NCBI GenBank assembly: GCA_035307765.1 | Contig: DATGHU010000011.1 | Location: forward strand, 1 to 64,000 | Source: a bacterium | Lineage (GTDB): Bacteria; Sysuimicrobiota; Sysuimicrobiia; Sysuimicrobiales; Segetimicrobiaceae | Reading direction: 5' to 3' | DNA length: 64,000 bases | Shown: positions 1-64,000 of the stretch, in pieces | Layout of the letters: each line of letters opens with the position of its first letter | Position numbering within the stretch: the stretch's first letter is position 1 | Notes under the pieces: generated by a model | What the model was told of the DNA's origin: nothing | The model's database searches: none | Seen by the model: the letters and a program-made list of their open reading frames with translations, nothing else | Program-made: the position numbers and the translations under genes

Positions 1-490
1 CGGTCACGAGCGCAAATGGCACCTTCCCCGAGCCCAACCCCTTAGCCGGAGCAACCTCCGCGCCGAAGTACGCTCTCACCTCGGCGATGCCAAATCGAAG
101 AAACCGACTCGTTAACCGGACCCCCAGGGGAACCGCAATCAACGCGATGTTTACCGCGAAGAGCAGCCACCTGGGAGAAGGACCCACGGGGATTTGATAG
201 GGAGACCCATCGGGATTCAATCTTACAGGACTCAGCCGCATGAACGCGATGAGCAGCGACGGTATATACATCGTCGCCACGTACGTCAGATACCAAACAC
301 CGGGAATAGTCAAATGTCCCATATCAAAAACCCCAATGAACCCGTGCATCAGCCACATTGAGACCACGAGCGTCGCTAAAGATCCGGCTACCGCCAGATA
401 CATGGGAACCCCGGCCACCGCCACCAGACCCATAGCGAGAGCCAGACAGATGAACCAACCCGAGAACCACCACGTGCGCGCGGAGTTCAC
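1..490 (-). CDS. Multi-pass membrane protein, possible repeat-unit polymerase (Wzy-like), cut by window edge
   Basis: This gene runs off the left edge; 163 codons are visible. The GTG start overlaps the stop of the upstream gene (GTGA), so the two are translationally coupled. The visible part has about four hydrophobic segments (residues ~9-28, 30-50, 64-84 and 108-125) separated by short polar loops. That pattern and the position at the end of a Wzx/priming-transferase operon fit an oligosaccharide repeat-unit polymerase, but I see no diagnostic motif. It could equally be another integral membrane protein of the glycan pathway. The reading frame stays open to base 1. Confidence 0.65.
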   Translation of the reverse strand, partial: MNSARTWWFSGWFICLALAMGLVAVAGVPMYLAVAGSLATLVVSMWLMHGFIGVFDMGHLTIPGVWYLTYVATMYIPSLLIAFMRLSPVRLNPDGSPYQIPVGPSPRWLLFAVNIALIAVPLGVRLTSRFLRFGIAEVRAYFGAEVAPAKGLGSGKVPFALVT

Positions 491-1401
491 CGCTTCAATC
501 GCCCCAGGCTTGCATGCCACATCACCGTGAACCCCTTTGACACGAATCGTATAAAGCGGACGAGGGGGATCAGGGGAGGCCAGGACACGGAGAGCATCGC
601 CAACGCACGATACAGCGAATACGGGGTGGCGTTCCGCCTCAATCCCCTCTGCGTTAGCACGTGTGTAGCGTCGTACGCGCTAAATGCGTGCGCGAAACCC
701 CCTCCCAGCGTCAGGTTATGTTTGGCCTCCTCCGTCGACCACACATCATCTTCAGTCTGTATGGCATGGACTTGATGAGCGTAATCATGATTTTGATGCA
801 CCGCGAGCACGACGCCCGAAAGGTCAATCACTGGAAATCCGTTGGCCCGAGCCCCATAAATGAGCCAGTTATCCCACATCCCCCGTCCCAGCGCAAACGG
901 GGGGATATCTCTCCAGAGTCCTCGAGGAAAGGCAAAACAGTCGATGGCCGTATGGGGTCGTCGCCGACCTTCCCGGACAACACGTGTGCGCATCTCTCGT
1001 TCCCAGCCAGGAGAAAAATCCAGCGCCTCGGTCAGCGTCACATCCCACCGTCGGCAAATCATCAGCCCTTGCCCGCTCAGTGCGATGACCCGTTGGACCG
1101 CCTGAATGAAGTCGGTCATCAGGATAATGTCTGCGTTCACGTAGCACAGCCACGGGTGACTGGCGAGCCGTCCCGCCGCAGCGAAAATCGAATCAACGAG
1201 AGGCGTCCCGTAGGAATTGCGTTGCACCGTTGGGGCATGGCGCACGCGAAACTCTGACGCGACCCGCGCGGTGCCGGTCTCATCCCCGAAAAGAATGATC
1301 TCGCACGGTGGCTGGAGACGCTGCCAGCTTTGAATCGCGTTCCGCTGAATGACTCCTATATGGCCACGAAAGGCTTTGGGGATGGCAAAAAAGGTCAACA
1401 C
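487..1401 (-). CDS. GT-A-like putative glycosyltransferase
   Basis: A 304-residue protein starting at GTG (TTG is the next codon). The N-terminus (FFAIPKAFRGHIGVIQRNAI) and ILFGDETGT around residue 36 resemble a family usually annotated as hypothetical or nucleotide-diphospho-sugar transferase in glycan clusters. NADI at 89-92 occupies the place of a GT-A DxD metal site, though the first Asp is replaced by Asn. The C-terminus has a hydrophobic stretch (about 265-285) that may anchor it to the membrane. It lies directly upstream of, and overlaps, the membrane gene at the window edge. Donor and acceptor cannot be inferred. Confidence 0.7.
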   Translation of the reverse strand: MLTFFAIPKAFRGHIGVIQRNAIQSWQRLQPPCEIILFGDETGTARVASEFRVRHAPTVQRNSYGTPLVDSIFAAAGRLASHPWLCYVNADIILMTDFIQAVQRVIALSGQGLMICRRWDVTLTEALDFSPGWEREMRTRVVREGRRRPHTAIDCFAFPRGLWRDIPPFALGRGMWDNWLIYGARANGFPVIDLSGVVLAVHQNHDYAHQVHAIQTEDDVWSTEEAKHNLTLGGGFAHAFSAYDATHVLTQRGLRRNATPYSLYRALAMLSVSWPPLIPLVRFIRFVSKGFTVMWHASLGRLKR

Positions 1402-1516
1402 GCGCAGCCGCTTAAATTGGGAGGGCCGCCGCTGAGCGGTTCAGATGATGCCGGATGATGGTGCATTTAGGGTCCATCCACCCGCTCCCATGCGGAATAT
1501 GGAACACGGCCAAGCG

Positions 1517-2341
1517 TCAGCGCGGCCGATCTTCATTCGGGCGTGGTGAATGGCGAGACGGCACCATCCTCCGAAACCCTCGGGCGGCCGTCTTCACCGC
1601 CCTCCGCACCCCCGAATGCTCGAGAAGTCTTCCCAACCCCAACGAGTACCACATGAATCGTCCGGTCATGCCAGGCTCCACCGCCGCGGTGAGCCCCGAG
1701 CCATTCAACTGCGCCTTGGCTGCCACCAGCATTGTCCGGCGCTTCTTCCGCAGGAACGATGAGCGAAAATCTGGATGATCGGGCATCGGGGACACGCGGT
1801 AAACGTAGGGAAACCCAACCCTGTGCAAGACCTTTAGTAACCAAGCCTCAGAAGGAATTTGGGCGATGTAATCGCGACCTTGATCCTCTCCTTCCCTCTC
1901 TTCGATTAGCGCGGTCAGCGGCGAAGCAAATGGGGCGATCATAGTTTCGATGATACAGATCTCGCGAGTGAGCGCGGAAAGATTCCGGATCGCGAGAAAT
2001 GGATTCTCCAAATGGTAGAGTAGACCAAGACAGAGTACCGCATCGAACTGCCCCAGGCTTTCGATCGTGGGGTTCTCGATATCGTTCACTTCGAATCGAA
2101 TTTCCGGATACCTCGCGCTCGCTTCCGCCACGTTTTCGGGACGCACATCAATCGCCCGAACATTGAATCCCATTTCCCGGAGGAATCCGGAAAAATGACC
2201 CAACCCACACCCCACGTCCAACGCCGCCTTCAGCCCGGCCGCCCGCTCCAACTCAGGTAAAAGCTTTCGCAGGCACCTCTCCTTCGCCGCGGCCAAACTC
2301 ACCGCATGCGCCATGTCAAACACTCGAGAAGTAGCATTCAC
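1517..2341 (-). CDS. Class I SAM-dependent methyltransferase
   Basis: A 274-residue protein starting at GTG. Motif I (LDVGCGLGHFSGFL, from residue 41) and an acidic post-I strand ending in AIDV (63-66) define the SAM-binding Rossmann fold. FDAVLCLGLLYHLENP matches motif IV/post-IV of small-molecule methyltransferases. The gene sits between the flippase gene and a glycosyltransferase-like gene, so O-methylation of a sugar in the repeat unit is a reasonable guess. The C-terminal ~80 residues are Arg-rich and not obviously part of the catalytic domain. The substrate is unknown. Confidence 0.8.
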   Translation of the reverse strand: MNATSRVFDMAHAVSLAAAKERCLRKLLPELERAAGLKAALDVGCGLGHFSGFLREMGFNVRAIDVRPENVAEASARYPEIRFEVNDIENPTIESLGQFDAVLCLGLLYHLENPFLAIRNLSALTREICIIETMIAPFASPLTALIEEREGEDQGRDYIAQIPSEAWLLKVLHRVGFPYVYRVSPMPDHPDFRSSFLRKKRRTMLVAAKAQLNGSGLTAAVEPGMTGRFMWYSLGLGRLLEHSGVRRAVKTAARGFRRMVPSRHSPRPNEDRPR

Positions 2342-2426
2342 CGCCGCATTTTTCCCCGCGTCACAGGTTCGCGCGACCGCCGATAAGTCCGACCGCTCCC
2401 TGGCTCACGATCCTCCAGGTCCCATT

Positions 2427-3950
2427 CTACCCCCGGTTTCTCAATCGAACCGCGGCTAGGGAAAAAGATGTTCGCTCGCGATCGTCCAGCGCGTACTTCC
2501 AACCACATAGGGCGAATAGCAGGAGACACAGCAGGGTCATGCCACCTTGAACAACTCCTTGACCAGATAAGAACCGGCTCGCTGATGCCGCGAGAGCGAA
2601 CCCACTATAGACGATGACCCCTCGCAGCAGTCCGTCCCCCGCGAAGGTCGCCGGCCCGATCCGTAAGAGCTTCGCCGCGGTCGCAAGAAACAGCAAGCAT
2701 TCCAAAGCTCCTCGCAGTGTCCAGGCCAGAGCCGCGCCAACGATGCCGAACCGGGAGATCAGAAACCACAGCAAACCCGCATACACGAGCACATACGAGA
2801 GGAAGACCTTCGCCCGCATATCGGGACGGCCGATGCTATCAAGGAGATTTGCCGGGATCTGGGACAACGCATTGAGCAACATCCCGAAGGACAAAATCTG
2901 GAAGACCAAGCCGCCCTTCACCGCGAAGTCATTGCCGAGCCACGCGCGAAGGAGATCTCGACCGAACAGAACTCCCACAAAGGCCATCGGTCCCAGCCCC
3001 AGTACAATGTATTTCAGGCTCCGAATGTAGAGCCGGACGAGATCTCCTCTGCCCAGCGCCGACAGCGCGCTAAAAGCCGGGAACAACGTTGTGCTCAAGG
3101 CAGCGGGGAATATCAGCAGTCTCGACGCCACCTCGTACGGAGCGGTGTAGTAAGTTAGCGCTGCCACTGAAACCAGCACCCCGATGAGGAACCTATCGAG
3201 ATAAATCAACACGGGGACAAGGAAATTACTCACCGTTACCCAGCCCCCAAACACGATGAGTGGGCGAACCATCGCCCGATCAATTGACGGCGCTTTGGCG
3301 ATTGCGGGAAAGACGCGAAACCCAAAAGCCAGATAGACCACCGCCGTCGCACCAACCAGCAGGATCAAAAAGAGCACAATCGTCGTCACCCGAAGATGCA
3401 TGAACGCTCCCGCCATGGGAATCAAAAATGTCAGCATGCCCGATGGAACGCGTACAACATTTACCAAATCGAATCGCTGCGCCGCTTCCAACACACCCCG
3501 CAGATTCCGCGCGCACACGATGACGGGAATGGACCCACTCAAGAGGTACAAAACCCCGCGCATTTCCGTGAGGAACTGCGGCGACGTCTTCAGGATCCTC
3601 CCGGCCAATATAGGCGTTGCGATTGCAAACGCCGCCCCCACGACCACTCCGAGAATGGCCTGGGTCACCAGGGAAGTCCAAACAATCTTGGAAATTCGCT
3701 CGTCCTCACCTCTGATCTTGGCCTCGGCCACAAACTTGGTGGTCGCCCGACCGAGGCCTAAATCGAAGAGACTGAAATACCCCACGAGAACCCACGCGAT
3801 CGAGAGGATACCAAACCGATCAGGGCCTAGACCGTGAATCGTGTAGGGAAGCGAAAAGACCGCCACCAGCAAGGGGACAGCCTGGCCAATGATATTCAGA
3901 ACGGTATTCTGTACCAATCCCCTGCCTTCCCGGCTTACTTCATCGCCCAT
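2427..3950 (-). CDS. Polysaccharide flippase, Wzx/MATE-like
   Basis: A 507-residue protein with about 12-14 hydrophobic segments along its whole length. The N-terminus (VQNTVLNIIGQ, then YTIHGLGPDRFGILSIA) is typical of Wzx/RfbX lipid-linked oligosaccharide flippases of the MVF/MATE superfamily. Such proteins move undecaprenyl-linked repeat units across the inner membrane. It is one of two flippase genes in the window; the other is at 41428-42912, and they look only distantly alike. Together with the priming transferase at 5711-6310 and the cut polymerase-like gene it would form a complete Wzx/Wzy set for the left-hand glycan. Confidence 0.88.
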   Translation of the reverse strand: MGDEVSREGRGLVQNTVLNIIGQAVPLLVAVFSLPYTIHGLGPDRFGILSIAWVLVGYFSLFDLGLGRATTKFVAEAKIRGEDERISKIVWTSLVTQAILGVVVGAAFAIATPILAGRILKTSPQFLTEMRGVLYLLSGSIPVIVCARNLRGVLEAAQRFDLVNVVRVPSGMLTFLIPMAGAFMHLRVTTIVLFLILLVGATAVVYLAFGFRVFPAIAKAPSIDRAMVRPLIVFGGWVTVSNFLVPVLIYLDRFLIGVLVSVAALTYYTAPYEVASRLLIFPAALSTTLFPAFSALSALGRGDLVRLYIRSLKYIVLGLGPMAFVGVLFGRDLLRAWLGNDFAVKGGLVFQILSFGMLLNALSQIPANLLDSIGRPDMRAKVFLSYVLVYAGLLWFLISRFGIVGAALAWTLRGALECLLFLATAAKLLRIGPATFAGDGLLRGVIVYSGFALAASASRFLSGQGVVQGGMTLLCLLLFALCGWKYALDDRERTSFSLAAVRLRNRG

Positions 3951-4119
3951 CTAACCCGTGCGCCTCAGATCTTGCGGTTTCGAGTCCTGCACGACGGGAT
4001 GATCGTAACCGAGACCCTGATGAGCGCATGGGCGAGGGCCATCTCGGTACGGGGAACCCGGATCAGCCCCTTGAACAGCCACTGGATCTCTTGCCGGGGG
4101 GGCCGTTTCCAGCAAGTTT

Positions 4120-5505
4120 TCACTCGCCCGGCTGTGACGCCAGGTTCCACAACCCGGCCAACTTTTCGGCCCATATGTCGTCATCCGTGCTTTGCCCGAC
4201 GGGCAGGTAACGGACCCCTGAATGTCCGGATAGTTCCTCCTTCAAGGTCCGCCAGCAATCGATCACTGTCACGGGGGCGAGGCGATTGTTGAATTCGGCA
4301 GCCTTGACGGCGTGAAAGGCGGGATCAGGGGTTGCGATGACCACCACCTCCGCCTGGGCCAGGCATTCAGAAATCGAGTCCAGGACCACAGCACGGTCGC
4401 GGAGTTCGAGTCGAGCCGGAACTCCCGCGAGAGGGTCATAGGCAATAACCCGAGCCCCTGCGCTGGAGAGTGCCTTACATAGGTAGATCCCCTGCGATTC
4501 CTCGATGACGTGGGTGAGTGGTTTGTAGGCAAGCCCCAGCACAGCAACGGTTGTGCCACGCCCAATCAATGGGCGAAGGCCCTCGACAATCTTGTCGGCC
4601 ACGTCCCGATTCATGGCGTCTGTCGTCTCCGCCAGATCGGCCCGTTGGCCCAATGCCTGAGCAATGAAGCTCAGGGCTCTGTTGTCACGAGGAAAACAGG
4701 GACCGCCATACCCGAGGGCCCCCGTTAGGTACTTACGGCCGATCCGCGAATCGAGGCCCAACGCATTGGCCACAACGTCCACATCTCCTCCCGGAAGGCG
4801 CTCGCAGAGGCTCGCCAGCATGTTGGCGAATGTGATCTTGGTTGTGATGAATGCATTGACGGCAATCTTCGTCAGCTCAGCGTTCTCCAAGCTCATGCGC
4901 ACGCACGGAGCGTGGTTCTCCACAAAATTCATATAGCACCCTTCGAGCTGCCCTCCGGCGCGTTCGTCAGACTCGCCGATCAGCACAAAATCTGGATTGA
5001 GGAGATCATGGATGATGCTGCCGAGGGCAATAAATTCCGGACTGTAGCAGACCCCGAAATCTTTGCCGCAAATCTTCCCCGATTCCCGCTCGAGGATCGG
5101 CAGAAGCCCGAACCGAGTGGAACCAGGCAAGACGGTACTGGTGAGGACCACGTTATGGTAGCCATGCTTTTCGGCCAAAGCCCGACCGATTTCGCGAAAG
5201 GCCCAGGCTGCATACTGTAATGAAAAAGCCCCTCGCTCATCACTGGGGGTGGGCACAATGACGAAAGTGACATCCGACTCCAAGACAGCTTCGCGATGGC
5301 TCATCGTCGCCGACAGGCGCCTCCGATTCGCCGCGATCAGCTCCTCCAAGGCGGTTTCCTGCACCGGCGCGTGGCCCGCATTTACCGCATCGACGGCCGC
5401 CTGGTTAATGTCAACTCCAATGGCGCGAAATCCACGGCTCGCAATTACGGCCGCTAGGCTCGCCCCCAACTTGCCCAATCCAACTACTGAATAGGTTATC
5501 TTCAT
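4120..5505 (-). CDS. UDP-glucose/GDP-mannose dehydrogenase family protein, catalytic residues present
   Basis: A 461-residue NAD-dependent nucleotide-sugar dehydrogenase that should oxidise a 6-hydroxymethyl to a carboxylate in two steps. I chose ATG 5505 because the protein then begins at the Rossmann strand (MKITYSVVGLGKLG) and has a GGCGGAG ribosome site; a frame-open extension to 5553 has no family-like sequence. The catalytic Cys270 lies in GYGGPCFPRD (265-274), the conserved Lys223 in TKITFAN and the substrate Glu in YSPEF (154-158). This is one of three family members in the window. The product, perhaps a hexuronic acid, would feed the left-hand polymer. Confidence 0.88.
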   Translation of the reverse strand: MKITYSVVGLGKLGASLAAVIASRGFRAIGVDINQAAVDAVNAGHAPVQETALEELIAANRRRLSATMSHREAVLESDVTFVIVPTPSDERGAFSLQYAAWAFREIGRALAEKHGYHNVVLTSTVLPGSTRFGLLPILERESGKICGKDFGVCYSPEFIALGSIIHDLLNPDFVLIGESDERAGGQLEGCYMNFVENHAPCVRMSLENAELTKIAVNAFITTKITFANMLASLCERLPGGDVDVVANALGLDSRIGRKYLTGALGYGGPCFPRDNRALSFIAQALGQRADLAETTDAMNRDVADKIVEGLRPLIGRGTTVAVLGLAYKPLTHVIEESQGIYLCKALSSAGARVIAYDPLAGVPARLELRDRAVVLDSISECLAQAEVVVIATPDPAFHAVKAAEFNNRLAPVTVIDCWRTLKEELSGHSGVRYLPVGQSTDDDIWAEKLAGLWNLASQPGE

Positions 5506-5710
5506 GGCTCCGCCGTGCAGTCGTTCAGGCGCGAGGGTCCCGTAGCATCGCATTTCTTGATCCTACTCCCTCACCATCACCCTGTCGGTCGCGCGCACCC
5601 GAAACCCCAGAACATCGTCCCGGGCTCTCAACCAGCGCACCCCCGAACATATGCGGGACGAGGGCACACTCACTAGCAGTTCTTTGCACGCAGGTGGGGT
5701 TCCTATCCCG

Positions 5711-6310
5711 TCAGCTTTTCGGCACGAATAACACAGTAGCGAGCGTTCGCGCGATGACCACAGCGTCGGAAAGTAGGTTTTGCCTCTGAATGTACTCCAG
5801 GTTAAGCGTTAGTTTGCGGGGCAAGATTTCACGCGTATATTTACGCTCGGCATCCTCCCCTGTGAGCAACTCCGCTTCGTTTCGAAATGCGAGTGTCACG
5901 GGATCGACAAGACCAGGTTTTACCGTGAATACCCGCTTTTGCTCCTCCGAGTAATACGCAAGGTACTCGGGCACCTCCGGACGGGGACCGACGAAGCTCA
6001 TATCCCCCTTTAGGACATTGATGAGCGTTGGAAGCTCGTCTAAATCAAATCGCCTCAGCGTTCGGCCAAGGCGAGTGACGCGAGCGTCATTCTTGACGGT
6101 GATCCGCGGTCCCTCCATTTCAGCACCCGGGCTCATCGTCCGGAACTTATATATCTCAAACACGCGCGTACCCAGTCCCAGCCGTCGCTGGCGAAAGAAC
6201 ACAGGTCCACCAGATTCGAGCTTCAGGAGGAGTGCGATCGCCAACAGGATAGGAAAAAGTAACAGAAGGGCGAGCATAGACGCGAAAAGGTCAAACACCC
6301 GCTTGACCAC
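5711..6310 (-). CDS. Priming sugar-phosphate transferase (short bacterial sugar transferase, WcaJ C-domain/PglC type)
   Basis: About 199 residues if started at GTG 6310. That start puts one long hydrophobic hairpin at the N-terminus (FDLFASMLALLLLFPILLAI), as in short monotopic PglC-like enzymes; ATG 6379 is also open but would overlap the upstream gene by 62 nt. Hallmarks are KFRTM, the DELP...NVLKGDMS segment, VGPRP and VKPG. The enzyme transfers a sugar-1-phosphate from a UDP-sugar to undecaprenyl phosphate and starts repeat-unit synthesis at the inner membrane. It lacks the N-terminal CoA-binding-like domain found in the second priming enzyme at 44222-45712. Confidence 0.85.
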   Translation of the reverse strand: MVKRVFDLFASMLALLLLFPILLAIALLLKLESGGPVFFRQRRLGLGTRVFEIYKFRTMSPGAEMEGPRITVKNDARVTRLGRTLRRFDLDELPTLINVLKGDMSFVGPRPEVPEYLAYYSEEQKRVFTVKPGLVDPVTLAFRNEAELLTGEDAERKYTREILPRKLTLNLEYIQRQNLLSDAVVIARTLATVLFVPKS

Positions 6311-6317
6311 CGAAAGC

Positions 6318-7568
6318 TCACCGCCGAGATGACTCGACGATGTCGCAAACCGCCTGGATGACATCGTCGATGTCGTCATCGGTCATCGCCGGGTACAAGG
6401 GCAGGGAAAGTAAACGCAGGTACTCTGCGTACGCCGTTGGAAAATCCGCAGGTTTATAGCCGTACTTCTCCCGATAGTACGGATGGAGATGAATCGGTAT
6501 GAAGTGTACGCTGGCGCCGATGTTCCGGGCTTTGAGCTGATCGATGAATTCATTCCGCTCAACCGATTGAGCCGCCCCGGCCGTGCCAAATCGCTTCGTG
6601 TTGAGGCGGAGAGAGTAAATGTGCCAGGCGTGTTCAACATCATCTCGTTCAGCGGGCGTCTGCAACTCCTCGTACTGTCGGAAGGCCGCGTTGTACCTTT
6701 TAACGATCTCTCGGCGTCGCGATTGGAATCGCGGGAGCTTTTGCAACTGATGCAAACCAATTGCCGCCTGGATGTCGGTCATGTTGTACTTAAAGCCGGG
6801 CCCGGTCACTTCATAGAACCACGAACCTTCGGATGTATACCGTTTATAGGCGTCCCGACTCATGCCGTGGAGGCTCCAGACGCGTGCCTCATCCAGAAAG
6901 GCAGGATTTGCTATGAGCATCCCACCCTCCCCGGTGGTCAAGTTCTTGGTGGCGTAGAAGGAAAAGCAAGTAAACACTGGAGGAGAGGATGGCGAGTTGG
7001 ATCCGATAATACGCCCCTTGTATCTTGCGGGGAGTGCATGAGCGGCGTCTTCTACAACGGCCAACTCATGTTCGCCGGCGATCTCAAGTATCGGCTCCAT
7101 ATCACAGGGATGGCCGTGGAGATGGACCGGCAGGATCGCTTTGATGCGCCCTCCCAAAACTGCCCCATGTTCTAGAGTCGTTTTTTGTTGCTTCCCGATG
7201 GCCTGCCGAATTCTATTCGGATCGATGTTGAGGGTATCTGCTTCCACATCGACCAGCAGGGGGCGAGCCCCCACGTGCTCTATGACGTGAGCACTCGAGC
7301 AGAAACTCATCGGGGTTGTGATCACCACATCGCCAGGTCCAATTCCGAGAGTCACCAAAGCCAGGTGGAGCGCCGCAGTCGCAGAACTCAGTGCCAACGC
7401 GCCGGGCGCGCCGACGAATGCGGCAAATTCCCTTTCAAAGCGGGCCACTTTCGGCCCCGTAGTGATCCAACCGGACCGCAGCGTATCAACGACTTCACTT
7501 ATCTCTTCCGCTCCGATCGATGGGGGAGAGAAGTTTAGGAAAGTACTGCGCATCTGGCCGGCATTCAT
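6318..7568 (-). CDS. DegT/DnrJ/EryC1/StrS family sugar aminotransferase
   Basis: A 416-residue fold-type I PLP enzyme that transaminates a keto-sugar nucleotide. The PLP lysine is Lys208 in FYATKNLTTGEGG, and VVEDAAHALPARYKG (171-185) is the cofactor-binding region. PVHLHGHPCDM (148-158) is the usual active-site loop. It precedes the short priming transferase gene in the operon. This arrangement resembles PglE-PglC type loci, in which a 4-amino-sugar is made and then loaded onto the lipid. An AGGAGG box directly abuts the chosen ATG, so ATG 7553 (residue 6) could instead be the start. Confidence 0.9.
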   Translation of the reverse strand: MNAGQMRSTFLNFSPPSIGAEEISEVVDTLRSGWITTGPKVARFEREFAAFVGAPGALALSSATAALHLALVTLGIGPGDVVITTPMSFCSSAHVIEHVGARPLLVDVEADTLNIDPNRIRQAIGKQQKTTLEHGAVLGGRIKAILPVHLHGHPCDMEPILEIAGEHELAVVEDAAHALPARYKGRIIGSNSPSSPPVFTCFSFYATKNLTTGEGGMLIANPAFLDEARVWSLHGMSRDAYKRYTSEGSWFYEVTGPGFKYNMTDIQAAIGLHQLQKLPRFQSRRREIVKRYNAAFRQYEELQTPAERDDVEHAWHIYSLRLNTKRFGTAGAAQSVERNEFIDQLKARNIGASVHFIPIHLHPYYREKYGYKPADFPTAYAEYLRLLSLPLYPAMTDDDIDDVIQAVCDIVESSRR

Positions 7569-7630
7569 CCTCCTGGTGTTGGTGACCTCGCGGTTTGATT
7601 AGATCCCGCATTTAACTCCCGGTCGCCCAC

Positions 7631-8839
7631 CTATTCGCCTTTACTTGCCGTTCCCAACTCCAAAGATCTCACTTTTGCCCGCCTCCCACTCCACCGTACA
7701 TCCGGGATGAGCACATCACGCTTAGCGGCAATGCGGTCGCGATACTTCAGTAAATCTCGAAGCATGATCCGCATCTCCGCCTCGACATCGTGGGTCGGCT
7801 TGTACCCAAGGTCACGTAAATTCTGATGGTCAGGGTTGTAGTGATGTTCTTCTAACTCTATCCGAGGGTTTTCCAGGTTGCGCACGGTCACATCCAATCC
7901 TAATTCGTCCCCCACTCGGCGGACCTTCCTTGCCAGTTCGGTGATGTCATACACTTCCTCAAACTGATTCATGACCCGATACTCGCCTTCCCTGGGGGGG
8001 TTCTCCAGCACCAGAGTCAGACACTGCATAGAATCCCTGAGTGGAAGAAAGCCTCGCCGTTGATGACCTCTTCCGAAAGGCGTCAGCGGGTGCCCAATAA
8101 CAGCCTGACAGCAGAAACGGTTGACTGACGTCCCAAACGCCTGGTCAAAATCCAACCTGGTCATTAAGCGTTCGTCTGTTTCGCCCTCGTCGAAACGAGT
8201 GCCGAAAACCACACCCTGCATCACGTCCGTCGCCCGTAGGTTCCAAATGTTGCAGGCAAACATAACATTATGCGAGCCGTGCACCTTGCTCCAATGATAC
8301 CAAGACCCCGCGTTCCGAGGAAACACCATTCGATCCCTTCGCCCCCGATAGTCGATCTCAAAAAACCCTTCAGGAATATCAACGTTCGGGGTGCCGTACT
8401 CGCCCATCGTTCCCAACTTCACGAGATGAGCCTTTGGCCGAGTATCACGCATGGCGAAGAGCAAGTTAAAAGTGCTGACAATATTGTTCGTCTGCACGAA
8501 CACGGCATGGTGAACGTCGATCATTGAGTACGGCGCGGACGGGCACTCTCCAAGGTGCACAATCGCGTCGGGCTGGAACTCCCGGAGAACTCTCTCGACA
8601 AAATCGTACTCGCGCAGGTCCCCTTCCCAGAATGAGAGCTCTCCGCCAACCCGCTCTCGGAAGGCCTTGAGCCGATCTCCCATCGGGCTAATGGGAGTGG
8701 CGCTCCACGAGCCCATTTCCTCAACCCAATTGCGCCGATAGAAGATGTCTGCCCCTCCGACCTCATGCCCCCGCGCACCCAAGTGCTTGGCCAGCGACCA
8801 TCCCAGGTAACCATCTACTCCAGCGATGAATACCCGCAT
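7631..8839 (-). CDS. UDP-sulfoquinovose synthase-like NAD-dependent epimerase/dehydratase (SQD1/SqdB/Agl3 type)
   Basis: A 402-residue extended SDR. The N-terminus MRVFIAGVDGYLGW carries the GxDGYxGW variant of the dinucleotide motif that marks the SQD1 subfamily. LGTMGEYGTPNVDIPEG and the catalytic YHWSK also fit it. SQD1 enzymes convert UDP-glucose and sulfite to UDP-sulfoquinovose, the head group donor of sulfolipid or of sulfonated glycans. ATG 8839 has an ideal GGGGAGGCGA site; an ATG-less extension to 8860 lacks support. No SqdX-like transferase is adjacent, so whether the product enters a lipid or the polysaccharide is open. Related sugar epimerases without sulfite activity cannot be excluded. 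Confidence 0.82.
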   Translation of the reverse strand: MRVFIAGVDGYLGWSLAKHLGARGHEVGGADIFYRRNWVEEMGSWSATPISPMGDRLKAFRERVGGELSFWEGDLREYDFVERVLREFQPDAIVHLGECPSAPYSMIDVHHAVFVQTNNIVSTFNLLFAMRDTRPKAHLVKLGTMGEYGTPNVDIPEGFFEIDYRGRRDRMVFPRNAGSWYHWSKVHGSHNVMFACNIWNLRATDVMQGVVFGTRFDEGETDERLMTRLDFDQAFGTSVNRFCCQAVIGHPLTPFGRGHQRRGFLPLRDSMQCLTLVLENPPREGEYRVMNQFEEVYDITELARKVRRVGDELGLDVTVRNLENPRIELEEHHYNPDHQNLRDLGYKPTHDVEAEMRIMLRDLLKYRDRIAAKRDVLIPDVRWSGRRAKVRSLELGTASKGE

Positions 8840-9168
8840 TTCGCCTCCCCTTTGGGGCAAACACCAGCGCGCGTCCCAAGAGAATCAAGGGAGCGGCAAA
8901 TTAGTTGCACCATCCAAGAAAGACGAGAATGGGCTGTCTAACAGGGTGCTACTTGCACTCGCCAAAATGAGCATCCTTTGTTCGCACCCATGATCAAAAG
9001 CGTCGCCCCATCAGACCAACCCTGTCTGCATGATCGGGGGAAGTTTCGCCGCACTCCCACTTGGCCCCTCCCCGTAATGATAAGGAGGGGGTGCGCTGTC
9101 GTCGGGGAATCTTACCGGTATTCATTCACTCCGAGTTCGGCTGGGAAGCACACAATCGAGCGGTGCCT
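8840..9168. other. Divergent intergenic region
   Basis: 329 bases separate the start of the SQD1-like gene (minus) from the start of the lone plus-strand methyltransferase. It must hold both promoters. I see the strong GGGGAGGCGA ribosome site of the minus gene at its left end and an AAGGAGGGGG run near 9082-9091 that is too far from ATG 9169 to be its ribosome site. I find no clear -35/-10 pair, no hairpin and no convincing small gene. Confidence 0.5.
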
Positions 9169-9900
9169 ATGCCCCTGACATACAGCGTCAACCTCGGAAT
9201 ACTCAACCGATTGAAAAATGACCTGGCACTTCGAACACGCCGGGGTATCTTCGAGATTTTCATGCGAGAATGCGCTCCCACACAGAACTCGCGCGTTGCC
9301 GACTTCGGTGCCTCCGGACACCGCGAACATCCGGCGCATTATTTCTTCGAGGAGATGTATCCGCACCGCGAGAATCTCACCGTGATCGCCCGAGCAAGCG
9401 AAAACGCGGGTTGGTTCCCTGAACAATTCCCAGGGATTCGTTTTCTCGAAGCGGACCTACGTAACATACCGTTGTCGGATCTGCACTTTGACTGCGGGAT
9501 CTGCAATGCGGTCGTGGAACACGCAGGACAGCGCGACCAGCAGGCAGCACTGGTACGAGAAGTTTGCCGGGTCTGCCGCTGCGTAGTGTTCACTACTCCT
9601 AATAAGCGGTTTCCTATCGAGCTGCATACATTTCTGCCTTTGCTACACTGGTTCCCAGACACTATTTACCGATACACACTCGCACACATTGGCTATAAAC
9701 ACTTCGCCAATGTCGAGAACCTTAACCCCCTGAACGCAAAGGCTTTCATGGGTCTATTCCCGGCCGCCCGTCGCAACCGGTTGCTGCAGCTCGGATTCCC
9801 CCTGCTGACTACCAATCTTCTCTGCGTTTCCTCCGAACAATCTCTACACCCATACCTCGATCCTACACATATGAGCCGTGAACCCAATCGACCCAATTGA
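9169..9900 (+). CDS. Class I SAM-dependent methyltransferase-like protein, lone plus-strand gene
   Basis: 243 residues from ATG 9169 (MPLTYSVNLG); the frame is open back to TTG 9061 but that extension has no methyltransferase character. VADFGASGHREH (residues 43-54) takes the place of SAM motif I with an unusual GxSGxxE pattern, FLEADLRNIPL matches motif II/III, and FDCGICNAVVEH matches motif IV. FTTPNKRFPIELHTFLPLLHW is typical of the type 11/12 family acting on glycan or lipid precursors. It is flanked by minus-strand genes on both sides, so it is transcribed alone. No recognised ribosome site precedes the start. Confidence 0.72.
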   Translation: MPLTYSVNLGILNRLKNDLALRTRRGIFEIFMRECAPTQNSRVADFGASGHREHPAHYFFEEMYPHRENLTVIARASENAGWFPEQFPGIRFLEADLRNIPLSDLHFDCGICNAVVEHAGQRDQQAALVREVCRVCRCVVFTTPNKRFPIELHTFLPLLHWFPDTIYRYTLAHIGYKHFANVENLNPLNAKAFMGLFPAARRNRLLQLGFPLLTTNLLCVSSEQSLHPYLDPTHMSREPNRPN

Positions 9901-10116
9901 CGGCCCTAGATAAGTGGCCAAATTCCAAAAGATGGCCTCAATTTACCCAAAGGCATGAGAGGACAATCGATCACAATACGTTTAAAGCATGAGCAGGTAG
10001 TTGGAATTATGTTCGGCTTCCCGTTCGCTACCGCAACAGGCACAGGCGTCCGCGGAATGCGACTATTTTAGCCCCATCCTGGGTGGATGATGGATCTTGC
10101 CTCGATTACCGAACAA

Positions 10117-12030
10117 TTACCTTCGGTTCCTTAGATCAAAGAGCACAAACGAACGCCCCTCGCCAGCCACAGGAAGCCCTCCGTTAATCAGTTCTTCCAC
10201 AACGGCCGGCGGCGTCACGGCCCGAAACAATAACAAATACTCAGGATGGCGATAAATGGGATTAGCGGCGTCACGCTCGCCGAACAATTTGTACTCTGAT
10301 AGGTCCAGATCCCGACTATTCAGGGTTGGGTGTATTATGTCCAGCGGCAAACTGGCGGAAAAGGCCCGTGTATAACTAGCGACACTAGCCGGGGTGAAGT
10401 CAGACACAACCGAGTGGCCTTCGAGCGCCCTCAGGATTTGAGCGTAATCGCCCAAACCCACTGGTCTCGCAACAACATCTGGAGTAATTGCAAGAACCTT
10501 CAGGATCACCAGGACCAGCAGCATCCATGCAGGCCATGGACGGCTCTCGAGATGTTTGCGTAGAGCGAACACGAAGGCTGCGACCGTCCAACCAACGACG
10601 CAGATGGTATCTAGATTAAATGTAGGAAACCATTGCATGAAGTATCGAGGAAAAACTGCATACATAATAATGCATGCTCCGGCCGATGACAGTACAAAAC
10701 CAAAGACCCTCGCCTCTGAAGTTGTTAGAATAGGAATGTCTCCAAAAAGTCTAGCCCACGATAAGGAGATCTCGAACAAGACCAGGCCCACGATCGCTAA
10801 AGAAAGCGTGCTTACAGGAATCGCGAGCCATGTCGGCGCAAAGCCTCTTCTCGTCCAGGATATGGCAACAGAAAGCGCAAGTGATAGAAAGAAGCCCCCC
10901 AAATAAACAACGATGAATGACGCTACTATTCCGCGAATCACCCTTCTCAGTCGAGCGTTCAGCCCACCTAAACTGACCAATGCACCACACAAAATCACCA
11001 TTCCAAGAAGCATCACACCAATCATCACGCTCCCATATTTGACTGCCCCTTCCCCTGCGACAATGCGATGAATAAACGCGTAACCTAGGTCCGCGGAATA
11101 ACTATGCATTCTTTCCCACCATCCAACGGGCGGCGCAAACCCCGGATTCAGGATGTGGTGAGAGGAATAAAATTGGGTTGTATCCTGAGACCAATTCCCC
11201 CGGAACAACCGCTCCAGGTGAAGCCGATTTAATGCTTGAAATAGGAAATCTGTCGCCCATGTTCTAAGACCAACACCCGCCAAAACCTGGGCTTGTCGGA
11301 GTGCAAAAGCCATGATGAATGCAGACGCCACACAGATGAACAGCCGCAGACGGCTACGCCTTGCGATCAGTTCTGAATAAGCGGTGAGTTGCATCAAGCA
11401 AACCAGGGCGAAGGTATAGAAGAAAAAAATGTAATCCACAAAAAGAAGTATCAGCGCAATGATTAGCAAGGCAACGCTAGGAATGAGCTTATTGCGCGCG
11501 CGGACCAACTTAAAATGCACGAACAGGCACCCGAAAAATGCGGGGTATGAGAACGCGCGATGTATATTAAATCCCCACACGAATAACGCAGAGGAATCTA
11601 GGCATCCAAAAATTAAGAATAGTACTCCTCCAAGGCGAGACCCTGATAGATGCGTCCAAAATAGATATGCAACGTACAACCCGATTAGAAACGGGATGAC
11701 ACTCAATGCATTTTGAGCTTCTATCGAGCGAATTCCAATCTCAGATAAGAAGTAACTGAAGTAGATGCCAACGTTGCCGTGATGGATGTAGAGGTATGGA
11801 TGCGCTGCGGGATTTGGATTTGTCGCTTCATCCTGAAGGCCCGCCCATCGCCATCCAAATCGTTCAAGGTTCATTGCGCCGTGATAAGCTTCGTATGCCT
11901 CCCCTATGATGTCACTTGAAAAGCCCATGAAATTGTTGGGAATCCAGATATAAAGCCCCATGAGCAGGAACAGGATCAGATAAAAGGCGGGGGTCTGTGT
12001 GGTCCGTCTCAGCAACCTAGTCCCTTGCAC
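10117..12030 (-). CDS. Large multi-pass membrane protein of an unrecognised family (paralogue 1 of 3), GT-C-like
   Basis: 637 residues from a GTG start, with about 12-14 hydrophobic segments and a ~90-residue soluble tail. Shared with the genes at 12067-13554 and 25263-27449 are: SD at 39-40 after the first helix; HPYLYIHHGN (77-86); NxxR at 155-158; an acidic residue in an intramembrane VDY (198-200); LRQAQVLAGVG (244-254); and HHIL (291-294). An early acidic loop plus a loop motif before the second helix pair is how GT-C glycosyltransferases are built, but I do not recognise a named family. The gene is noticeably AT-rich compared with the right half of the window. Confidence 0.8.
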   Translation of the reverse strand: MQGTRLLRRTTQTPAFYLILFLLMGLYIWIPNNFMGFSSDIIGEAYEAYHGAMNLERFGWRWAGLQDEATNPNPAAHPYLYIHHGNVGIYFSYFLSEIGIRSIEAQNALSVIPFLIGLYVAYLFWTHLSGSRLGGVLFLIFGCLDSSALFVWGFNIHRAFSYPAFFGCLFVHFKLVRARNKLIPSVALLIIALILLFVDYIFFFYTFALVCLMQLTAYSELIARRSRLRLFICVASAFIMAFALRQAQVLAGVGLRTWATDFLFQALNRLHLERLFRGNWSQDTTQFYSSHHILNPGFAPPVGWWERMHSYSADLGYAFIHRIVAGEGAVKYGSVMIGVMLLGMVILCGALVSLGGLNARLRRVIRGIVASFIVVYLGGFFLSLALSVAISWTRRGFAPTWLAIPVSTLSLAIVGLVLFEISLSWARLFGDIPILTTSEARVFGFVLSSAGACIIMYAVFPRYFMQWFPTFNLDTICVVGWTVAAFVFALRKHLESRPWPAWMLLVLVILKVLAITPDVVARPVGLGDYAQILRALEGHSVVSDFTPASVASYTRAFSASLPLDIIHPTLNSRDLDLSEYKLFGERDAANPIYRHPEYLLLFRAVTPPAVVEELINGGLPVAGEGRSFVLFDLRNRR

Positions 12031-12066
12031 ACAGTACCCGAGAATAAAGCTGACCAGTCGTGCGTC

Positions 12067-13554
12067 CTACTTCCCAAGCTCCAAGTCCGCTGGAGGAGAA
12101 GTTAGCGTGAGAACACGATAATCTGCAACGATGTTGAGCACCCGGTATACAGCCAGGAAAATCAACACAGTCACTGTCACGCGGCGACCAATACGCGGCC
12201 ATCCATCCCTTCCTCTCCCCATTCGCGTTATCCATACCATCGCATAGATCACAAATGCGTACGCTAGTAGCACGAAACTAATGATCATTGGGAATCTGTG
12301 GTGCATGTAAATCTCAACCGATAGAGGAGCAAAAAAATATAACCCTAGCGTCTCCGCACCTCCCACCAACGCAACCGTCTTGGCCGCCATCATTACCTGA
12401 TCGAGTTCAGCACTGTCGCCCTTCCCAATCAATCCCAAGAACCCCAACCCAGTAAACCCCGCAGCGACGACACCTCCCACAACTACCACGCCCAAAGTTA
12501 CAACTCCCAAGTATGGGGTCCAGAAGATCGTGACATATTGAAGAAATCCCCGTGCGATATGTGACAGGCTATCGTCCGGCACCGCAAACGGACGCAGCAC
12601 GTGATGCTGAAGATACCACTTGTCAATGTCCCGCATTGGTGGCAGAGGGAAATATATCAGATGGCTGTGCAGGAACGATGTCTTGATCACAGCCGAATAG
12701 TAGAGGTCCTTAGTCCAGAAATCGAATCCAAGCCCCCCAATGATTTGCAGTTGTCGCAACAGGAAGGGGATTGCGTAAACCAACAAGACAGCGGTGAGGC
12801 GCACACGTAGAGAAAATGAAGATTTCGTGGCCAATATCAATAGGGCCGCAAGGAAAAATGCAAAAACTAAGAAATCATAACCCACCATGAAGCCAATTAC
12901 GGTGCAAAGGAGGAACGCAATAATATGGGGGAGGTGCTTTTTCTGGCCTTCCTCCAACCATCGCAAGAGATGATAGCCTGACCCAAAAAGCGCCAGCCAA
13001 TGCCAGCCGCGAATGAGATTGACTGCAAAAACCAAATTGAAATAGTACTCTCCTGCCAGCAATGCCAGGAAAATTAACGCGAACAGAGCTGAACCGGATG
13101 CCTGACGCACAAATAGATATGCATAGTAGAGGCCCATGCAGAACGCTACAATTGTCATCAATACAGCAGGAACAAACGGGTGCGGAGAAAAACGTGCGAA
13201 CAGATAATATACTAATGCCCCAATGTTGACGTTGTGCGTGTACAAATAGGGCCCAACTCGCTGTATGAGCCAATGACCGGTGCCATCTTCAATGTAGTTT
13301 TCCCCCGCATCCCTGGACGACAGCGTCTCCCCGGGGGCAGGATAGCAAGTTATGTAGGTGACATATTGGCTGCAGTCTGAAGCCCACGGGAGCCACCCAA
13401 TTCTCTGTCCCCAAAGGATTAGGCCACATAGAACCAAAGCGGAAATCCCCAGCGCCAACCATTCTTCAGTCGCGTGTCCAGCGAAGCGGATCCGTGAAAT
13501 TCTTCCCTGGATCCCAATCAAAAGGTTCCCCTCGATCGCCCGACAGATATACAC
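12067..13554 (-). CDS. Large multi-pass membrane protein of an unrecognised family (paralogue 2 of 3), GT-C-like
   Basis: 495 residues from a GTG start, ending 36 nt before its neighbour paralogue. It carries the same ordered motifs: SD (59-60), GPYLYTHNVN (101-110), NLIRGWH (179-185), YDF (226-228), LRQLQIIGGLG (266-276) and HHVL (317-320). It lacks the long C-terminal soluble domain of the other two and ends soon after the last helix, so it is the shortest form. Together with paralogue 1 it forms an operon downstream of two methyltransferase genes. The role is unknown; a lipid-linked-sugar glycosyltransferase or polymerase is my working guess. Confidence 0.78.
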   Translation of the reverse strand: MYICRAIEGNLLIGIQGRISRIRFAGHATEEWLALGISALVLCGLILWGQRIGWLPWASDCSQYVTYITCYPAPGETLSSRDAGENYIEDGTGHWLIQRVGPYLYTHNVNIGALVYYLFARFSPHPFVPAVLMTIVAFCMGLYYAYLFVRQASGSALFALIFLALLAGEYYFNLVFAVNLIRGWHWLALFGSGYHLLRWLEEGQKKHLPHIIAFLLCTVIGFMVGYDFLVFAFFLAALLILATKSSFSLRVRLTAVLLVYAIPFLLRQLQIIGGLGFDFWTKDLYYSAVIKTSFLHSHLIYFPLPPMRDIDKWYLQHHVLRPFAVPDDSLSHIARGFLQYVTIFWTPYLGVVTLGVVVVGGVVAAGFTGLGFLGLIGKGDSAELDQVMMAAKTVALVGGAETLGLYFFAPLSVEIYMHHRFPMIISFVLLAYAFVIYAMVWITRMGRGRDGWPRIGRRVTVTVLIFLAVYRVLNIVADYRVLTLTSPPADLELGK

Positions 13555-13625
13555 CCTACGCTGATCGACCGGTAAAGTTGCGGGTACGCTGCCAGAATTA
13601 ACCCTTCATCCAACCCACTTAGTCA

Positions 13626-14522
13626 TTAGCTCATTGCCCCCGGCGGAATTTGCCACTCATAGACATAAGCACGAAACGGATATAAGCACCTTGGAAACTG
13701 CAATCTGGGCCACGCGAACACAAATGGGAACGTTACCCAAAATGGGCAGTGAAAAACCTTCCGTAACATATGCGTACCGAGAGGTAGGGATCGGAGGGAT
13801 ACCTCGTCCATCGCGTGCGTGGACCAGAAGAACATGTCAAGTTTTGGATAGATACGCCGAATAATGCCCCACACCGCTCGCTGGATCCAGAAGAAAGGGG
13901 GCAATGGGCTCACTTCGATCCCATAGATGCACCCACCCGGTCTTAGGACACGCCCGAATTCTCGGAACGTGGCTTCCAGATTAGCATAGTTCTCGCGCAC
14001 GCAATGTCCCACGAGGTGATGAAGCAAGTAAAAACACACAATCGCGTCCACGGAGCGGTCCCGGAACGGAAGCCGAGATGACGAGCCAAATATCCGCAGG
14101 TCGACCTCCCCATTCAGCCGGACGGACTCCAAGGAGGCATCCACCCCAACCAGAAAGTATCGCGTGGAACGCCGGTATGGCAGTCGAGGCCCACAACCTA
14201 CGTCGACAACCACACGATCCCCTGGCCTGAGGTCGCCGAGGCGCATGTCGACCCATTTCGTCTGCTGCGAGTAACACATGCACCGCGTGCCGCGCTGCTG
14301 GGTTGTCATAGACATCTGCGCGTGCGAGTCGTCGAAGAAAGAAGATCGTTGATGCTCTTCCGCCAGAACGACGCCATCAATAACCTTCAGCGCGCGGCCA
14401 CAGCCGCTGTTCTTGCACCGCAAAACCTCCCCCTCCATCCCAACCGGCGAATGACACCTGGGACAGGCGAGCAGGTTCCCGAGCGCGTATGCAATATTCT
14501 CAGCGGTCGGCACAATTGCCAC
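13626..14522 (-). CDS. SAM-dependent methyltransferase with N-terminal zinc ribbon
   Basis: 298 residues from GTG. The N-terminus holds a Trm112-like four-cysteine ribbon (Cys20, Cys23, Cys36, Cys41), followed by the methyltransferase domain with motif I VVDVGCGPRLPY (105-116), VGVD at the acidic strand and VLRPGGCIYGIE near motif V. Such ribbon-methyltransferase fusions occur in glycan and natural-product loci and act on small molecules or glycans. Next upstream on the same strand is another methyltransferase (14578-15231), so two methyl groups or one methyl plus a different modification may be added. The substrate is unknown. Confidence 0.8.
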   Translation of the reverse strand: MAIVPTAENIAYALGNLLACPRCHSPVGMEGEVLRCKNSGCGRALKVIDGVVLAEEHQRSSFFDDSHAQMSMTTQQRGTRCMCYSQQTKWVDMRLGDLRPGDRVVVDVGCGPRLPYRRSTRYFLVGVDASLESVRLNGEVDLRIFGSSSRLPFRDRSVDAIVCFYLLHHLVGHCVRENYANLEATFREFGRVLRPGGCIYGIEVSPLPPFFWIQRAVWGIIRRIYPKLDMFFWSTHAMDEVSLRSLPLGTHMLRKVFHCPFWVTFPFVFAWPRLQFPRCLYPFRAYVYEWQIPPGAMS

Positions 14523-14577
14523 TAAACATCGAAATGCTCATCTCCTCAAGCGGCGCGGATGATCTTTACTCGCCACG

Positions 14578-15231
14578 CTATTCCGTAATAGTCCAATAAT
14601 AGTCGCCTGTATAACGAAGTTCATGAAAAAGTCGGCGCCACACCTCAGGGGAAAAATAGGTCAGCGCCGTCAACTGCCACCGCTCGAAATTCTGTCGCTG
14701 CTCTTCGGTCAGGAAGGAATCCACTTGCAAGTACTTGTGCGCCCGGCTCACCCGTTCCATTTCCCGGATGGCCTGCTTGCAACGCGCCAGCTCCAAGTTG
14801 TGAATAGTGTTTACCGAGATGACAAGGTCGAACGATTTATCGGGAAAGGGGAGCTGATCGGCGGTTCCGATTACCAAAAAGGGTTTGACGCCATCCATCG
14901 CATGCTCAATTGCATACGCCGAGACATCCAGCCCCGCAATCCGGACCCCCGGAATGACGCGCTGCAAATCGCTGAGCAAAAACCCTTTGGCGCACCCGAC
15001 ATCGAGGATCCGGTGCTCACGGGTGAGTCCATAGAATTCCTGCATGTGCTTTGCGACGGGGATCCAGCGTCCGTCGTAATGATAACCGCCGTATCCCTGC
15101 GTCCGGTCACCATCGAAGTATTCCTGCCCGAAACGGCGAGCAACTTCACGTTGGAGAGGTCTGGACCGCTCGCGCGCCCGTATCGGTCGCTTGATCTTCG
15201 GGTAGGAATCAAGAAGGTTCACTTCTCGCAT
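14578..15231 (-). CDS. Class I SAM-dependent methyltransferase
   Basis: 217 residues from ATG 15231, two bases after the stop of the upstream epimerase, so the two are probably cotranscribed. Motif I is RILDVGCAKGFLLSDL (74-89), followed by IAGLDVS at the acidic strand and FDLVISVNTIHNLE at motif IV. The N-terminal region (FGQEYFDGDRTQGYGGYHYD) resembles methyltransferases found near sugar epimerases. A sugar or lipid-linked glycan substrate is likely from context only. Confidence 0.8.
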   Translation of the reverse strand: MREVNLLDSYPKIKRPIRARERSRPLQREVARRFGQEYFDGDRTQGYGGYHYDGRWIPVAKHMQEFYGLTREHRILDVGCAKGFLLSDLQRVIPGVRIAGLDVSAYAIEHAMDGVKPFLVIGTADQLPFPDKSFDLVISVNTIHNLELARCKQAIREMERVSRAHKYLQVDSFLTEEQRQNFERWQLTALTYFSPEVWRRLFHELRYTGDYYWTITE

Positions 15232-15233
15232 GA

Positions 15234-16109
15234 TTAGGGTCTCGCCGTGGTCGCATACATCTGCTCGAACGTCGCGCGCATGGCGTCTTCGAAGCCCGAA
15301 AAGGAAAAAACTCCCACCTGTTGACGTAGGCGCGAAACATCAAATTCCCGGTGAGTCACACCACCGTTTCGATGAAGATGGGACACCGCGAACTCAAACG
15401 GTACAGCGCGCCTCAGCACCTCTACGACCTCTGCAAAAGAACGGCTGACCCCGGTGGCCACATTGAGCACGCCTGTCGCCTCGGTCTTGATGAGCCGCCC
15501 TACAATGCGAAGCAAATCGTTGATAAAAAGATGATCCCTTCTCTCCTCTCCTTGCCCAAACAGGCGGATGGAACGTTCTCGAATTATCGAACGGATGAAG
15601 GCGTTAGGACCATAGGAGTTGTGCGTATCTCCAGGACCAAAAACCGCAGTCGGGCGCAACACGAGCAGGGGGATACCCTTGGCCTGCATCGACTTCCGAA
15701 TCACACACTCAGCGGTGTATTTCGAGATTGCATAATAGTTCCCCCCCGGCGCCACGGGCGTGTCCTCCGTTATTGCCTGGGTCTGGATCGGGTAAACGGC
15801 GTCTGAACTGATGCAAACACACTTTGCGGGAGGGTGCGCCTCAAGAAAAGTACCGAGGTGCCCTGCCATCGCGATGTTGTCCATGAGCGTCCTCAGAGTA
15901 TCTCCCCTCTCGCGTGTGATCGTCGAGGCGAAGACCACAACCGTCTCACTGTCCACATGCGCTGCCAGTGCTTGCACCCCCTCTTCCAACCGCAAATCCA
16001 TCGTCCTCGAAGAAAACCCGAGGACATCACAATCCCCCTCACGCTGGAGATGTGCCTGCAGGCCGCTACCAATAAAGCCGGTGTTCCCCAAGATCACGAC
16101 TCTCGGCAT
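15234..16109 (-). CDS. NAD-dependent epimerase/dehydratase family protein (extended SDR)
   Basis: 291 residues. GNTGFIGSGL at the N-terminus is the dinucleotide-binding glycine motif, the catalytic Ser region is CISSDAVYP, and YYAISK contains the YxxxK pair. These are features of NDP-sugar 4-epimerases, 4,6-dehydratases and 4-ketoreductases. The C-terminal half contains RRDHLFINDLLRI, the usual substrate-domain HxxD motif. It is followed by a methyltransferase, so it may make a sugar that is then methylated. The exact reaction cannot be told from sequence. Confidence 0.85.
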   Translation of the reverse strand: MPRVVILGNTGFIGSGLQAHLQREGDCDVLGFSSRTMDLRLEEGVQALAAHVDSETVVVFASTITRERGDTLRTLMDNIAMAGHLGTFLEAHPPAKCVCISSDAVYPIQTQAITEDTPVAPGGNYYAISKYTAECVIRKSMQAKGIPLLVLRPTAVFGPGDTHNSYGPNAFIRSIIRERSIRLFGQGEERRDHLFINDLLRIVGRLIKTEATGVLNVATGVSRSFAEVVEVLRRAVPFEFAVSHLHRNGGVTHREFDVSRLRQQVGVFSFSGFEDAMRATFEQMYATTARP

Positions 16110-16244
16110 CAGATCTCAAACCCCCGCTCGCCCAGGATTCCCGTTCCATCGAATCCACCGAGGTGCGCGCCGGCGAGGTACTCACACCGTCTAAAATACT
16201 TCACGGGGGCAATCCCAAGGAACAAGGCAAGCGGCCGACCGATA

Positions 16245-17549
16245 TCAATCGATCATCCCCCGCCCCATGGAAACGTACCGGATTCCCTTGAATTCCTCCC
16301 GGCGCTTTTCGAGAGCGCCCACGCAGTCGATCACTACGGGGTTCCGCATGGCCCGCATGAGGGTAGCCGCATCAACCGTCTCAAACTCGTCCCAACCCGT
16401 CATGATCAACAAACAGTCCGCGTGGGCAAGGGCTTCATCCCGGGAAGAGGCCACCGTCGTGCCTTCTGCCAAAACCGGAGACTGCACAACGGGGTCGTAC
16501 GCCCGAATGGTCGCCCGCGACCGCAGGCTGGAAATCACGCTAAGCGCAGGCGAGTTCTTCAGTGAGTGGGTCCCCTTCTTATACGCCAAACCCCACACGG
16601 CAATCGTTGGCACCGGGACATAAGCGAACACCAGGGATTCAAGTTTGTCGAGAACCCACCGCAGTCGCCGGGCGTTGCATGCGACGATTGCTTCTATTAG
16701 AGAAGTGTCGGTTCCATACTCTTCCGCAAGAGTTCGTAGCATCACCAGATCTCGTTCCAAGTTGCCACCAGAGATCCCGAGGCCTGGGTGAATGTAGGCC
16801 GCCGGACCAATGCGCGCATCCAACCGGAGCGCGGGAATGACCTCCGACCAATCCGCGCCCACTCTCTCACAGAGGTCTGACAGCGTATTTGCGAAAGTCA
16901 CCCCACAAGCAAGATAGAGATTAATCGCCGCCTTCGTTAGCTCGGCACTTTCATATCGCATGCGCTGTACTGGACAACCGAAAAGTTCGAGTTCCCGTTT
17001 CAGTACATCGGGCAGCAGGCAGTCAGGAGCCTCGCACCCCAACATGATCCGCTCCGGATGAAGAACACGATCCACCGCCTGCCCGAACACCAAGGTCTCC
17101 ACCCAGTAGAACACGGCCAGGTGCTTATCGGGATGGTTCCGCCCGATGCGCTCTACCAGCGAGCGCGTGAAACCGGGCGGAAGTTGACTCATGAGGACCA
17201 ACGTGGTCAGGGGCTCCAAGTGCGGGATCGCTTCCTCCACGAGCTTACGGATGGCCGACACGTCACCGCGGTTATCCTCAGTGGTCGGGACATCCTGCGA
17301 AAGAACAACCAGGGGGCACGCGGCCAAGGTGGCAACGTCCGTGTTGAATGTCATCCTGGGGCGCGCGGATCGTAGGAGCTCGGCAAGTCCCGGCTCATGG
17401 ACGGGAATTTGTGATCTGGTGAGCGCTGCAATAATACTGTTGTCGCGATCGACCCCAATCACATCATCGCCTCGCGAAGCCCAGGCGATGCTGGTCACAA
17501 GGCCGAGATGCGAGAGCCCTAAGAAACCGATCGGCGCAGTCGGGGGCAT
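16245..17549 (-). CDS. UDP-glucose dehydrogenase homologue lacking catalytic Cys and Lys
   Basis: 434 residues with the full three-domain layout of nucleotide-sugar dehydrogenases: Rossmann start IGFLGLSHLGLVTS, central helix AELTKAAINLY, and C-terminal domain WGLAYKKGTHSLKNSPAL. The active-site GGxCFPKD loop is replaced by GISGGNLERD (258-267), so Asn263 stands where the nucleophilic Cys belongs. The Lys of the KITFAN helix is Gly216 (CGVTFAN), while a Glu at 151 may still match the PEF glutamate. Without Cys it cannot form the thiohemiacetal, so a full four-electron oxidation is unlikely. It may act as a simple dehydrogenase, an epimerase-like enzyme or a regulator. Confidence 0.82.
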   Translation of the reverse strand: MPPTAPIGFLGLSHLGLVTSIAWASRGDDVIGVDRDNSIIAALTRSQIPVHEPGLAELLRSARPRMTFNTDVATLAACPLVVLSQDVPTTEDNRGDVSAIRKLVEEAIPHLEPLTTLVLMSQLPPGFTRSLVERIGRNHPDKHLAVFYWVETLVFGQAVDRVLHPERIMLGCEAPDCLLPDVLKRELELFGCPVQRMRYESAELTKAAINLYLACGVTFANTLSDLCERVGADWSEVIPALRLDARIGPAAYIHPGLGISGGNLERDLVMLRTLAEEYGTDTSLIEAIVACNARRLRWVLDKLESLVFAYVPVPTIAVWGLAYKKGTHSLKNSPALSVISSLRSRATIRAYDPVVQSPVLAEGTTVASSRDEALAHADCLLIMTGWDEFETVDAATLMRAMRNPVVIDCVGALEKRREEFKGIRYVSMGRGMID

Positions 17550-17550
17550 G

Positions 17551-18459
17551 TCAGCTCAACGAGGAGGTCGCCAAATGAAGGAGTGTGCGGGACATCCAGA
17601 GGTCGTTTTCGAATGAAGTTTTGTTCGCGATCACCATCTGCTCAAAATGTGCAAGGTCTGCAGCCCATGTAGGGTCGGGTGCGGTGACTACCTCCCGGGT
17701 TTCATCTGGGACTCCACTCGGAAAACGGCGCCGCTGAATAACCAACTCGCTCGCGCCCCATTTCGTCAAGCCTTCCATTTGAAGTGCGCCTCGCGCCCCG
17801 ATCACTTCAATCGTCCACCGATTCTTCCAACTCAGGTAGCTACATTCAATCACGATACGGCGATCCGTCGTGGCAAGGATGCAGTGGTCAGCCCCCGTGA
17901 GCTCATGTGCACCCCGTTCCCAGATCAGGAAATCCGAACCGGCCCGGCCGAAGACGAAACCAGTCAAATCAACAAGATGGCTCGCCAGATCCTGCAAAAC
18001 CCCCAGCCGATCATCTCGCCACGTGCCGGCAACGCTTCCAGCGGTCCCGTACCCGTAAAACATCCTGGCTCGATAGACGTCCCCAATTGATCCGGCGGCG
18101 ATAAGATCTCGAAGTCTTATGACGTGGGGCTCGAACCGAAAGTTGTAGGATGTGTACCAGATCACTCGCCGCCGTTGTGCCGTCTGTTGCAGGTGATGCG
18201 CCGTTGCCTCGTCAGGAAATATCAACGGCTTCTCCACAAGCGCATGCTTGCCGCGGTTCAATAGAAAATCCAAAAGTTCGATCTTTACCTGATTCGGAAC
18301 CGCGAGCACGGCTGCATCATACTGCGCCAGCGGGCACTCCGAAAGGGTCCGATAGTCGGCCGCCGTGTTATAGGGATCCACCGTAGCAATGCATCGCCCA
18401 CCAAGCAATTGCTTCCGTTTCAACCCAATATTGCCATAGCCGACGACGAGGTATTTCAT
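17551..18459 (-). CDS. Gfo/Idh/MocA family oxidoreductase
   Basis: 302 residues from ATG 18459 (MKYLVVGYGNIG), whose ATGA overlaps the upstream stop; the frame is open to 18543 but that part is antisense-like shadow of the neighbour. The Rossmann motif GYGNIG is at 7-12 and the family EKP motif (VEKPL) at 75-79. Members interconvert keto and hydroxyl groups on sugars or NDP-sugars with NAD(P). Coupling to the nucleotidyltransferase-PfkB fusion suggests that both work on the same sugar. A single base separates its stop from the UGDH-like gene downstream. Confidence 0.85.
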   Translation of the reverse strand: MKYLVVGYGNIGLKRKQLLGGRCIATVDPYNTAADYRTLSECPLAQYDAAVLAVPNQVKIELLDFLLNRGKHALVEKPLIFPDEATAHHLQQTAQRRRVIWYTSYNFRFEPHVIRLRDLIAAGSIGDVYRARMFYGYGTAGSVAGTWRDDRLGVLQDLASHLVDLTGFVFGRAGSDFLIWERGAHELTGADHCILATTDRRIVIECSYLSWKNRWTIEVIGARGALQMEGLTKWGASELVIQRRRFPSGVPDETREVVTAPDPTWAADLAHFEQMVIANKTSFENDLWMSRTLLHLATSSLS

Positions 18460-19991
18460 CGGTATTGCGCCGACTTCTCCAGCGCGTCGAGCTTTTGCGC
18501 CACCTCCTGAGGGGTAACCGACATGTTGCCCTGTCGTTCGCACGCGTTCGCAGCTGCCACCGATCCGAGAATCGCGGCAACAACAATATTCTCGGTCACA
18601 CGCTGGGCCAGCGACGCGTACGCGAGCAATGCGTCACCCGCCCCGATTGGATCAACGATGTGATCGGCGAAGCTGTCGACCGTGAAAAACTCTCGGGGCA
18701 TGTTCCCGGGAGTCCGGTAGCCAATCAACCCTCGCTCGCCCAGCTTCAAGATCAGTGCCCGGCAACGAGCCGCTTGGAATAGCTTGAGGGCCAGCGGGCG
18801 GACGACGGAATCTTGATCCCCCAACGCGAATCGGGCTTCGCGCTCATTGGGGGTCAACAGATCAAACTCCGTGAAATCGAGAATGTTGCCCCACCGGTTG
18901 CTGACTTGGCTGTCCGCCACCCGGAGGGCCCCCGCCGGAATATACTCCTTGAGCTGCTTCACCGTATGGTTATTGAAGATCCCGTGCCGGAAGTCACTGA
19001 ATATAACGACCTCCGCTGGACTGGTGCGCAGGGAATCGCCGAGGGTGTCGAGAGCGTGCTCGGACACCGCGCGGTTGTCTACCCGATCTACCTGAAGCAA
19101 CCTGTATCCCTCGCTGAAGAAGCGCTCTTTGTACGTTGTCGGCCGAACCTTATCGATCACCGGAGCGAAATGAATGCCCGCGTGAATCATCTCCCGCACA
19201 ACGAATTCCTTCGGCTCGTCATCTCCGAGCACGGTCGAGAATGTCACCTCAGCCCCGGTAGCCTGCATGTGCTTGGCCACGGCCGCCGCTCCCCCCGCAA
19301 AAAGCTCTTTGCGGTCGTAGCGCACGCTCAATGTCGGCGACTTCGCGGTCGCACCGAGCAGGGAACAGTAGCAGTAGCTGTCGACGATCGTATCGCCAAG
19401 GACGTGCACGTGCACTCCACGAAAACGCTCCAGCGCCCGCCGCAGGTCGGCGAAGCTGATGCCTTCAGACTCCATCAAGATGAGGAGTTTATCAACAGCG
19501 ATCTTGGGAGGGTGCTCCTCGATAAGCGCGGAGGACGAGTACACGACATCCCCCGGTGTAAACAGGATCTCGCCACCATATGTTTCCAACGCTGCCATTT
19601 CGTCGCGGGTCTTCGACGGGAGGCCATTTGCCAAATATTCATAGCCTTTCGCGAAATAGTCCGGCTCAAGAAACAAAATGTTCTCCGTCGGGGTCGCATT
19701 ATGATCGATGATCACAAAGTCAACAATCTCAAGTGCCGCGAGATTGGTGGCCCGTAGCTCCTCAGGCACGTACGGCCGGTAATCGGCCTTTGTGATCTGC
19801 GCATCCGCGGTGATGCTGGCAATGAGCAGGTGAGCCTTATCCTTCGCATAGGCAAGATGACGCAGGTGCCCGGGGTGAACGATATCAAAAACCCCATGGC
19901 ACATCACGACCGTCTTGTTTCGCGGACGCTTGCCGATGATTTCAGCCACCACTTCTCGGGTTTTAATCTTCTGGCGGAAATCTGCGCCCAC
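18456..19991 (-). CDS. Cytidylyltransferase-PfkB kinase fusion, HldE-like with reversed domain order
   Basis: 511 residues. The N-terminal ~160 residues are a cytidylyltransferase-like domain with GVFDIVHPGH (33-42). Residues ~190-505 are a PfkB/ribokinase domain with FAGGAAAVAK (231-240) and the C-terminal signature DPIGAGDA (447-454). In E. coli HldE the kinase comes first and the transferase second; here they are swapped. HldE makes ADP-heptose from D-glycero-D-manno-heptose 7-phosphate via the 1,7-bisphosphate. This protein could do that or activate a different sugar. The Gfo/Idh gene overlaps its stop by ATGA. Confidence 0.82.
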   Translation of the reverse strand: MGADFRQKIKTREVVAEIIGKRPRNKTVVMCHGVFDIVHPGHLRHLAYAKDKAHLLIASITADAQITKADYRPYVPEELRATNLAALEIVDFVIIDHNATPTENILFLEPDYFAKGYEYLANGLPSKTRDEMAALETYGGEILFTPGDVVYSSSALIEEHPPKIAVDKLLILMESEGISFADLRRALERFRGVHVHVLGDTIVDSYCYCSLLGATAKSPTLSVRYDRKELFAGGAAAVAKHMQATGAEVTFSTVLGDDEPKEFVVREMIHAGIHFAPVIDKVRPTTYKERFFSEGYRLLQVDRVDNRAVSEHALDTLGDSLRTSPAEVVIFSDFRHGIFNNHTVKQLKEYIPAGALRVADSQVSNRWGNILDFTEFDLLTPNEREARFALGDQDSVVRPLALKLFQAARCRALILKLGERGLIGYRTPGNMPREFFTVDSFADHIVDPIGAGDALLAYASLAQRVTENIVVAAILGSVAAANACERQGNMSVTPQEVAQKLDALEKSAQYR

Positions 19992-20006
19992 GGGGCTCTC
20001 CTCTCG

Positions 20007-21002
20007 TCAGGATCGCTGCTGTCCGAGAAATCGAAACCACGCTTCCGTGGCCACCTGGATCGACTCCGGGGTCCAAACCGGGGCGGTCGCCCAATTCTCG
20101 AGGGTCTCCAGCATGCGGGCGACGCCATTTTCGAATGCCACATGAGGAGTCCACCCGAGATAATTGCGAATCTTCTGGGTATCGGCCCAGGTGCAATCAG
20201 GCTCCCCCGGACGCTTCGGCACATGGACAACATCGCCTTCGAGAAGTTCCACCAACCGGTTCACGCTCTGCGGTTGTCCCGCCCCGAGATTAAAGACCTC
20301 GCACGTGTAGGGCGACTCGGCCGCCAAGAAAAACGCGCGAGCAACGTCCGTCACATAGACAAAATCACGCGCTTGGGTACCATCTCCAACCACCGTAAAC
20401 GGGCATCCCTTGCATTTCTGGGCGAGGAAAACCCCAAACACCGCACCATACGCCCCCGCAGTGCGCGCACGGGGCCCGTAGGCATTGAAGATCCGCAGCG
20501 AGACGACCGGCAGGCCGTAGACTTTTCCCCAGTGCAACACCGCACACTCTCCCAGATACTTGCTCAACGCATAAGGATACTCTGGGGCGATCGCAGCGGT
20601 TTCCGGGGTCGGAACTTCCGGCATCGATCCGTAGCACGAGGAGGATGCCGCGTATATGAACTTCCGGACCCCCGCGTTCCGAGCAGCCTCTAATACCCGC
20701 AACGTTCCCATGACGTTGACCTGCATATAGACAAGGGGGTGCTCGATCGATGGGACGATGTCTCCAACGCCGCCAAAATGGAACACATAGTCAACGCCCA
20801 CAAACCATGCTGAGTCGGCAGGGAGGTCGTTTATATCCTCATGGCAAATGGCAACACGGGGGTTGCCCGAGTGTTGCGCCAGATTTTCCCGCCGTCCCGC
20901 AGCCAGGTTGTCGATAACAACGACATCACATCCTCGTTCAACCAGGAGATCCACCATATGGCTGCCGATGAAGCCAGCCCCCCCCGTAACGATGGCTTTC
21001 AT
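20007..21002 (-). CDS. NAD-dependent epimerase (UDP-glucose 4-epimerase-like SDR)
   Basis: 331 residues from ATG 21002. TGGAGFIGSHM (7-17) is the Rossmann motif, SSSCYG contains the catalytic Ser, and YALSK the YxxxK. SLRIFNAYGPRA and the ARDFVYVTDVARAF segment are typical of GalE/WbpP-like NDP-hexose epimerases. It precedes the HldE-like fusion with a 15-nt gap, and follows another epimerase gene on the same strand. The stereochemistry of the product cannot be told. Confidence 0.88.
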   Translation of the reverse strand: MKAIVTGGAGFIGSHMVDLLVERGCDVVVIDNLAAGRRENLAQHSGNPRVAICHEDINDLPADSAWFVGVDYVFHFGGVGDIVPSIEHPLVYMQVNVMGTLRVLEAARNAGVRKFIYAASSSCYGSMPEVPTPETAAIAPEYPYALSKYLGECAVLHWGKVYGLPVVSLRIFNAYGPRARTAGAYGAVFGVFLAQKCKGCPFTVVGDGTQARDFVYVTDVARAFFLAAESPYTCEVFNLGAGQPQSVNRLVELLEGDVVHVPKRPGEPDCTWADTQKIRNYLGWTPHVAFENGVARMLETLENWATAPVWTPESIQVATEAWFRFLGQQRS

Positions 21003-21054
21003 GCAGAGACCAACCTACTTTCTCCCGACGCTAGCATCCGCGCCCGTTTTGCCG

Positions 21055-22062
21055 TTAGACAAGATGTGATGCTTTGATCGTTTTGACATTATAATATCTG
21101 ACATCTTCAAGGGGGTTTGGAATTCTCCCCGCTTGAAACGCCGCGCATAGATCGGCGACTGCATCTTCGACTGTCCGTTTCGGCTCATAGCCCAATTCTC
21201 TTCGAATTTTATCGGACGACACATGGTAGGAACGTATGTCATCCGTGGGGGTGGTCTCCATAGCAATGGGCTTTAGATGGGGCATCTCGGTTGTCACGAT
21301 CGATCGAACGATTTCGCCCAACTCCGCGATGGAGTTATTCTGATACGAAGCATTGAAGATCTTCCCGGCGATTTGGTTCACGGGAAATTCGAGCAGGTCC
21401 GCATAGAGATCAGTGACATCTTCGATATGAATATTCGGACGCTTCTGCGACCCACCGAAGATCGTGATCTTGCGCTTATTCACGGCAAGGTTCGTCAATA
21501 TGTTGACGCTGAGATCCAACCGTAGTCTGGGCGAATACCCACAGACCGTAGCCGGCCTAATAATGACGGTCGTGAACTCTGGAGATTGTTGCTTCAACAG
21601 GACTGGCTCGCACAACCCTTTATATTTATTGTAGTCGGTTAAGGGGACGAGTGGGTGTTCCTCCGTTACATTCGGACTATCGCTCACGCCGTAGACGCTC
21701 GACGTCGAAGCGTAGACGAAGCGCCGCACGCCACTGTGCTTGGAAATTGTCACGAGGGGGTCGAACGCATCGTAGTTGATCGACTTACTGAGGGTGGGAT
21801 TCAGTTCGAAGCTCGGATCATTGGAGATACACGCCAAGTGAATCACGGCGTCGCACCCGGGAAGGGCCCGCTTGAGCAACGCCTGGTCACGGATATCCCC
21901 CTTGATCTGTTCAAGAGCCGGATTCGTCTCATGGGAAGCCAATACACGATCTCCAAACAGATACAGATCGACGATCTTGACACGATACCCGCGAGCCAGC
22001 AATTTCGGTACGAGAATCGCCCCGACGTACCCCGCCCCTCCGGTGACCAGCACAGTCTTCAT
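21055..22062 (-). CDS. NAD-dependent epimerase/dehydratase family protein
   Basis: 335 residues from ATG 22062. TGGAGYVGAILVPKLL is the nucleotide-binding motif, STSSVYG contains the catalytic Ser, and DYNKYKG the Tyr-x3-Lys. The C-terminal half has NIHIEDVTDLYADLL. The SPNVTEEHPLVPLTDYNKYK stretch is typical of SDRs annotated as SDR family nucleotide-sugar epimerases in LPS clusters. Its start overlaps the end of the GT2 gene upstream (ATGA), so the two are coupled. Confidence 0.86.
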   Translation of the reverse strand: MKTVLVTGGAGYVGAILVPKLLARGYRVKIVDLYLFGDRVLASHETNPALEQIKGDIRDQALLKRALPGCDAVIHLACISNDPSFELNPTLSKSINYDAFDPLVTISKHSGVRRFVYASTSSVYGVSDSPNVTEEHPLVPLTDYNKYKGLCEPVLLKQQSPEFTTVIIRPATVCGYSPRLRLDLSVNILTNLAVNKRKITIFGGSQKRPNIHIEDVTDLYADLLEFPVNQIAGKIFNASYQNNSIAELGEIVRSIVTTEMPHLKPIAMETTPTDDIRSYHVSSDKIRRELGYEPKRTVEDAVADLCAAFQAGRIPNPLEDVRYYNVKTIKASHLV

Positions 22063-22829
22063 GGTTTTGCCTTTTCCTTAAGCGAGGCCGTTTTCACCGA
22101 TCCCAGTCTTCCTCGCCAAACTCTCCCGACGCGGAGCCTCCACCATGTCCCCAAAATTACCGCAAGCGCCATCCGGATGTTGCGGAAAGTGATGGCTTTG
22201 GACTTTCCAAACGCTCGCTCCTGATGAATCAGGCCCACTTCAATAAAACTTCGCCCACCATCCAGCGCGTGCACCAACATCTCGGTCAAAAAGAAGAAGC
22301 CCGTGCTGCGGCTGGGAAGCGCCATTGCCAGCTGAGTAGGATACACCGTCGGGCCCTGATAGTAGTGAAGATGATGCCCAAACAACGTATTCAGGAGGGT
22401 AGTGCACACCCAAGTCATCACTCGACGATGCCACGCGCGCGCTTCGCGATTCGCGTGGTAGGGAATGATGAGGTCAGACGATCCCACGGCATCAAAGATC
22501 GCCCGAATTGAATCCGCGTGCACCTCGCGGTCACCGGGGAGGAAGCCGAAATACTCCTTTGTCGCTAGCCCCAATGCCGTCCGATATCCCCGGGCGATGC
22601 CCTCCTTGCTTCGGTTGTGAATAACCCGGATCCGCGGGTTGTCACGCGCAAGCCCCTCCGCCACTTCCGCTGTTCCATCGGTGCTACCATCGTCGACCAA
22701 AAGGATCTCATAATCGGTCAGCCCAGGCTGAGTTGCAGCGACGATATCGTGAATGGCGCCTTCGAGATTCCTGGCCTCGTTGTGTGCGGGGACGAATATA
22801 GAAAGCGACGGTCGGGACGTGGTCATCAC
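22059..22829 (-). CDS. Glycosyltransferase family 2, dolichol-phosphate-mannose-synthase-like
   Basis: 256 residues from a GTG/ATG pair. LSIFVPAHNEARNLEGAIHD is the GT2 opening, followed by ILLVDDGSTDGT, NRSKEGIARGYRTAL and FGFLPGDREVHADSI as the DxD-equivalent region. This arrangement is that of DPM1/GtrB/ArnC-like enzymes that load a sugar onto polyprenyl phosphate. Such a polyprenyl-P-sugar would be a natural donor for a GT-C-type membrane enzyme, which is of interest because three GT-C-like proteins lie close by. No membrane anchor is evident except a short hydrophobic patch near residue 210-225. Confidence 0.88.
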   Translation of the reverse strand: MMTTSRPSLSIFVPAHNEARNLEGAIHDIVAATQPGLTDYEILLVDDGSTDGTAEVAEGLARDNPRIRVIHNRSKEGIARGYRTALGLATKEYFGFLPGDREVHADSIRAIFDAVGSSDLIIPYHANREARAWHRRVMTWVCTTLLNTLFGHHLHYYQGPTVYPTQLAMALPSRSTGFFFLTEMLVHALDGGRSFIEVGLIHQERAFGKSKAITFRNIRMALAVILGTWWRLRVGRVWRGRLGSVKTASLKEKAKP

Positions 22830-22833
22830 AACC

Positions 22834-23868
22834 TCAGTATGGGCCGGGGAATCTGGCCTGAACGTCAGCCAGCACCTTGCCGGCTGATTCGTGTCGCCCC
22901 ATAGTGTCCAGGCAAGCCCGCATGATCGTCATGGGCGTGGGATGGAACGCCTGTTCAAGTGGCCTGGAGACTGGCGCAGGACAGTCAGGAAGAGTCACTC
23001 GTCGAACGGGAGCTTTCAAATCCGCGTGTGCTTCCTCCGCCGCGAGCGCCGCTATCTCACTAGAGAAGCCACACATGGCCCAACTCGTATCCGCGACCAC
23101 GAGTCGGCCAGTCTTCCTCAGCGAGCAAAGGATCGCGTCCCTATCGAGCGGTCGGATGCTCCGCGGATCGATCACCTCCGCGCTGACATCATATTCGGCA
23201 AGGACATCGGCTGCGCGAGTGGCCTCAAAGGCCATCAGCGACGCCCCGACGATTGTCACATCCGTACCCTCTCGAATCACCCGCGCAGTGCCAAACGGCA
23301 CCGACACCGGATCTTCTGGGACCTCGCCCTCCAACTCGTATAGTGCCCGGTTCTCCAACAATACAACCGGCGTATCACCCCGGAGAGCAGCACAGAGCAG
23401 TCCTTTGGCATCGGCGGGAGATGCCGGAGTTGCCACGTAGAGCCCGGGAAAATGGGCAAAGAGCGCCTGAAGGCTCTGCGAGTGCGTGGCCCCCTGCCCC
23501 CAGCCCCGACCAACAATACCTCGAAAAACCACCGGGACCCCGTGCTCAGAGGCGTACATGTACTTCCATTTCGCCGCTAGGTTTAGGATCTGGTCCAGAG
23601 CCAGGAACATGAAATCGTTTCTCGGATGGACAACCACGGGCCGTTTACCCATCGCTGCCGCCCCAATCGCAATCCCCGCAAATGCGTTCTCGCAGTTCGG
23701 GATATCGATCACTCGAGCCGGTCCAAATCGCTCGTACGCCCCCCGCGTGGTCCCGAATATTCCCTTGAAATCGTCCACACCGATGCCCGCGACGAAAATA
23801 TTCGGGTCCCTCTCCATACTCTGAACGAGGGCTTGGCTAATCGCCTGCCAGTACTTCAATCGCTGCAC
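22834..23868 (-). CDS. Alpha-ketoacid dehydrogenase E1 beta-like, thiamine-dependent transketolase family
   Basis: 344 residues from GTG. The N-terminal pyrimidine-binding domain and the C-terminal transketolase domain (VTIVGASLMAFEATRAAD, then EVIDPRSIRPLD) are those of pyruvate/2-oxoisovalerate dehydrogenase E1 beta. It pairs with the E1 alpha-like gene at 23969. No E2 (lipoyl acyltransferase) or E3 gene is nearby, so the usual acyl-CoA-forming complex is unlikely to be encoded here. In a sugar locus the pair may transfer a two-carbon unit or make a branched sugar; that is inference. Confidence 0.88.
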   Translation of the reverse strand: MQRLKYWQAISQALVQSMERDPNIFVAGIGVDDFKGIFGTTRGAYERFGPARVIDIPNCENAFAGIAIGAAAMGKRPVVVHPRNDFMFLALDQILNLAAKWKYMYASEHGVPVVFRGIVGRGWGQGATHSQSLQALFAHFPGLYVATPASPADAKGLLCAALRGDTPVVLLENRALYELEGEVPEDPVSVPFGTARVIREGTDVTIVGASLMAFEATRAADVLAEYDVSAEVIDPRSIRPLDRDAILCSLRKTGRLVVADTSWAMCGFSSEIAALAAEEAHADLKAPVRRVTLPDCPAPVSRPLEQAFHPTPMTIMRACLDTMGRHESAGKVLADVQARFPGPY

Positions 23869-23968
23869 AAATACCCCCGTTAAATCACAGGCATCGTAAC
23901 AAGCTGGGTCGAACGTCGGGACCGAAATTGGGGTGCTCTGTGTCCGTCTCCCAATCCCACCTCATTGA

Positions 23969-24961
23969 TCAGTACGTCCCCTCGAGTAGGCTATCGGGGG
24001 AAGGAAACGGACTGCGCTTCGCTACGGTCACGGCGTCAGCGATTTCTTGCTGAAACTCTCGGCGCCAGGATTGCAACTCGTCTCCGGCACAGACGGAGTG
24101 TCCCAAGCAATATTCTGAAAGTCGCTTAATCGGACACCGCTCCATCCACTCCTCAACTTCTGCTTTCGAGCGGTATCCTCGATCGAAATCCCACAGTGGT
24201 CCCACGTGCTCTCGCCAGCGATACGTCGCGCATTCCAGAAAGGACGGCCCGCCGCCCTCGCGACCTCGCTCCACCGCCTGCTGAGTTTCATGATAAACCG
24301 CAACGGCGTCGTTCCCGTCCACATGAGCCGACGGAATCCCATAGGACCGCACCCGCTCGTAGATCGCCCGGTCCGTCGGGTGCCGGACCGCCAATGGAGT
24401 ATGGGTTGAGTACAGATTGTTCTCACAAACAAATATCACTGGAACCCTGCGAACCGCCGCGAAGTTCAAGCTTTCGTGAAAAATGCCTTCCTCAACGGCG
24501 CCGTCGCCAAAGAAGCATACCGCCACCCTAGGCGTGTTGTCCATCTGGAATGCGAATGCCGACCCAACGGCCACCGCGATTGTTTGCCCAAGAATGGCAG
24601 AAGAGGCAATGATTCCAACGTCAGGCTGCGTGAGGTGCACGGATCCACCCCTCCCCCTCGCTGCCCCGATCTCCTTCCCGTAGAGTTCCCCCACCATGCC
24701 GATCAGGCTACCGCCCTTCGCCAAGTAATGCGCGTGACACCGATGGCCGCTATAGATGACATCTTCTCGCTGAAGTGCGGCGCAAACCCCGACAGCCACA
24801 GCCTCTTGGCCGATCGAAAAGTGCGTGGGAGTGCGCATCTCTTGCTCGGCATAGAGTTCGGCGAGCGTTTCTTCGACGCACCGGATGCGCATCATCTGCC
24901 GCAGCAAGGTGCGCACAAGGATACCGGGGACTTCCTGAGCGTCCTTTCGAGTAATGGTCAT
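23969..24961 (-). CDS. Alpha-ketoacid dehydrogenase E1 alpha-like, thiamine diphosphate-dependent
   Basis: 330 residues from ATG 24961 (MTITRKDAQE); upstream in-frame codons to 25012 are not conserved-looking. The thiamine diphosphate/Mg motif runs from GDGAVEEG (152-159) to ENN (180-182). FSIGQEAVAVGV (48-59) and SGHRCHAHYLAKGG (71-84) are standard E1 alpha elements. It encodes the partner of the E1 beta-like gene, 100 nt upstream of that gene on the minus strand. Stand-alone E1 pairs in glycan clusters have no settled function that I can name. Confidence 0.88.
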   Translation of the reverse strand: MTITRKDAQEVPGILVRTLLRQMMRIRCVEETLAELYAEQEMRTPTHFSIGQEAVAVGVCAALQREDVIYSGHRCHAHYLAKGGSLIGMVGELYGKEIGAARGRGGSVHLTQPDVGIIASSAILGQTIAVAVGSAFAFQMDNTPRVAVCFFGDGAVEEGIFHESLNFAAVRRVPVIFVCENNLYSTHTPLAVRHPTDRAIYERVRSYGIPSAHVDGNDAVAVYHETQQAVERGREGGGPSFLECATYRWREHVGPLWDFDRGYRSKAEVEEWMERCPIKRLSEYCLGHSVCAGDELQSWRREFQQEIADAVTVAKRSPFPSPDSLLEGTY

Positions 24962-25262
24962 TGAGTGTCTAGCCGTTGGTGGGGTGTTCCAATCACAAAG
25001 GCCCCCCGTCACCGCATGTGCCCAGTTTCACCGGAGATATCCGGGGTTCAAGCAGCGTACCCCCCCGTCACGGCAAACCCGTTCTCAGACCAACGTAGAG
25101 GGGGCGCCAAATGGGGCATCATGTGGGAGTTCGATTCAAATAACACAATTCCTCCGAAAAGAGTCAGCCCCTCGCAGGTGGCTCATAGGGGGTGGGTCGC
25201 CACGAGCGCCGCGGTGGCGCTGGCTTAGGGTTGGCCTCTGCGTTTTTGGAGGGGATTGGCGT
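24962..25262 (-). other. Intergenic region between membrane paralogue 3 and the E1 alpha-like gene
   Basis: 301 bases with no convincing coding frame. A 6-bp perfect hairpin (AGCGCC/GGCGCT with a 5-nt loop, 25205-25221) lies about 40 nt beyond the stop of the 25263-27449 gene, but no T-run follows on the minus strand, so I only note it as a possible transcription-attenuating element. I did not find a good -35/-10 pair for the E1 alpha gene. Confidence 0.4.
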
Positions 25263-27449
25263 TCAGTAGTTCTTGCTTAGCTTTACCGTCCGCCGCTGGC
25301 CTTCAATTACTTTGAAAGCTGGTCCGGCAAACGCCAACCGAATGGCCGGGTCCAGCTTGACAATTGCCCACATATCCCACGGACCCCCATCTTCGGCGAC
25401 GACGGTGTTGTGGAACGGGCCTGTGCCTTCGCGCGCACTACGCACTAGAGGCTCACTTGAGCATTGCGAGAGACGTGCCCCCGGCCGCAGGGACACGAAG
25501 GCTCCAGCCATATACAATGTCGGCGTGCGTATGCAAATATAGTATTGAGGGTGCAGGTAATTGGTGTTGGTAGCTCGGTCAGCTTCCCATAATTTGTCCC
25601 CGGATATCAACTGAGTGATCCCCCCCGCTCCCTTTTCGTATTTCTCTTCGGAGACGAGGTCGTCCGCATAGGCCCATGCCCCCGTAAAGTAGGCAATGGG
25701 CGCGGCGTACACGTCGCTGATGAACGTCGTCCCTCGGTATGGCGGTTGTGCCAACTGACGCATGAACTGATAGTCGGTAGGCGATATCGCCGTGACGTAG
25801 ACGGTTTGTATCCTCGCCCAGTAGACAACCGCCAACAAGAGCACGACGAGCGAAACCCCCCGCGCGATATGCGGCACAACGACACGTCTCAGATGCTCCC
25901 CGGGTCGGCGCCAGGGGGGAGAAGCTGTTCGAGGCTGCGCACCCACCGTACGGTGACTCGCCTGGGCGATTGCAATCAGCATGTAGAGACAGAGGGCTGT
26001 CCACACATCCACAATGAAAACGGCCAGCGGTACGTAACGGACTAAGTATCCCTGAGAAAGGTACCCGGGCGAAAGCACGTACAAACACACATACCCCGCC
26101 CCAACGGCCACTAGATATCTGAAACCCCCCATGAGGTTGCCATCATCGTGAGGCCGAAAGAGCGGTTGGTCAGCCCACCAGACCACAATCAATCCCAGGA
26201 GATAAGCACCGGCCAATCCCGCAAGCAACACAACAAGGGGAAAATAGCGCTGGATCGTCCCCAGCCAGATCGGGGCGAAATCAGCGCCGTAGAGGTGCCG
26301 GTAATACAACCCATATCCGGCGGTGGCGAAAAGGACGAAAATCACGAGGCCGAGGCGGTGCCAGACGCGCTCATCGCCCGGGGCCTTTGATGTGGAAATA
26401 GCTCCCTTTATGCGAACGCCAGTGCGGACCAGCCATGTGACGGTCACGACCCACATCAGCCAAACGAGATATGGCGTATTGACAAGCACCCCGAATTTAC
26501 CGAGGGTGTGGAGAAACAACTTGATGCTGAGATATCCGCGAGTATCGGGGTTATCACGCCAGTAGACAATGTGGTGCTGCAGGAAGAACTGCAGCGTATG
26601 AATGGCCCCGCTTTCCCCGCCGGATTGGATGTAGAAATTTCGATTCAAGATCGTGCGCTGGAAATCGCTCCAGGTTGTCGCCAACCCGAGAAATGCGACA
26701 TTCTGCCCGATCAATCCCCCTAACGCAACAATCGCCCCCGCCCCGGCAATTACCGCGGCGCGAAAAATGAGACCTGGCTGCTTCCAGTAAATGAGCAACC
26801 CATAGCATACGCAGGTCGCGACCGTAAAGATTGCGAAATTGATCTCGAAATAGAACAATGCCACGCAGGTGAGAAAGAACAAGCCCCCCGCCCGACGAGC
26901 GTGCCGGCCACCCAGGGCTAGAACACAGAGCAGGCAGGCGAAGAAGAAAAATCCATGCCACACTCGAAACGAATTCACCTCCCACTGCATAAATGACAAG
27001 TAGTCGGTGGCAAGAACAGCGCAGACCAGGAAGGCAAAAAGATTTCCCGCAATGCGCGAGAAAAATGTAAAACACATGTAGATACCAGCCGAACCCACCA
27101 AGAGTGCCAGCAGCGCAATCTGCCACTCAACGCGCGTCAGCCCCAAGCGCATCAGGAGCAAAACCGGAAGGCGTGGAAAGTTGCCCTCGTGTGTATACAC
27201 ATAAGGATGCGCGGCTGGATCAAGGGAATACGCTTCGTCCGTGAGCCCTAACGCTCCACCAAAACCGAAATGAAGCAAATTCCGGGCGTGCATATAGGCG
27301 GAGAAACTCTCATTGTTGTCCGACCCGTAGGGCAGAAAATGCGACACGGTCAGCACGGCACTGACCAGCACCAAGTACAATCCGAGGGCCAGCCAGAGAT
27401 ACCGTTGCCGATGACCACCCCTCTGCTGTGCAGGCGCGGATTGGCCCAT
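25263..27449 (-). CDS. Large multi-pass membrane protein of an unrecognised family (paralogue 3 of 3), GT-C-like
   Basis: 728 residues from ATG 27449. The frame is open to TTG 27485, but that TTG is part of a good -35 box and a -10 box ends 7 nt before ATG 27449, so the shorter start is preferred. The ordered family motifs are SDNNES (43-48), HPYVYTHEGN (81-90), NSFRVWH (159-165), FE in a membrane segment (~201-202), LIGQNVAFLGL (246-256) and HHIV (292-295). After about 12 helices it has a ~200-residue soluble C-terminal domain. An acidic first loop and an HPY..TH.GN second loop recall GT-C enzymes. The function is unknown. Confidence 0.8.
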   Translation of the reverse strand: MGQSAPAQQRGGHRQRYLWLALGLYLVLVSAVLTVSHFLPYGSDNNESFSAYMHARNLLHFGFGGALGLTDEAYSLDPAAHPYVYTHEGNFPRLPVLLLMRLGLTRVEWQIALLALLVGSAGIYMCFTFFSRIAGNLFAFLVCAVLATDYLSFMQWEVNSFRVWHGFFFFACLLCVLALGGRHARRAGGLFFLTCVALFYFEINFAIFTVATCVCYGLLIYWKQPGLIFRAAVIAGAGAIVALGGLIGQNVAFLGLATTWSDFQRTILNRNFYIQSGGESGAIHTLQFFLQHHIVYWRDNPDTRGYLSIKLFLHTLGKFGVLVNTPYLVWLMWVVTVTWLVRTGVRIKGAISTSKAPGDERVWHRLGLVIFVLFATAGYGLYYRHLYGADFAPIWLGTIQRYFPLVVLLAGLAGAYLLGLIVVWWADQPLFRPHDDGNLMGGFRYLVAVGAGYVCLYVLSPGYLSQGYLVRYVPLAVFIVDVWTALCLYMLIAIAQASHRTVGAQPRTASPPWRRPGEHLRRVVVPHIARGVSLVVLLLAVVYWARIQTVYVTAISPTDYQFMRQLAQPPYRGTTFISDVYAAPIAYFTGAWAYADDLVSEEKYEKGAGGITQLISGDKLWEADRATNTNYLHPQYYICIRTPTLYMAGAFVSLRPGARLSQCSSEPLVRSAREGTGPFHNTVVAEDGGPWDMWAIVKLDPAIRLAFAGPAFKVIEGQRRTVKLSKNY

Positions 27450-27455
27450 CCCAGT

Positions 27456-27485
27456 ATTATCGTTTAGGGTTGCACTCTCTCGCAA
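27456..27485 (-). promoter_or_regulatory. Putative promoter giving a leaderless mRNA for membrane paralogue 3
   Basis: On the minus strand TTGCGA (27485-27480), 18 bases, then GATAAT (27461-27456), then only 6 bases before ATG 27449. Transcription starting 6-8 nt after the -10 would begin at or next to the start codon. The same geometry occurs at 63730-63758. Seen in sequence; activity untested. Confidence 0.5.
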
Positions 27486-27799
27486 GCTCCGGCCCTCAAC
27501 TGTTCCCTGCGCTCGAAAGCACCGCTACCCAAGAAACCGTTCTGATTGCTCCCCCGACCATTGACTCCCGAACAGAAGCGAACCAAACTCAACGCCAAGA
27601 AGATACTTCGGCCGCCGGCCGAGCAAGCCCTGTGCAGGTTGAAGGAACGGTGGCCTGCACGCATGAGGAATTTAGAGGAAGTTCCTACCACCATGACGCA
27701 TAAGCAGAGGCGTGATTGTCGACCCCAGTTCTCTTCGAGATCCGAACTGCTGATGTATCGTTGCGCCCGTTCGCGCCAGAGATCGAGAGGGCCAACCGC
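27486..27799. other. Divergent intergenic region
   Basis: 314 bases between the promoter of membrane paralogue 3 (minus) and the TTG start of the heptose kinase (plus). The plus-strand frame is open from TTG 27716, but its first 28 residues do not look like the kinase family. I see an AGAGG-type ribosome site close to 27800 and no clear plus-strand -35/-10 pair, no hairpin and no small gene. Confidence 0.45.
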
Positions 27800-28783
27800 T
27801 TGATTATCACGCGCAGTCCACTACGGGTCTCCCTAGGCGGAGGCGGCACAGACCTGCCGTCATACTATCGCCGACATGGAGGATTCGTCTTGGGCGCCGC
27901 CATCGACAAGTACGTCTACATCACGCTGCATCAGACATTCGCCCAAGAACTCATTGTGAAGTACTCGAGAATGGAACGAGTCAAATCTGTGGACGAGGTC
28001 CAGCACGAGATCGTTCGAGAGGCCCTGAAGTTGACGGTAGATGGGCCCCCCCATCTCGAAATCACGAGCATGGCCGACATTCCGGCGGGGACTGGATTGG
28101 GGTCTTCTGGCAGCTTCACCACCGCCTTGCTCAAAGCGCTCCATGCCCATAGGAAGAATCTGATCCACCCGCAGGAACTCGCTGAGCAAGCGTGCCACAT
28201 CGAAATTGACGTTTTGGGGAAGCCGGTGGGCAAACAGGATCAGTACATTGCTGCGTACGGAGGCCTAACTTGCCTCCACTTCAAGCCTGACGGCGGTGTC
28301 GAAGCCTGGCCGCTCAAGATCCCAACCGATGTCCTGCATAATCTTGAAGACAACCTGCTCTTATTCTTCACCGGTTATTCTAGGTCGGCGCCAGAAATTC
28401 TCCATGACCAGGATGAGAAGACCAAGTCAAGTGATGGCGCGATGTTGAACGAGTTGCACGCCGTCAAAGAGATCGCCATGAAGAGCAAGGAGGCGTTGGA
28501 GAGCGGGGACCTGGTTCGGTTTGCGGAACTGATGAACACCCATTGGGAGCACAAGCGACAGCGCTCTCAGGGCATTAGTAACACCCAGATCAACGAGTGG
28601 TATGACCTCGCCAGGGGCAGTGGCGCGTTGGGAGGGAAGCTCGTCGGGGCCGGTGGAGGAGGGTTCCTCATGTTCTATTCGGAGGATAAGGTACCGCTCC
28701 GTCGCGCGATGCGGGATGCCGGGTTAACCGAAATTCGGTTCAGATTTGATTTCGAAGGCACGAGATTGATTGCACAATCATAG
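27800..28783 (+). CDS. hddA: GHMP kinase, D-glycero-D-manno-heptose 7-phosphate kinase-like
   Basis: 327 residues from TTG 27800, preceded by GAGAGG at 9-nt spacing. The protein then starts LIITRSPLRVSLGGGGTDLP, exactly where HddA-family proteins begin. The ATP-binding GHMP motif is PAGTGLGSSGS (95-105) and the C-terminal loop is KLVGAGGGGFLMFY. HddA phosphorylates heptose 7-phosphate at C1 to the alpha-1,7-bisphosphate on the way to GDP-D-glycero-alpha-D-manno-heptose. Candidate GmhA, GmhB and HddC partners are at 36735, 36172 and 31194. Related GHMP kinases for fucose or other sugars are the main alternative. Confidence 0.85.
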   Translation: MIITRSPLRVSLGGGGTDLPSYYRRHGGFVLGAAIDKYVYITLHQTFAQELIVKYSRMERVKSVDEVQHEIVREALKLTVDGPPHLEITSMADIPAGTGLGSSGSFTTALLKALHAHRKNLIHPQELAEQACHIEIDVLGKPVGKQDQYIAAYGGLTCLHFKPDGGVEAWPLKIPTDVLHNLEDNLLLFFTGYSRSAPEILHDQDEKTKSSDGAMLNELHAVKEIAMKSKEALESGDLVRFAELMNTHWEHKRQRSQGISNTQINEWYDLARGSGALGGKLVGAGGGGFLMFYSEDKVPLRRAMRDAGLTEIRFRFDFEGTRLIAQS

Positions 28784-28801
28784 GGGTCGCCGCCCCCCAC
28801 C

Positions 28802-30157
28802 ATGTCGTCCTTGAAGCAGGCAAGCAAGAGTTTATTCATCCTGGGAACGGGGCTGGTCATCTACTGGCAGCCGCTCGGGCGGTGGATCCCGATAAAGCCG
28901 AGCGATATCGTCTTCATCTTGGGTCTCTGCGCGTGGATGCTCGTTTCTCTTAAAGAGAAGCGAACGCCGCAACTGTCGGGTGGGAGCATGATGCCCGTCC
29001 TCCCCATCCTGGCTCTCCTAGTCTCCGTGCTTGGCGCCACCCTCGCCGGCTATTTGCGCTACCACCTGGCTATGACCCGCGAAGGAGCGATCCTCCTCAT
29101 CCGGCTGGCCGTCTGCATGGCCCTGTTCCTGGCTGTCGGTCGTTTCGCCCTGATCGATCGAGGGTTCAGACGGCGAACCGGGCTGGCCTTGTTGTCGCCC
29201 ATCGCGCTTTTCCCGGCGATGCTGGTCCCGGCTGTGGCACTAAGCATGTGGGGGGGGGACGGCCGCTTCCAAGGGCTCACGGTGAACCCAAACACCGCCG
29301 ACTTGGCATTTATCATTGCCCTGGCGCTTGCCGGTACGCTTGCGATGCACGCCGTGGCGATGAAACACCCCCGGGCTGCGGCCGGCTTTTCAATCGTGGC
29401 CATCGGCATGCTCACGCTCATCGTGTGGACTGAATCGAGAGCATATCTCGTAGGAGCGTTCGCGTCTGTCATCGTCGGCGGAGCCCTCACTGCTTCGAGC
29501 CTCAAGCTCCCCAAGCTCAGGGTCGCAGCCGCCGCCGCGGGCGTCTGTGCGGTCGCTGCTACGGCGAGCGTGCTGCTGGGCCCTCCCTCACTGGCGCACT
29601 CCTACCTCATTAGGATGTCCCTGGAGACATCCGCCGCGCAGCAGACCGAGGCCCTATCGAACTGGGCTCGTATATCCGCCTCCGGGGGGCCGCCGCCTCA
29701 GGCATCGGGACGCCGCTCCGCGGTCGACCGTGGGGCCTTTGGTAGGCTGGTGCGGTTCCGTGATGCGATCGGCCGGCGGCTGATCGAGAACCCTCATGTC
29801 CAGGCCGCAGCCTATTATGCGCAGCTCCTCTCCACCAACTCCTTGGGCTTCGGAGTCAACTACGGAGAGAAGTTCTTCATCTATTTCCCGTGGATCAACC
29901 GGAACCACCAAGGAGCAAACAGCATCCTCGACGTGCCGGTGTACGGAGGCATCGGCGCCGTCCTCAGTGTCGCTTATCTAATGTTTCTCGTGGCAAGGAG
30001 GATTAAGGAACACCTAGCAGCGGAGGCTGATGAAACGACCTCCTACGGGCTCGCCGCCGCGGCGGCCTTAGGGGGCCTCTGGGTAGCAGCGATTCTCCTG
30101 GGCTCCCCGATCTTCGACTACCAGTTCTGGATCGTGTCGGCAATCGCGCTTTCGTAG
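28802..30157 (+). CDS. O-antigen ligase/Wzy family membrane protein
   Basis: 451 residues, 18 nt after the kinase gene on the same strand. About ten hydrophobic segments surround a large periplasmic-type loop (~270-365). GLTVNPNTADLAF (about 157-169) and the TESRAY motif (about 204-209) fit the Wzy_C/WaaL superfamily, which joins lipid-linked glycans either to a core or to one another. Whether it is a ligase or a polymerase cannot be decided from sequence. It converges on the GT2 gene at 30190 with only 32 bases between the stops, and I see no clear terminator there. Confidence 0.8.
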   Translation: MSSLKQASKSLFILGTGLVIYWQPLGRWIPIKPSDIVFILGLCAWMLVSLKEKRTPQLSGGSMMPVLPILALLVSVLGATLAGYLRYHLAMTREGAILLIRLAVCMALFLAVGRFALIDRGFRRRTGLALLSPIALFPAMLVPAVALSMWGGDGRFQGLTVNPNTADLAFIIALALAGTLAMHAVAMKHPRAAAGFSIVAIGMLTLIVWTESRAYLVGAFASVIVGGALTASSLKLPKLRVAAAAAGVCAVAATASVLLGPPSLAHSYLIRMSLETSAAQQTEALSNWARISASGGPPPQASGRRSAVDRGAFGRLVRFRDAIGRRLIENPHVQAAAYYAQLLSTNSLGFGVNYGEKFFIYFPWINRNHQGANSILDVPVYGGIGAVLSVAYLMFLVARRIKEHLAAEADETTSYGLAAAAALGGLWVAAILLGSPIFDYQFWIVSAIALS

Positions 30158-30189
30158 CGGGAAGAGGCGCGCTCCCCCACCCCGGGACC

Positions 30190-31197
30190 TCACAAGCAGT
30201 CCCGCATCAACTCACCCCACGCCCGCCCGACCGCCGCGTCCCTCCACGGGGGAAGGCGGAAGCGTTGGCGCAACGTCCACACCGCCCGCGCGGAGACCCG
30301 AATCATGCGCGCGGGAATCATCCTAAGGCCGGTGCGAACCGCGCGCGCCACCAGTGGCGGGAACAAATCGGCCAGGAGGCCATCGACCTGAGCGGGATCC
30401 TCGCTGGCGAGATAGGCCGCGGCCAACCTGAGCTTGCATCGCCGCAGAATCCCGGCGGCCGCGCATGCCCCTCTCTCCGCCTCGTCCATTTGCGCGAACA
30501 AGCGCTCAAACATCTCGAGGGTGTGCCGCTTCAGGATCCACTGAATGTCCATCCGGGTATTGCTGCCCCGCCGAATTTCGACGACGACCAAGGCCTCGTC
30601 CAGATGGGCAAACCGGACCCCCGCCCGCGCCAGCCGCAGGCACAGGTCCCATTCCTCTGGATAGTAGCGCTCCTCGCGAAACAGGAACTCTCCCCGCAGG
30701 ATGTCGCCAACGGCCATGATGGTGTTCGGGTTGATAAAGGACGAACGCAGCAGTTCCGCAAACACGCTGCGCGGGTCGCCGTAGTACCTGCGCCCCCGCA
30801 GCCGGTCGGGTCGATTGGGGTAGTAGTGGAGCGCGTCACAGAAGACGACCTGGTAATCCGGGTGTGTCTCCAGGAGTTCCACCTCCCGCTCCACCTTCCG
30901 CGGGAAATAGCAATCGTCGGCGTCCAGAAACGTAACGTACTTCCCGCTGCTGATTCGTATCCCGCGATTCCGCGCCGCGCCTTGCCCCCGATTCTCTTGG
31001 GCGATGTAGGTGATCCTGGAATCTCGAAATGACCGCACGACTTCGCCGGTATTATCCCTCGACCCATCGTCCACGACGATGATCTCGATGCGCTGATGGG
31101 TTTGCGACAGCGCAGTCTTGATCGCCCGGCCCACGTACGCAGATGCGTTGTAGGCGGGGATCACAATGGACACGAGCGGCGGGCCGTTGCTGCTCAT
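30190..31197 (-). CDS. Glycosyltransferase family 2
   Basis: 335 residues. VSIVIPAYNASAYVGRAI opens a GT-A domain, with DDGS at 43-46 and the metal-binding LDADD at 91-95. GAARNRGI and YPEEWDLCLRLARAG are further family features (acceptor-side ED/EW region). The C-terminal ~100 residues are helical with Arg-rich stretches and may contact the membrane. It overlaps the upstream nucleotidyltransferase gene by ATGA, which suggests that it uses or follows the sugar activated by that enzyme. Confidence 0.9.
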   Translation of the reverse strand: MSSNGPPLVSIVIPAYNASAYVGRAIKTALSQTHQRIEIIVVDDGSRDNTGEVVRSFRDSRITYIAQENRGQGAARNRGIRISSGKYVTFLDADDCYFPRKVEREVELLETHPDYQVVFCDALHYYPNRPDRLRGRRYYGDPRSVFAELLRSSFINPNTIMAVGDILRGEFLFREERYYPEEWDLCLRLARAGVRFAHLDEALVVVEIRRGSNTRMDIQWILKRHTLEMFERLFAQMDEAERGACAAAGILRRCKLRLAAAYLASEDPAQVDGLLADLFPPLVARAVRTGLRMIPARMIRVSARAVWTLRQRFRLPPWRDAAVGRAWGELMRDCL

Positions 31198-31976
31198 GGC
31201 TTACCCGGGTTTCCCGCCAACGAGAATTCATCGCCGAGTCGCGCCCAGCGGGTCTCCAGTCGTCGAAGATCCTCTGGTCGATCGATCCAGTAGAGCTTTT
31301 CGCGCTTCGACATACGGTACCCGTACAGTCGCGCGTTTCGCGCGATGAGCTCCGGGAACACGTCGCGCCCGAAGTCCACGCTGCGTCTCGATGGGATCAT
31401 CTCGACGATCTCGGGCTCGAGGACAAGAATCCCGGCGTTGACCCAGTGCGTGAACACCTCTCGCGGCTTCGGCTTCTCTAAGAAGCGCTTCACGCGATGG
31501 TCGCGGTCAAGCCCCACGATGCCGCTGTGGACGGCGTCGCGCCGGTGGAACAGTGCGATCGTCCCGATCCCTCCCTTCGTTCGGTGGCAGGCCCACAGGC
31601 GGTCCAGGAGGCATGTGCTCAGGTTGTCGCCGTACCAGACGAAGAACGGGGCGTCGAAAAACCGACGCATCCGCCTCACCCCACCGGCGGTGCCCAACGG
31701 CTGCTCCTCGACCGAGTATCGAATCCGGACGCCCCACGCCGTCCCGTCCCCAAAATAGTTGGTGACCATTCTCGGTAAATGGTGGAGGTTGATAACGATC
31801 TCGGTCACGCCGAACTGCCGCATCCACCTCAGCGTGTATTCCAAAAGGGGCCGCCCGCCGATCGGCATCATGCACTTGGGGGTGGTGTCGGTCAGAGGCC
31901 TGAGGCGCGTCCCCAACCCAGCGGCGAGAATCATGGCCCTGGTCGGCAGATCGTTGGGGTTCCGGGAAGGCATCAC
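31194..31976 (-). CDS. Sugar-1-phosphate nucleotidyltransferase (HddC/ManC-like)
   Basis: 260 residues. The signature AGLGTRLRPLT (19-29) with TTPKCM (31-36) binds the NTP and sugar phosphate; VWYGDNLS is the metal site and NAGILVLEPEIVEMIP is conserved in this family. The product is an NDP-sugar. With GmhA-, HddA- and GmhB-like genes in the window, D-glycero-alpha-D-manno-heptose 1-phosphate guanylyltransferase (HddC) is the best pathway fit, but sequence alone also allows a glucose- or mannose-1-phosphate enzyme. It overlaps the GT2 gene downstream. Confidence 0.85.
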   Translation of the reverse strand: MMPSRNPNDLPTRAMILAAGLGTRLRPLTDTTPKCMMPIGGRPLLEYTLRWMRQFGVTEIVINLHHLPRMVTNYFGDGTAWGVRIRYSVEEQPLGTAGGVRRMRRFFDAPFFVWYGDNLSTCLLDRLWACHRTKGGIGTIALFHRRDAVHSGIVGLDRDHRVKRFLEKPKPREVFTHWVNAGILVLEPEIVEMIPSRRSVDFGRDVFPELIARNARLYGYRMSKREKLYWIDRPEDLRRLETRWARLGDEFSLAGNPGKP

Positions 31977-32000
31977 GTGAGTCCGCGCCTGCGGCTTCCG

Positions 32001-33068
32001 CTATTGCGGGAGCCGCACGACACCGCCATTCCTGCTGGACTCGTAGACCGCGTAGGCCATCCTTATCGCCTGCCACGCGTCGCTCGCATTCCCCGACGGC
32101 TCCCGCCCCTCGCGAATGGCCGCGAGGAACTCTTCCCACTCTGCCCGCCAACAGCTCTCCGGGTCGGAAAAATCGAAATGTTCCTCATCCGGGGACCCCC
32201 AGTCTGGATGCCGCCGGCCCCACGTCAGCCGCTCCGCCCCGTAACTCCGGCCCAAACCTTCCACGATCAGATACCCATCCCGCCCGAACACCTCGAACGC
32301 GAAGAGGTTCTTCCACTGCGTCCAGCTGGCGTGGAGTGTGGCCACCCGCCCCGAGGTGGTGCGGAAGAGGCCGAACGCGTTGTCCTCGACATCGGCGCCC
32401 CGCGGCGCGGCCCCGACGCTCGCTCGCCAGAAGTAGGAGTGGGTGAACCCAACCCCTTCAACGAAATCGCCCAGGAACCAGCGGAACAAATCGATGGCAT
32501 GAATCCCCTGGTCCAGCAACTCACCGCCGCCGGCGATCTCGACATTGAATCGCCATTCGTCCGCATAGCCGCGGCGACCGCCGTGCCCGTACCGGCAGCG
32601 GACAAAATAGGGTTCCCCGATGCTCCCGGCTTCCAAGAGGGTGTGGGCCTTGCTGATGGCTGGATGGAATCGGTGGTTGAAGCCGACCTTGACCACCAAC
32701 GGTCGGCGGTCGCCAGCCAACCGGCGGTTCCCCTGCGCGTCGCGCAGAGCGCGACACACCAGCGCCGCTTCCGCGGGCGTCCGGGCCATCGGCTTTTCGA
32801 CCAAGACGTGCTTCCCGTGCTCCGCCGCGGCCCGAGTCGCTCCCGCCAAGGCATCGTGCGTGGTCGACACGATCACCGCGCCGATGTCGTCCCGCCGGAT
32901 CGCCTCACCCCAATCCACGCTGGCCTGACACCGCCAATCCGTCGCCACGGACTCCGCGCGCGCGAGATCTCGATCAACGGCGAGGACCAGGACCCCTCCC
33001 TTTGACTCCCGGAGGGCCTCCGCCCGGCGCCGGCCGATCTTCCCGCACCCAATGAGGGCGATGCGCAT
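32001..33068 (-). CDS. Gfo/Idh/MocA family oxidoreductase
   Basis: 355 residues from ATG 33068 (MRIALIGCGKIG); the frame stays open to 33245 but the extension overlaps the upstream SDR gene and has no family sequence. GCGKIG (7-12) binds the dinucleotide and VEKPM (90-94) contains the EKP motif. GGGELLDQGIHAIDLFRWF is the substrate-side GGGxxxDxGxHxxD region with the catalytic histidine. Such enzymes oxidise or reduce a ring hydroxyl of a sugar or NDP-sugar. It follows an SDR oxidoreductase gene, so a two-step redox isomerisation is possible. Confidence 0.88.
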   Translation of the reverse strand: MRIALIGCGKIGRRRAEALRESKGGVLVLAVDRDLARAESVATDWRCQASVDWGEAIRRDDIGAVIVSTTHDALAGATRAAAEHGKHVLVEKPMARTPAEAALVCRALRDAQGNRRLAGDRRPLVVKVGFNHRFHPAISKAHTLLEAGSIGEPYFVRCRYGHGGRRGYADEWRFNVEIAGGGELLDQGIHAIDLFRWFLGDFVEGVGFTHSYFWRASVGAAPRGADVEDNAFGLFRTTSGRVATLHASWTQWKNLFAFEVFGRDGYLIVEGLGRSYGAERLTWGRRHPDWGSPDEEHFDFSDPESCWRAEWEEFLAAIREGREPSGNASDAWQAIRMAYAVYESSRNGGVVRLPQ

Positions 33069-33103
33069 TTCCGGGGATCGATCGCCGGACACCGATCTCG
33101 GCC

Positions 33104-34039
33104 TCAGCGCAAATCCCCGGCGTCGGGCGGTGATTCGCGGTGATCGGCGAACTGACCGAGGAGGGGGCGCAGCGTAAAATCGTCGAGGCGTCTTATGGTC
33201 AACCACGGAGCGGCCATCAATTCTAAGATCCGTGCCGCGTCCCACGACTGCCAGCCGTCGTAAGGCGCGGCGATCAGCTTGCCGGTGAGTCCATCCGATT
33301 TATGCGAAGCGAGAAAGACGGTAAGCTGCGCGGCAAGGTCTGCGGGCACGCCGCCCTCGCCCGCATCACGGAGCTTGCGTATGCGGCGGAGCTCGGTCCC
33401 GGCGCGCTCCCCGGCCGCCAACACGTGGTCCTGCATGCGCGTATCCACCATCCCGGGCGCAATGGCATTGACCTGAATGTTGTGGTCCCGGACTTCCTCT
33501 GCCAGCGTCTCCGTCAGGCGGACCACCGCGACCTTCGATACCGCGTAGGCCGAAAACCGCGGGAAGGGTGAAGTGGCGCCACGCCCAGAAAAATTGACGA
33601 TCTTGCCCGCTCGGCGAGCGACCATGTGCGGCAGCACCGCCCGGCAGCACAAGAACGTGCCGTAAAGATTCACCTGAAGCGCCTGAGCCCAATCCCCTTC
33701 ATCCACTTCCCAAACCCTGCCGACCGGGCCGAGGATGCCGGCCGCGTTGACGAGGGCATCAATACGGCCATACGCATCCAGTGCGGCGCGGGTGACCCGA
33801 TCCACGTCTTCGGGCCGCGCAACGTCGGCCGGGACAATCCGCACCTCGCCGCCGATCTCCCGGACCTTGACCGCCACCCTTTCCAGCTCCGTCGCCGTGC
33901 GGGCGGCTAAGACCACGCGCGCGCCTTCGCGCGCGAACGCGAGGGCAACGGCCTCCCCGATCCCCCGGCCGCCGCCCGTAATGATCGCGGCATTCCCCTG
34001 CAACGCCGGTTGGGCTCCGGTAGAGCGGCTAGGATTCAT
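33104..34039 (-). CDS. SDR family oxidoreductase (classical)
   Basis: 311 residues. TGGGRGIGEAVALAF (21-35) is the classical TGxxxGIG motif, NAAGILG the NAG motif, and YAVSK the catalytic YxxxK. INAIAPGMVDTRM follows as in 3-oxoacyl-ACP reductase-like enzymes. A C-terminal tail of ~55 residues (SWDAARILELMAAPW onward) goes beyond a standard SDR. The substrate may be a keto-sugar given its neighbours, but SDR substrate cannot be read from sequence. Confidence 0.87.
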   Translation of the reverse strand: MNPSRSTGAQPALQGNAAIITGGGRGIGEAVALAFAREGARVVLAARTATELERVAVKVREIGGEVRIVPADVARPEDVDRVTRAALDAYGRIDALVNAAGILGPVGRVWEVDEGDWAQALQVNLYGTFLCCRAVLPHMVARRAGKIVNFSGRGATSPFPRFSAYAVSKVAVVRLTETLAEEVRDHNIQVNAIAPGMVDTRMQDHVLAAGERAGTELRRIRKLRDAGEGGVPADLAAQLTVFLASHKSDGLTGKLIAAPYDGWQSWDAARILELMAAPWLTIRRLDDFTLRPLLGQFADHRESPPDAGDLR

Positions 34040-34186
34040 GGCTTCCGAATCACGTAACTGGTCCCCGGTGGCGAACTCACGCCCGAAGCTCGGCGGGACC
34101 AGAAGCAGGGGAAGGTGTCCGGTGACTTACCCCAGCCCCAAAAGCCTGCCGGCAACGCGGGGTGTGCCGCCGGAGAGGGGAACCGG

Positions 34187-35386
34187 CTATCGGTCGATCC
34201 GCTGGAGCACGCCGCGCTCGCGCATCGTGCGCTCGGCTTCCTCCAGGTACTTCTGCGTCCCGGACTGTCCTCGAATCCAGTCGACGAACTCGGCCACATT
34301 TTGCTCCACCGGAACGACGGGATGCCAGCCCAGCGCTCGCAGCTTCGAGATATCCGAGACCGTGTGTCGGGTATCCCCCAGCCGGAACTCGCCGGGGATC
34401 AATGGCTTGAGATCAGACCCAAGAGCCCTCAGCATCATGTTGGCGATTTCCAGAACGGTCACCGCGCGGCCCCCGCCGACATTCAGCACCTGATAATCGG
34501 CCCGCTCGTCCTCCATCGCCAAGACGTTGGCGCGAGCCACGTCGCGAACGTTGACGTAATCACGCAGCTGCCGCCCATCCTCGTACACAATCGGCGGGAG
34601 CTCGTGCATGATGCGCAGCGCAAACCGTCGGGCCACCCCCGAGTACGCATTGTAGAACGAGTTCCGCGACCCCTGGACGTAGGTGTATCGCATGCACACG
34701 GTGGGGATCCCGTAGCGCCGGCCCAACCGGTCGGCCAGGAGTTCGATGGCGTACTTGGAGATGCCGTACGTCGTGCCCGGATTGATCGTGCTCTCCTGAA
34801 TGAGCAGGGGCTTCATGTTCCCCCCGCACGTCAGACAGCGAATCTCCCACTCCCCCCGCTTGAGCTGATCGACCGGCCGGGGGCCGGGAGTATGAATCGC
34901 CGACGCCGGCAGGGACCGGATGGGGGAACAGCCCGAGGCCAGCTGCTCTTGAATGGTGGGCATCCGCCCGTTGCCCGCACAGGCCGGGCAGACGTATATC
35001 CCCTCGCCGGACACCGCCTGCGAGGACGCAAAGATCACCTTCCGAACGGGGAAGCGCTTTCGGTCGCCAATCGTCAGCTCCAGCAGCAACGCGCTGCTCT
35101 CGGCATTCGTATGGATGAATCGCGAGAAGTCCGGCATGTAATCCTGGTACGCGGCGAGATGGAACACGTACGACACGCCCTGCAGTGCCCGGGTCATGTC
35201 CTCTCGCCGCGACACGTCGCCGTGGACGAACTCCGCGTCGGTGGAGACGAAACTCGGCTTCCCCTGCGGATGAACCCGAGGTTGAAGGCTATCGAGAATG
35301 CGGACCTCGTATCCCTTCTCCAGCAGCAGGTCGACCGTGTGCGAGCCGATGAACCCCGCGCCGCCCGTCACAAGGCAGAGGGCCAT
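34187..35386 (-). CDS. NAD-dependent epimerase with internal zinc-ribbon insertion (dTDP-L-rhamnose 4-epimerase-like subfamily)
   Basis: 399 residues, longer than a standard epimerase (~320). TGGAGFIGSHTVDLLL (7-22) binds NAD, ASSQAV carries the catalytic Ser region, and YGISK (207-211) the Tyr-Lys pair. Between these lies an insert of about 65 residues with Cys133-x2-Cys136 and Cys184-x2-Cys187, a likely zinc ribbon. I know this insert from WbiB-like dTDP-L-rhamnose 4-epimerases. The product might be dTDP-6-deoxy-L-talose, but no rhamnose biosynthesis genes are in the window, so other NDP-sugars are possible. Confidence 0.85.
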   Translation of the reverse strand: MALCLVTGGAGFIGSHTVDLLLEKGYEVRILDSLQPRVHPQGKPSFVSTDAEFVHGDVSRREDMTRALQGVSYVFHLAAYQDYMPDFSRFIHTNAESSALLLELTIGDRKRFPVRKVIFASSQAVSGEGIYVCPACAGNGRMPTIQEQLASGCSPIRSLPASAIHTPGPRPVDQLKRGEWEIRCLTCGGNMKPLLIQESTINPGTTYGISKYAIELLADRLGRRYGIPTVCMRYTYVQGSRNSFYNAYSGVARRFALRIMHELPPIVYEDGRQLRDYVNVRDVARANVLAMEDERADYQVLNVGGGRAVTVLEIANMMLRALGSDLKPLIPGEFRLGDTRHTVSDISKLRALGWHPVVPVEQNVAEFVDWIRGQSGTQKYLEEAERTMRERGVLQRIDR

Positions 35387-35434
35387 GGCTAGCGGCCCCC
35401 TCCCACGACCCCAGCGACGCGGGCGCGCATGCCG

Positions 35435-36175
35435 TTAGGCCTTCGACCCCGCACGCGCGGGAAGGGTGTAACCGGCCCTCACGGCGTCACTCCTAAACAT
35501 CATCACGGTGTCCAGCGAGTACTCGTGCAAGTCCCTGCCGACGAGATCAAGTTTCTTCAGGATGTCATTGGTCACCGTGATGATGTGGCATCCGATCGCA
35601 TCCGCTTGAAAAATGTTCAAGAGTTCCCGCGGGCTCGCCCAGATGAGCTCGGCGTTCGGGGCGCACGCCAGCAGCTCAACGGCGGCCGCCATCAACGGCA
35701 CGGGGTCCCGCCCCGTGTCCGCCACGCGCCCGGCGAACACGGATACGTAGGCAGGGCTCCCACCGACCAGCGCCGCCACGACGTCACGCACCTGATCAAG
35801 CGCCAGCACGGCGGTGACGTTCACCTTGATCCCGGCAACGGTCAGGGCATGGATCAGATCGATCGATGACTCCCGCCGCGTATTGCTCACCGGAATCTTG
35901 ACGTAGACGTGACCGCCCCACGTGGCGATCTCCCGCGCCTGATAGGCCATCTCCTCAAACTCGTCCGAGAATACCTCAAACGAGATCGGGCGATCCGGAA
36001 TCGCCTTGAGGGCGTTCATCGCGAACGTTCGGTAGTCGGTGACCCCCGCCTTCCGCATCAGCGTCGGGTTCGTGGTGAACCCTTTGATCCACGGGTGGCG
36101 GGACATCTCCATCATGCCCTGGAGATCGGCGCCATCCGCGTAGATCTTCACGCGCAGCTCCGATACCGGCGTCAT
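35435..36175 (-). CDS. Small transaldolase (fructose-6-phosphate aldolase/TalC-like)
   Basis: 246 residues from ATG 36175, whose ATGA overlaps the HAD gene stop; upstream frame to 36433 is shadow of the HAD gene. GFTTNPTLMRKAG (32-44) is the transaldolase signature and Lys93 in HVYVKIPVSN is the Schiff-base lysine. The length matches single-domain TalC/FSA-type enzymes. It is coupled to GmhB- and GmhA-like genes, so it may supply or pull sedoheptulose 7-phosphate, the precursor of ADP/GDP-heptose. FSA-type aldolase activity is an alternative. Confidence 0.88.
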   Translation of the reverse strand: MTPVSELRVKIYADGADLQGMMEMSRHPWIKGFTTNPTLMRKAGVTDYRTFAMNALKAIPDRPISFEVFSDEFEEMAYQAREIATWGGHVYVKIPVSNTRRESSIDLIHALTVAGIKVNVTAVLALDQVRDVVAALVGGSPAYVSVFAGRVADTGRDPVPLMAAAVELLACAPNAELIWASPRELLNIFQADAIGCHIITVTNDILKKLDLVGRDLHEYSLDTVMMFRSDAVRAGYTLPARAGSKA

Positions 36176-36738
36176 GTACGTCCTCCTCTGGGGGCGCACT
36201 GGCTCATGATCCACGTTGCCGCATCCAGAAGCGATCGCGTACGATAATCGGGAGAAACGGTCGGGCTCTCTTCCGCATGATTCCCCGCCAGGTGGATCGT
36301 CAGACATCCGGCCCGCCGGCCGGCCTCGATGTCCCTCCATCGATCCCCGATCATCACGCTGCGGGAAAGATCGATGCAACGTTCCCTGGCCGCCTCGATC
36401 AGTAGCCCCGGCTGCGGCTTCCGGCAGGTGCATCGGTCCGCGTCATCATGATAGCAAACGTAGATCCCTTCCAACGGCAACGCCCCGAGTAATACGGCAT
36501 TGATCGCTTCGACGACCTCGCGCCGCTGGGCCCCCCGCGCCACGTCGGGCTGGTTCGTGACGGCGACGAGGGCGAACCCATGCGCCTTCAACTCGTGTAG
36601 CGCGGCCTCCGCCCCGCTCATGATCCGCAGTTCCTCCAGACTAGCCGGGGGCAGGGCCTTGCCCTCTCTGACAACCACCTCGTTGAGCACGCCGTCGCGG
36701 TCCAGGAAGACGCCGGCACGCAAGGCCGGAGCGCTCAT
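36172..36738 (-). CDS. gmhB: HAD phosphatase, D-glycero-D-manno-heptose 1,7-bisphosphate 7-phosphatase
   Basis: 188 residues from ATG 36738 (overlap ATGA with the upstream SIS gene). FLDRDGVLNE (11-20) is HAD motif I, VTNQPDVARG motif II, and CRKPQPG with IGDRWRDIEAG motifs III/IV. The GmhB-type zinc site is present as Cys95-x-His97-x5-Cys103-x-Cys105. GmhB removes the 7-phosphate of heptose 1,7-bisphosphate before nucleotidyl transfer. Length and all motifs are normal for the family. Histidinol-phosphate phosphatases share the fold, but the context favours heptose. Confidence 0.9.
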   Translation of the reverse strand: MSAPALRAGVFLDRDGVLNEVVVREGKALPPASLEELRIMSGAEAALHELKAHGFALVAVTNQPDVARGAQRREVVEAINAVLLGALPLEGIYVCYHDDADRCTCRKPQPGLLIEAARERCIDLSRSVMIGDRWRDIEAGRRAGCLTIHLAGNHAEESPTVSPDYRTRSLLDAATWIMSQCAPRGGRT

Positions 36739-37382
36739 CGCTGCGATTCCCACTTCGTGGGGGCGCTTTTCAATCGTGGGTGCGACACCATCAGGTGCCA
36801 GATGATCGATTGAAAGGCCTCCGCATGGGGCGTCACGCGGTCCGCGTTCACCGACGGGACCAAGATGCACACATCCGCCACCCGTGCGGTAAACCCCTCA
36901 GGGCGACCCACGATGCCGACAATCCTCGCCCCCTGTTGCTTGGCATACGTCAAGGCATGGACCAGATTCGCACTGATGTTCCGTTCGAGGTCTCCACCGC
37001 CTACCGAAAGGACGAGCACCAGATCGGCCGACCGCAGGCGGCTGACGCGAAGCCAGCCTTCGAACACAGACGCCCACCCGTCATCGTTCGCCCGAGCTGT
37101 CAGCTCGGGGACGTTGTCGGTTGGGCAATACGCTTCGAGACCCGCGAGCTTCCGGAAGTCGTTGACGGCATGCGAGGCGTTCGCGGCACTCCCGCCAACG
37201 CCCAGCACAAACAGCCGGCCCCCGCGGTCCCGCACCTCCGCCAGGAGCTCTACAGCGTTATCGATGGTGCCGGTGTCGAGTTGCTGGAGAATCCGGGAGA
37301 CCTCGCTCAGGTACTCCCGAGGAAAGCTCACCGCGCGCCCCGACACGCCATTTAGGGTCCTAGGTTTGCCACGGACGACCAC
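36735..37382 (-). CDS. SIS-domain sugar isomerase, GmhA-like sedoheptulose 7-phosphate isomerase
   Basis: 215 residues. LFVLGVGGSAANASHAVNDF is the phosphosugar-binding SIS motif of GmhA/DiaA-like proteins, and VLSVGGGDLERNISANL is the second SIS loop. GmhA turns sedoheptulose 7-phosphate into D-glycero-D-manno-heptose 7-phosphate. It is the first gene of a tightly overlapping trio with GmhB-like and transaldolase-like genes. The first 17 residues (MVVRGKPRTLNGVSGRA) may be untranslated, since GmhA-like proteins usually start near FPREYLSEV. Confidence 0.82.
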   Translation of the reverse strand: MVVRGKPRTLNGVSGRAVSFPREYLSEVSRILQQLDTGTIDNAVELLAEVRDRGGRLFVLGVGGSAANASHAVNDFRKLAGLEAYCPTDNVPELTARANDDGWASVFEGWLRVSRLRSADLVLVLSVGGGDLERNISANLVHALTYAKQQGARIVGIVGRPEGFTARVADVCILVPSVNADRVTPHAEAFQSIIWHLMVSHPRLKSAPTKWESQR

Positions 37383-37430
37383 TTTACCTTCTCGCGCCGC
37401 CGCGACGGGGACAGCCCCCGCCGGGCCACG

Positions 37431-38519
37431 CTAATCCGACCAAAAGCGCCCCGTGCGGGACCGCTCGCAGAACCTCCGGAAGAAACCCAGCGCCCACGAG
37501 ATATGCACGCAGGGAAAAACGGCCGCGAGGCGGGGCCAGAGGTGCCACCGGCGGCGATTCCCCGCCAGGTACCCGGAGACGGCAAGATCGCAGGCGCCGT
37601 AGCCGGCCAGCAGCACGCCAAAACCCGGCAGAAATGTCCGGTGCACGAGCGCGACACTCCCCAGGGTGACGACCGCCGCCAGGAATGCCGGGGGAACCGC
37701 CTGCCGCCACGAGGTGAGCTTCCCGTGCTTGATCAAGTTGCCCGCGCGCGCTCCTCCGTATCGGAAATACAGCCTGCACAGATCGCCCAGCGTCTCCCGC
37801 GGATAATAGTGGACGCAGATATCGATGTTCAGGTAGATTTTGCCTCCGCGTTCGCGTATCCGTTGATTGATATCTGAATCCTCGCTGAGAACCGGGGCGA
37901 CATCATCGAAAAGCCCGACCCGGTCAAAGACCTCGCGGCGGAAGCTGCCGAGGTACACCGTGTCCACGTACCCGCTCTTCCTGCCGAGCCGGAACTGGGC
38001 GTTCCCGATCCCGAACGGATGCGCCATCGCGATCCCAATAGCTTCTTGCATCGGGGCGTCGGCAAGCGGCCGTTGGACCCCTCCCACGTTGTCCGCCCCC
38101 GTCTCCAGCAGGGTCCGCACACACTGCCCCACATACGTCCGCGGGATCACGGATCTGGCGTCCACCCGGACCACGACATCACCGGCGGATGCGCGGATCC
38201 CGGCGTTCAACGCCGACGCCCTCTGCCGCGTGGGGTTGTCGATCAGCCGAATGACGGGAGCCTCACCCCCCGCCCCCCGCACAGTGGCGGCCCGGACCCG
38301 TTCCACCGTCTCCCTCGTGCCGTCCTGGCTCATGCCGTCAACCACGAGAATCTCGATGCGGTCGCGCGGATAATCCTGGTCGAGCAACCGCCCCAAGCAG
38401 GCCTCGATGTATCTCACCTCATTGCGCACGGGAACCACCACGGACACTCGGGGCTTCCGGTCGGGCGGTTGAGCCGACGCGCCTCCCCCCGGCCGACTCG
38501 GCTCGTCGCGCGTGTGCAC
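37431..38519 (-). CDS. Glycosyltransferase family 2 with C-terminal membrane segments (ExoA-like)
   Basis: 362 residues. The catalytic domain begins at RVSVVVPVRNEVRYIEACL (24-42), with DGMSQDGT (61-68) in place of DDGS, the sequence typical of ExoA-type succinoglycan transferases, and VRVDARS as the DxD region. LSEDSDINQRIRERGG is the acceptor ED motif. Three hydrophobic segments near 285-345 anchor it in the membrane. The N-terminal ~20 residues are disordered and Pro/Gly-rich. Confidence 0.88.
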   Translation of the reverse strand: MHTRDEPSRPGGGASAQPPDRKPRVSVVVPVRNEVRYIEACLGRLLDQDYPRDRIEILVVDGMSQDGTRETVERVRAATVRGAGGEAPVIRLIDNPTRQRASALNAGIRASAGDVVVRVDARSVIPRTYVGQCVRTLLETGADNVGGVQRPLADAPMQEAIGIAMAHPFGIGNAQFRLGRKSGYVDTVYLGSFRREVFDRVGLFDDVAPVLSEDSDINQRIRERGGKIYLNIDICVHYYPRETLGDLCRLYFRYGGARAGNLIKHGKLTSWRQAVPPAFLAAVVTLGSVALVHRTFLPGFGVLLAGYGACDLAVSGYLAGNRRRWHLWPRLAAVFPCVHISWALGFFRRFCERSRTGRFWSD

Positions 38520-38536
38520 GTCGATCCGCTCCCGCT

Positions 38537-39559
38537 TCAGAGGGCGCTCAACAAACGGCGCACCTGTTGGACACGGTTCGTGGCCAGATGGTCACGCAAC
38601 GCGCGCGCCGTTCCCCGCACCTGCGTCTGCTTTCGTTCCTCCTCCCGGTCCAGGAAGTAGGCGATCGTCCGCATCCATTCCGCCGCGTCGAGCGGGACCA
38701 TCACGACCTCGTCCGTGCCGAAATATTTCCGGATCGCTGGCACCTCGTCGCAGATCTCGAACCCGCCGCACGCCGGGATCTTGAACGTTCGCTGGTTCAC
38801 GATATAGTGCGGCTGCGATCCATCGGGTTCGCGCTCATGAAAATTCAAACAGATCTTGGCCGAAGAGTACAGCAGCCGCTCCTCCTGCGGGGGGATCGCG
38901 AGCCGCTGCCGGTCGATCGCCCGGGCCAGGGGAAACGCCCCCGCGGCCCTGCAGGCCCTGCTGCTCGCCCTGAGGATTTGGTCCCGCATCCCCCACCCGG
39001 GCCCGAACACTCCAACCCGATAGGCTCTCCGCAAAGGGGCCAGCACGTGCTCCGCGAACCAACGCTTCTTCGTAAGATTGGCGCCGAGGTACACGACGTC
39101 ATACCGATAACGCCCCACCGGGGCCACCGGGAAATGTTCCTCGGGGTCGGCCGCGTTCGGGATCACATGGTACCTCTTCCCGGTCTCCCGCTCGAAGGCT
39201 GCCATCTGCTCGGGTTCTCGCTCGCCAAAGTAAATATCGGCAACGTCCTCTGCTCTGAGGATCTCTCCCCTTCGGGGGTCGACCCGAGCCTCAAGAGGCC
39301 AGTGCACCCACAGCAGCACCTTCGTCCCCCGCCGCCGCATGCCCCTGAGTGTTTCACGCTCTCGGTCGATATCCAGGAGGTTCACGGCGGTAAAGAACAG
39401 ATCGGGCTTGACCTCATTCGCCTTTTCCGCCAGGCGTTCTCCCGCCCTCAGCAGAAAGAACTGGTCCCCGCAGGCAAGGAATCCCGCCCGCCACCCCTGA
39501 CAGATCCACCGGTCCGCGCCCAGCCCGTCGGGGTACGGAATGTGATAGAGGATTCGCAT
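38537..39559 (-). CDS. CgeB-like GT-B glycosyltransferase
   Basis: 340 residues. The Rossmann-type N-terminal half (RILYHIPYPDGLGAD) and VIPNAADPEEHFPV match the CgeB/GT4-like proteins common in surface-glycan clusters. DVVYLGANLTKKR starts the C-terminal domain, and FKIPACGGFEICDEVPAIRKYF is the donor-binding GT-B region with its conserved acidic residue. It lies between two GT2 genes in an unbroken operon. The sugar is unknown. Confidence 0.85.
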   Translation of the reverse strand: MRILYHIPYPDGLGADRWICQGWRAGFLACGDQFFLLRAGERLAEKANEVKPDLFFTAVNLLDIDRERETLRGMRRRGTKVLLWVHWPLEARVDPRRGEILRAEDVADIYFGEREPEQMAAFERETGKRYHVIPNAADPEEHFPVAPVGRYRYDVVYLGANLTKKRWFAEHVLAPLRRAYRVGVFGPGWGMRDQILRASSRACRAAGAFPLARAIDRQRLAIPPQEERLLYSSAKICLNFHEREPDGSQPHYIVNQRTFKIPACGGFEICDEVPAIRKYFGTDEVVMVPLDAAEWMRTIAYFLDREEERKQTQVRGTARALRDHLATNRVQQVRRLLSAL

Positions 39560-39568
39560 GTCGCCACC

Positions 39569-40474
39569 CTAGCTCGAGAACCAGTGCCGGCACCGCCGGT
39601 GAATGCGATCGTACGCCCGCTCCCCCAGCAGCGAAATCCCATATTGCACGTAGCCGAGGGGGTGCAGCGGGGACAGCCCGATGGCCTCGAGAATACGGGC
39701 TCGCCCCTGCCGCAGGGCGCCCGTGCGGCACAACTTTCCGCCGATCTTCCTTAGGTAGAATCCTCTCAAGCCGCGGCCCATGTGGTGTCCGTATCGCGCC
39801 AACACCAGCTCCTCGACCCGGCGGGCCTCGTCGATCCGATCGCCGAGGCGAGCCCCCTGGTGGGTGCGGATCCGGACGACGATCTCGGGCACGAAGTCGA
39901 CCTCAAACCGCTCGGCCAATCGGAGATAGAGCTCCCAGTCCTCTGAGGTGACGAGGTCCTCATTGAACCCTCCCACTTCGCGCACGGCCGACGTCCGCAT
40001 CAGCGGATTGGAGGCAGAGCCCGTAAACGCATCCCCCTGCCGCAACAGCCCGTCGAACACGCGCCCGCGCAGCACCGGCCGGTGCGTCCCCGACTCGCGC
40101 CCCTCCGAGGTGACGCGCACAAAGCCGCCGTACACCAGCCCGAGGGCGGCCGGGCCCCGCTCGAACACGCGGAGTTGGCGTTCGAGTTTCGGGCGAAGCC
40201 ACTCGTCATCGTCGTCGAGAAACGCGACGAACTCCCCCCGGGCTTCCCGCAACCCGAGATTCCGCGCGGCCGCGACGGGCTGACGGGGGTGGACGATGAG
40301 CCGAATTCGCGGATCGACAAAATCCGCGACGACCGCCCGCGTCTCGTCCGCGGAGGAGTTGTCGAGTACCAGGAGCTCGTAATCCTCAAAGGATTGTGCC
40401 AGGACGCTTTGGATGGCGCCGCGCAGGTAGTCCGCCCGGTTGAACGAGGTGATGATCGCGGACACCCGGCACAA
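39569..40474 (-). CDS. Glycosyltransferase family 2
   Basis: 301 residues from TTG 40474, three bases after the upstream epimerase stop; the protein then reads (M)CRVSAIITSFNRADYLRGAI, the usual GT2 opening. GTG 40465 is an equally possible start, and an extension to 40543 would overlap the epimerase. LVLDNSSADET replaces the DDGS loop and FLDDDDEWL is the metal site. TSEDWELYLRLAER is the acceptor motif. Family membership is certain; sugar and linkage are unknown. Confidence 0.87.
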   Translation of the reverse strand: MCRVSAIITSFNRADYLRGAIQSVLAQSFEDYELLVLDNSSADETRAVVADFVDPRIRLIVHPRQPVAAARNLGLREARGEFVAFLDDDDEWLRPKLERQLRVFERGPAALGLVYGGFVRVTSEGRESGTHRPVLRGRVFDGLLRQGDAFTGSASNPLMRTSAVREVGGFNEDLVTSEDWELYLRLAERFEVDFVPEIVVRIRTHQGARLGDRIDEARRVEELVLARYGHHMGRGLRGFYLRKIGGKLCRTGALRQGRARILEAIGLSPLHPLGYVQYGISLLGERAYDRIHRRCRHWFSS

Positions 40475-40476
40475 GG

Positions 40477-41406
40477 CTATCGCACCCGATTCGCTTCCAC
40501 GGTGGCCCGAAGCCCGGCGTCCAACGAGCGCCGTGGGGTCCACCCGAGCTCTCGCGCCGCCTTGGAGTGATCGAGGCAGTATCTCAGTTGCTCGCCGGGG
40601 CGATCCGGATGATAGATCGGCGCGGCCGCCACACCCAGCAGCGCCGCAATGCGCCCGTACAGATCGTTCAGGGTCGTCTCGACGCCCGTGCCGATATTGT
40701 AGACGGGAACCGGATGGTCGTGGGGGACGGCCAGGGCCAGCAGATTCGCGTCGACCACGTCGTCGATGTGCACATAATCCCGAGTCTTGCTCCCATCCCC
40801 CCAGATCTCCGCCTGCCCACCGGAGGAGAGCCGCCGGATGTAATCGGCCATGGCCCCGGTGCGCTGCCCCGGCCCGTAGACCGCCGAATACCGCAGCACC
40901 ACGTAGGGCACCCCGTACGTCCGGTGGTAGAATCGCAGATACCCCTCGATCGCCTGTTTTGCCACGACGTAGGGTGAGACCGGGTCGATGGGAGAAGTCT
41001 CCGCCACCGGCAACGGCGCGGTGTTCCCGTAGAGGAACCCCGAAGAGGCGAACACGATCTTCTGGACGCCAATCTCTTTGGCCTTCTGCAGCAGGCGAAT
41101 CGACCCGACCACGGCGTCCACGTCCAACAGCGGATCTTGGACCGACTTCGGGACCAGGACGTAGAAGGCAAAGTGATAGATGAGGTCGGGTCGCTCGCGG
41201 TCGAGGATCTCGACGAAGCGCTCGTCGGCAATATTCAGCTCATGGCACCTCACCCCCGCAGGCACGTTGGCTCGACTGCCGGTTGAGAGGTTGTCGACGA
41301 CGACGACGACGGCCCCCGCGCGAAGCAGCGCGCGTGCGGTGTGGGATCCGATGAATCCCGCCCCGCCGGTGATGAGCACCTTCATGCCTCGCACGTCAAT
41401 GGCCAT
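40477..41406 (-). CDS. NAD-dependent epimerase (UDP-glucose 4-epimerase-like SDR)
   Basis: 309 residues. LITGGAGFIGSHTARALL binds NAD, FASSGFLYG has the catalytic Ser, and YVVAKQAIE the YxxxK. The KTRDYVHIDDVVDANLLAL segment is characteristic of UDP-hexose 4-epimerases. ATG 41385 (MKVLITGG) is a shorter and perhaps better start than ATG 41406. It lies between the flippase and GT2 genes of the right-hand locus, so it probably makes UDP-Gal, UDP-GalA or a similar donor for those transferases. Confidence 0.88.
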   Translation of the reverse strand: MAIDVRGMKVLITGGAGFIGSHTARALLRAGAVVVVVDNLSTGSRANVPAGVRCHELNIADERFVEILDRERPDLIYHFAFYVLVPKSVQDPLLDVDAVVGSIRLLQKAKEIGVQKIVFASSGFLYGNTAPLPVAETSPIDPVSPYVVAKQAIEGYLRFYHRTYGVPYVVLRYSAVYGPGQRTGAMADYIRRLSSGGQAEIWGDGSKTRDYVHIDDVVDANLLALAVPHDHPVPVYNIGTGVETTLNDLYGRIAALLGVAAAPIYHPDRPGEQLRYCLDHSKAARELGWTPRRSLDAGLRATVEANRVR

Positions 41407-41427
41407 GCGTCACCTCCGCGGACTCCC

Positions 41428-42912
41428 CTACCAAGAGGCGACCATCGCGGAGGCCGCGGATTTGCGCAGCCCGACCCACACGCCGGCGAAGATGATCCCC
41501 CCTACGGGGACGGCGAGCCAGACGGCATGCCCCACGGCCCACATCCCCCACAATGCCGCCGCCCCCGCAGCTCCCGAGCTGATCACGGCCCACACCAGCG
41601 CCCCATTCACCGGCCGCAATGGCGTGCATCGCCCGGCGAGGACGAAGAGCTCCCCCAGGATCACGACGTGCGTGGCGACGGTGGCCCAGGCCGACCCATA
41701 CAGGCCAAACGGGGGAATGAGCAAGGCATTGAGGATCACGTTGACGACCGCCGCGGACAAGAGGCACCAGAACAGCGTGCGCTGCCGATCGAACACGATC
41801 ATGGCCTGAAAACTGGGGGTGTAGATGAAGATCAGCACCACCGTGATGGCCAGGATCTTCAGCGCCGTCCCGGCGGGATGGAACGCCGGGCCGAAGACCA
41901 CCCCGATCACGGGGTCCGCCGTCGCCACGACGGCACAGGCGATGTATCCACCGACGGCCACCATGCCGGCGGACCAGGTGTCCCATCGCCGGCGAAAGGT
42001 CGCGTCGACGTTGGTCGATGTCGAGGCAAAGGCCGGAAAGATGACCAAGGAGAGCAGCCCGGTCGGCACCAGCAGGATGCCGGTGATCCGAATCGCGACG
42101 TTGTACCATCCCGTGTCGACGATCTTGCCAAAATACCCGAGCATCACGGAATCGACGTTCATATAGACGGTGGTGGCGCCGCTGGCCAGCGCCAGCGGGA
42201 GCGCCACGCGCAGAACGCGGGCCCAGACGTCTCGCCGGATGCGGAGGCTGATCCGCCAAGGACCTCTCCGCATCGCGACGAGGACCAGCCCGAGGGTGAG
42301 CAGGCCGGAGATGAGGTACGCGTACGTCACATTCAAGACCGACGGCGCCCGCCAGGCGATCCAGCCCACGCCCACAACCAGGAAGACCGCCTGGGCCACC
42401 CGCACCATGAACTCGTACTCCATCCGCTGCCAGGCCCGAAACACCGAAAACGAAAGGTTGACCATCTCCAGCACGAAAAATGCGGCGCCAAGCACCAGGA
42501 TCATCCACCGGGTCGTCGGGTCCGGCGTGATCAAGATCATGCCCAGCGCCAGTCCCGCCATCCCAAGTCCCCCCAAGGCGAGCTTCATCAGGAGGATATC
42601 GGGCAGCAGGTGTTCATTCGCCTTGGCGATGGCCAGTTCCCGAGTGGTGGTCAGCGCCAGGCCGGAATCGAAGACGACGTCGAACATCGCGGCGAAGGAA
42701 TAGGCGAAGGCGAACCGTCCGAATTCCGCGGGCCCAAACACCCGCGCCAAAATCGGCAACAATAGGAACTTCAACCCCCGGACCACCGTCTCGGCCAGGG
42801 TGGCCCACACCATATTCTTCAGGACGATCTGCGTCCAATGCAGGTTGACGAACAGGGCCCGGCGGACCAGATCCAAGACTCTTGTCGGGGCGCGCAGCCC
42901 TCGGATCATCAT
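41428..42912 (-). CDS. Polysaccharide flippase, Wzx/MATE-like (second copy)
   Basis: 494 residues from ATG 42912, overlapping the upstream GT4 stop (ATGATGA arrangement). The frame stays open to 43632, but that part is Arg/Gly-rich antisense-like sequence of the GT4 gene. It has about 12-14 hydrophobic segments; LLLPILARVFGPAEFGRFAFAYS is typical of the N-terminal half of Wzx proteins. It should flip undecaprenyl-linked repeat units made by the surrounding transferases. It resembles the left-hand flippase (2427-3950) only at the family level. Confidence 0.87.
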   Translation of the reverse strand: MMIRGLRAPTRVLDLVRRALFVNLHWTQIVLKNMVWATLAETVVRGLKFLLLPILARVFGPAEFGRFAFAYSFAAMFDVVFDSGLALTTTRELAIAKANEHLLPDILLMKLALGGLGMAGLALGMILITPDPTTRWMILVLGAAFFVLEMVNLSFSVFRAWQRMEYEFMVRVAQAVFLVVGVGWIAWRAPSVLNVTYAYLISGLLTLGLVLVAMRRGPWRISLRIRRDVWARVLRVALPLALASGATTVYMNVDSVMLGYFGKIVDTGWYNVAIRITGILLVPTGLLSLVIFPAFASTSTNVDATFRRRWDTWSAGMVAVGGYIACAVVATADPVIGVVFGPAFHPAGTALKILAITVVLIFIYTPSFQAMIVFDRQRTLFWCLLSAAVVNVILNALLIPPFGLYGSAWATVATHVVILGELFVLAGRCTPLRPVNGALVWAVISSGAAGAAALWGMWAVGHAVWLAVPVGGIIFAGVWVGLRKSAASAMVASW

Positions 42913-44162
42913 CGGGCGGACGGCCGGGTGGTCCGTTCGAAGAGCTCCGTGAAGCGATCGGCCATCACCTCCCACGAGTTCGCGCGCGTCAGGGCGGAAG
43001 CTCTCGTTCCCATCTCCACCCGGTCTCCGTCGGGCAGCGCCAGGAATGCGCGCATGGCGTCGGCGAGCGACGATGGGTCCTCCGGGACGCAGACGAAGCC
43101 GATGGCGTGGCGCTCCACCAACCCGCCCATTTCCGAAACGTTGCTGGCAATCACGGGCCGCTGATGCGCACAGGCCCCCTTCATCAGCGGGCCGCTGCCC
43201 CCGCGGTAGGCCCGAGTATACGGAAGCACCAGGGCGTCCGCGGCGAAGAAATACGCCGAGACGTCGCGGTCGGCGGCGTAGCCCAACCGCAGGATCACCC
43301 GGTCGCTCACCCCCGCATCGCGCACCATCTCCGCGATCTGGGCCGCCGCATACTCCATAGGATGTCCCACAATCATGAGTCGGAACTCTTTTTCCCGCAA
43401 GAGCGCCGCGGCCCTCACCAGATATTCGATCCCCTTGTCCCGCCGGAGCATGCCGAAAAACAGGAACACGGGCCCCCCGTAGTCGATCCCCAGCGCGGCG
43501 CGCGCCGCGGCGTGACTCAGCGCGGCGGCGGGAGGATCCCCGCCGTCCGGGATCACCGCGATCGGGAGCCCGGGGGGAATCCGCAGTTGCGTCCGCAATC
43601 GCTCGCGATGCCACTCGCCGAGCACGGCGCACGCCGCGATCTCAGTCCCCAGGGTGGTTCGGAAGATCTCGCGCTGGATCACCTTGTAGCTCTTTGCGAA
43701 TATCGATCCCGGATAATCGCGGAACGAGAAATTTGCGGCGTTGACCTGCATCACGACAGGGGGCACGAAGTGCCGGTGGGCCCAGAGCAGCAGCGCCGCG
43801 ACGAGGAATTCCACGTCCGTCATATACACGACGTCGAACGTCCGGCGCCGGCAGAGCTTCAATGCCGCGGACGTGACCGCATAACTGTTCCGATAATACC
43901 CCCAGTAGTAGTAGGGCCGGCAGTGGTTCATCGCCCGATCGAACGCCTCGAACGCCAGCCGCCCCCCGCCCACGAGTTCCGTGGAAAATGCCGGCGGCTC
44001 GTTCAAATACGACTCCGGGCGGATCAGGTTCGTGCAGAGGGTCACCGTGTGGCCGCGCTTCGCCAGCGCCTGACAGAGCTTCGTGGCCACCAGCCCGTAG
44101 TGGCCCATCTTGTCGCCAGTCGGCTGGACCACGAGAACGCGATACCCCGCTGCCGTCGTCAC
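42909..44162 (-). CDS. GT4 family glycosyltransferase
   Basis: 417 residues from GTG 44162, with GGAG 5 nt upstream; the open frame to 44378 is a shadow of the neighbouring gene. RVLVVQPTGDKMGHYGLVATKL opens a GT-B fold with the glycine-rich N-terminal loop. VFLFFGMLRRDKGIEYLVRAA and the RGGSGPLMKGACAHQRPVI region are the C-terminal donor site of GT4 enzymes. It overlaps the second flippase gene and lies 59 nt downstream of the priming transferase gene, so it may add the second sugar of the repeat. Confidence 0.88.
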   Translation of the reverse strand: MTTAAGYRVLVVQPTGDKMGHYGLVATKLCQALAKRGHTVTLCTNLIRPESYLNEPPAFSTELVGGGRLAFEAFDRAMNHCRPYYYWGYYRNSYAVTSAALKLCRRRTFDVVYMTDVEFLVAALLLWAHRHFVPPVVMQVNAANFSFRDYPGSIFAKSYKVIQREIFRTTLGTEIAACAVLGEWHRERLRTQLRIPPGLPIAVIPDGGDPPAAALSHAAARAALGIDYGGPVFLFFGMLRRDKGIEYLVRAAALLREKEFRLMIVGHPMEYAAAQIAEMVRDAGVSDRVILRLGYAADRDVSAYFFAADALVLPYTRAYRGGSGPLMKGACAHQRPVIASNVSEMGGLVERHAIGFVCVPEDPSSLADAMRAFLALPDGDRVEMGTRASALTRANSWEVMADRFTELFERTTRPSAR

Positions 44163-44221
44163 AAGAGCTCCGGGCCCGCCCCCACGATCGACCTCACGGC
44201 CCCGGCGAGCCGACGGAAAAC

Positions 44222-45712
44222 CTACCGGCCCTTGAGCGCGAAGGCATGCATGATCGTCTTCAGGATGATCAGCAGGTCGAGCCCCAGCGACTGGTGCTTG
44301 ATGTAATAGAGATCGTATTGAAGGCGCAGCAACGCGTCCTCGTGGGAGCTGGCATAGCCCTGCCGGACCAGCCCCCACCCTCCCATGCCCGGCTTCGCGA
44401 TATGCCGGAGGCGATACACGGGGAACTTGGCGACCAGCTCCTCGACAAATTCCGGCCGCTCGGGTCGGGGGCCGACGATACTCATTTCTCCTCTCAGGAC
44501 GTTGAGAAACTGGGGAAACTCATCGATGTGCGCCGCTCTCAGCACCCGGCCGACCCGAGTAACCCGCGGATCGTGTTCCCGCGCCCAGACCGCGCCGTCT
44601 TTCTCGGCATCACTGAACATCGACCGGAACTTGTAGGCGCGGAACACCTCTCCGCCCTTGCCGATCCGTTCTTGAATGTAGAAGATCGGCCCCGGCGAGT
44701 CGAGCGCGATCGTCAGGGCAATCAACGGTAACAGCGGAAGGAGGCACGCCAATCCCAGGGTGGCCAGGGCGATGTCCATGATCCGCTTGGCCAGCTGCCA
44801 CAGGGTGCTGCTGACCTTCGGGTACACTGGGATGGAGGCATACCATTTCTCTCCCACGCGCTCCACGGGGACCCGGCCGGTCAGTTGTTCGTAGATCACC
44901 GACATCGGGACCATCTCCACCCCCCCCTCCGCGCAGCCCATCAGGCTGTGGAAAAGGTCGGCGTCGACCTCCCCCGGAATCGCCAGGATCAGGGTGGACA
45001 CGCGGTGAACGGCGATCAGATCGGCGATCCCTTGGCTGCTCCCGAGCACGGGCACGTCGGCCGGTCCATCGCCGCCGTCGGCGGGGAGGTCTCTGGCCAC
45101 GGGGATGAGGGTTCCCGCATTCTTCGGATCATCATCGACAAACCCCACGAGGTGATATCCGACGCGGTCGACGGTCATCAGCGCCTCGGCGATCGCCCGC
45201 CCCGCCCATCCCGCTCCGATGATAAGGGTCCGGCGCTCGTGCGATGGCATGGGAAGAGCCCAACTGTAGATCCCGCGCCCGAGGAGCACGCCGGCGATCA
45301 GGAAGCACGGAAAGCTGGCGAGCGTCCACCGGGACGTAGGGAGTGGTGGGGTGATATACGGAATCACCAAATAGAGCAGGACGGCCAGGACCGCCGCCTT
45401 GATCACTTCGGGGACGCTGGCCGCAAACCGCCCGGCGACACGGGGTTCATACACATCAAAGGCATGGCCGGTGATCAGCCAAAGCCCGCTGAGAATGATG
45501 AACCAATAAGGGTGGCGAGCCACCAGCATCGGGTCCACCCCAGGGTGCGGCCGAAACCCCAGGGCCAGGATCAACGCGGTGTTCACCGCCACCAAATCGA
45601 TGCCCATGAGCAGGATTCGCCGCTCCGAGATGTCCAGCGGCATCCGGAATGCACGGCCCACGCTCATCTGGCGCGGAAGGATCAGGCTCCCCTTCGCGTC
45701 GCGATCAGGCAT
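44222..45712 (-). CDS. Exopolysaccharide biosynthesis polyprenyl glycosylphosphotransferase (WcaJ/WbaP type)
   Basis: 496 residues with the full-length layout: four N-terminal helices (~30-165), a CoA-binding-like Rossmann domain (TLIIGAGWAGRAIAEAL, ~175-195), a fifth hydrophobic hairpin (~320-350) and the catalytic domain with KFRSM, IDEFPQFLNVLRGEMS and VGPRPERPEF. It transfers a hexose-1-phosphate to undecaprenyl phosphate at the inner membrane and primes the right-hand polymer. The short priming enzyme at 5711-6310 lacks the first two parts. Glucose is the usual substrate of this type but galactose is possible. Confidence 0.92.
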   Translation of the reverse strand: MPDRDAKGSLILPRQMSVGRAFRMPLDISERRILLMGIDLVAVNTALILALGFRPHPGVDPMLVARHPYWFIILSGLWLITGHAFDVYEPRVAGRFAASVPEVIKAAVLAVLLYLVIPYITPPLPTSRWTLASFPCFLIAGVLLGRGIYSWALPMPSHERRTLIIGAGWAGRAIAEALMTVDRVGYHLVGFVDDDPKNAGTLIPVARDLPADGGDGPADVPVLGSSQGIADLIAVHRVSTLILAIPGEVDADLFHSLMGCAEGGVEMVPMSVIYEQLTGRVPVERVGEKWYASIPVYPKVSSTLWQLAKRIMDIALATLGLACLLPLLPLIALTIALDSPGPIFYIQERIGKGGEVFRAYKFRSMFSDAEKDGAVWAREHDPRVTRVGRVLRAAHIDEFPQFLNVLRGEMSIVGPRPERPEFVEELVAKFPVYRLRHIAKPGMGGWGLVRQGYASSHEDALLRLQYDLYYIKHQSLGLDLLIILKTIMHAFALKGR

Positions 45713-45736
45713 CGACGTGATCGGTGTGTCCGGGCA

Positions 45737-46726
45737 CTATCGCCGCACCGGCTCGGAGACCCGTCCCCGCTTGACGAGTTGGTCACGGATCCACCGGTAG
45801 GTCTTCGCCAGACCCTCTTCCAAGGTGACGCGTGGCTCCCAGTTCAAGACGCGGCGGAGCGTCGTGTTATCGCTGTTTCGCCCGCGCACCCCCTGCGGTT
45901 TGGTCAGATCGTACCGCTTGGTGATTTTCTTTCCCGCGACGCTGGCGACGATGTCGACAAGTTCATTGATGGTCACCATCCGGTCCGATCCCAGGTTGAT
46001 CGGCTGGTGTTCATCGGTCTGCATCAGGCGGTAAATCCCCTCGACGCAGTCGTCGATGTAGCAATAGGACCGAGTCTGCTTGCCGTCCCCCCACACCTCG
46101 ATCTCGCCGCCGTCCGGTGCCAGGGCGATCTTCCGACAGATCGCCGCGGGCGATTTCTCCCGCCCGCCATCGTACGTCCCCAGCGGGCCGTAGATGTTGT
46201 GGAACCGGACCACGTAGGTGCTCAGGCCGTAGTCCTCATGATAGTGGCGGCACATTCGTTCGGTGAAGAGCTTCTCCCAACCGTATCCATCCTCGGCATC
46301 GGCGGGATAGGCGTCCTCCTCCTTGAGGGGGGTGACATCGGTGACGTTTTGCCGGTACCCCGGGTACACACACGCGGAGGAGGTGAACAGGAACTTTCGA
46401 ATGCCATTGACCCTCGCCGCCTCGATCATGTGCGTGTTGATCAACACGCTGTCGCGCATGATCTCCGCCTTGTACTCGGTGATGAACCCGATCCCACCCA
46501 TGTTCGCCGCAAGGTTGTAGCACTCGTCGATCCCGCGGGTCGCCTGAAGACAATCCGCCCACCGCCTCAGGTCAAGCACCTCAAACTCATCGCCGGCCGT
46601 CGGTTCGTACTCCGGGCGTTTAACATCCACCCCCCGCACCCAACACCCCCGCTGTTTGAGCGCCTTCACCAAATGGTGCCCGATAAACCCTCCGGCACCC
46701 GTGACCACGACTTTCGTTTTCACCAA
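45737..46726 (-). CDS. GDP-mannose 3,5-epimerase-like SDR
   Basis: 329 residues from TTG 46726 (GTG 46723 is the next codon and may be the true start). VTGAGGFIGHHLVKAL binds NAD. NMGGIGFITEYKAEIM, SSACVYPGYRQ, EDGYGWEKLFTE, RFHNIYGPLGTYDGGREK and TRSYCYIDDCVEGIYRLM follow the plant GDP-D-mannose 3',5'-epimerase (GME) pattern closely. GME makes GDP-L-galactose and GDP-L-gulose. The phosphomannomutase at 53608 could supply mannose-1-phosphate. Bacterial homologues exist, but the product here is not proven. Confidence 0.87.
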   Translation of the reverse strand: MVKTKVVVTGAGGFIGHHLVKALKQRGCWVRGVDVKRPEYEPTAGDEFEVLDLRRWADCLQATRGIDECYNLAANMGGIGFITEYKAEIMRDSVLINTHMIEAARVNGIRKFLFTSSACVYPGYRQNVTDVTPLKEEDAYPADAEDGYGWEKLFTERMCRHYHEDYGLSTYVVRFHNIYGPLGTYDGGREKSPAAICRKIALAPDGGEIEVWGDGKQTRSYCYIDDCVEGIYRLMQTDEHQPINLGSDRMVTINELVDIVASVAGKKITKRYDLTKPQGVRGRNSDNTTLRRVLNWEPRVTLEEGLAKTYRWIRDQLVKRGRVSEPVRR

Positions 46727-46785
46727 AGTCCCCCCCGTTTCGTTTCATCCCGTTTCACTGTATATCGTGTCGGCGCGGACCGGGC

Positions 46786-48093
46786 CTATCGGCCGATGCC
46801 GGCGTAGTGGAACCCCGCCGCCCGCGCCGCCTGCGGATCGAGAATGTTCCGGCCATCGATGAGCACCGGGCGGCGCATCAGGGACTTGAGACGGGGAAGA
46901 TCGAGCGTACGAAACTCCTTCCAATCCGTGAGCACCACCACCGCGTCGCTGCCGCGGGCCGCCTCATAGGGATCTGGAAAGTACGTGACGTAGGGCAGAA
47001 TCTGCCGGGCGTTGGCCTCCGCCGCCGGGTCGTGCGCCCGCAGCACCGCCCCTTCCCGGCGAAGCGCCTCAAGGATCGCGACGGAGGGGGCGCCGCGCAT
47101 GTCGTCGGTGTTCGGCTTGAATGCCAGGCCGAGGATCGTAACGGTCCGGTTCGCAATCACCCACAAGGCATCCTTGAGGAGACGGAGCAGCACGTCCCGC
47201 TGCCCGTCGTTCACCCGGGCGACCTCCTCGAGTAATCGGAAGTCGTACCCGGCCTCACGTGCCAACTGCACGAACGCCGCGACGTCCTTGGGAAAACAGG
47301 ACCCTCCGTACCCTACCCCGGCGTCGAGGTAGGCCCGGCCGATCCGCGCGTCGTACCCCATACCGTCCGCGACCATGCGCACGTCGGCCCCCACGCGCTC
47401 GCACACATTCGCCACGGCGTTGATATACGAGATCTTCATGGCGAGGAAGGCGTTGCTGGCGTGCTTGATCAGTTCCGCGGTGCTGAGATCGGTCACCACG
47501 ACCGGACAGTCGAACGGTGCGTAGAGTTCCCGCAGCAATCGTTCGCTCCGCTCGCTTTCCACCCCCAACACGATCCGGTCGGGATGCAGGAAGTCATGCA
47601 CGGCGGAGCCTTCGCGCAGGAACTCCGGGTTGCAGGCGACGTCGAACGGGACCGCCCCTCGAGTCAGCAGGTGGATTTGATCCCGAATTCGGGCGCCGGT
47701 CCGGGCGGGCACCGTACTCTTCTCCACGATCAGTCGGTATTCGGTAAGCGCGGGGGCGATGACCTCGGCGACCGCGGCGACCGCGGAGAGATCCGCGTCG
47801 CCGGCCTCCCTGGACGGGGTGCCCACGGTAATGAAGATCACTTCCGACCTCCGGACGGCATCGGCCGTGTCGGTGGTAAACGTGATCCGCCCGGACCGGA
47901 GGGCGCGCTTCAGCAGGTCCTCGAGCCCCGGCTCATAAAAGGGCACCCGCCCCGCTTCGAGCAGCTTGAGCCGGTCGGCGTCCTGGTCGACGGCGATGAC
48001 GGTGTGCCCGAGATCGGCGAAGCAGGCCGATGTGACCAGGCCCACGTAGCCGGTGCCGATCACGCTCAGGCTCATCGCACGTCGCTGGCTCAC
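46786..48093 (-). CDS. UDP-glucose 6-dehydrogenase
   Basis: 435 residues. GTG 48093 has a GGGAG site at 7-nt spacing; ATG 48075 is the alternative. SVIGTGYVGLVTSACF (10-25) binds NAD, NPEFLREG (155-162) holds the catalytic Glu, Lys220 lies in AMKISYIN and the nucleophilic Cys266 in GYGGSCFPKD (261-270). All residues for two-step oxidation of UDP-glucose to UDP-glucuronate are present, unlike in the 16245-17549 homologue. It supplies a uronic acid donor for the right-hand polymer, possibly converted further by neighbouring epimerases. Confidence 0.93.
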   Translation of the reverse strand: MSQRRAMSLSVIGTGYVGLVTSACFADLGHTVIAVDQDADRLKLLEAGRVPFYEPGLEDLLKRALRSGRITFTTDTADAVRRSEVIFITVGTPSREAGDADLSAVAAVAEVIAPALTEYRLIVEKSTVPARTGARIRDQIHLLTRGAVPFDVACNPEFLREGSAVHDFLHPDRIVLGVESERSERLLRELYAPFDCPVVVTDLSTAELIKHASNAFLAMKISYINAVANVCERVGADVRMVADGMGYDARIGRAYLDAGVGYGGSCFPKDVAAFVQLAREAGYDFRLLEEVARVNDGQRDVLLRLLKDALWVIANRTVTILGLAFKPNTDDMRGAPSVAILEALRREGAVLRAHDPAAEANARQILPYVTYFPDPYEAARGSDAVVVLTDWKEFRTLDLPRLKSLMRRPVLIDGRNILDPQAARAAGFHYAGIGR

Positions 48094-48107
48094 CAGGCGG
48101 CTCCCGA

Positions 48108-49391
48108 CTAATGATAACTCCGCTGTCCGGCGGGCGCCGGGGAGTGGTCGGGAATCGGCCTCGCCGCGGACGGCACCATCAGCGTATCATCCGGCCGATC
48201 CCCCTGGCAATTCCCGTCGCCGTCGTCGCTCCCCGTCGGAAGCGGCACGACCAGCAGCGCGATGATCAGCCAGAACCCCATCAGCGTGGAGATCGACAAC
48301 AGCGTATTGTCGCCGAACTGGTCGATCAGGAGCCCGATCCACATCGCGGTCGCCAACGACCGATACGGGTCCCGCAGTTGGCGCCCCATGCGTCCCGCGG
48401 CGCGGAAGACGGTGAGAATGACCCACAACACGCTCAGGAACCCCAGCGCGCCCATCTCGACCGCGTAGTTGAGCCAGAGGTTGTGCGCCGACCACTTCAC
48501 TTCCTCACCGGGAGGCTTGAGCTGGTTGAACAGGACCAGAAACGTGCCGGGCCCGCTGCCGAGCCAAGGATGCCCCCGGAAAATCTGGAACGAGATCTGC
48601 CAAATGCGGAGCCGGTCACCGATCAAATCGCCGAACAGGTGCTGCGTGCGCACCGCGATCGCCGGCACCACCATTCCCGCCAGGCCGAGCCCGATCACCA
48701 GCGCGACCGCTGTCGAGACGAACGCGGCCGCCATGCGGCGGGGTCGGTCTCGGAACTCGCGCCAGGTGAGGTAGGCTGTGCCCACCACCCAGGCGATCAG
48801 GGACGACCTGGATTCGGTGGCCAGGAGGCCGGCCAGCGTCACAAGACCACAGACAATCCAACCCACCCGCTCCCGGCCCCGTGCCCGGTAGGCGAGGCCC
48901 AGTGCCACCAGGCTGCCGAGGAACAGCGTCGTCCCGAGCCCATTGGGCCCAAGCCCGATCCGCTCCGGCGGAATCTGCGCCCGGTGGTCGCCGGCGGCGG
49001 TGGCCGCGACCATCCCGACGAGAGCCGCGGGGACGGCGCCCAGCGCCCACACTTTCAGGAGGATCGTCCTGGAGCTGGGGTCGTGGTAGACCAGCCAGGT
49101 GAACGACCCGAAGACGACCACCGCCGGAATGATGGTGAGGATCACCGGGTGAACGGTGAGCGACGGGTACGCGGATGCGAAGGCAGAAATCACCAAGATG
49201 ACCCCGAACACGGACAGGGGCAGGTCGAGGGGGGTGGAATGCCACAGCGGCGGCCGGCGCCGCACCAGCCGCCAGACGGCGCCCCCCAGCAGGAGGGGGA
49301 ACCCAATCGTCGCGTGGCCCGCGGAGTACAGCGCCATCGTGACCATTACCACCCAACGCGTATACGTCAGTTGAGGGTCCCGCCCCCTCAC
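48108..49391 (-). CDS. O-antigen ligase/polymerase family membrane protein
   Basis: 427 residues from GTG 49391, overlapping the upstream stop by GTGA. About ten hydrophobic segments are present, with a periplasmic loop near 235-300. GPNGLGTTLFLGSLVALGL and ESRSSLIAWVVG, then FRGHPWLGSGPGTF, are hallmark segments of the Wzy_C/WaaL superfamily, including the conserved GxGxGxF before the large loop. It is the second member of this family here, after 28802-30157. It could be the polymerase for the right-hand locus; the residue pattern does not separate ligase from polymerase. Confidence 0.87.
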   Translation of the reverse strand: MRGRDPQLTYTRWVVMVTMALYSAGHATIGFPLLLGGAVWRLVRRRPPLWHSTPLDLPLSVFGVILVISAFASAYPSLTVHPVILTIIPAVVVFGSFTWLVYHDPSSRTILLKVWALGAVPAALVGMVAATAAGDHRAQIPPERIGLGPNGLGTTLFLGSLVALGLAYRARGRERVGWIVCGLVTLAGLLATESRSSLIAWVVGTAYLTWREFRDRPRRMAAAFVSTAVALVIGLGLAGMVVPAIAVRTQHLFGDLIGDRLRIWQISFQIFRGHPWLGSGPGTFLVLFNQLKPPGEEVKWSAHNLWLNYAVEMGALGFLSVLWVILTVFRAAGRMGRQLRDPYRSLATAMWIGLLIDQFGDNTLLSISTLMGFWLIIALLVVPLPTGSDDGDGNCQGDRPDDTLMVPSAARPIPDHSPAPAGQRSYH

Positions 49392-51262
49392 GCACGGGCC
49401 CTCCGGGCATCCGTGTGGATCCGCGCCTTCACCTCGCGGACAAGGGCGGCGACAAGCTCATAGCGGCCAAACGACGGCATGAAGTAGGCGCCGTCGATCC
49501 GCCCCACGAGCGCCTCCAGCAGCTCCCGGGCGACCCGGAGCCCTTCGTCCCGGCCGGCACTCCCCGCCGCCTCCATCCGGTCGCGCACCCATTGGGGGAT
49601 GGTAATGCCGGGCACCTCGTTGTGCAGGAACTCGGCGTGACGAGAGCTCTGCAGCGGAAGCACGCCCACCAGCACGGGCACAGGCAGTTTCCCGACCCGC
49701 CGCTCGAACAGGTCGAGCGTCTCCGGCTCGTACACCGGCTGGGTCATGAAAAAGTCCGCCCCGGCCTCCAGCTTGCGCTCGAGTTTCGGCAGTTCCCGGT
49801 CCAGCGTGCCCGGATTCATGTCCAGGGCGCACCCGGCGAGAAAGCGCGCCGGCCGGCCGATCGATTTTCCGGAAAGGTCGAGCCCCTCGTTGAACCGCTT
49901 GATGATCCGCACCAATCCCGGGCTGTCCACGTCGAAGACCGCGGTCACGTTCGGGTAGTCTCCCCTCGGGGGTTCGCCGGTCAGGGCGAGGATGTTGCGA
50001 ACCCCGAGGGCGTGGGCCCCGATTAGATCGGCCTGCAGCCCCATCAGGTTCCGGTCTCGGGTCGTGAAGTGGATGATCGTCTCGATGCCGACCTGTTGCT
50101 GGATCAGGAAGCACATCGCCAGGGCGCCCATCCGGATGCGGCCGATCGGGCTGTCGCCAACGTCGATGACGTCCGCCCCCGCCTCTTTGAGCAGTCGGGC
50201 CCCGTCCAGGTCCTTGGTCGCATCCAACCCCTTGGGGGGGTCGACCTCCACGCTGATGACAAATGTCCGTCCAAGTTTCTGGGCGAGCTGGGTCGGCTGA
50301 TCGCCCGGAAGCGTGATCTCCTCCGGACGCCTGCCGGGCACCACCGTCACCGCCGGCCGAACGGGCGCCGGGCGGAGATCGGCGATCGCGCGGCCGATCG
50401 CCGAAATATGCGCCGGGGTGGTGCCGCAACACCCACCGATGATCACGGCTCCGGCCTGAACCATCTTGCGGGCGTAGATCGCCATGTGCTCCGGCGAAGA
50501 GAGATAGAGGTACCGCCCCTCCACCAGGGTGGGGAACCCGGCGTTGGGTTGGGCCGACAGCGGCGTCCGGGCCAGCGCGGCCATCTGCTGGATGACCTCC
50601 AACATCGGCACGGGCCCCACGCTGCAGTTCGCGCCGATGACGTCGACGCCGGCCTGCTCCAGGGCCGCGACCACCTCAGCCGGTCCATGCCCGTACTTCG
50701 TGCGGCCGTCCTCGGCGAAGCTGATCTGCGCAACCAGCGGCAGGTCGCACGCGGCTCGGGCGGCCGAGACCGCCTCCAACAGCTCCGCCAGATCGGTGAA
50801 GGTCTCCAGGATCAGAACATCGACGCCCCCCTCGACGAGGGCGTCGATCTGGGCGCGAAACGCCTGACGCGTCTCTTCGGCGCTGATCCGCCCGAACGGC
50901 GCGACGGGCTTTCCGAGCGGCCCGATCGATCCGGCGATCCACACGGACTGCCCGATGATGTCGCGGGCCTCCTTCGCAATCTTCGCCCCGTGCCAGTTCA
51001 CGTCGCGGACGCGCTCGCCGAGCCCGTGCACCCCAAGCTTCACCGGATTGGCCCCGAAGGTGTTCGTCTCGATCATCTCGGCACCGGCGCGGAGGTAATC
51101 GAGGTGGACGTTGAGGACGCGCTCCCGATCGGTGAGGTTGAGCGCGTCGAAACATCGATCGAACTCCACCCCCCGCGCGTAGAGGAGGGTCCCCATAGCC
51201 CCATCGCACAGCAGGGGCCCGCGCGCCAGGCGCGCGTGAAACGCTTGGAATGCCGACTTCAT
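49388..51262 (-). CDS. Bifunctional homocysteine S-methyltransferase/methylenetetrahydrofolate reductase
   Basis: 624 residues, two domains. Residues 1-~300 are a homocysteine S-methyltransferase with zinc ligands Cys213 (GANCSVGP), Cys278 and Cys279 (GGCCGTTP). Residues ~320-600 are a MetF-type TIM barrel with FVISVEVDPPKG and the flavin-binding DVGDSPIGRIRM region. It would make 5-methyl-THF and methylate homocysteine in the methionine cycle. This fusion is known from Bacillus YitJ, Thermus and Deinococcus. It is translationally coupled to the DUF2993 gene upstream (ATGA) and the ligase downstream (GTGA), an unusual setting for a housekeeping enzyme. Confidence 0.92.
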   Translation of the reverse strand: MKSAFQAFHARLARGPLLCDGAMGTLLYARGVEFDRCFDALNLTDRERVLNVHLDYLRAGAEMIETNTFGANPVKLGVHGLGERVRDVNWHGAKIAKEARDIIGQSVWIAGSIGPLGKPVAPFGRISAEETRQAFRAQIDALVEGGVDVLILETFTDLAELLEAVSAARAACDLPLVAQISFAEDGRTKYGHGPAEVVAALEQAGVDVIGANCSVGPVPMLEVIQQMAALARTPLSAQPNAGFPTLVEGRYLYLSSPEHMAIYARKMVQAGAVIIGGCCGTTPAHISAIGRAIADLRPAPVRPAVTVVPGRRPEEITLPGDQPTQLAQKLGRTFVISVEVDPPKGLDATKDLDGARLLKEAGADVIDVGDSPIGRIRMGALAMCFLIQQQVGIETIIHFTTRDRNLMGLQADLIGAHALGVRNILALTGEPPRGDYPNVTAVFDVDSPGLVRIIKRFNEGLDLSGKSIGRPARFLAGCALDMNPGTLDRELPKLERKLEAGADFFMTQPVYEPETLDLFERRVGKLPVPVLVGVLPLQSSRHAEFLHNEVPGITIPQWVRDRMEAAGSAGRDEGLRVARELLEALVGRIDGAYFMPSFGRYELVAALVREVKARIHTDARRARA

Positions 51263-51999
51263 GGCGCCAGCCGAAGCTCCGGGCCTCCGCAGTCATTGCA
51301 TGGCTGGGCGAAGTCACGCAGGCTGCTCAAGACGAACCCGTCGGGCGTCGACCGGAGCGAACGGATCTTGAACGCCACCGGCCAGGTGCGGAAATCGACC
51401 ACGGGATTCATCGACCGCTCCAGGCGGTCGACGACGGCGGTGGGCAGCGGCAGCGAATTCACAAACAGCGATTCGATGTGAAAGTAGATCTCGGGGTCTC
51501 CCGATACCTGAAACACCCCCCGCATCCGCACGCGCACGAGAGCCCCACTGAGCAACATGGTCCCCTTGGCATCGATCAGGTCGCTGTCCTGCGTCAGCTT
51601 CACGTCCCGCACGGTCCCCTGCGCCTCGAGGAACGCCTCGACGCTGGCCAGGTTGACCTTGCCGTAGAGGCCGCTGTCCAGCACGCGCAGCACCTTAAGC
51701 GTGCCCTGGCGGAGCTCGGCCGGATCAACACTCGCGCCCGTCAACCGTATCCACAACTCGTCGACACGCATTCCCCCCACGGCCGCCCGCTGCGCGTACA
51801 CGCTCACCCGAGCGTATCCGCCCTCGTAGAGATCGGGAACCACATCCATCCGCATCACCGGCGGGTCGCCCAGCATCCGGCCGAAGATGGGGCGAAGCGC
51901 CTCGACGGAGGCAACCGGCAGGTCCGCGCGGGCCGGCGCCAACAACCCGACCACGACGGCGAGCACGCCGATCGCCACACACACCCTGGGCATATGCAT
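51259..51999 (-). CDS. DUF2993 (LmeA-like) secreted lipid-binding protein
   Basis: 246 residues. The N-terminus MHMPRVCVAIGVLAVVVGLL with APARA at its end is a good Sec signal peptide with predicted cleavage near ARA-D. The rest is beta-rich with VRMDELWIRLTG-like segments and a long amphipathic middle, as in the DUF2993 family, whose mycobacterial member LmeA binds phospholipid in the periplasm. A Cys pair near the C-terminus (CNDC) may form a disulfide. It directly precedes the MTHFR fusion and follows the LptD-like gene, hinting at lipid handling in the envelope. Confidence 0.78.
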   Translation of the reverse strand: MHMPRVCVAIGVLAVVVGLLAPARADLPVASVEALRPIFGRMLGDPPVMRMDVVPDLYEGGYARVSVYAQRAAVGGMRVDELWIRLTGASVDPAELRQGTLKVLRVLDSGLYGKVNLASVEAFLEAQGTVRDVKLTQDSDLIDAKGTMLLSGALVRVRMRGVFQVSGDPEIYFHIESLFVNSLPLPTAVVDRLERSMNPVVDFRTWPVAFKIRSLRSTPDGFVLSSLRDFAQPCNDCGGPELRLAP

Positions 52000-52036
52000 C
52001 AGCTTCTAGGTACCGCGGAAGAGTCCTTTCCAGACG

Positions 52037-53599
52037 TCAGAACGAAACGCCCGAGCCCGAGAACCCAACGTTGTTCCCCGGGAAGACGTTCAGCCCGACC
52101 GTGAACATCAGGCTGTTGCCGCCCGGGTTCTGCGGGAACGACCGGTAGACGAGTCCCACCGTCACGCAATCACACCGGACGTTGACCGCGTAATCGACCT
52201 CGGTCAGCTGCTGCGTGGTCAGGTTGTAATATGCAGAGACGTTGAACGCGACGTCCGGGCTGACGCTCATCGCCACGTTCAGCCCGGTACTGGTTTGCTG
52301 GGCGAGGAAGTCGTACGTGAGGCTCACCCCGGCGGACTGCACGAAGCCCCCGAACGAATAGCTGTAGCTCAGCGACGTCGTGCTGCTGGGCCCGATCGCG
52401 TCGAACGAAAAGGGCGTCGTCCCGGCCACCGCCACCCCGCTGTAGGACAAGGACGCCGAGGACCGGAGGTTGAGCGTATCGGAGAGCGCGGCGGATTCCT
52501 CGATGATCGTGCGCTGCTGCCCCGTCCCGTAGGCGTCGAACCGCGCCTGGCCGCCGGCGCTGAAGTACAGGCTCGGCGAGAGCCGGAACGTGTCGCTGCT
52601 GACGCTCAGCAGGCCCTCGGCGCGGCTGGTGCTGATGCCGGTGGAGAGTTCATGATAGTACCCACCGTGCGCCTCAAACTGCACGGCGATCGGCGCCCCG
52701 GGGATCTGCGCACGATCGTACTCCAGGTCGAGCGAGTACCGGTCGATGTTGACGAGGTTGCCGTTGGTGTCGGTCGTGGGGTGCCGCCCCAGATCCAGGC
52801 TCCACGTGTGACCGGCCACCCGATCGAACAGCAGGTTCTCCGCGGAGAGCCCGGTGCCCGTGGCGAGCCGGACCCGGAAATCGTCGTGCGCCTCTCCGAC
52901 CGGGAACGAATGGAGGTATTCCAGATACAGCCCATCCGACGTGCTGAACCCGAAGGTGGGGCCGCTCCGCCTGCCGAGCGTGCTCGTGTACACCGGGAGC
53001 GTGATGATCCGGATGCCCGCGACGTAGATCGAGGCGTCGTAGGCGGTGAAGTGGTCGTTTGGCACGATCACGATCTTCCGGGCGGCGATCTTGAAGATCG
53101 GCCGGCTGGGATCGCAGGGGGTGAGCGAGGCGCCCTGCGCGACATCCTGCGCCGGCGCGACGTCGATCACCTGACCGGTAACGTGCCAGGGGGGATACGA
53201 CCCCTCCATCTGCTCCATGTGGCCGACATGGGTCCCGAAGTTGTACTTGAGGAGCGACCCGGTCGCGCTGTTCCCACTCGACTTGAGCGTGATGTGCCCC
53301 GAGGCGACCGCGTCCTGCGTCTCCGTGTTCGCTTCGAGGTGGTCCGCGGTCAGCACCGAACCGCTTCCCTCTGCGCGAACGTGGCCGTCGGCCGTCGCGA
53401 CCTTGGTCAACGAGTTGTACTCGATCCGGTCGGCGGTGATCGTCAGCTCGCCGGTCGGAACAGAGGGCGGAGCGGGAACCGCCGAATCCCGAAAAGATGC
53501 CGAGGATGTCGGGAGACCCCAGGAGACGGCCAGGATCGCGCTGGCGACAAGCGCAAGCCACCGCCTGACCACAAGCGGCGTCCGCGAGAGCCTCCGCAT
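52037..53599 (-). CDS. LPS-assembly LptA/LptD-like outer membrane protein
   Basis: 520 residues from ATG 53599; the frame is open to 54142 but that extension is a shadow of the phosphomannomutase gene. A signal peptide (RWLALVASAILAVSWGLP, cleavage after SSA) precedes an OstA/LptA-type domain (~45-150: ITADRIEYNSLTKVATADGH and repeats of hydrophobic beta strands). The C-terminal ~330 residues have short alternating strands ending in GFSGSGVSF, consistent with a beta-barrel. LptD inserts LPS into the outer leaflet. At 520 residues it is shorter than proteobacterial LptD. Two Cys (VRCDCVTVG) occur late in the barrel. Confidence 0.78.
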   Translation of the reverse strand: MRRLSRTPLVVRRWLALVASAILAVSWGLPTSSASFRDSAVPAPPSVPTGELTITADRIEYNSLTKVATADGHVRAEGSGSVLTADHLEANTETQDAVASGHITLKSSGNSATGSLLKYNFGTHVGHMEQMEGSYPPWHVTGQVIDVAPAQDVAQGASLTPCDPSRPIFKIAARKIVIVPNDHFTAYDASIYVAGIRIITLPVYTSTLGRRSGPTFGFSTSDGLYLEYLHSFPVGEAHDDFRVRLATGTGLSAENLLFDRVAGHTWSLDLGRHPTTDTNGNLVNIDRYSLDLEYDRAQIPGAPIAVQFEAHGGYYHELSTGISTSRAEGLLSVSSDTFRLSPSLYFSAGGQARFDAYGTGQQRTIIEESAALSDTLNLRSSASLSYSGVAVAGTTPFSFDAIGPSSTTSLSYSYSFGGFVQSAGVSLTYDFLAQQTSTGLNVAMSVSPDVAFNVSAYYNLTTQQLTEVDYAVNVRCDCVTVGLVYRSFPQNPGGNSLMFTVGLNVFPGNNVGFSGSGVSF

Positions 53600-53607
53600 C
53601 CTCCGGG

Positions 53608-54981
53608 CTACCAGCTGAGCGGGGCGGCCTCGGGATACCGGCGGAGCGCCTGCTCCAGGACGGCTTTGATGCGCTCCAGCGCCGCGGGAGTCGTCCCTTC
53701 CGCGCGGACGACCAGCACGGGCTGGGTGTTGCTGGCGCGCACGAGGCCCCAGCCGTCGGGAAACAGCACCCGCACCCCGTCGATATCGATCACCTCGTAG
53801 CGCTCCTTGAACTCCCGGGTCAGCGCGGCCACCACCGGCTGCTTGCGCCCGTCGGGACAGGCGACCCTCGTCTCGGGGGTAGCGTAGTATCTGGGGATCT
53901 CCCCGGCGATCGCCGAGAGCGGGCGGTCCGCGCGGGACAGGATCCGCAGCAGCCGGCCGGCGGCGTAGATCGCATCGTCGAAGCCGTAGTACTCGTCGGC
54001 GAAGAACATGTGCCCGGACATCTCCCCGGCGAACACCGCCCCGAGCTCGCGCATTTTGGCCTTGATCAACGAGTGCCCGGTCTGGGTGAACTGCGGCCGG
54101 CCCCCCAGCCGGCGGATCTCGTCGACGAGCGCCTGCGAGCACTTAACCTCCACGAGCGCCACCGCGCCGGGATGGGCGGCCAGCACCTCGCGCCAGTAGA
54201 GGACCATCAGCAGGTCTCCCCACAGGATCCCGCCTCGGTCGTCCACGACGCCGAGCCGATCGCCGTCGCCGTCGAACCCCAACCCCACGTCCGCCCGGGA
54301 CTCGGCGACGACGCGAATCAGATCGCCGAGGTTGTGCGGGTCCACCGGATCGGGGTGGTGGTGCGGGAACGACGGGTCGAGATCGCAGTAGAGGGGCACG
54401 ACGTCGACCTCCCAGGCGCGGAGGATCTCGGGGACGAACGCCCCCGCGGTGCCGTTCCCGCAATCCGCCACCACCCGCAGGCGGCGCGGGCCGAGATGGA
54501 TTCGCTCGCGCAGCATCCCGGCGTAGGCGGAGAGGATCTCGCGCTCCTCGACGGCCCCGGAGCCCTGCCGGAATCGACCCGCCTCCGCCAGTGCCCGGAC
54601 CTCCTGGATCTGCGACCCGTAGAGGGTGCCGGGGCCGCAGCACAACTTGAACCCGTTGAACTCCGGGGGGTTGTGCGACGCCGTCACCATGATGCCGCCC
54701 TCGACGCCGAGGTGCCGGAGCGCAAAGTACAGCATCGGGGTCACGGCCAGCCCGATCGTGAGCACGTCGCATCCGGTCGCGGTCAGCCCTCGGATCGCGG
54801 CCTCGTAGAGCAAGGACGAGCTCGTCCGATTGTCGTGGCCGACCGCCGCTCGCCGAACGCCGGCGGAGGCCAAGTAGGTGCCGAACGCCCGACCGATCGT
54901 CTCCGCGGCCTCGGCGTCGAGCTCGCGCCCAACGACGCCGCGGATGTCGTACTCGCGAAAGATCTCGGGCGGTGGTTGCAT
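53608..54981 (-). CDS. Phosphomannomutase/phosphoglucomutase
   Basis: 457 residues. The phosphoserine is Ser102 in TASHNPPEFNG (100-110), the metal loop is GFDGDGDRLGVVD, the sugar-specificity loop is GEMSGHMFF, and the phosphate-binding tail is RASNTQPVLVVRAEGT. It interconverts hexose 6- and 1-phosphates and would supply mannose-1-phosphate or glucose-1-phosphate to the NDP-sugar enzymes in the window. A GGGGAGAGAGGA ribosome site precedes ATG 54981. It is divergent from the ABC exporter gene, with 89 nt between the starts, and ends 8 nt before the LptD-like gene. Confidence 0.92.
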   Translation of the reverse strand: MQPPPEIFREYDIRGVVGRELDAEAAETIGRAFGTYLASAGVRRAAVGHDNRTSSSLLYEAAIRGLTATGCDVLTIGLAVTPMLYFALRHLGVEGGIMVTASHNPPEFNGFKLCCGPGTLYGSQIQEVRALAEAGRFRQGSGAVEEREILSAYAGMLRERIHLGPRRLRVVADCGNGTAGAFVPEILRAWEVDVVPLYCDLDPSFPHHHPDPVDPHNLGDLIRVVAESRADVGLGFDGDGDRLGVVDDRGGILWGDLLMVLYWREVLAAHPGAVALVEVKCSQALVDEIRRLGGRPQFTQTGHSLIKAKMRELGAVFAGEMSGHMFFADEYYGFDDAIYAAGRLLRILSRADRPLSAIAGEIPRYYATPETRVACPDGRKQPVVAALTREFKERYEVIDIDGVRVLFPDGWGLVRASNTQPVLVVRAEGTTPAALERIKAVLEQALRRYPEAAPLSW

Positions 54982-55057
54982 CTGCGCGTCCTCTCTCCCC
55001 GTCCCCGCTAGGAGGTGGTTCTCTGCGACTGCACCTGCCCCTGCCGGAGAGATGATG

Positions 55058-55063
55058 TATAAT
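55058..55063 (+). promoter_or_regulatory. -10 box (TATAAT) for the ABC exporter gene, leaderless geometry
   Basis: A perfect TATAAT lies 7 nt before ATG 55071. I see no good -35 at 16-18 nt spacing. No ribosome site is possible if transcription starts 6-8 nt after the box, so the message would be leaderless. The bases next to the ATG (GCACC) are the same as at the 63730 promoter. Confidence 0.5.
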
Positions 55064-55070
55064 AGGCACC

Positions 55071-56825
55071 ATGGCGGAGATCCGACGGCTCGCCGGGTAT
55101 CTCCGGCCGTACATGGTACAGCTGGTCGGAGGCCTCGTCGCCGCGATCCTCGTTGCCGTGGCGTGGCTGTACGTGCCGCGGTACGTGGGGTATCAGATCG
55201 ACGCCATCATCAAGACCCACGGGAACTTCGCCGTCCTCAACGGCGCCGCGCTGGTCATCCTCGCCATCTACATCTTCCGCAGCGTCTGTCTGTACATCCA
55301 GCTCTCGCTGCTCGCGTTCGTCGGCCACCGCCTCGTGGCGGACCTTCGCCTCGCGGCCTTCCGCCAGGTGCAGCGCTGGTCGCTCGACCGCTTCATCACC
55401 TGGCACAGCGGCGAGGTGATCTCCCGGACGATCCAGGACACCCAGCTCGTCGAATCCCGGCTGCTCAACGGCTTGACCGATCTGCTGACGACGGGGCTGC
55501 TGGTCGTCGGCGTCGTCGTCGCCTTGTTCCTCATCCAGTGGCGCCTCGCGCTCCTCACCTTCGGCACGATCGGCGCGCTGATCGTCGCGGCGCGGGTCTT
55601 CGGGCACGAGGTGCAGCAGGGCTCCACGCGGGCCCAGAGCCGCATCGCCGCCCTAACCGGGGTGATCAAGGAATCGATCACGGGGGCGCGGATCATCCGC
55701 GCCTTCGTCCAGGAGACGCGGGAGGAGGGCCGCTTCGGCCTGGAAAACGAGCGCACCTTCGAGGAGAACTACCGGATCCGGCGGCTGATCGCGCTCGAGA
55801 TCTCGCTCGTCAGCATCCTCAACGCGTTTGGGTTGATCTTTGTCCTGTGGGCCGGGGTGAAGTACGTCTCCGCCGGCCAGATGACCCCCGGCGGCCTGGT
55901 GTCGTTCCTGGCGTACCTCGCCCTGGCGATGGACCCGGCGGCCAGCCTGCTCCGGTACTACTCCGAGTCGCGGCAGGCGATGGCGGGGGTCGTCCGGGTC
56001 TTCGAGTTGCTGGACGTCCCGGAAACGGTCATCCAGCCCCCCCACGCCGTACGCCTCAAGCGGCTCAGCGGGCGAGTCCGCTTCCGCAACATCTCCCTCG
56101 CCTACGAGCCGGACCGGTGGGCGCTGCGGAACATCTCGCTGGACGTCCACCCCGGCGAGCACATCGCCGTGGTCGGGCCGAGCGGGGCGGGCAAGAGCAG
56201 CCTGGTGAACCTCATCCCCCGATTCTACGATCCCACCGAGGGGACGATCGAGGTCGATGACCACGACCTGCGCGGGGTGCAGACCGCCTCGCTCCGCCGG
56301 CAGATCGGGCTGGTGCCGCAGGAGACCGTGCTGTTCGCCGGCACGGTCGCCGACAACATCGCCTACGGGCGTCCGGACGCCCCGCTAAAGGAGATCGAGG
56401 ACGCGGCGCGCGTCGCCGCCGCGCACGACTTCATCTCCAGGCTGCCCGACGGGTACCACACCCACCTAGGCGAGGGCGGCACGCAGCTGTCGGGAGGACA
56501 GCGGCAGCGGCTGGCGCTGGCGCGGGCGGTGCTGAACGATCCGGCGATCCTCATCCTGGACGAGGCCACCTCCGCGCTGGACGCGGAATCGGAGGAGGCG
56601 ATCCAGCAGGCGATGGAACGGCTCACCGAGCAGCGGACGACCTTCATCATCGCCCACCGGCTCTCCACCGTGCGCAGCGCGCACCGCATCGTCGTGCTGC
56701 TGGACGGTGAAGTGGCTGAGATCGGGCGCCACGACGACCTCGCCGCCCGGGACGGGCCGTACAGCCGGCTGGTGCGGGCGCAACTCATCGAGGAGACCGA
56801 CCGCACCCCCGCCGCCGCTCCATGA
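55071..56825 (+). CDS. ABC transporter, MsbA/type I exporter half-transporter (permease-ATPase fusion)
   Basis: 584 residues. The N-terminal ~320 residues contain six hydrophobic segments (about 17-40, 55-78, 135-158, 160-180, 245-268 and 280-300). The ATPase follows with Walker A GPSGAGKS (369-376), signature LSGGQRQRLALARA and Walker B LILDEATSALD, ending with H-loop IIAHRLST. It should work as a homodimer that flips a lipid or glycolipid across the inner membrane. Next to three GT2 genes, LptD-like and LpxB-like genes, a role as lipid/glycolipid flippase is likely. The GT2 gene downstream overlaps its stop by ATGA. Confidence 0.9.
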   Translation: MAEIRRLAGYLRPYMVQLVGGLVAAILVAVAWLYVPRYVGYQIDAIIKTHGNFAVLNGAALVILAIYIFRSVCLYIQLSLLAFVGHRLVADLRLAAFRQVQRWSLDRFITWHSGEVISRTIQDTQLVESRLLNGLTDLLTTGLLVVGVVVALFLIQWRLALLTFGTIGALIVAARVFGHEVQQGSTRAQSRIAALTGVIKESITGARIIRAFVQETREEGRFGLENERTFEENYRIRRLIALEISLVSILNAFGLIFVLWAGVKYVSAGQMTPGGLVSFLAYLALAMDPAASLLRYYSESRQAMAGVVRVFELLDVPETVIQPPHAVRLKRLSGRVRFRNISLAYEPDRWALRNISLDVHPGEHIAVVGPSGAGKSSLVNLIPRFYDPTEGTIEVDDHDLRGVQTASLRRQIGLVPQETVLFAGTVADNIAYGRPDAPLKEIEDAARVAAAHDFISRLPDGYHTHLGEGGTQLSGGQRQRLALARAVLNDPAILILDEATSALDAESEEAIQQAMERLTEQRTTFIIAHRLSTVRSAHRIVVLLDGEVAEIGRHDDLAARDGPYSRLVRAQLIEETDRTPAAAP

Positions 56826-57769
56826 CGGTCGAGATCAGCGTCGTCACCCCGACCCGCGACCGCGCGCCGGTGCTGGCCCGCTGCCTCGACACACTCATCC
56901 GGCAGTCGCTCGACCCCGCGCGGTACGAGATCCTGATCGTCGACGACGGGTCGACCGACGACACCCCGGCGGTCGTCGAGGCGGCGCGGCGCGCCGCGGC
57001 CTGCGAGGTCCGGATGTTCCGGCTCGGGCAGCACGCCGGGATTCCCGCCGCCCGGAACCGGGCGATCCAGGAGGCCCGCGGGGACCTCATCGTCTTCGTG
57101 GACAGCGATGAACTCGCCCCGGCATCGTTTCTCGCCGCCCACCGGGACTGCCATCGGCGCGGGCCCAACGTGATCGGCCGCGGCCCGGTGATCATCACGC
57201 ACGCGCTCGACCGGCCGTTCGAGGCGCGGGGCGGCATCCTGGACCTGTCCACCGCGTACTTCGACACGGACAACGCGTCGGTGCGGCGGAGCGATCTGCT
57301 GCGCGCCGGCCTGTTCGACGAGTCCTTCTCGCCCTACGGGTGGGAGGGCCTCGATCTGGGGTTCCGCCTCAGGGCGCTCGGCCTGCGGCGGGTCTTCCGG
57401 CGGGACGCCGCCCTGTACCACTACCGCCCCGAGGTGTCGGCGGAGACGCTGTCCGATCTCTTGGCCAAGGAAGAGGAGCGCGCCTGGACCGCGCGGCATT
57501 TCTTCGCCAAGCATCGCACGGTGGAGGCGAGGTTCGCGATCTCGCTCACCCCGATGCACTACTGCCTCAACGCCCTGCAGCGGGGGTTCGGCGCCCTCCA
57601 CGCCGGCAACATCGTGGCGTGGGTGGCGCGGACACGGCGGTGGGGACTCTCCGGGCTCGGCCGCGTCATGTTGGCGGGCGTGCTGCGGGAGCGCTACTTC
57701 GCCCGCCTCCTGGACGGGGAGACGGCCTCCGGAACCCATGGACGCCAGCGTCATCATCCCGACGCGTAA
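56822..57769 (+). CDS. Glycosyltransferase family 2 (tandem array member 1)
   Basis: 315 residues, overlapping the ABC gene by ATGA. EISVVTPTRDRAPVLARCL opens the domain; DDGSTDDT is at 41-48, VFVDSDELA is the metal site and YGWEGLDLGFRLRALG the acceptor motif. The C-terminal ~100 residues are shared in layout, though less in sequence, with the two following genes. Placement right after an exporter suggests assembly of the exported glycolipid. The next gene starts 32 nt before this one ends. Confidence 0.9.
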   Translation: MTVEISVVTPTRDRAPVLARCLDTLIRQSLDPARYEILIVDDGSTDDTPAVVEAARRAAACEVRMFRLGQHAGIPAARNRAIQEARGDLIVFVDSDELAPASFLAAHRDCHRRGPNVIGRGPVIITHALDRPFEARGGILDLSTAYFDTDNASVRRSDLLRAGLFDESFSPYGWEGLDLGFRLRALGLRRVFRRDAALYHYRPEVSAETLSDLLAKEEERAWTARHFFAKHRTVEARFAISLTPMHYCLNALQRGFGALHAGNIVAWVARTRRWGLSGLGRVMLAGVLRERYFARLLDGETASGTHGRQRHHPDA

Positions 57770-58700
57770 CAACCGCGAGGTCCTGCGCGAGACGATTGCG
57801 GCGCAGCTCGGGCAGGCCTTCCCGCCCGATCGGTACGAGATCATCGTGGTCGACGACGGCTCGACCGACGGGACGGCAGAGATGGTGCGCGGGCTCCGCG
57901 GCGCGGCCCCGATCCGGTACCTCGCCCAGCCGCCGCGGGGGCTGGCGGCCGCGCGCAACACGGGCGCCCGGGCCGCGCGGGGGCGGACCCTCGTGTTCAT
58001 CGACGCCGATTTCTGGGCGACCCCCCAGCTCGTCGCCGCGCACCACGCGCACTATCCGCCGGAAGCCCGCCGCCTCTGGGTGCAGGGAGCGACGCGTACG
58101 CATCCCGACGCCCTGGTCACCCCGTTCATGCGCGACCGGGTGCGGCTCGATCCTCCCGACCGCGGGTCGCACGCCCTCTCACCGTTCCACGTCGTCGGGC
58201 GAAACTTCTCGATGCTGCGCGCGGATCTCGAGGGGCTCGGCGGGTTCGACGAGAACTTCACCGAATACGGGTGGGAGGACCTCGACCTGGCACTGCGCCT
58301 CCGGGCCTGCGGGGGCACGTTTCTCTACGACGGGGGGGCGCTCGGGTACCACTATCACGTCGAGACGCTGGAGAGCGTCCGGCGCAAATTCGGGCAGGCC
58401 GGCGCGGGCGCGGTCTACCTTTGGCGGAAGCACCGCCGGGCTTTTCGGCTCGGCATCTTCTTGGAAATCGCCCCGCTCATGCTTCCGCTGAAGTGGCTGG
58501 TCTTCCGCACCCCCCTCTTCACGCCGCTGATGCGCCGGCTCCTCCCCCACGCCGAAGCCCACCGCTGGTGGTCGCTCGCGTTTGCCGCCTACACGCACCT
58601 CACCTGGGAGGCCTACTACGAGGGGGTGTTCCGGGCGCTGCGGGAGCCGGAGCCGGACGCGCGCCGGGCGCGCCGCTCGCGGGACGCGCGCGCCACCTAG
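57738..58700 (+). CDS. Glycosyltransferase family 2 (tandem array member 2)
   Basis: 320 residues starting inside the end of member 1. SVIIPTRNNREVLRETIA, DDGSTDGTAEM (39-49), FIDADFWA (metal site) and YGWEDLDLALRLRACG define a GT2. The C-terminal region with LPLKWLVFRTPL and WEAYYEGVFRALR is nearly the same as in member 3, so the two arose by a recent tandem duplication. The tail after FRALR is an Arg-rich low-complexity end. Confidence 0.92.
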   Translation: MDASVIIPTRNNREVLRETIAAQLGQAFPPDRYEIIVVDDGSTDGTAEMVRGLRGAAPIRYLAQPPRGLAAARNTGARAARGRTLVFIDADFWATPQLVAAHHAHYPPEARRLWVQGATRTHPDALVTPFMRDRVRLDPPDRGSHALSPFHVVGRNFSMLRADLEGLGGFDENFTEYGWEDLDLALRLRACGGTFLYDGGALGYHYHVETLESVRRKFGQAGAGAVYLWRKHRRAFRLGIFLEIAPLMLPLKWLVFRTPLFTPLMRRLLPHAEAHRWWSLAFAAYTHLTWEAYYEGVFRALREPEPDARRARRSRDARAT

Positions 58701-58703
58701 CCC

Positions 58704-59675
58704 ATGGACTGCAGCGTCATCATCCCCACGTACAACAACCGCGAGGTCCTCCGCGAGGCCCTGGTCCGGCAGGTCGGGCAGGACTTCCCCCGCGACCGCT
58801 ACGAGATCGTGGTGATCGACGATGGATCCACCGACGGGACCGCCGAGATGATCCGCGATCTGCGCAGCCCGGTCCCGATCCGGTATCTGGCACAGGCCAA
58901 CCGGGGCCGCGCCGCCGCCCGCAACGCCGGCGTCCGGGCGTCCTCGGGCCGGGTGCTGGTGTTCCTCGACTCCGACTTCTGGGCGGAGCCGACCCTCCTC
59001 GCCGAGCACGCCAAGCACTACCCGCCCTCCGCCGCGCGGCTGGGGGTCCAGGGGGCCAGCCGCACCCATCCCGATTCACTCGTCACGCCGTTCATGCGGG
59101 CGCGGGAGATCCGCCTCGAGCTCCCCCCGCCCCGGCCGAACGACATCTCGCCGTTCCGCATCAGCACCCGCAACCTCTCCCTGCTGCGCGACGAGTTCAT
59201 CGCCGCCGGCGGCTTCGATGAGGGGTTTGGCGGATACGGCTGGGAGGACATCGAGCTGGCCTGGCGCCTGCGCGCGCGGGGGGTGACGTTCCGGTACGAA
59301 CCCCGGGCGACCGGGGACCACTACCAGATCCAGGACCTGGAGGGGCTGCGGCGGAAGCTGCGCGAGGGCGGGCGGAGCGCGGTGTACTTCTGGCAGAAGC
59401 ACGGCCGGCCGTTCCGGTTGGGGATGCTGCTCGAGATCGCCCCGCTGCTGCTGCCGTTCAAATGGCTGGTCTACCGGACCCCGCTGGTCACCGCCCCCAT
59501 CCGCTGGCTGCTCCCCCGCGCGGAGCGACGGGGGTGGCACTGGATCCTGAGCGAGTGCACGAACCACATGGTCTGGGAAGCCTACTATGAAGGGGTCTTC
59601 CGGGCGTTGGCCGGGGATGGGGGACGCCGCTCCGAGGCGGGCCGGGAGGACGGCAGCCAGGCCGAGACGACGTAA
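58704..59675 (+). CDS. Glycosyltransferase family 2 (tandem array member 3)
   Basis: 323 residues, three bases after member 2. SVIIPTYNNREVLREAL, DDGSTDGTAEM (39-49), FLDSDFWAEP and YGWEDIELAWRLRARG match member 2 position by position; the shared THPDSLVTPFMR and the shared WEAYYEGVFRALA ending confirm duplication. The last ~15 residues differ from member 2 and are encoded in the 91-nt stretch that overlaps the convergent GT39 gene. Differences in the middle may reflect a different acceptor. Confidence 0.92.
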   Translation: MDCSVIIPTYNNREVLREALVRQVGQDFPRDRYEIVVIDDGSTDGTAEMIRDLRSPVPIRYLAQANRGRAAARNAGVRASSGRVLVFLDSDFWAEPTLLAEHAKHYPPSAARLGVQGASRTHPDSLVTPFMRAREIRLELPPPRPNDISPFRISTRNLSLLRDEFIAAGGFDEGFGGYGWEDIELAWRLRARGVTFRYEPRATGDHYQIQDLEGLRRKLREGGRSAVYFWQKHGRPFRLGMLLEIAPLLLPFKWLVYRTPLVTAPIRWLLPRAERRGWHWILSECTNHMVWEAYYEGVFRALAGDGGRRSEAGREDGSQAETT

Positions 59676-61297
59676 CGCGGCCCGATCCGCCCCGACGACG
59701 CTGCGCAGCGGAGCGCCGCGGGCTTCTCGAGCACCAGGGTCCCCACCCGCTGCGCCACCGGCTCGAGCGGGGGCGGCTCCCACGGGAGCCTCGCCAACTC
59801 GTCCCGGGTGATGACGAGGAATACCCGGCCGGGCGCGCAGAGATCGCGGCGCAGCTCGCCCGGCATCTCGGCCCACTCGACCCGGTGCCCCGTGTAGTAG
59901 ATCAGCGAGGTCGCGGTGTTCATCCGGTACGCGACGATCCGGTCGCCCGGCCGGAGCGTCGCGTCGATCGCCGACGCCAGCGGCCTGATCGGCTTCTGGG
60001 CCTCCGCCAGCGGCAGCACCCAGGTCAGCACCGCGACCCACGTCGCCGCCAGCGCCGCGCACACCAGCGCGAAAGCGGCCCGGCTGCTCCCGCGCCGGCC
60101 GGCGACGAGCGCGGCGGCCAGCCCGACCACGAGCGTCGCGGCGGTCAGGAGCAGGTCGCCGCCGGCCGCGCGCAGCGGCCCGGGGTACAGGGCTCCCAGG
60201 ACCGCCCAGGCCGCCCCCAGCAGCACCACGACGAACCCCAGCAGCCAGCCGAGCGCGCGCGTCACCCGAGGATCGGCGCCGCCCCGCTCAAGGATCGGCC
60301 CCCAGAACGCCGCCACCCCGATCGCCGCAAACGGGAAGATCGGCATGATGTAGCCGGGAAGCTTGGTCTGTGCCGCCGTGTAGAAAAGCACGGGGATGGC
60401 CGTCCACAACAGCACGACCAGGCTGCCGTCCGCGCTCCGCCACTGCCGGAGGTGCAGGCGCGCCGCGTCCGGCCAAAAGGCCGTCCAGGGAAGCCCCCCC
60501 AAGGCCGCCACTGGCAGATAGAAGTACCAGGGGGCGGAGTGCTTCTCGACGACCCCGAAGAACCGGCCGACCATATAGTAGCCGACGTTTGAGACCAGGA
60601 ACGCCCCGCCGTGCCGCACCGTCTCCGCGGCGTACCAGGAGAGCCCCACGATCGCGTACACCGCGACCCCCGCCCCCCACGGAACTTCCCGCCATCGGGC
60701 CCACCCTCGGCGCAGGGTGACGAAGGCGACGATGACCAGTCCCGGGAGGAGCGCGCCGATGGGGCCTTTGGTCAGCGTGGCCAGCCCGGCAAACAGAAAG
60801 CACCGCAGGTAGTCCGCGCGCCGCCCCGACCGATACCCCTGGAGGAAAGCGTGAAATGCCAGGAGCATCCACGCCAGCAGGACCGTGTCGAACACGGCCA
60901 GCCGGGACTGTCCCAGGAACTGCAGGGTCACCGCGAGGATCGCCCCCGCGATCAGCCCCACCCGGCCATCGAACAGCGCGCGGCCCAGCAGCACGGTCGC
61001 GTACACGGCGAGCAGGCTGAAGAGCACGGACCAGATCCGCACGGTCCACTCCGAGAACCCCAGCGCGCGGCCTGTCGCCGCGACCAACCACATATAGAGC
61101 GGGGGGTGCACGAACCAGGGATGGCCGTTGACGTGGAGGGTCACCGGATCGCCGGTCTGGACCATCTCCACCGCGATCTGGGCGTACTCGCTCTCGTCCT
61201 GGTCGAAGAGGGCGGGCGCGCCGAGCCGGTACAGATCCAAGCAGGCCGACGCCAGCAGCAGGACGACGATCCACCGGCGCTCCCGGTGCGGGGTCAC
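59585..61297 (-). CDS. GT39/ArnT-like glycosyltransferase, multi-pass membrane protein
   Basis: 570 residues with about 11-12 hydrophobic segments. DQDESEYA (32-39) is the acidic first-loop motif of GT-C/GT39 enzymes, followed by HPWFVHPPLYMWL, typical of ArnT and PMT-like proteins. Such enzymes take a sugar from polyprenyl phosphate and add it to lipid A or another periplasmic acceptor. The C-terminal ~170 residues form a soluble periplasmic-type domain. The last ~30 codons overlap the GT2 gene on the other strand. The stop abuts the LpxB-like gene start region upstream with no gap (61297/61298). Confidence 0.9.
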   Translation of the reverse strand: MTPHRERRWIVVLLLASACLDLYRLGAPALFDQDESEYAQIAVEMVQTGDPVTLHVNGHPWFVHPPLYMWLVAATGRALGFSEWTVRIWSVLFSLLAVYATVLLGRALFDGRVGLIAGAILAVTLQFLGQSRLAVFDTVLLAWMLLAFHAFLQGYRSGRRADYLRCFLFAGLATLTKGPIGALLPGLVIVAFVTLRRGWARWREVPWGAGVAVYAIVGLSWYAAETVRHGGAFLVSNVGYYMVGRFFGVVEKHSAPWYFYLPVAALGGLPWTAFWPDAARLHLRQWRSADGSLVVLLWTAIPVLFYTAAQTKLPGYIMPIFPFAAIGVAAFWGPILERGGADPRVTRALGWLLGFVVVLLGAAWAVLGALYPGPLRAAGGDLLLTAATLVVGLAAALVAGRRGSSRAAFALVCAALAATWVAVLTWVLPLAEAQKPIRPLASAIDATLRPGDRIVAYRMNTATSLIYYTGHRVEWAEMPGELRRDLCAPGRVFLVITRDELARLPWEPPPLEPVAQRVGTLVLEKPAALRCAASSGRIGPRYVVSAWLPSSRPASERRPPSPANARKTPS

Positions 61298-62461
61298 CTA
61301 CGCGCTGAGCCGCGGGGCGGTCAGCCGATCGAGCAAGTACCGGGCGATCGCGGCGGCCGCGCCGACGCCCCCCTGGCGCTCGCGGCCGATCCGGCCCCGA
61401 CGCTCGCGCTCGCCCTGATCCCCGAGCAGGGCCGCCAGCGCGCGGCCGGCCTCCGCCCAATCGGACGTCGCCACCAGCGCGTCCCCCAGCAGCCGCTGCT
61501 GCTCCTCGAGGAAGCTCGGCGTGAACTGCGGACCGCTCCCCGGGAAGGCGACGACGGGCTTGCCCAGCCCGGCCGCCTGCTCGTGCGCCGCCCCCGCCAT
61601 GCCGAGGACGGCCGTCGCCCGCCTGAGGGCGTCGCCGTAGCGGTCGGTGACGACCATCACCTCGATCTCCTCGAACCGGAAGCGCCGGGGGGCGAGCCAC
61701 ACCCCCCCCGAGGCGGTGACGACCTCGGCCAGCCGATCCGTGGACAGCTGGGGCGACCACGCCAGGATGACGGCGGGAGGGGCCGTGACCAATCGGGCGG
61801 CGGCGTTCGTCGCCCGGAGAAGCGCGCCGAGGTTGTCGAACGCGGGAGGCTTGCTGCCGGGGAGGATCGTGATCACCGGGCGGGCGGGGGCGAGCCCGAA
61901 GTCCTCGCCCGTGAACTGCAGGGCGTCCATCACCCAAAATCCAAGAAACTCCGCACGCACCCCCCGCCGCCTGAGCGCCGCCGCGGTCACCTCATCCCTC
62001 GTGAACACCTGGCAGGCCAGCCTGCGGATCATCCACAGCTCAAGCGGCGTGTGCGGGGCGATGTGCTCGGATTTGGGAGCGGCCAGGAACACCACCGGCC
62101 GCCGCGCCAAGCTGGCCATGGCGAGGCAGTAAACGTCTCCGACCGCCACGACGAGATCGGCGTGCCCCCGCTGCGTGCGCAGCGACCGCCGCTGGGCCCG
62201 CCAAAACCCCAGCCACCCACTGGATAGATCTTCGCGGAGGGTGCGCAGGGTCCCCCACCCCGCGCGCAGGCCGAAGCCCCGGCTAGGGAAGTTCCGGCGG
62301 GGGTCGAGCAGGCGGATGCCGGCAGGGTACAGATGGCCGAGCCCGACCAGCGGGTACACGGAAACCTCGACGTCGTGAAGCGGCAGCGCTCGAATCACTT
62401 CCGCGGCACCGACGTCTTCCCCGTACCCGTTGCTGACGACCAGGATTCGCCCGAGGCTCAC
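61298..62461 (-). CDS. Lipid-A-disaccharide synthase-related protein (LpxB-like, SNGxGED type)
   Basis: 387 residues. The N-terminus RILVVSNGYGEDVGAAEVI contains SNGYGED (10-16), and the C-terminal half has GMAGAAHEQAAGLGKPVVAF and FPGSGPQFTPSF. These match the lipid-A-disaccharide synthase-related family seen in cyanobacteria and other Terrabacteria (TIGR03492), not canonical LpxB. Its acceptor and donor have not been settled to my knowledge. Its start overlaps the next LpxB-like gene by ATGA-type coupling. Confidence 0.85.
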   Translation of the reverse strand: MSLGRILVVSNGYGEDVGAAEVIRALPLHDVEVSVYPLVGLGHLYPAGIRLLDPRRNFPSRGFGLRAGWGTLRTLREDLSSGWLGFWRAQRRSLRTQRGHADLVVAVGDVYCLAMASLARRPVVFLAAPKSEHIAPHTPLELWMIRRLACQVFTRDEVTAAALRRRGVRAEFLGFWVMDALQFTGEDFGLAPARPVITILPGSKPPAFDNLGALLRATNAAARLVTAPPAVILAWSPQLSTDRLAEVVTASGGVWLAPRRFRFEEIEVMVVTDRYGDALRRATAVLGMAGAAHEQAAGLGKPVVAFPGSGPQFTPSFLEEQQRLLGDALVATSDWAEAGRALAALLGDQGERERRGRIGRERQGGVGAAAAIARYLLDRLTAPRLSA

Positions 62462-63723
62462 GCCGCGTGATCACCCGGGTGGCGGTCCAAGAACGGCGCC
62501 ATCTCCTCCAGCATCCGCGCGGCCGGGGAGACGGGCGCGGCGTACAGCCCGCGCAGCTCCTCGGACATCTTCGTCAAGCCGGGCTGGTCCTCGAGCATCG
62601 CCACCGCCTGCCGGGCCACCTCGGCGGGGACGAGGCGCCCCACCAGTTCCGGGACGAGCATCCGTCCGGCGTGCTGGTTCGGCCACGCCAGCAGCCGGTG
62701 GCGGCGGAGATACTGCCCGACGACGATGGCCTTCACGAGGTGCGCGAGCCCCGGGATCCGGCCGAGCCACTCGCTCAGCCCCGGGGTGCGGATCGACGTC
62801 ATCCGCGCCAAGGGCACCAAGACGATCATCGGCACCCCGAGGATCGCCAACTCGTCGTTGTTCGTGCCGGGATAGGTCAGCGCGAGCCCGCACTCGGCCA
62901 TCGCGCTCAACCGGTCGTGCTCGATGAGGTCGATCCCAAGATCATCCAGCGAGGTGCCGCGGCGGGTGAGGGCCCGCGCAAAGTTCTCGCGGGAGAGAAA
63001 CGGCGAGGCCATCAGCGAGAACCGGAGGTCGGGGCGCAGCGCCCGCATCGCCGGGACGAGGTCGCGGATGAACGGCAGCGCGATGCCGGCGATCCAGCGG
63101 CGGCTGCCGGGGAACAGCGCGACGCGGGATCCCGACCGCACGCGGGGCGCGGCGGCCCGGACCGACTGCAGATGCTGCACGCGAAGGTCGCCGACGACGG
63201 CCAGCCGCCGGGAGGGGACCCCGAGGGCGGTCAGGCGCTCGCCCAGAGACGGCGTGGGGAGGAACACCCGCTCGAACCAGCGGGCGCGGCTCCGGATCGG
63301 GTGCGTGGCCTCGACGTAGGCGAAGACGGCAAACCGGAACCGCCGCGCCAGGGTCGCCGAGTACCAGAGGTCGCCGCCGAAGTGCAGCACGCACCCGGGC
63401 CCGGCGGAGGGAAACCGCCGCAGCCGGGCGGCAAAGGCGAGACACTCGCGCGGGCTGAAGATGCGGTCAAACACCGCCGCGGCGCGCGCGACCGCGGCCT
63501 CCTGCCCGCTCGCCCACTGGCACGGAGGGAGAATCAAGGAGACGGCCAGAGGGAGGCCCCTCGAGTTCGCCCAGGCCTTCGCCGCGTGGGCCATCGGGAT
63601 CGCCAGGTAGGAGACCTCGCCGGGGCTGTTGGCCAGCAGCACCAGCTGTCGCGCGCCCACCGCAGCGTCCCGCCGTTCGGCCGTGCCGTCCGCCGCGCGG
63701 GCCCCGGTGAGCACCGAATGCAT
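62458..63723 (-). CDS. LpxB-like glycosyltransferase, second lipid-A-disaccharide synthase homologue
   Basis: 421 residues from ATG 63723, chosen because a perfect -10 lies 6 nt upstream and the protein then begins close to LVLLANSPGEVSYL (27-40). The frame is open to 63981 but has no family sequence. ANSPGEV takes the place of the LpxB GEPSGD motif; FPGSRRWIAGIALPFI and TYPGTNNDELAILGVP are GT-B/LpxB features in the C-terminal half. With the neighbouring SNGYGED protein it forms a pair that may build a lipid A-like disaccharide or another glycolipid. Confidence 0.82.
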   Translation of the reverse strand: MHSVLTGARAADGTAERRDAAVGARQLVLLANSPGEVSYLAIPMAHAAKAWANSRGLPLAVSLILPPCQWASGQEAAVARAAAVFDRIFSPRECLAFAARLRRFPSAGPGCVLHFGGDLWYSATLARRFRFAVFAYVEATHPIRSRARWFERVFLPTPSLGERLTALGVPSRRLAVVGDLRVQHLQSVRAAAPRVRSGSRVALFPGSRRWIAGIALPFIRDLVPAMRALRPDLRFSLMASPFLSRENFARALTRRGTSLDDLGIDLIEHDRLSAMAECGLALTYPGTNNDELAILGVPMIVLVPLARMTSIRTPGLSEWLGRIPGLAHLVKAIVVGQYLRRHRLLAWPNQHAGRMLVPELVGRLVPAEVARQAVAMLEDQPGLTKMSEELRGLYAAPVSPAARMLEEMAPFLDRHPGDHAA

Positions 63724-63729
63724 GGTGCG

Positions 63730-63758
63730 ATTATACTCTGCACGAAATTGCGACGCAA
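63730..63758 (-). promoter_or_regulatory. Putative promoter giving a leaderless mRNA for the LpxB-like gene
   Basis: On the minus strand TTGCGT (63758-63753), 17 bases, then TATAAT (63735-63730), then CGCACC and ATG at 63723. The 6-nt distance from -10 to the ATG leaves no room for a ribosome-binding site. A similar TTGCGA/GATAAT pair precedes membrane paralogue 3. Confidence 0.6.
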
Positions 63759-63764
63759 ACCGGA

Positions 63765-63780
63765 CGCCGCTCGAGCGGCG
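63765..63780 (-). terminator. Perfect 16-bp palindrome just after the stop of the cut right-edge gene
   Basis: CGCCGCTCGAGCGGCG is self-complementary and starts 2 nt after the stop of the gene at 63782. It could form a hairpin that ends or pauses transcription before the LpxB-like promoter. No T-run follows on the minus strand, so it is not a textbook terminator. Confidence 0.3.
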
Positions 63781-63781
63781 A

Positions 63782-64000
63782 TCAGCGCGAGACGTCGGCG
63801 GTCCGGCTCTTCGGCCCGGGCCCGGAGAGCCAGAACGCCTGCGACCACGCCGTCCCTCGCGCGTCCAGGCACTCGACGCGTACGAATCCTTCATCGCCGC
63901 CCGGATGATACGCCGCCTCGGGTCCTCCGCGCTCGTGGCGGACGGCGCCGTGCGCATCGAGGAATCGAATCCTGGCGGCATCCGTCGTGCATGTGATCGC
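63782..64000 (-). CDS. C-terminal fragment of a gene cut by the window edge, possibly PHP-domain metallohydrolase
   Basis: 72 codons are visible and the frame is open to base 64000. The translation ends RIRFLDAHGAVRHERGG...YHPGGDEGFVRVECLDARGTAWSQAFWLSGPGPKSRTADVSR with a stop at 63784-63782. FVRVECLDARGTAWSQAFWL resembles the C-terminal strand domain of PHP-type (CehA/McbA-like) phosphoesterases, in which a YVRVEV...AWSNPIWL ending is common. That match is from memory and weak; only the coding nature is well supported. Confidence 0.6.
   Translation of the reverse strand, partial: AITCTTDAARIRFLDAHGAVRHERGGPEAAYHPGGDEGFVRVECLDARGTAWSQAFWLSGPGPKSRTADVSR

Follow-up and report, generated by a model that had tools for sequence, protein, structure and literature searches.

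A Conserved Clade of Cysteine-Less UDP-Glucose Dehydrogenase Homologues Encoded with a Putative Higher-Carbon Sugar Cassette

We describe a widespread and strictly conserved branch of the UDP-glucose 6-dehydrogenase (UGDH) family that appears to have given up the second half-reaction and carries no annotation beyond nucleotide sugar dehydrogenase. The member studied here, UGDHN, is encoded at positions 16245–17549 (minus strand) of a 64,000-nucleotide stretch of bacterial DNA, referred to below as the window. It has an asparagine (Asn263) at the site of the catalytic cysteine and keeps the catalytic lysine (Lys206). Judged from these residues and from the neighboring genes, the most likely reaction of UGDHN is a two-electron oxidation at C6, a secondary alcohol, of an NDP-heptose or NDP-octose.

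The open reading frame runs from 17549 to 16245 with an ATG start, and its 434-residue translation has no internal stops. Its three-domain architecture exceeds the curated Pfam cut-offs (89.8, 81.8, and 82.7 bits for PF03721, PF00984, and PF03720, against 27, 25.4, and 30), which places the protein in the UDP-glucose/GDP-mannose dehydrogenase fold family. In NCBIfam, the one cut-off that UGDHN passes is that of the general subfamily of nucleotide sugar dehydrogenases; every equivalog cut-off lies far above its score. The AlphaFold model (mean pLDDT 94.3, pTM 0.89) confidently predicts a UGDH fold, and its top structural matches are the UGDHs BceC, UgdG, and human UGDH (TM approximately 0.89). 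The differences between UGDHN and its nearest relative fall mostly on third codon positions (259, against 116 and 87 at the other two), an excess expected under purifying selection. The initial annotation had described the domains as intact and the gene as no decaying pseudogene, and the Pfam domains, the pLDDT, and the third-position excess bear this out.

The loop that should hold the nucleophile reads GISGGNLERD, where the Asn is residue 263 (codon AAC). The initial annotation had recognized this replacement, and it had correctly named two homologues in the window as internal controls. These are a canonical UGDH with Cys266 (46786–48093, minus strand) and a divergent Cys-bearing homologue (4120–5553, minus strand), in which the Cys is residue 270 for the 4120–5505 reading and 286 if the reading frame starts at 5553.

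The roles of the residues are known from the UGDH of S. pyogenes (SpUGDH). The residues that act in the first oxidation are Lys204 and Asn208. The general base, Asp264, activates a water held by Thr118, and the covalent intermediate forms on Cys260 (PMC4794789). UGDHs are four-electron oxidases, and a survey of 229 sequences treated the Cys as invariant (PMC4794789). We compared 81 Cys-less clade sequences (the window protein and the best 80 of 169 relatives) with 50 Cys-bearing homologues, using S. pyogenes numbering. In 81/81 clade members, the Cys260 site is Asn and the Thr118 site is Gln. The Glu145 site is Phe, Leu, Val, or Ile (Phe in UGDHN). The equivalents of Lys204, Asn208, Arg244, Asp264, and Lys320 (K206, N210, R246, D267, and K324 in UGDHN) are present in all 81 sequences, and those of Glu141 and Glu201 are also invariant. 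Going by the SpUGDH roles, the residues for alcohol oxidation survive in the clade and those for the thioester step are gone. Among the residues expected of four-electron NDP-sugar dehydrogenases (UGDH, UDP-ManNAc dehydrogenase, and GDP-Man dehydrogenase), the Cys of GGxC and Thr118 are missing, while Lys204, Asn208, and Asp264 are found. A two-electron reaction, as suggested in the initial annotation, is a sensible prediction from this pattern of kept first-step and lost second-step residues. The changes at Thr118 and Glu145 had escaped the initial annotation, as had the cassette and the kinship with LmbL and CcbL described below.

The catalytic Lys had also been described as lost, at Gly216 in the KITFAN motif. 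That was the wrong position. The catalytic Lys204 of SpUGDH belongs to the AELxK...N motif, and the KITFAN position is absent from the list of 18 invariant UGDH residues (PMC4794789). The true catalytic Lys of UGDHN is K206, in SAELTKAAIN, which never varies in the 81 sequences. At the Gly216 position both window controls have Lys, and the Cys-bearing homologues have Lys (38/50) or Arg (10/50). A change of Tyr10 to His was considered as a further lost second-step residue and was dropped; His is also present in 11/50 of the Cys-bearing homologues.

Two other readings of the residue pattern fare badly. UGDHN might have no catalytic activity and instead regulate or scaffold the other enzymes of its cassette, as the loss of a catalytic residue would allow; we regard this as very improbable, because the Lys, Asn, Arg, Asp, and UDP-binding Lys do not vary in any of the 81 sequences, whatever their phylum. 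The chance is slimmer still that UGDHN remains a four-electron enzyme with Asn263 or another residue standing in for the Cys. The invariance of the Asn does mean that it has some function, but Asn is no thiol nucleophile, relatives have Thr at this site, and the Thr118 that would hold the hydrolytic water is missing too.

To find relatives, 84,980 species genomes were scanned with two peptide patterns, neither of which covers the Cys site. Of the 169 relatives detected, we retained the best 80, and every one of these has Asn in place of the Cys and Gln in place of Thr118. A sequencing or assembly error, which the initial annotation had allowed for, is practically excluded, as these 80 sequences come from independently assembled genomes. 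A conserved Cys-less clade, the existence of which had been left as a question, is thus real (Asn in 81/81). The record titles of the best 80 of the 169 relatives span around 14 phyla; most are metagenome-assembled genomes, and single phylum labels are possibly wrong. Named isolates belong to Bradyrhizobium, Tardiphaga, Azospirillum, Sulfidibacter, Polynucleobacter, and Pacificispira. Among 100 relatives searched, three proteins from the same family are 63–65% identical and one farther off is 44% identical, and all four read GGN. The spread of UGDHN is patchy, with presence in 3/11 other genomes of the window's own genus and family. In the Actinomycetota the clade was found in only 2/396 genomes. 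No relatives were found on viral contigs, and the best matches listed for plasmids reach at most 35% identity, which is the level of canonical UGDHs.

The gene lies in a cassette that is tied to the Asn clade and not to canonical UGDHs. Neighbors were counted in the 46 loci that span 19 kb or more (full flanks) among the best 80 of the 169 relatives, with the surroundings of 20 canonical UGDHs as controls; Fisher values for the association were computed without regard to the relatedness of the loci. All cassette genes in the window are on the minus strand, in two blocks (14578–25012 and 35435–37382). A Gfo/Idh/MocA oxidoreductase (GFO, 17551–18543; Pfam) ends one base before the start of UGDHN and is present in 46/46 loci and 0/20 controls. 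The same counts hold for HldEr (18456–19991; Pfam, and rfaE domains I and II in NCBIfam), a cytidylyltransferase-like domain followed by a PfkB kinase. This order is the reverse of that in HldE, and HldEr contains both the HxGH and the GAGD motif. Next to it are two extended SDR proteins recognized by Pfam and motif, the GalE-like SDRb (20007–21002; 44/46 loci) and SDRc (21055–22062; 43/46), each in 0/20 controls. The Asp-Glu motif of 4,6-dehydratases was looked for in both and is absent.

The second block encodes a transaldolase-family protein (TAL, 35435–36433; Pfam and NCBIfam TIGR02134; 39/46 loci, 0/20 controls), a GmhB-like phosphatase (HAD, 36172–36870; NCBIfam; 33/46, 0/20), and a GmhA-like phosphosugar isomerase (SIS, 36735–37382; Pfam and NCBIfam; 32/46, 1/20). 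The reading frames of TAL (domain from approximately residue 91) and HAD (at the N-terminus) are over-long. Beyond the end of UGDHN are SDRa, an extended SDR of the NAD-dependent epimerase/dehydratase family (15234–16109; Pfam), and MT, a class I SAM methyltransferase (14578–15231; Pfam), with homologues in 70/80 and 59/80 related loci, respectively. The usual order in the clade is SIS, HAD, TAL, SDRc, SDRb, HldEr, GFO, UGDHN, SDRa, and then MT and the E1 subunits. Cultured non-pathogens with the cassette include Bradyrhizobium sp. LTSP849, Tardiphaga robiniae, and Azospirillum griseum. A family 2 glycosyltransferase (GT2, 22059–22829; Pfam) accompanies the cassette in the closest relatives only (L123–L125).

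By homology, the cassette looks built to supply the activities needed for an NDP-heptose or NDP-octose. The substrate of UGDHN would probably be a nucleotide-activated heptose or octose formed by the transaldolase, the GmhA-like isomerase, the HldE-like kinase/nucleotidyltransferase, and the GmhB-like phosphatase. The C6 of such a sugar is a secondary alcohol, so its oxidation ends at a 6-ketone; the Cys is then dispensable, and loss of the thioester apparatus is expected. UGDHN would abstract the hydride from C6, with Lys206, Asn210, and Asp267 serving alcohol oxidation. With the Cys, the water-holding Thr, and Glu145 gone, it would neither form nor hydrolyze a thioester. The ketone would then be reduced by the adjacent Gfo/Idh enzyme or spent in a dehydration. 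The constancy of the Gfo/Idh neighbor suggests that one enzyme oxidizes and the other reduces, with C6 epimerization as the result. We infer, with somewhat better than even confidence, that UGDHN is an NAD-dependent dehydrogenase confined to the first half-reaction, acting on an NDP-heptose or NDP-octose from the cassette, and that GFO reduction or dehydration of the 6-ketone follows. Most of the cassette roles are assigned by homology, and the transaldolase and SIS enzymes could also feed an ordinary heptose supply.

The residue pattern suits any two-electron oxidation at C6. Cys mutants of bacterial UGDH still carry out the first half-reaction and can convert alcohol to aldehyde and back. 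UGDHN could in that case oxidize an ordinary NDP-hexose at its primary C6 alcohol and pass the 6-aldehyde to the Gfo/Idh enzyme or to the E1-type TPP enzyme. We consider this unlikely, as the cassette encodes a full supply line for an NDP-heptose or NDP-octose and the sole relatives with an assigned role act in octose synthesis. Given that the cassette indicates a heptose or octose, the ordinary UDP-sugars proposed as assay substrates in the initial annotation may give no activity.

These relatives are LmbL and CcbL, which belong to the biosynthesis of the lincosamide octose. This pathway uses a transaldolase (R), an isomerase (N), a kinase (P), a phosphatase (K), and a nucleotidyltransferase (O), followed by L, M, Z, and S (PMC4351081, PMC12945683). 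The window SIS protein served as a query against 393 genomes from a single actinobacterial genus (taken as Streptomyces), and the surroundings of its matches were examined. In five genomes, a nucleotidyltransferase, GHMP kinase, Gfo/Idh, SIS, SDR, UGDH homologue, HAD, and aminotransferase occur together, with a transaldolase seen in four of the stretches read. Three of the five clusters keep the published order lmbRSOPZNML, with HAD after L. In cluster L167 the SIS protein begins with a carrier-protein domain, as for lmbN; in L173 the Gfo/Idh protein ends with such a domain, as for ccbZ. The identities between L167 and L173 (K 64%, S 74%, O 65%, N 71%, Z 64%, P 59%, L 62–63%) match the published lmb/ccb values (63, 74, 64, 71, 64, 59, and 63% in the same order; PMC4351081). 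L167 therefore very probably encodes LmbL of the lincomycin pathway, and L173 CcbL of the celesticetin pathway. In the putative LmbL and CcbL, Thr takes the place of the Cys, site 118 is Gln, and site 145 is Leu; the Lys, Asn, Arg, and Asp are all retained.

Three more clusters of the lincosamide-like octose kind (L166, L168, and L169), also from Streptomyces-type genomes, encode SIS and Gfo/Idh proteins without a carrier-protein domain, so their product may be a different octose compound. Thr-type Cys-less homologues also occur elsewhere, as GFAGGTLGRE at L122:8906–10285 (G011, from the window's family) and GFAGGTLGRD at L128 (G534). The L122 gene is flanked by homologues of window genes 33104–34039 and 34187–35386; the window has both neighbors but lacks such a gene between them.

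In an IQ-TREE phylogeny, a single branch (support 99/95) parts all Cys-less proteins (the N clade, the LmbL type, and the Thr-type L021 and L128) from all Cys-bearing ones, and it stays at 99 with the motif loops masked. The N clade (100/100) and the LmbL clade are separate, each with support of 99–100. The tree is unrooted with long branches on the Cys-less side, and it does not fix the order of the N and T types. UGDHN is no orthologue of LmbL, as it falls in a separate clade with Asn instead of Thr at the Cys site.

A 2020 PNAS study reportedly assigned 6-epimerization, 6,8-dehydration, 4-epimerization, and 6-transamination to LmbM, LmbL, CcbZ, and CcbS. If LmbL is a 6,8-dehydratase, the Cys-less fold would begin that reaction by C6 oxidation. 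Together with the kinship of UGDHN with LmbL and CcbL, these assignments favor a redox-neutral reaction for UGDHN, in which an NDP-octose would be oxidized transiently at C6 and then epimerized or 6,8-dehydrated with return of the hydride, as LmbL may do. The Gfo/Idh partner in 46/46 loci suggests instead a separate reducing enzyme, and we give this reading a low probability, a shade above that of the hexose reading. The two clades are far apart on long branches, and the reaction of UGDHN may differ from that of LmbL. Net oxidation to a 6-ketone remains our preferred assignment.

In the window, the cassette also includes subunits of E1-beta type (E1b, 22834–23868; 16/46 loci) and E1-alpha type (E1a, 23969–25012; 17/46), both TPP enzymes by Pfam and both in 0/20 controls. 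No E2 gene is among the window reading frames scanned. E1 subunits without E2 hint at a TPP carboligase, and we speculate that the pair possibly builds a branched sugar. In a broader proposal, which we hold to be possible but doubtful, the cassette would make an undescribed nucleotide-activated higher-carbon sugar for the surface polysaccharides of many phyla; UGDHN would make the C6 ketone, and in loci with E1 subunits the TPP enzyme would add a carbon unit to a ketone to give a branched sugar.

The window also encodes an HddA-like GHMP kinase (27716–28783), an HddC-like nucleotidyltransferase (31194–31976), and a second Gfo/Idh protein (32001–33245), the best match in the window to LmbZ-type proteins. 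Besides the HldEr cassette, the window may carry another set for a higher-carbon sugar, of the GDP type. Four long reading frames in the polysaccharide region have no Pfam match (10117–12030, 12067–13554, 25263–27485, and 28802–30157).

The clade points to an uncharacterized higher-carbon sugar pathway of environmental bacteria. It also provides a sequence rule, in which a GG loop with N or T replacing the Cys, together with SQ for ST, would distinguish probable two-electron enzymes from makers of uronic acids. No description of the Cys-less clade or of this cassette was found in the literature searched; most subscription journals lie outside that search and may already contain a remark on the missing Cys of LmbL.

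The cassette occurs in some Bradyrhizobium loci, and a role of UGDHN in bradyrhizose synthesis was therefore suspected. A published gdh primer was used as a marker to pick photosynthetic-type genomes; 0/10 of these encode an N-clade protein, and the idea was rejected. The bradyrhizose locus of photosynthetic bradyrhizobia (PMC4743980) shares distant homologues of HldEr, SDRb, SDRc, SIS, MT, and a transketolase/E1-like subunit with the cassette, but it has no match to GFO or TAL in the 39 kb examined. The putative locus (L120 and L121; G264:C1:1960500–1999500) resembles a related higher-carbon sugar cassette.

The ADP-heptose pathway (GmhA, HldE, GmhB, HldD) uses the same types of isomerase, kinase/nucleotidyltransferase, and phosphatase as the cassette. 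The cassette differs in its HldEr, which has the reversed domain order and scores under the equivalog cut-offs, and it adds the transaldolase, UGDHN, and GFO and has no HldD equivalog. Canonical UGDHs (BceC, UgdG, and human UGDH) share the fold, the first-step residues, and the three Pfam domains with UGDHN, but they have the Cys260, Thr118, and Glu145 that are replaced in UGDHN, and their genes are without such a cassette.

The closest known counterpart of UGDHN is LmbL, from lincomycin synthesis. Both LmbL and CcbL have the UGDH fold without the catalytic Cys, Gln for Thr118, a lost Glu145, and the kept Lys204, Asn208, Arg244, Asp264, and Lys320. All are encoded with a transaldolase, SIS isomerase, HAD phosphatase, kinase, nucleotidyltransferase, SDR, and Gfo/Idh protein. 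They differ from UGDHN in the Thr at the Cys site and score only approximately 100–150 bits against the window protein. Their clusters use a GHMP kinase and a separate nucleotidyltransferase in place of HldEr, and serve antibiotic synthesis, whereas UGDHN is found in polysaccharide loci.
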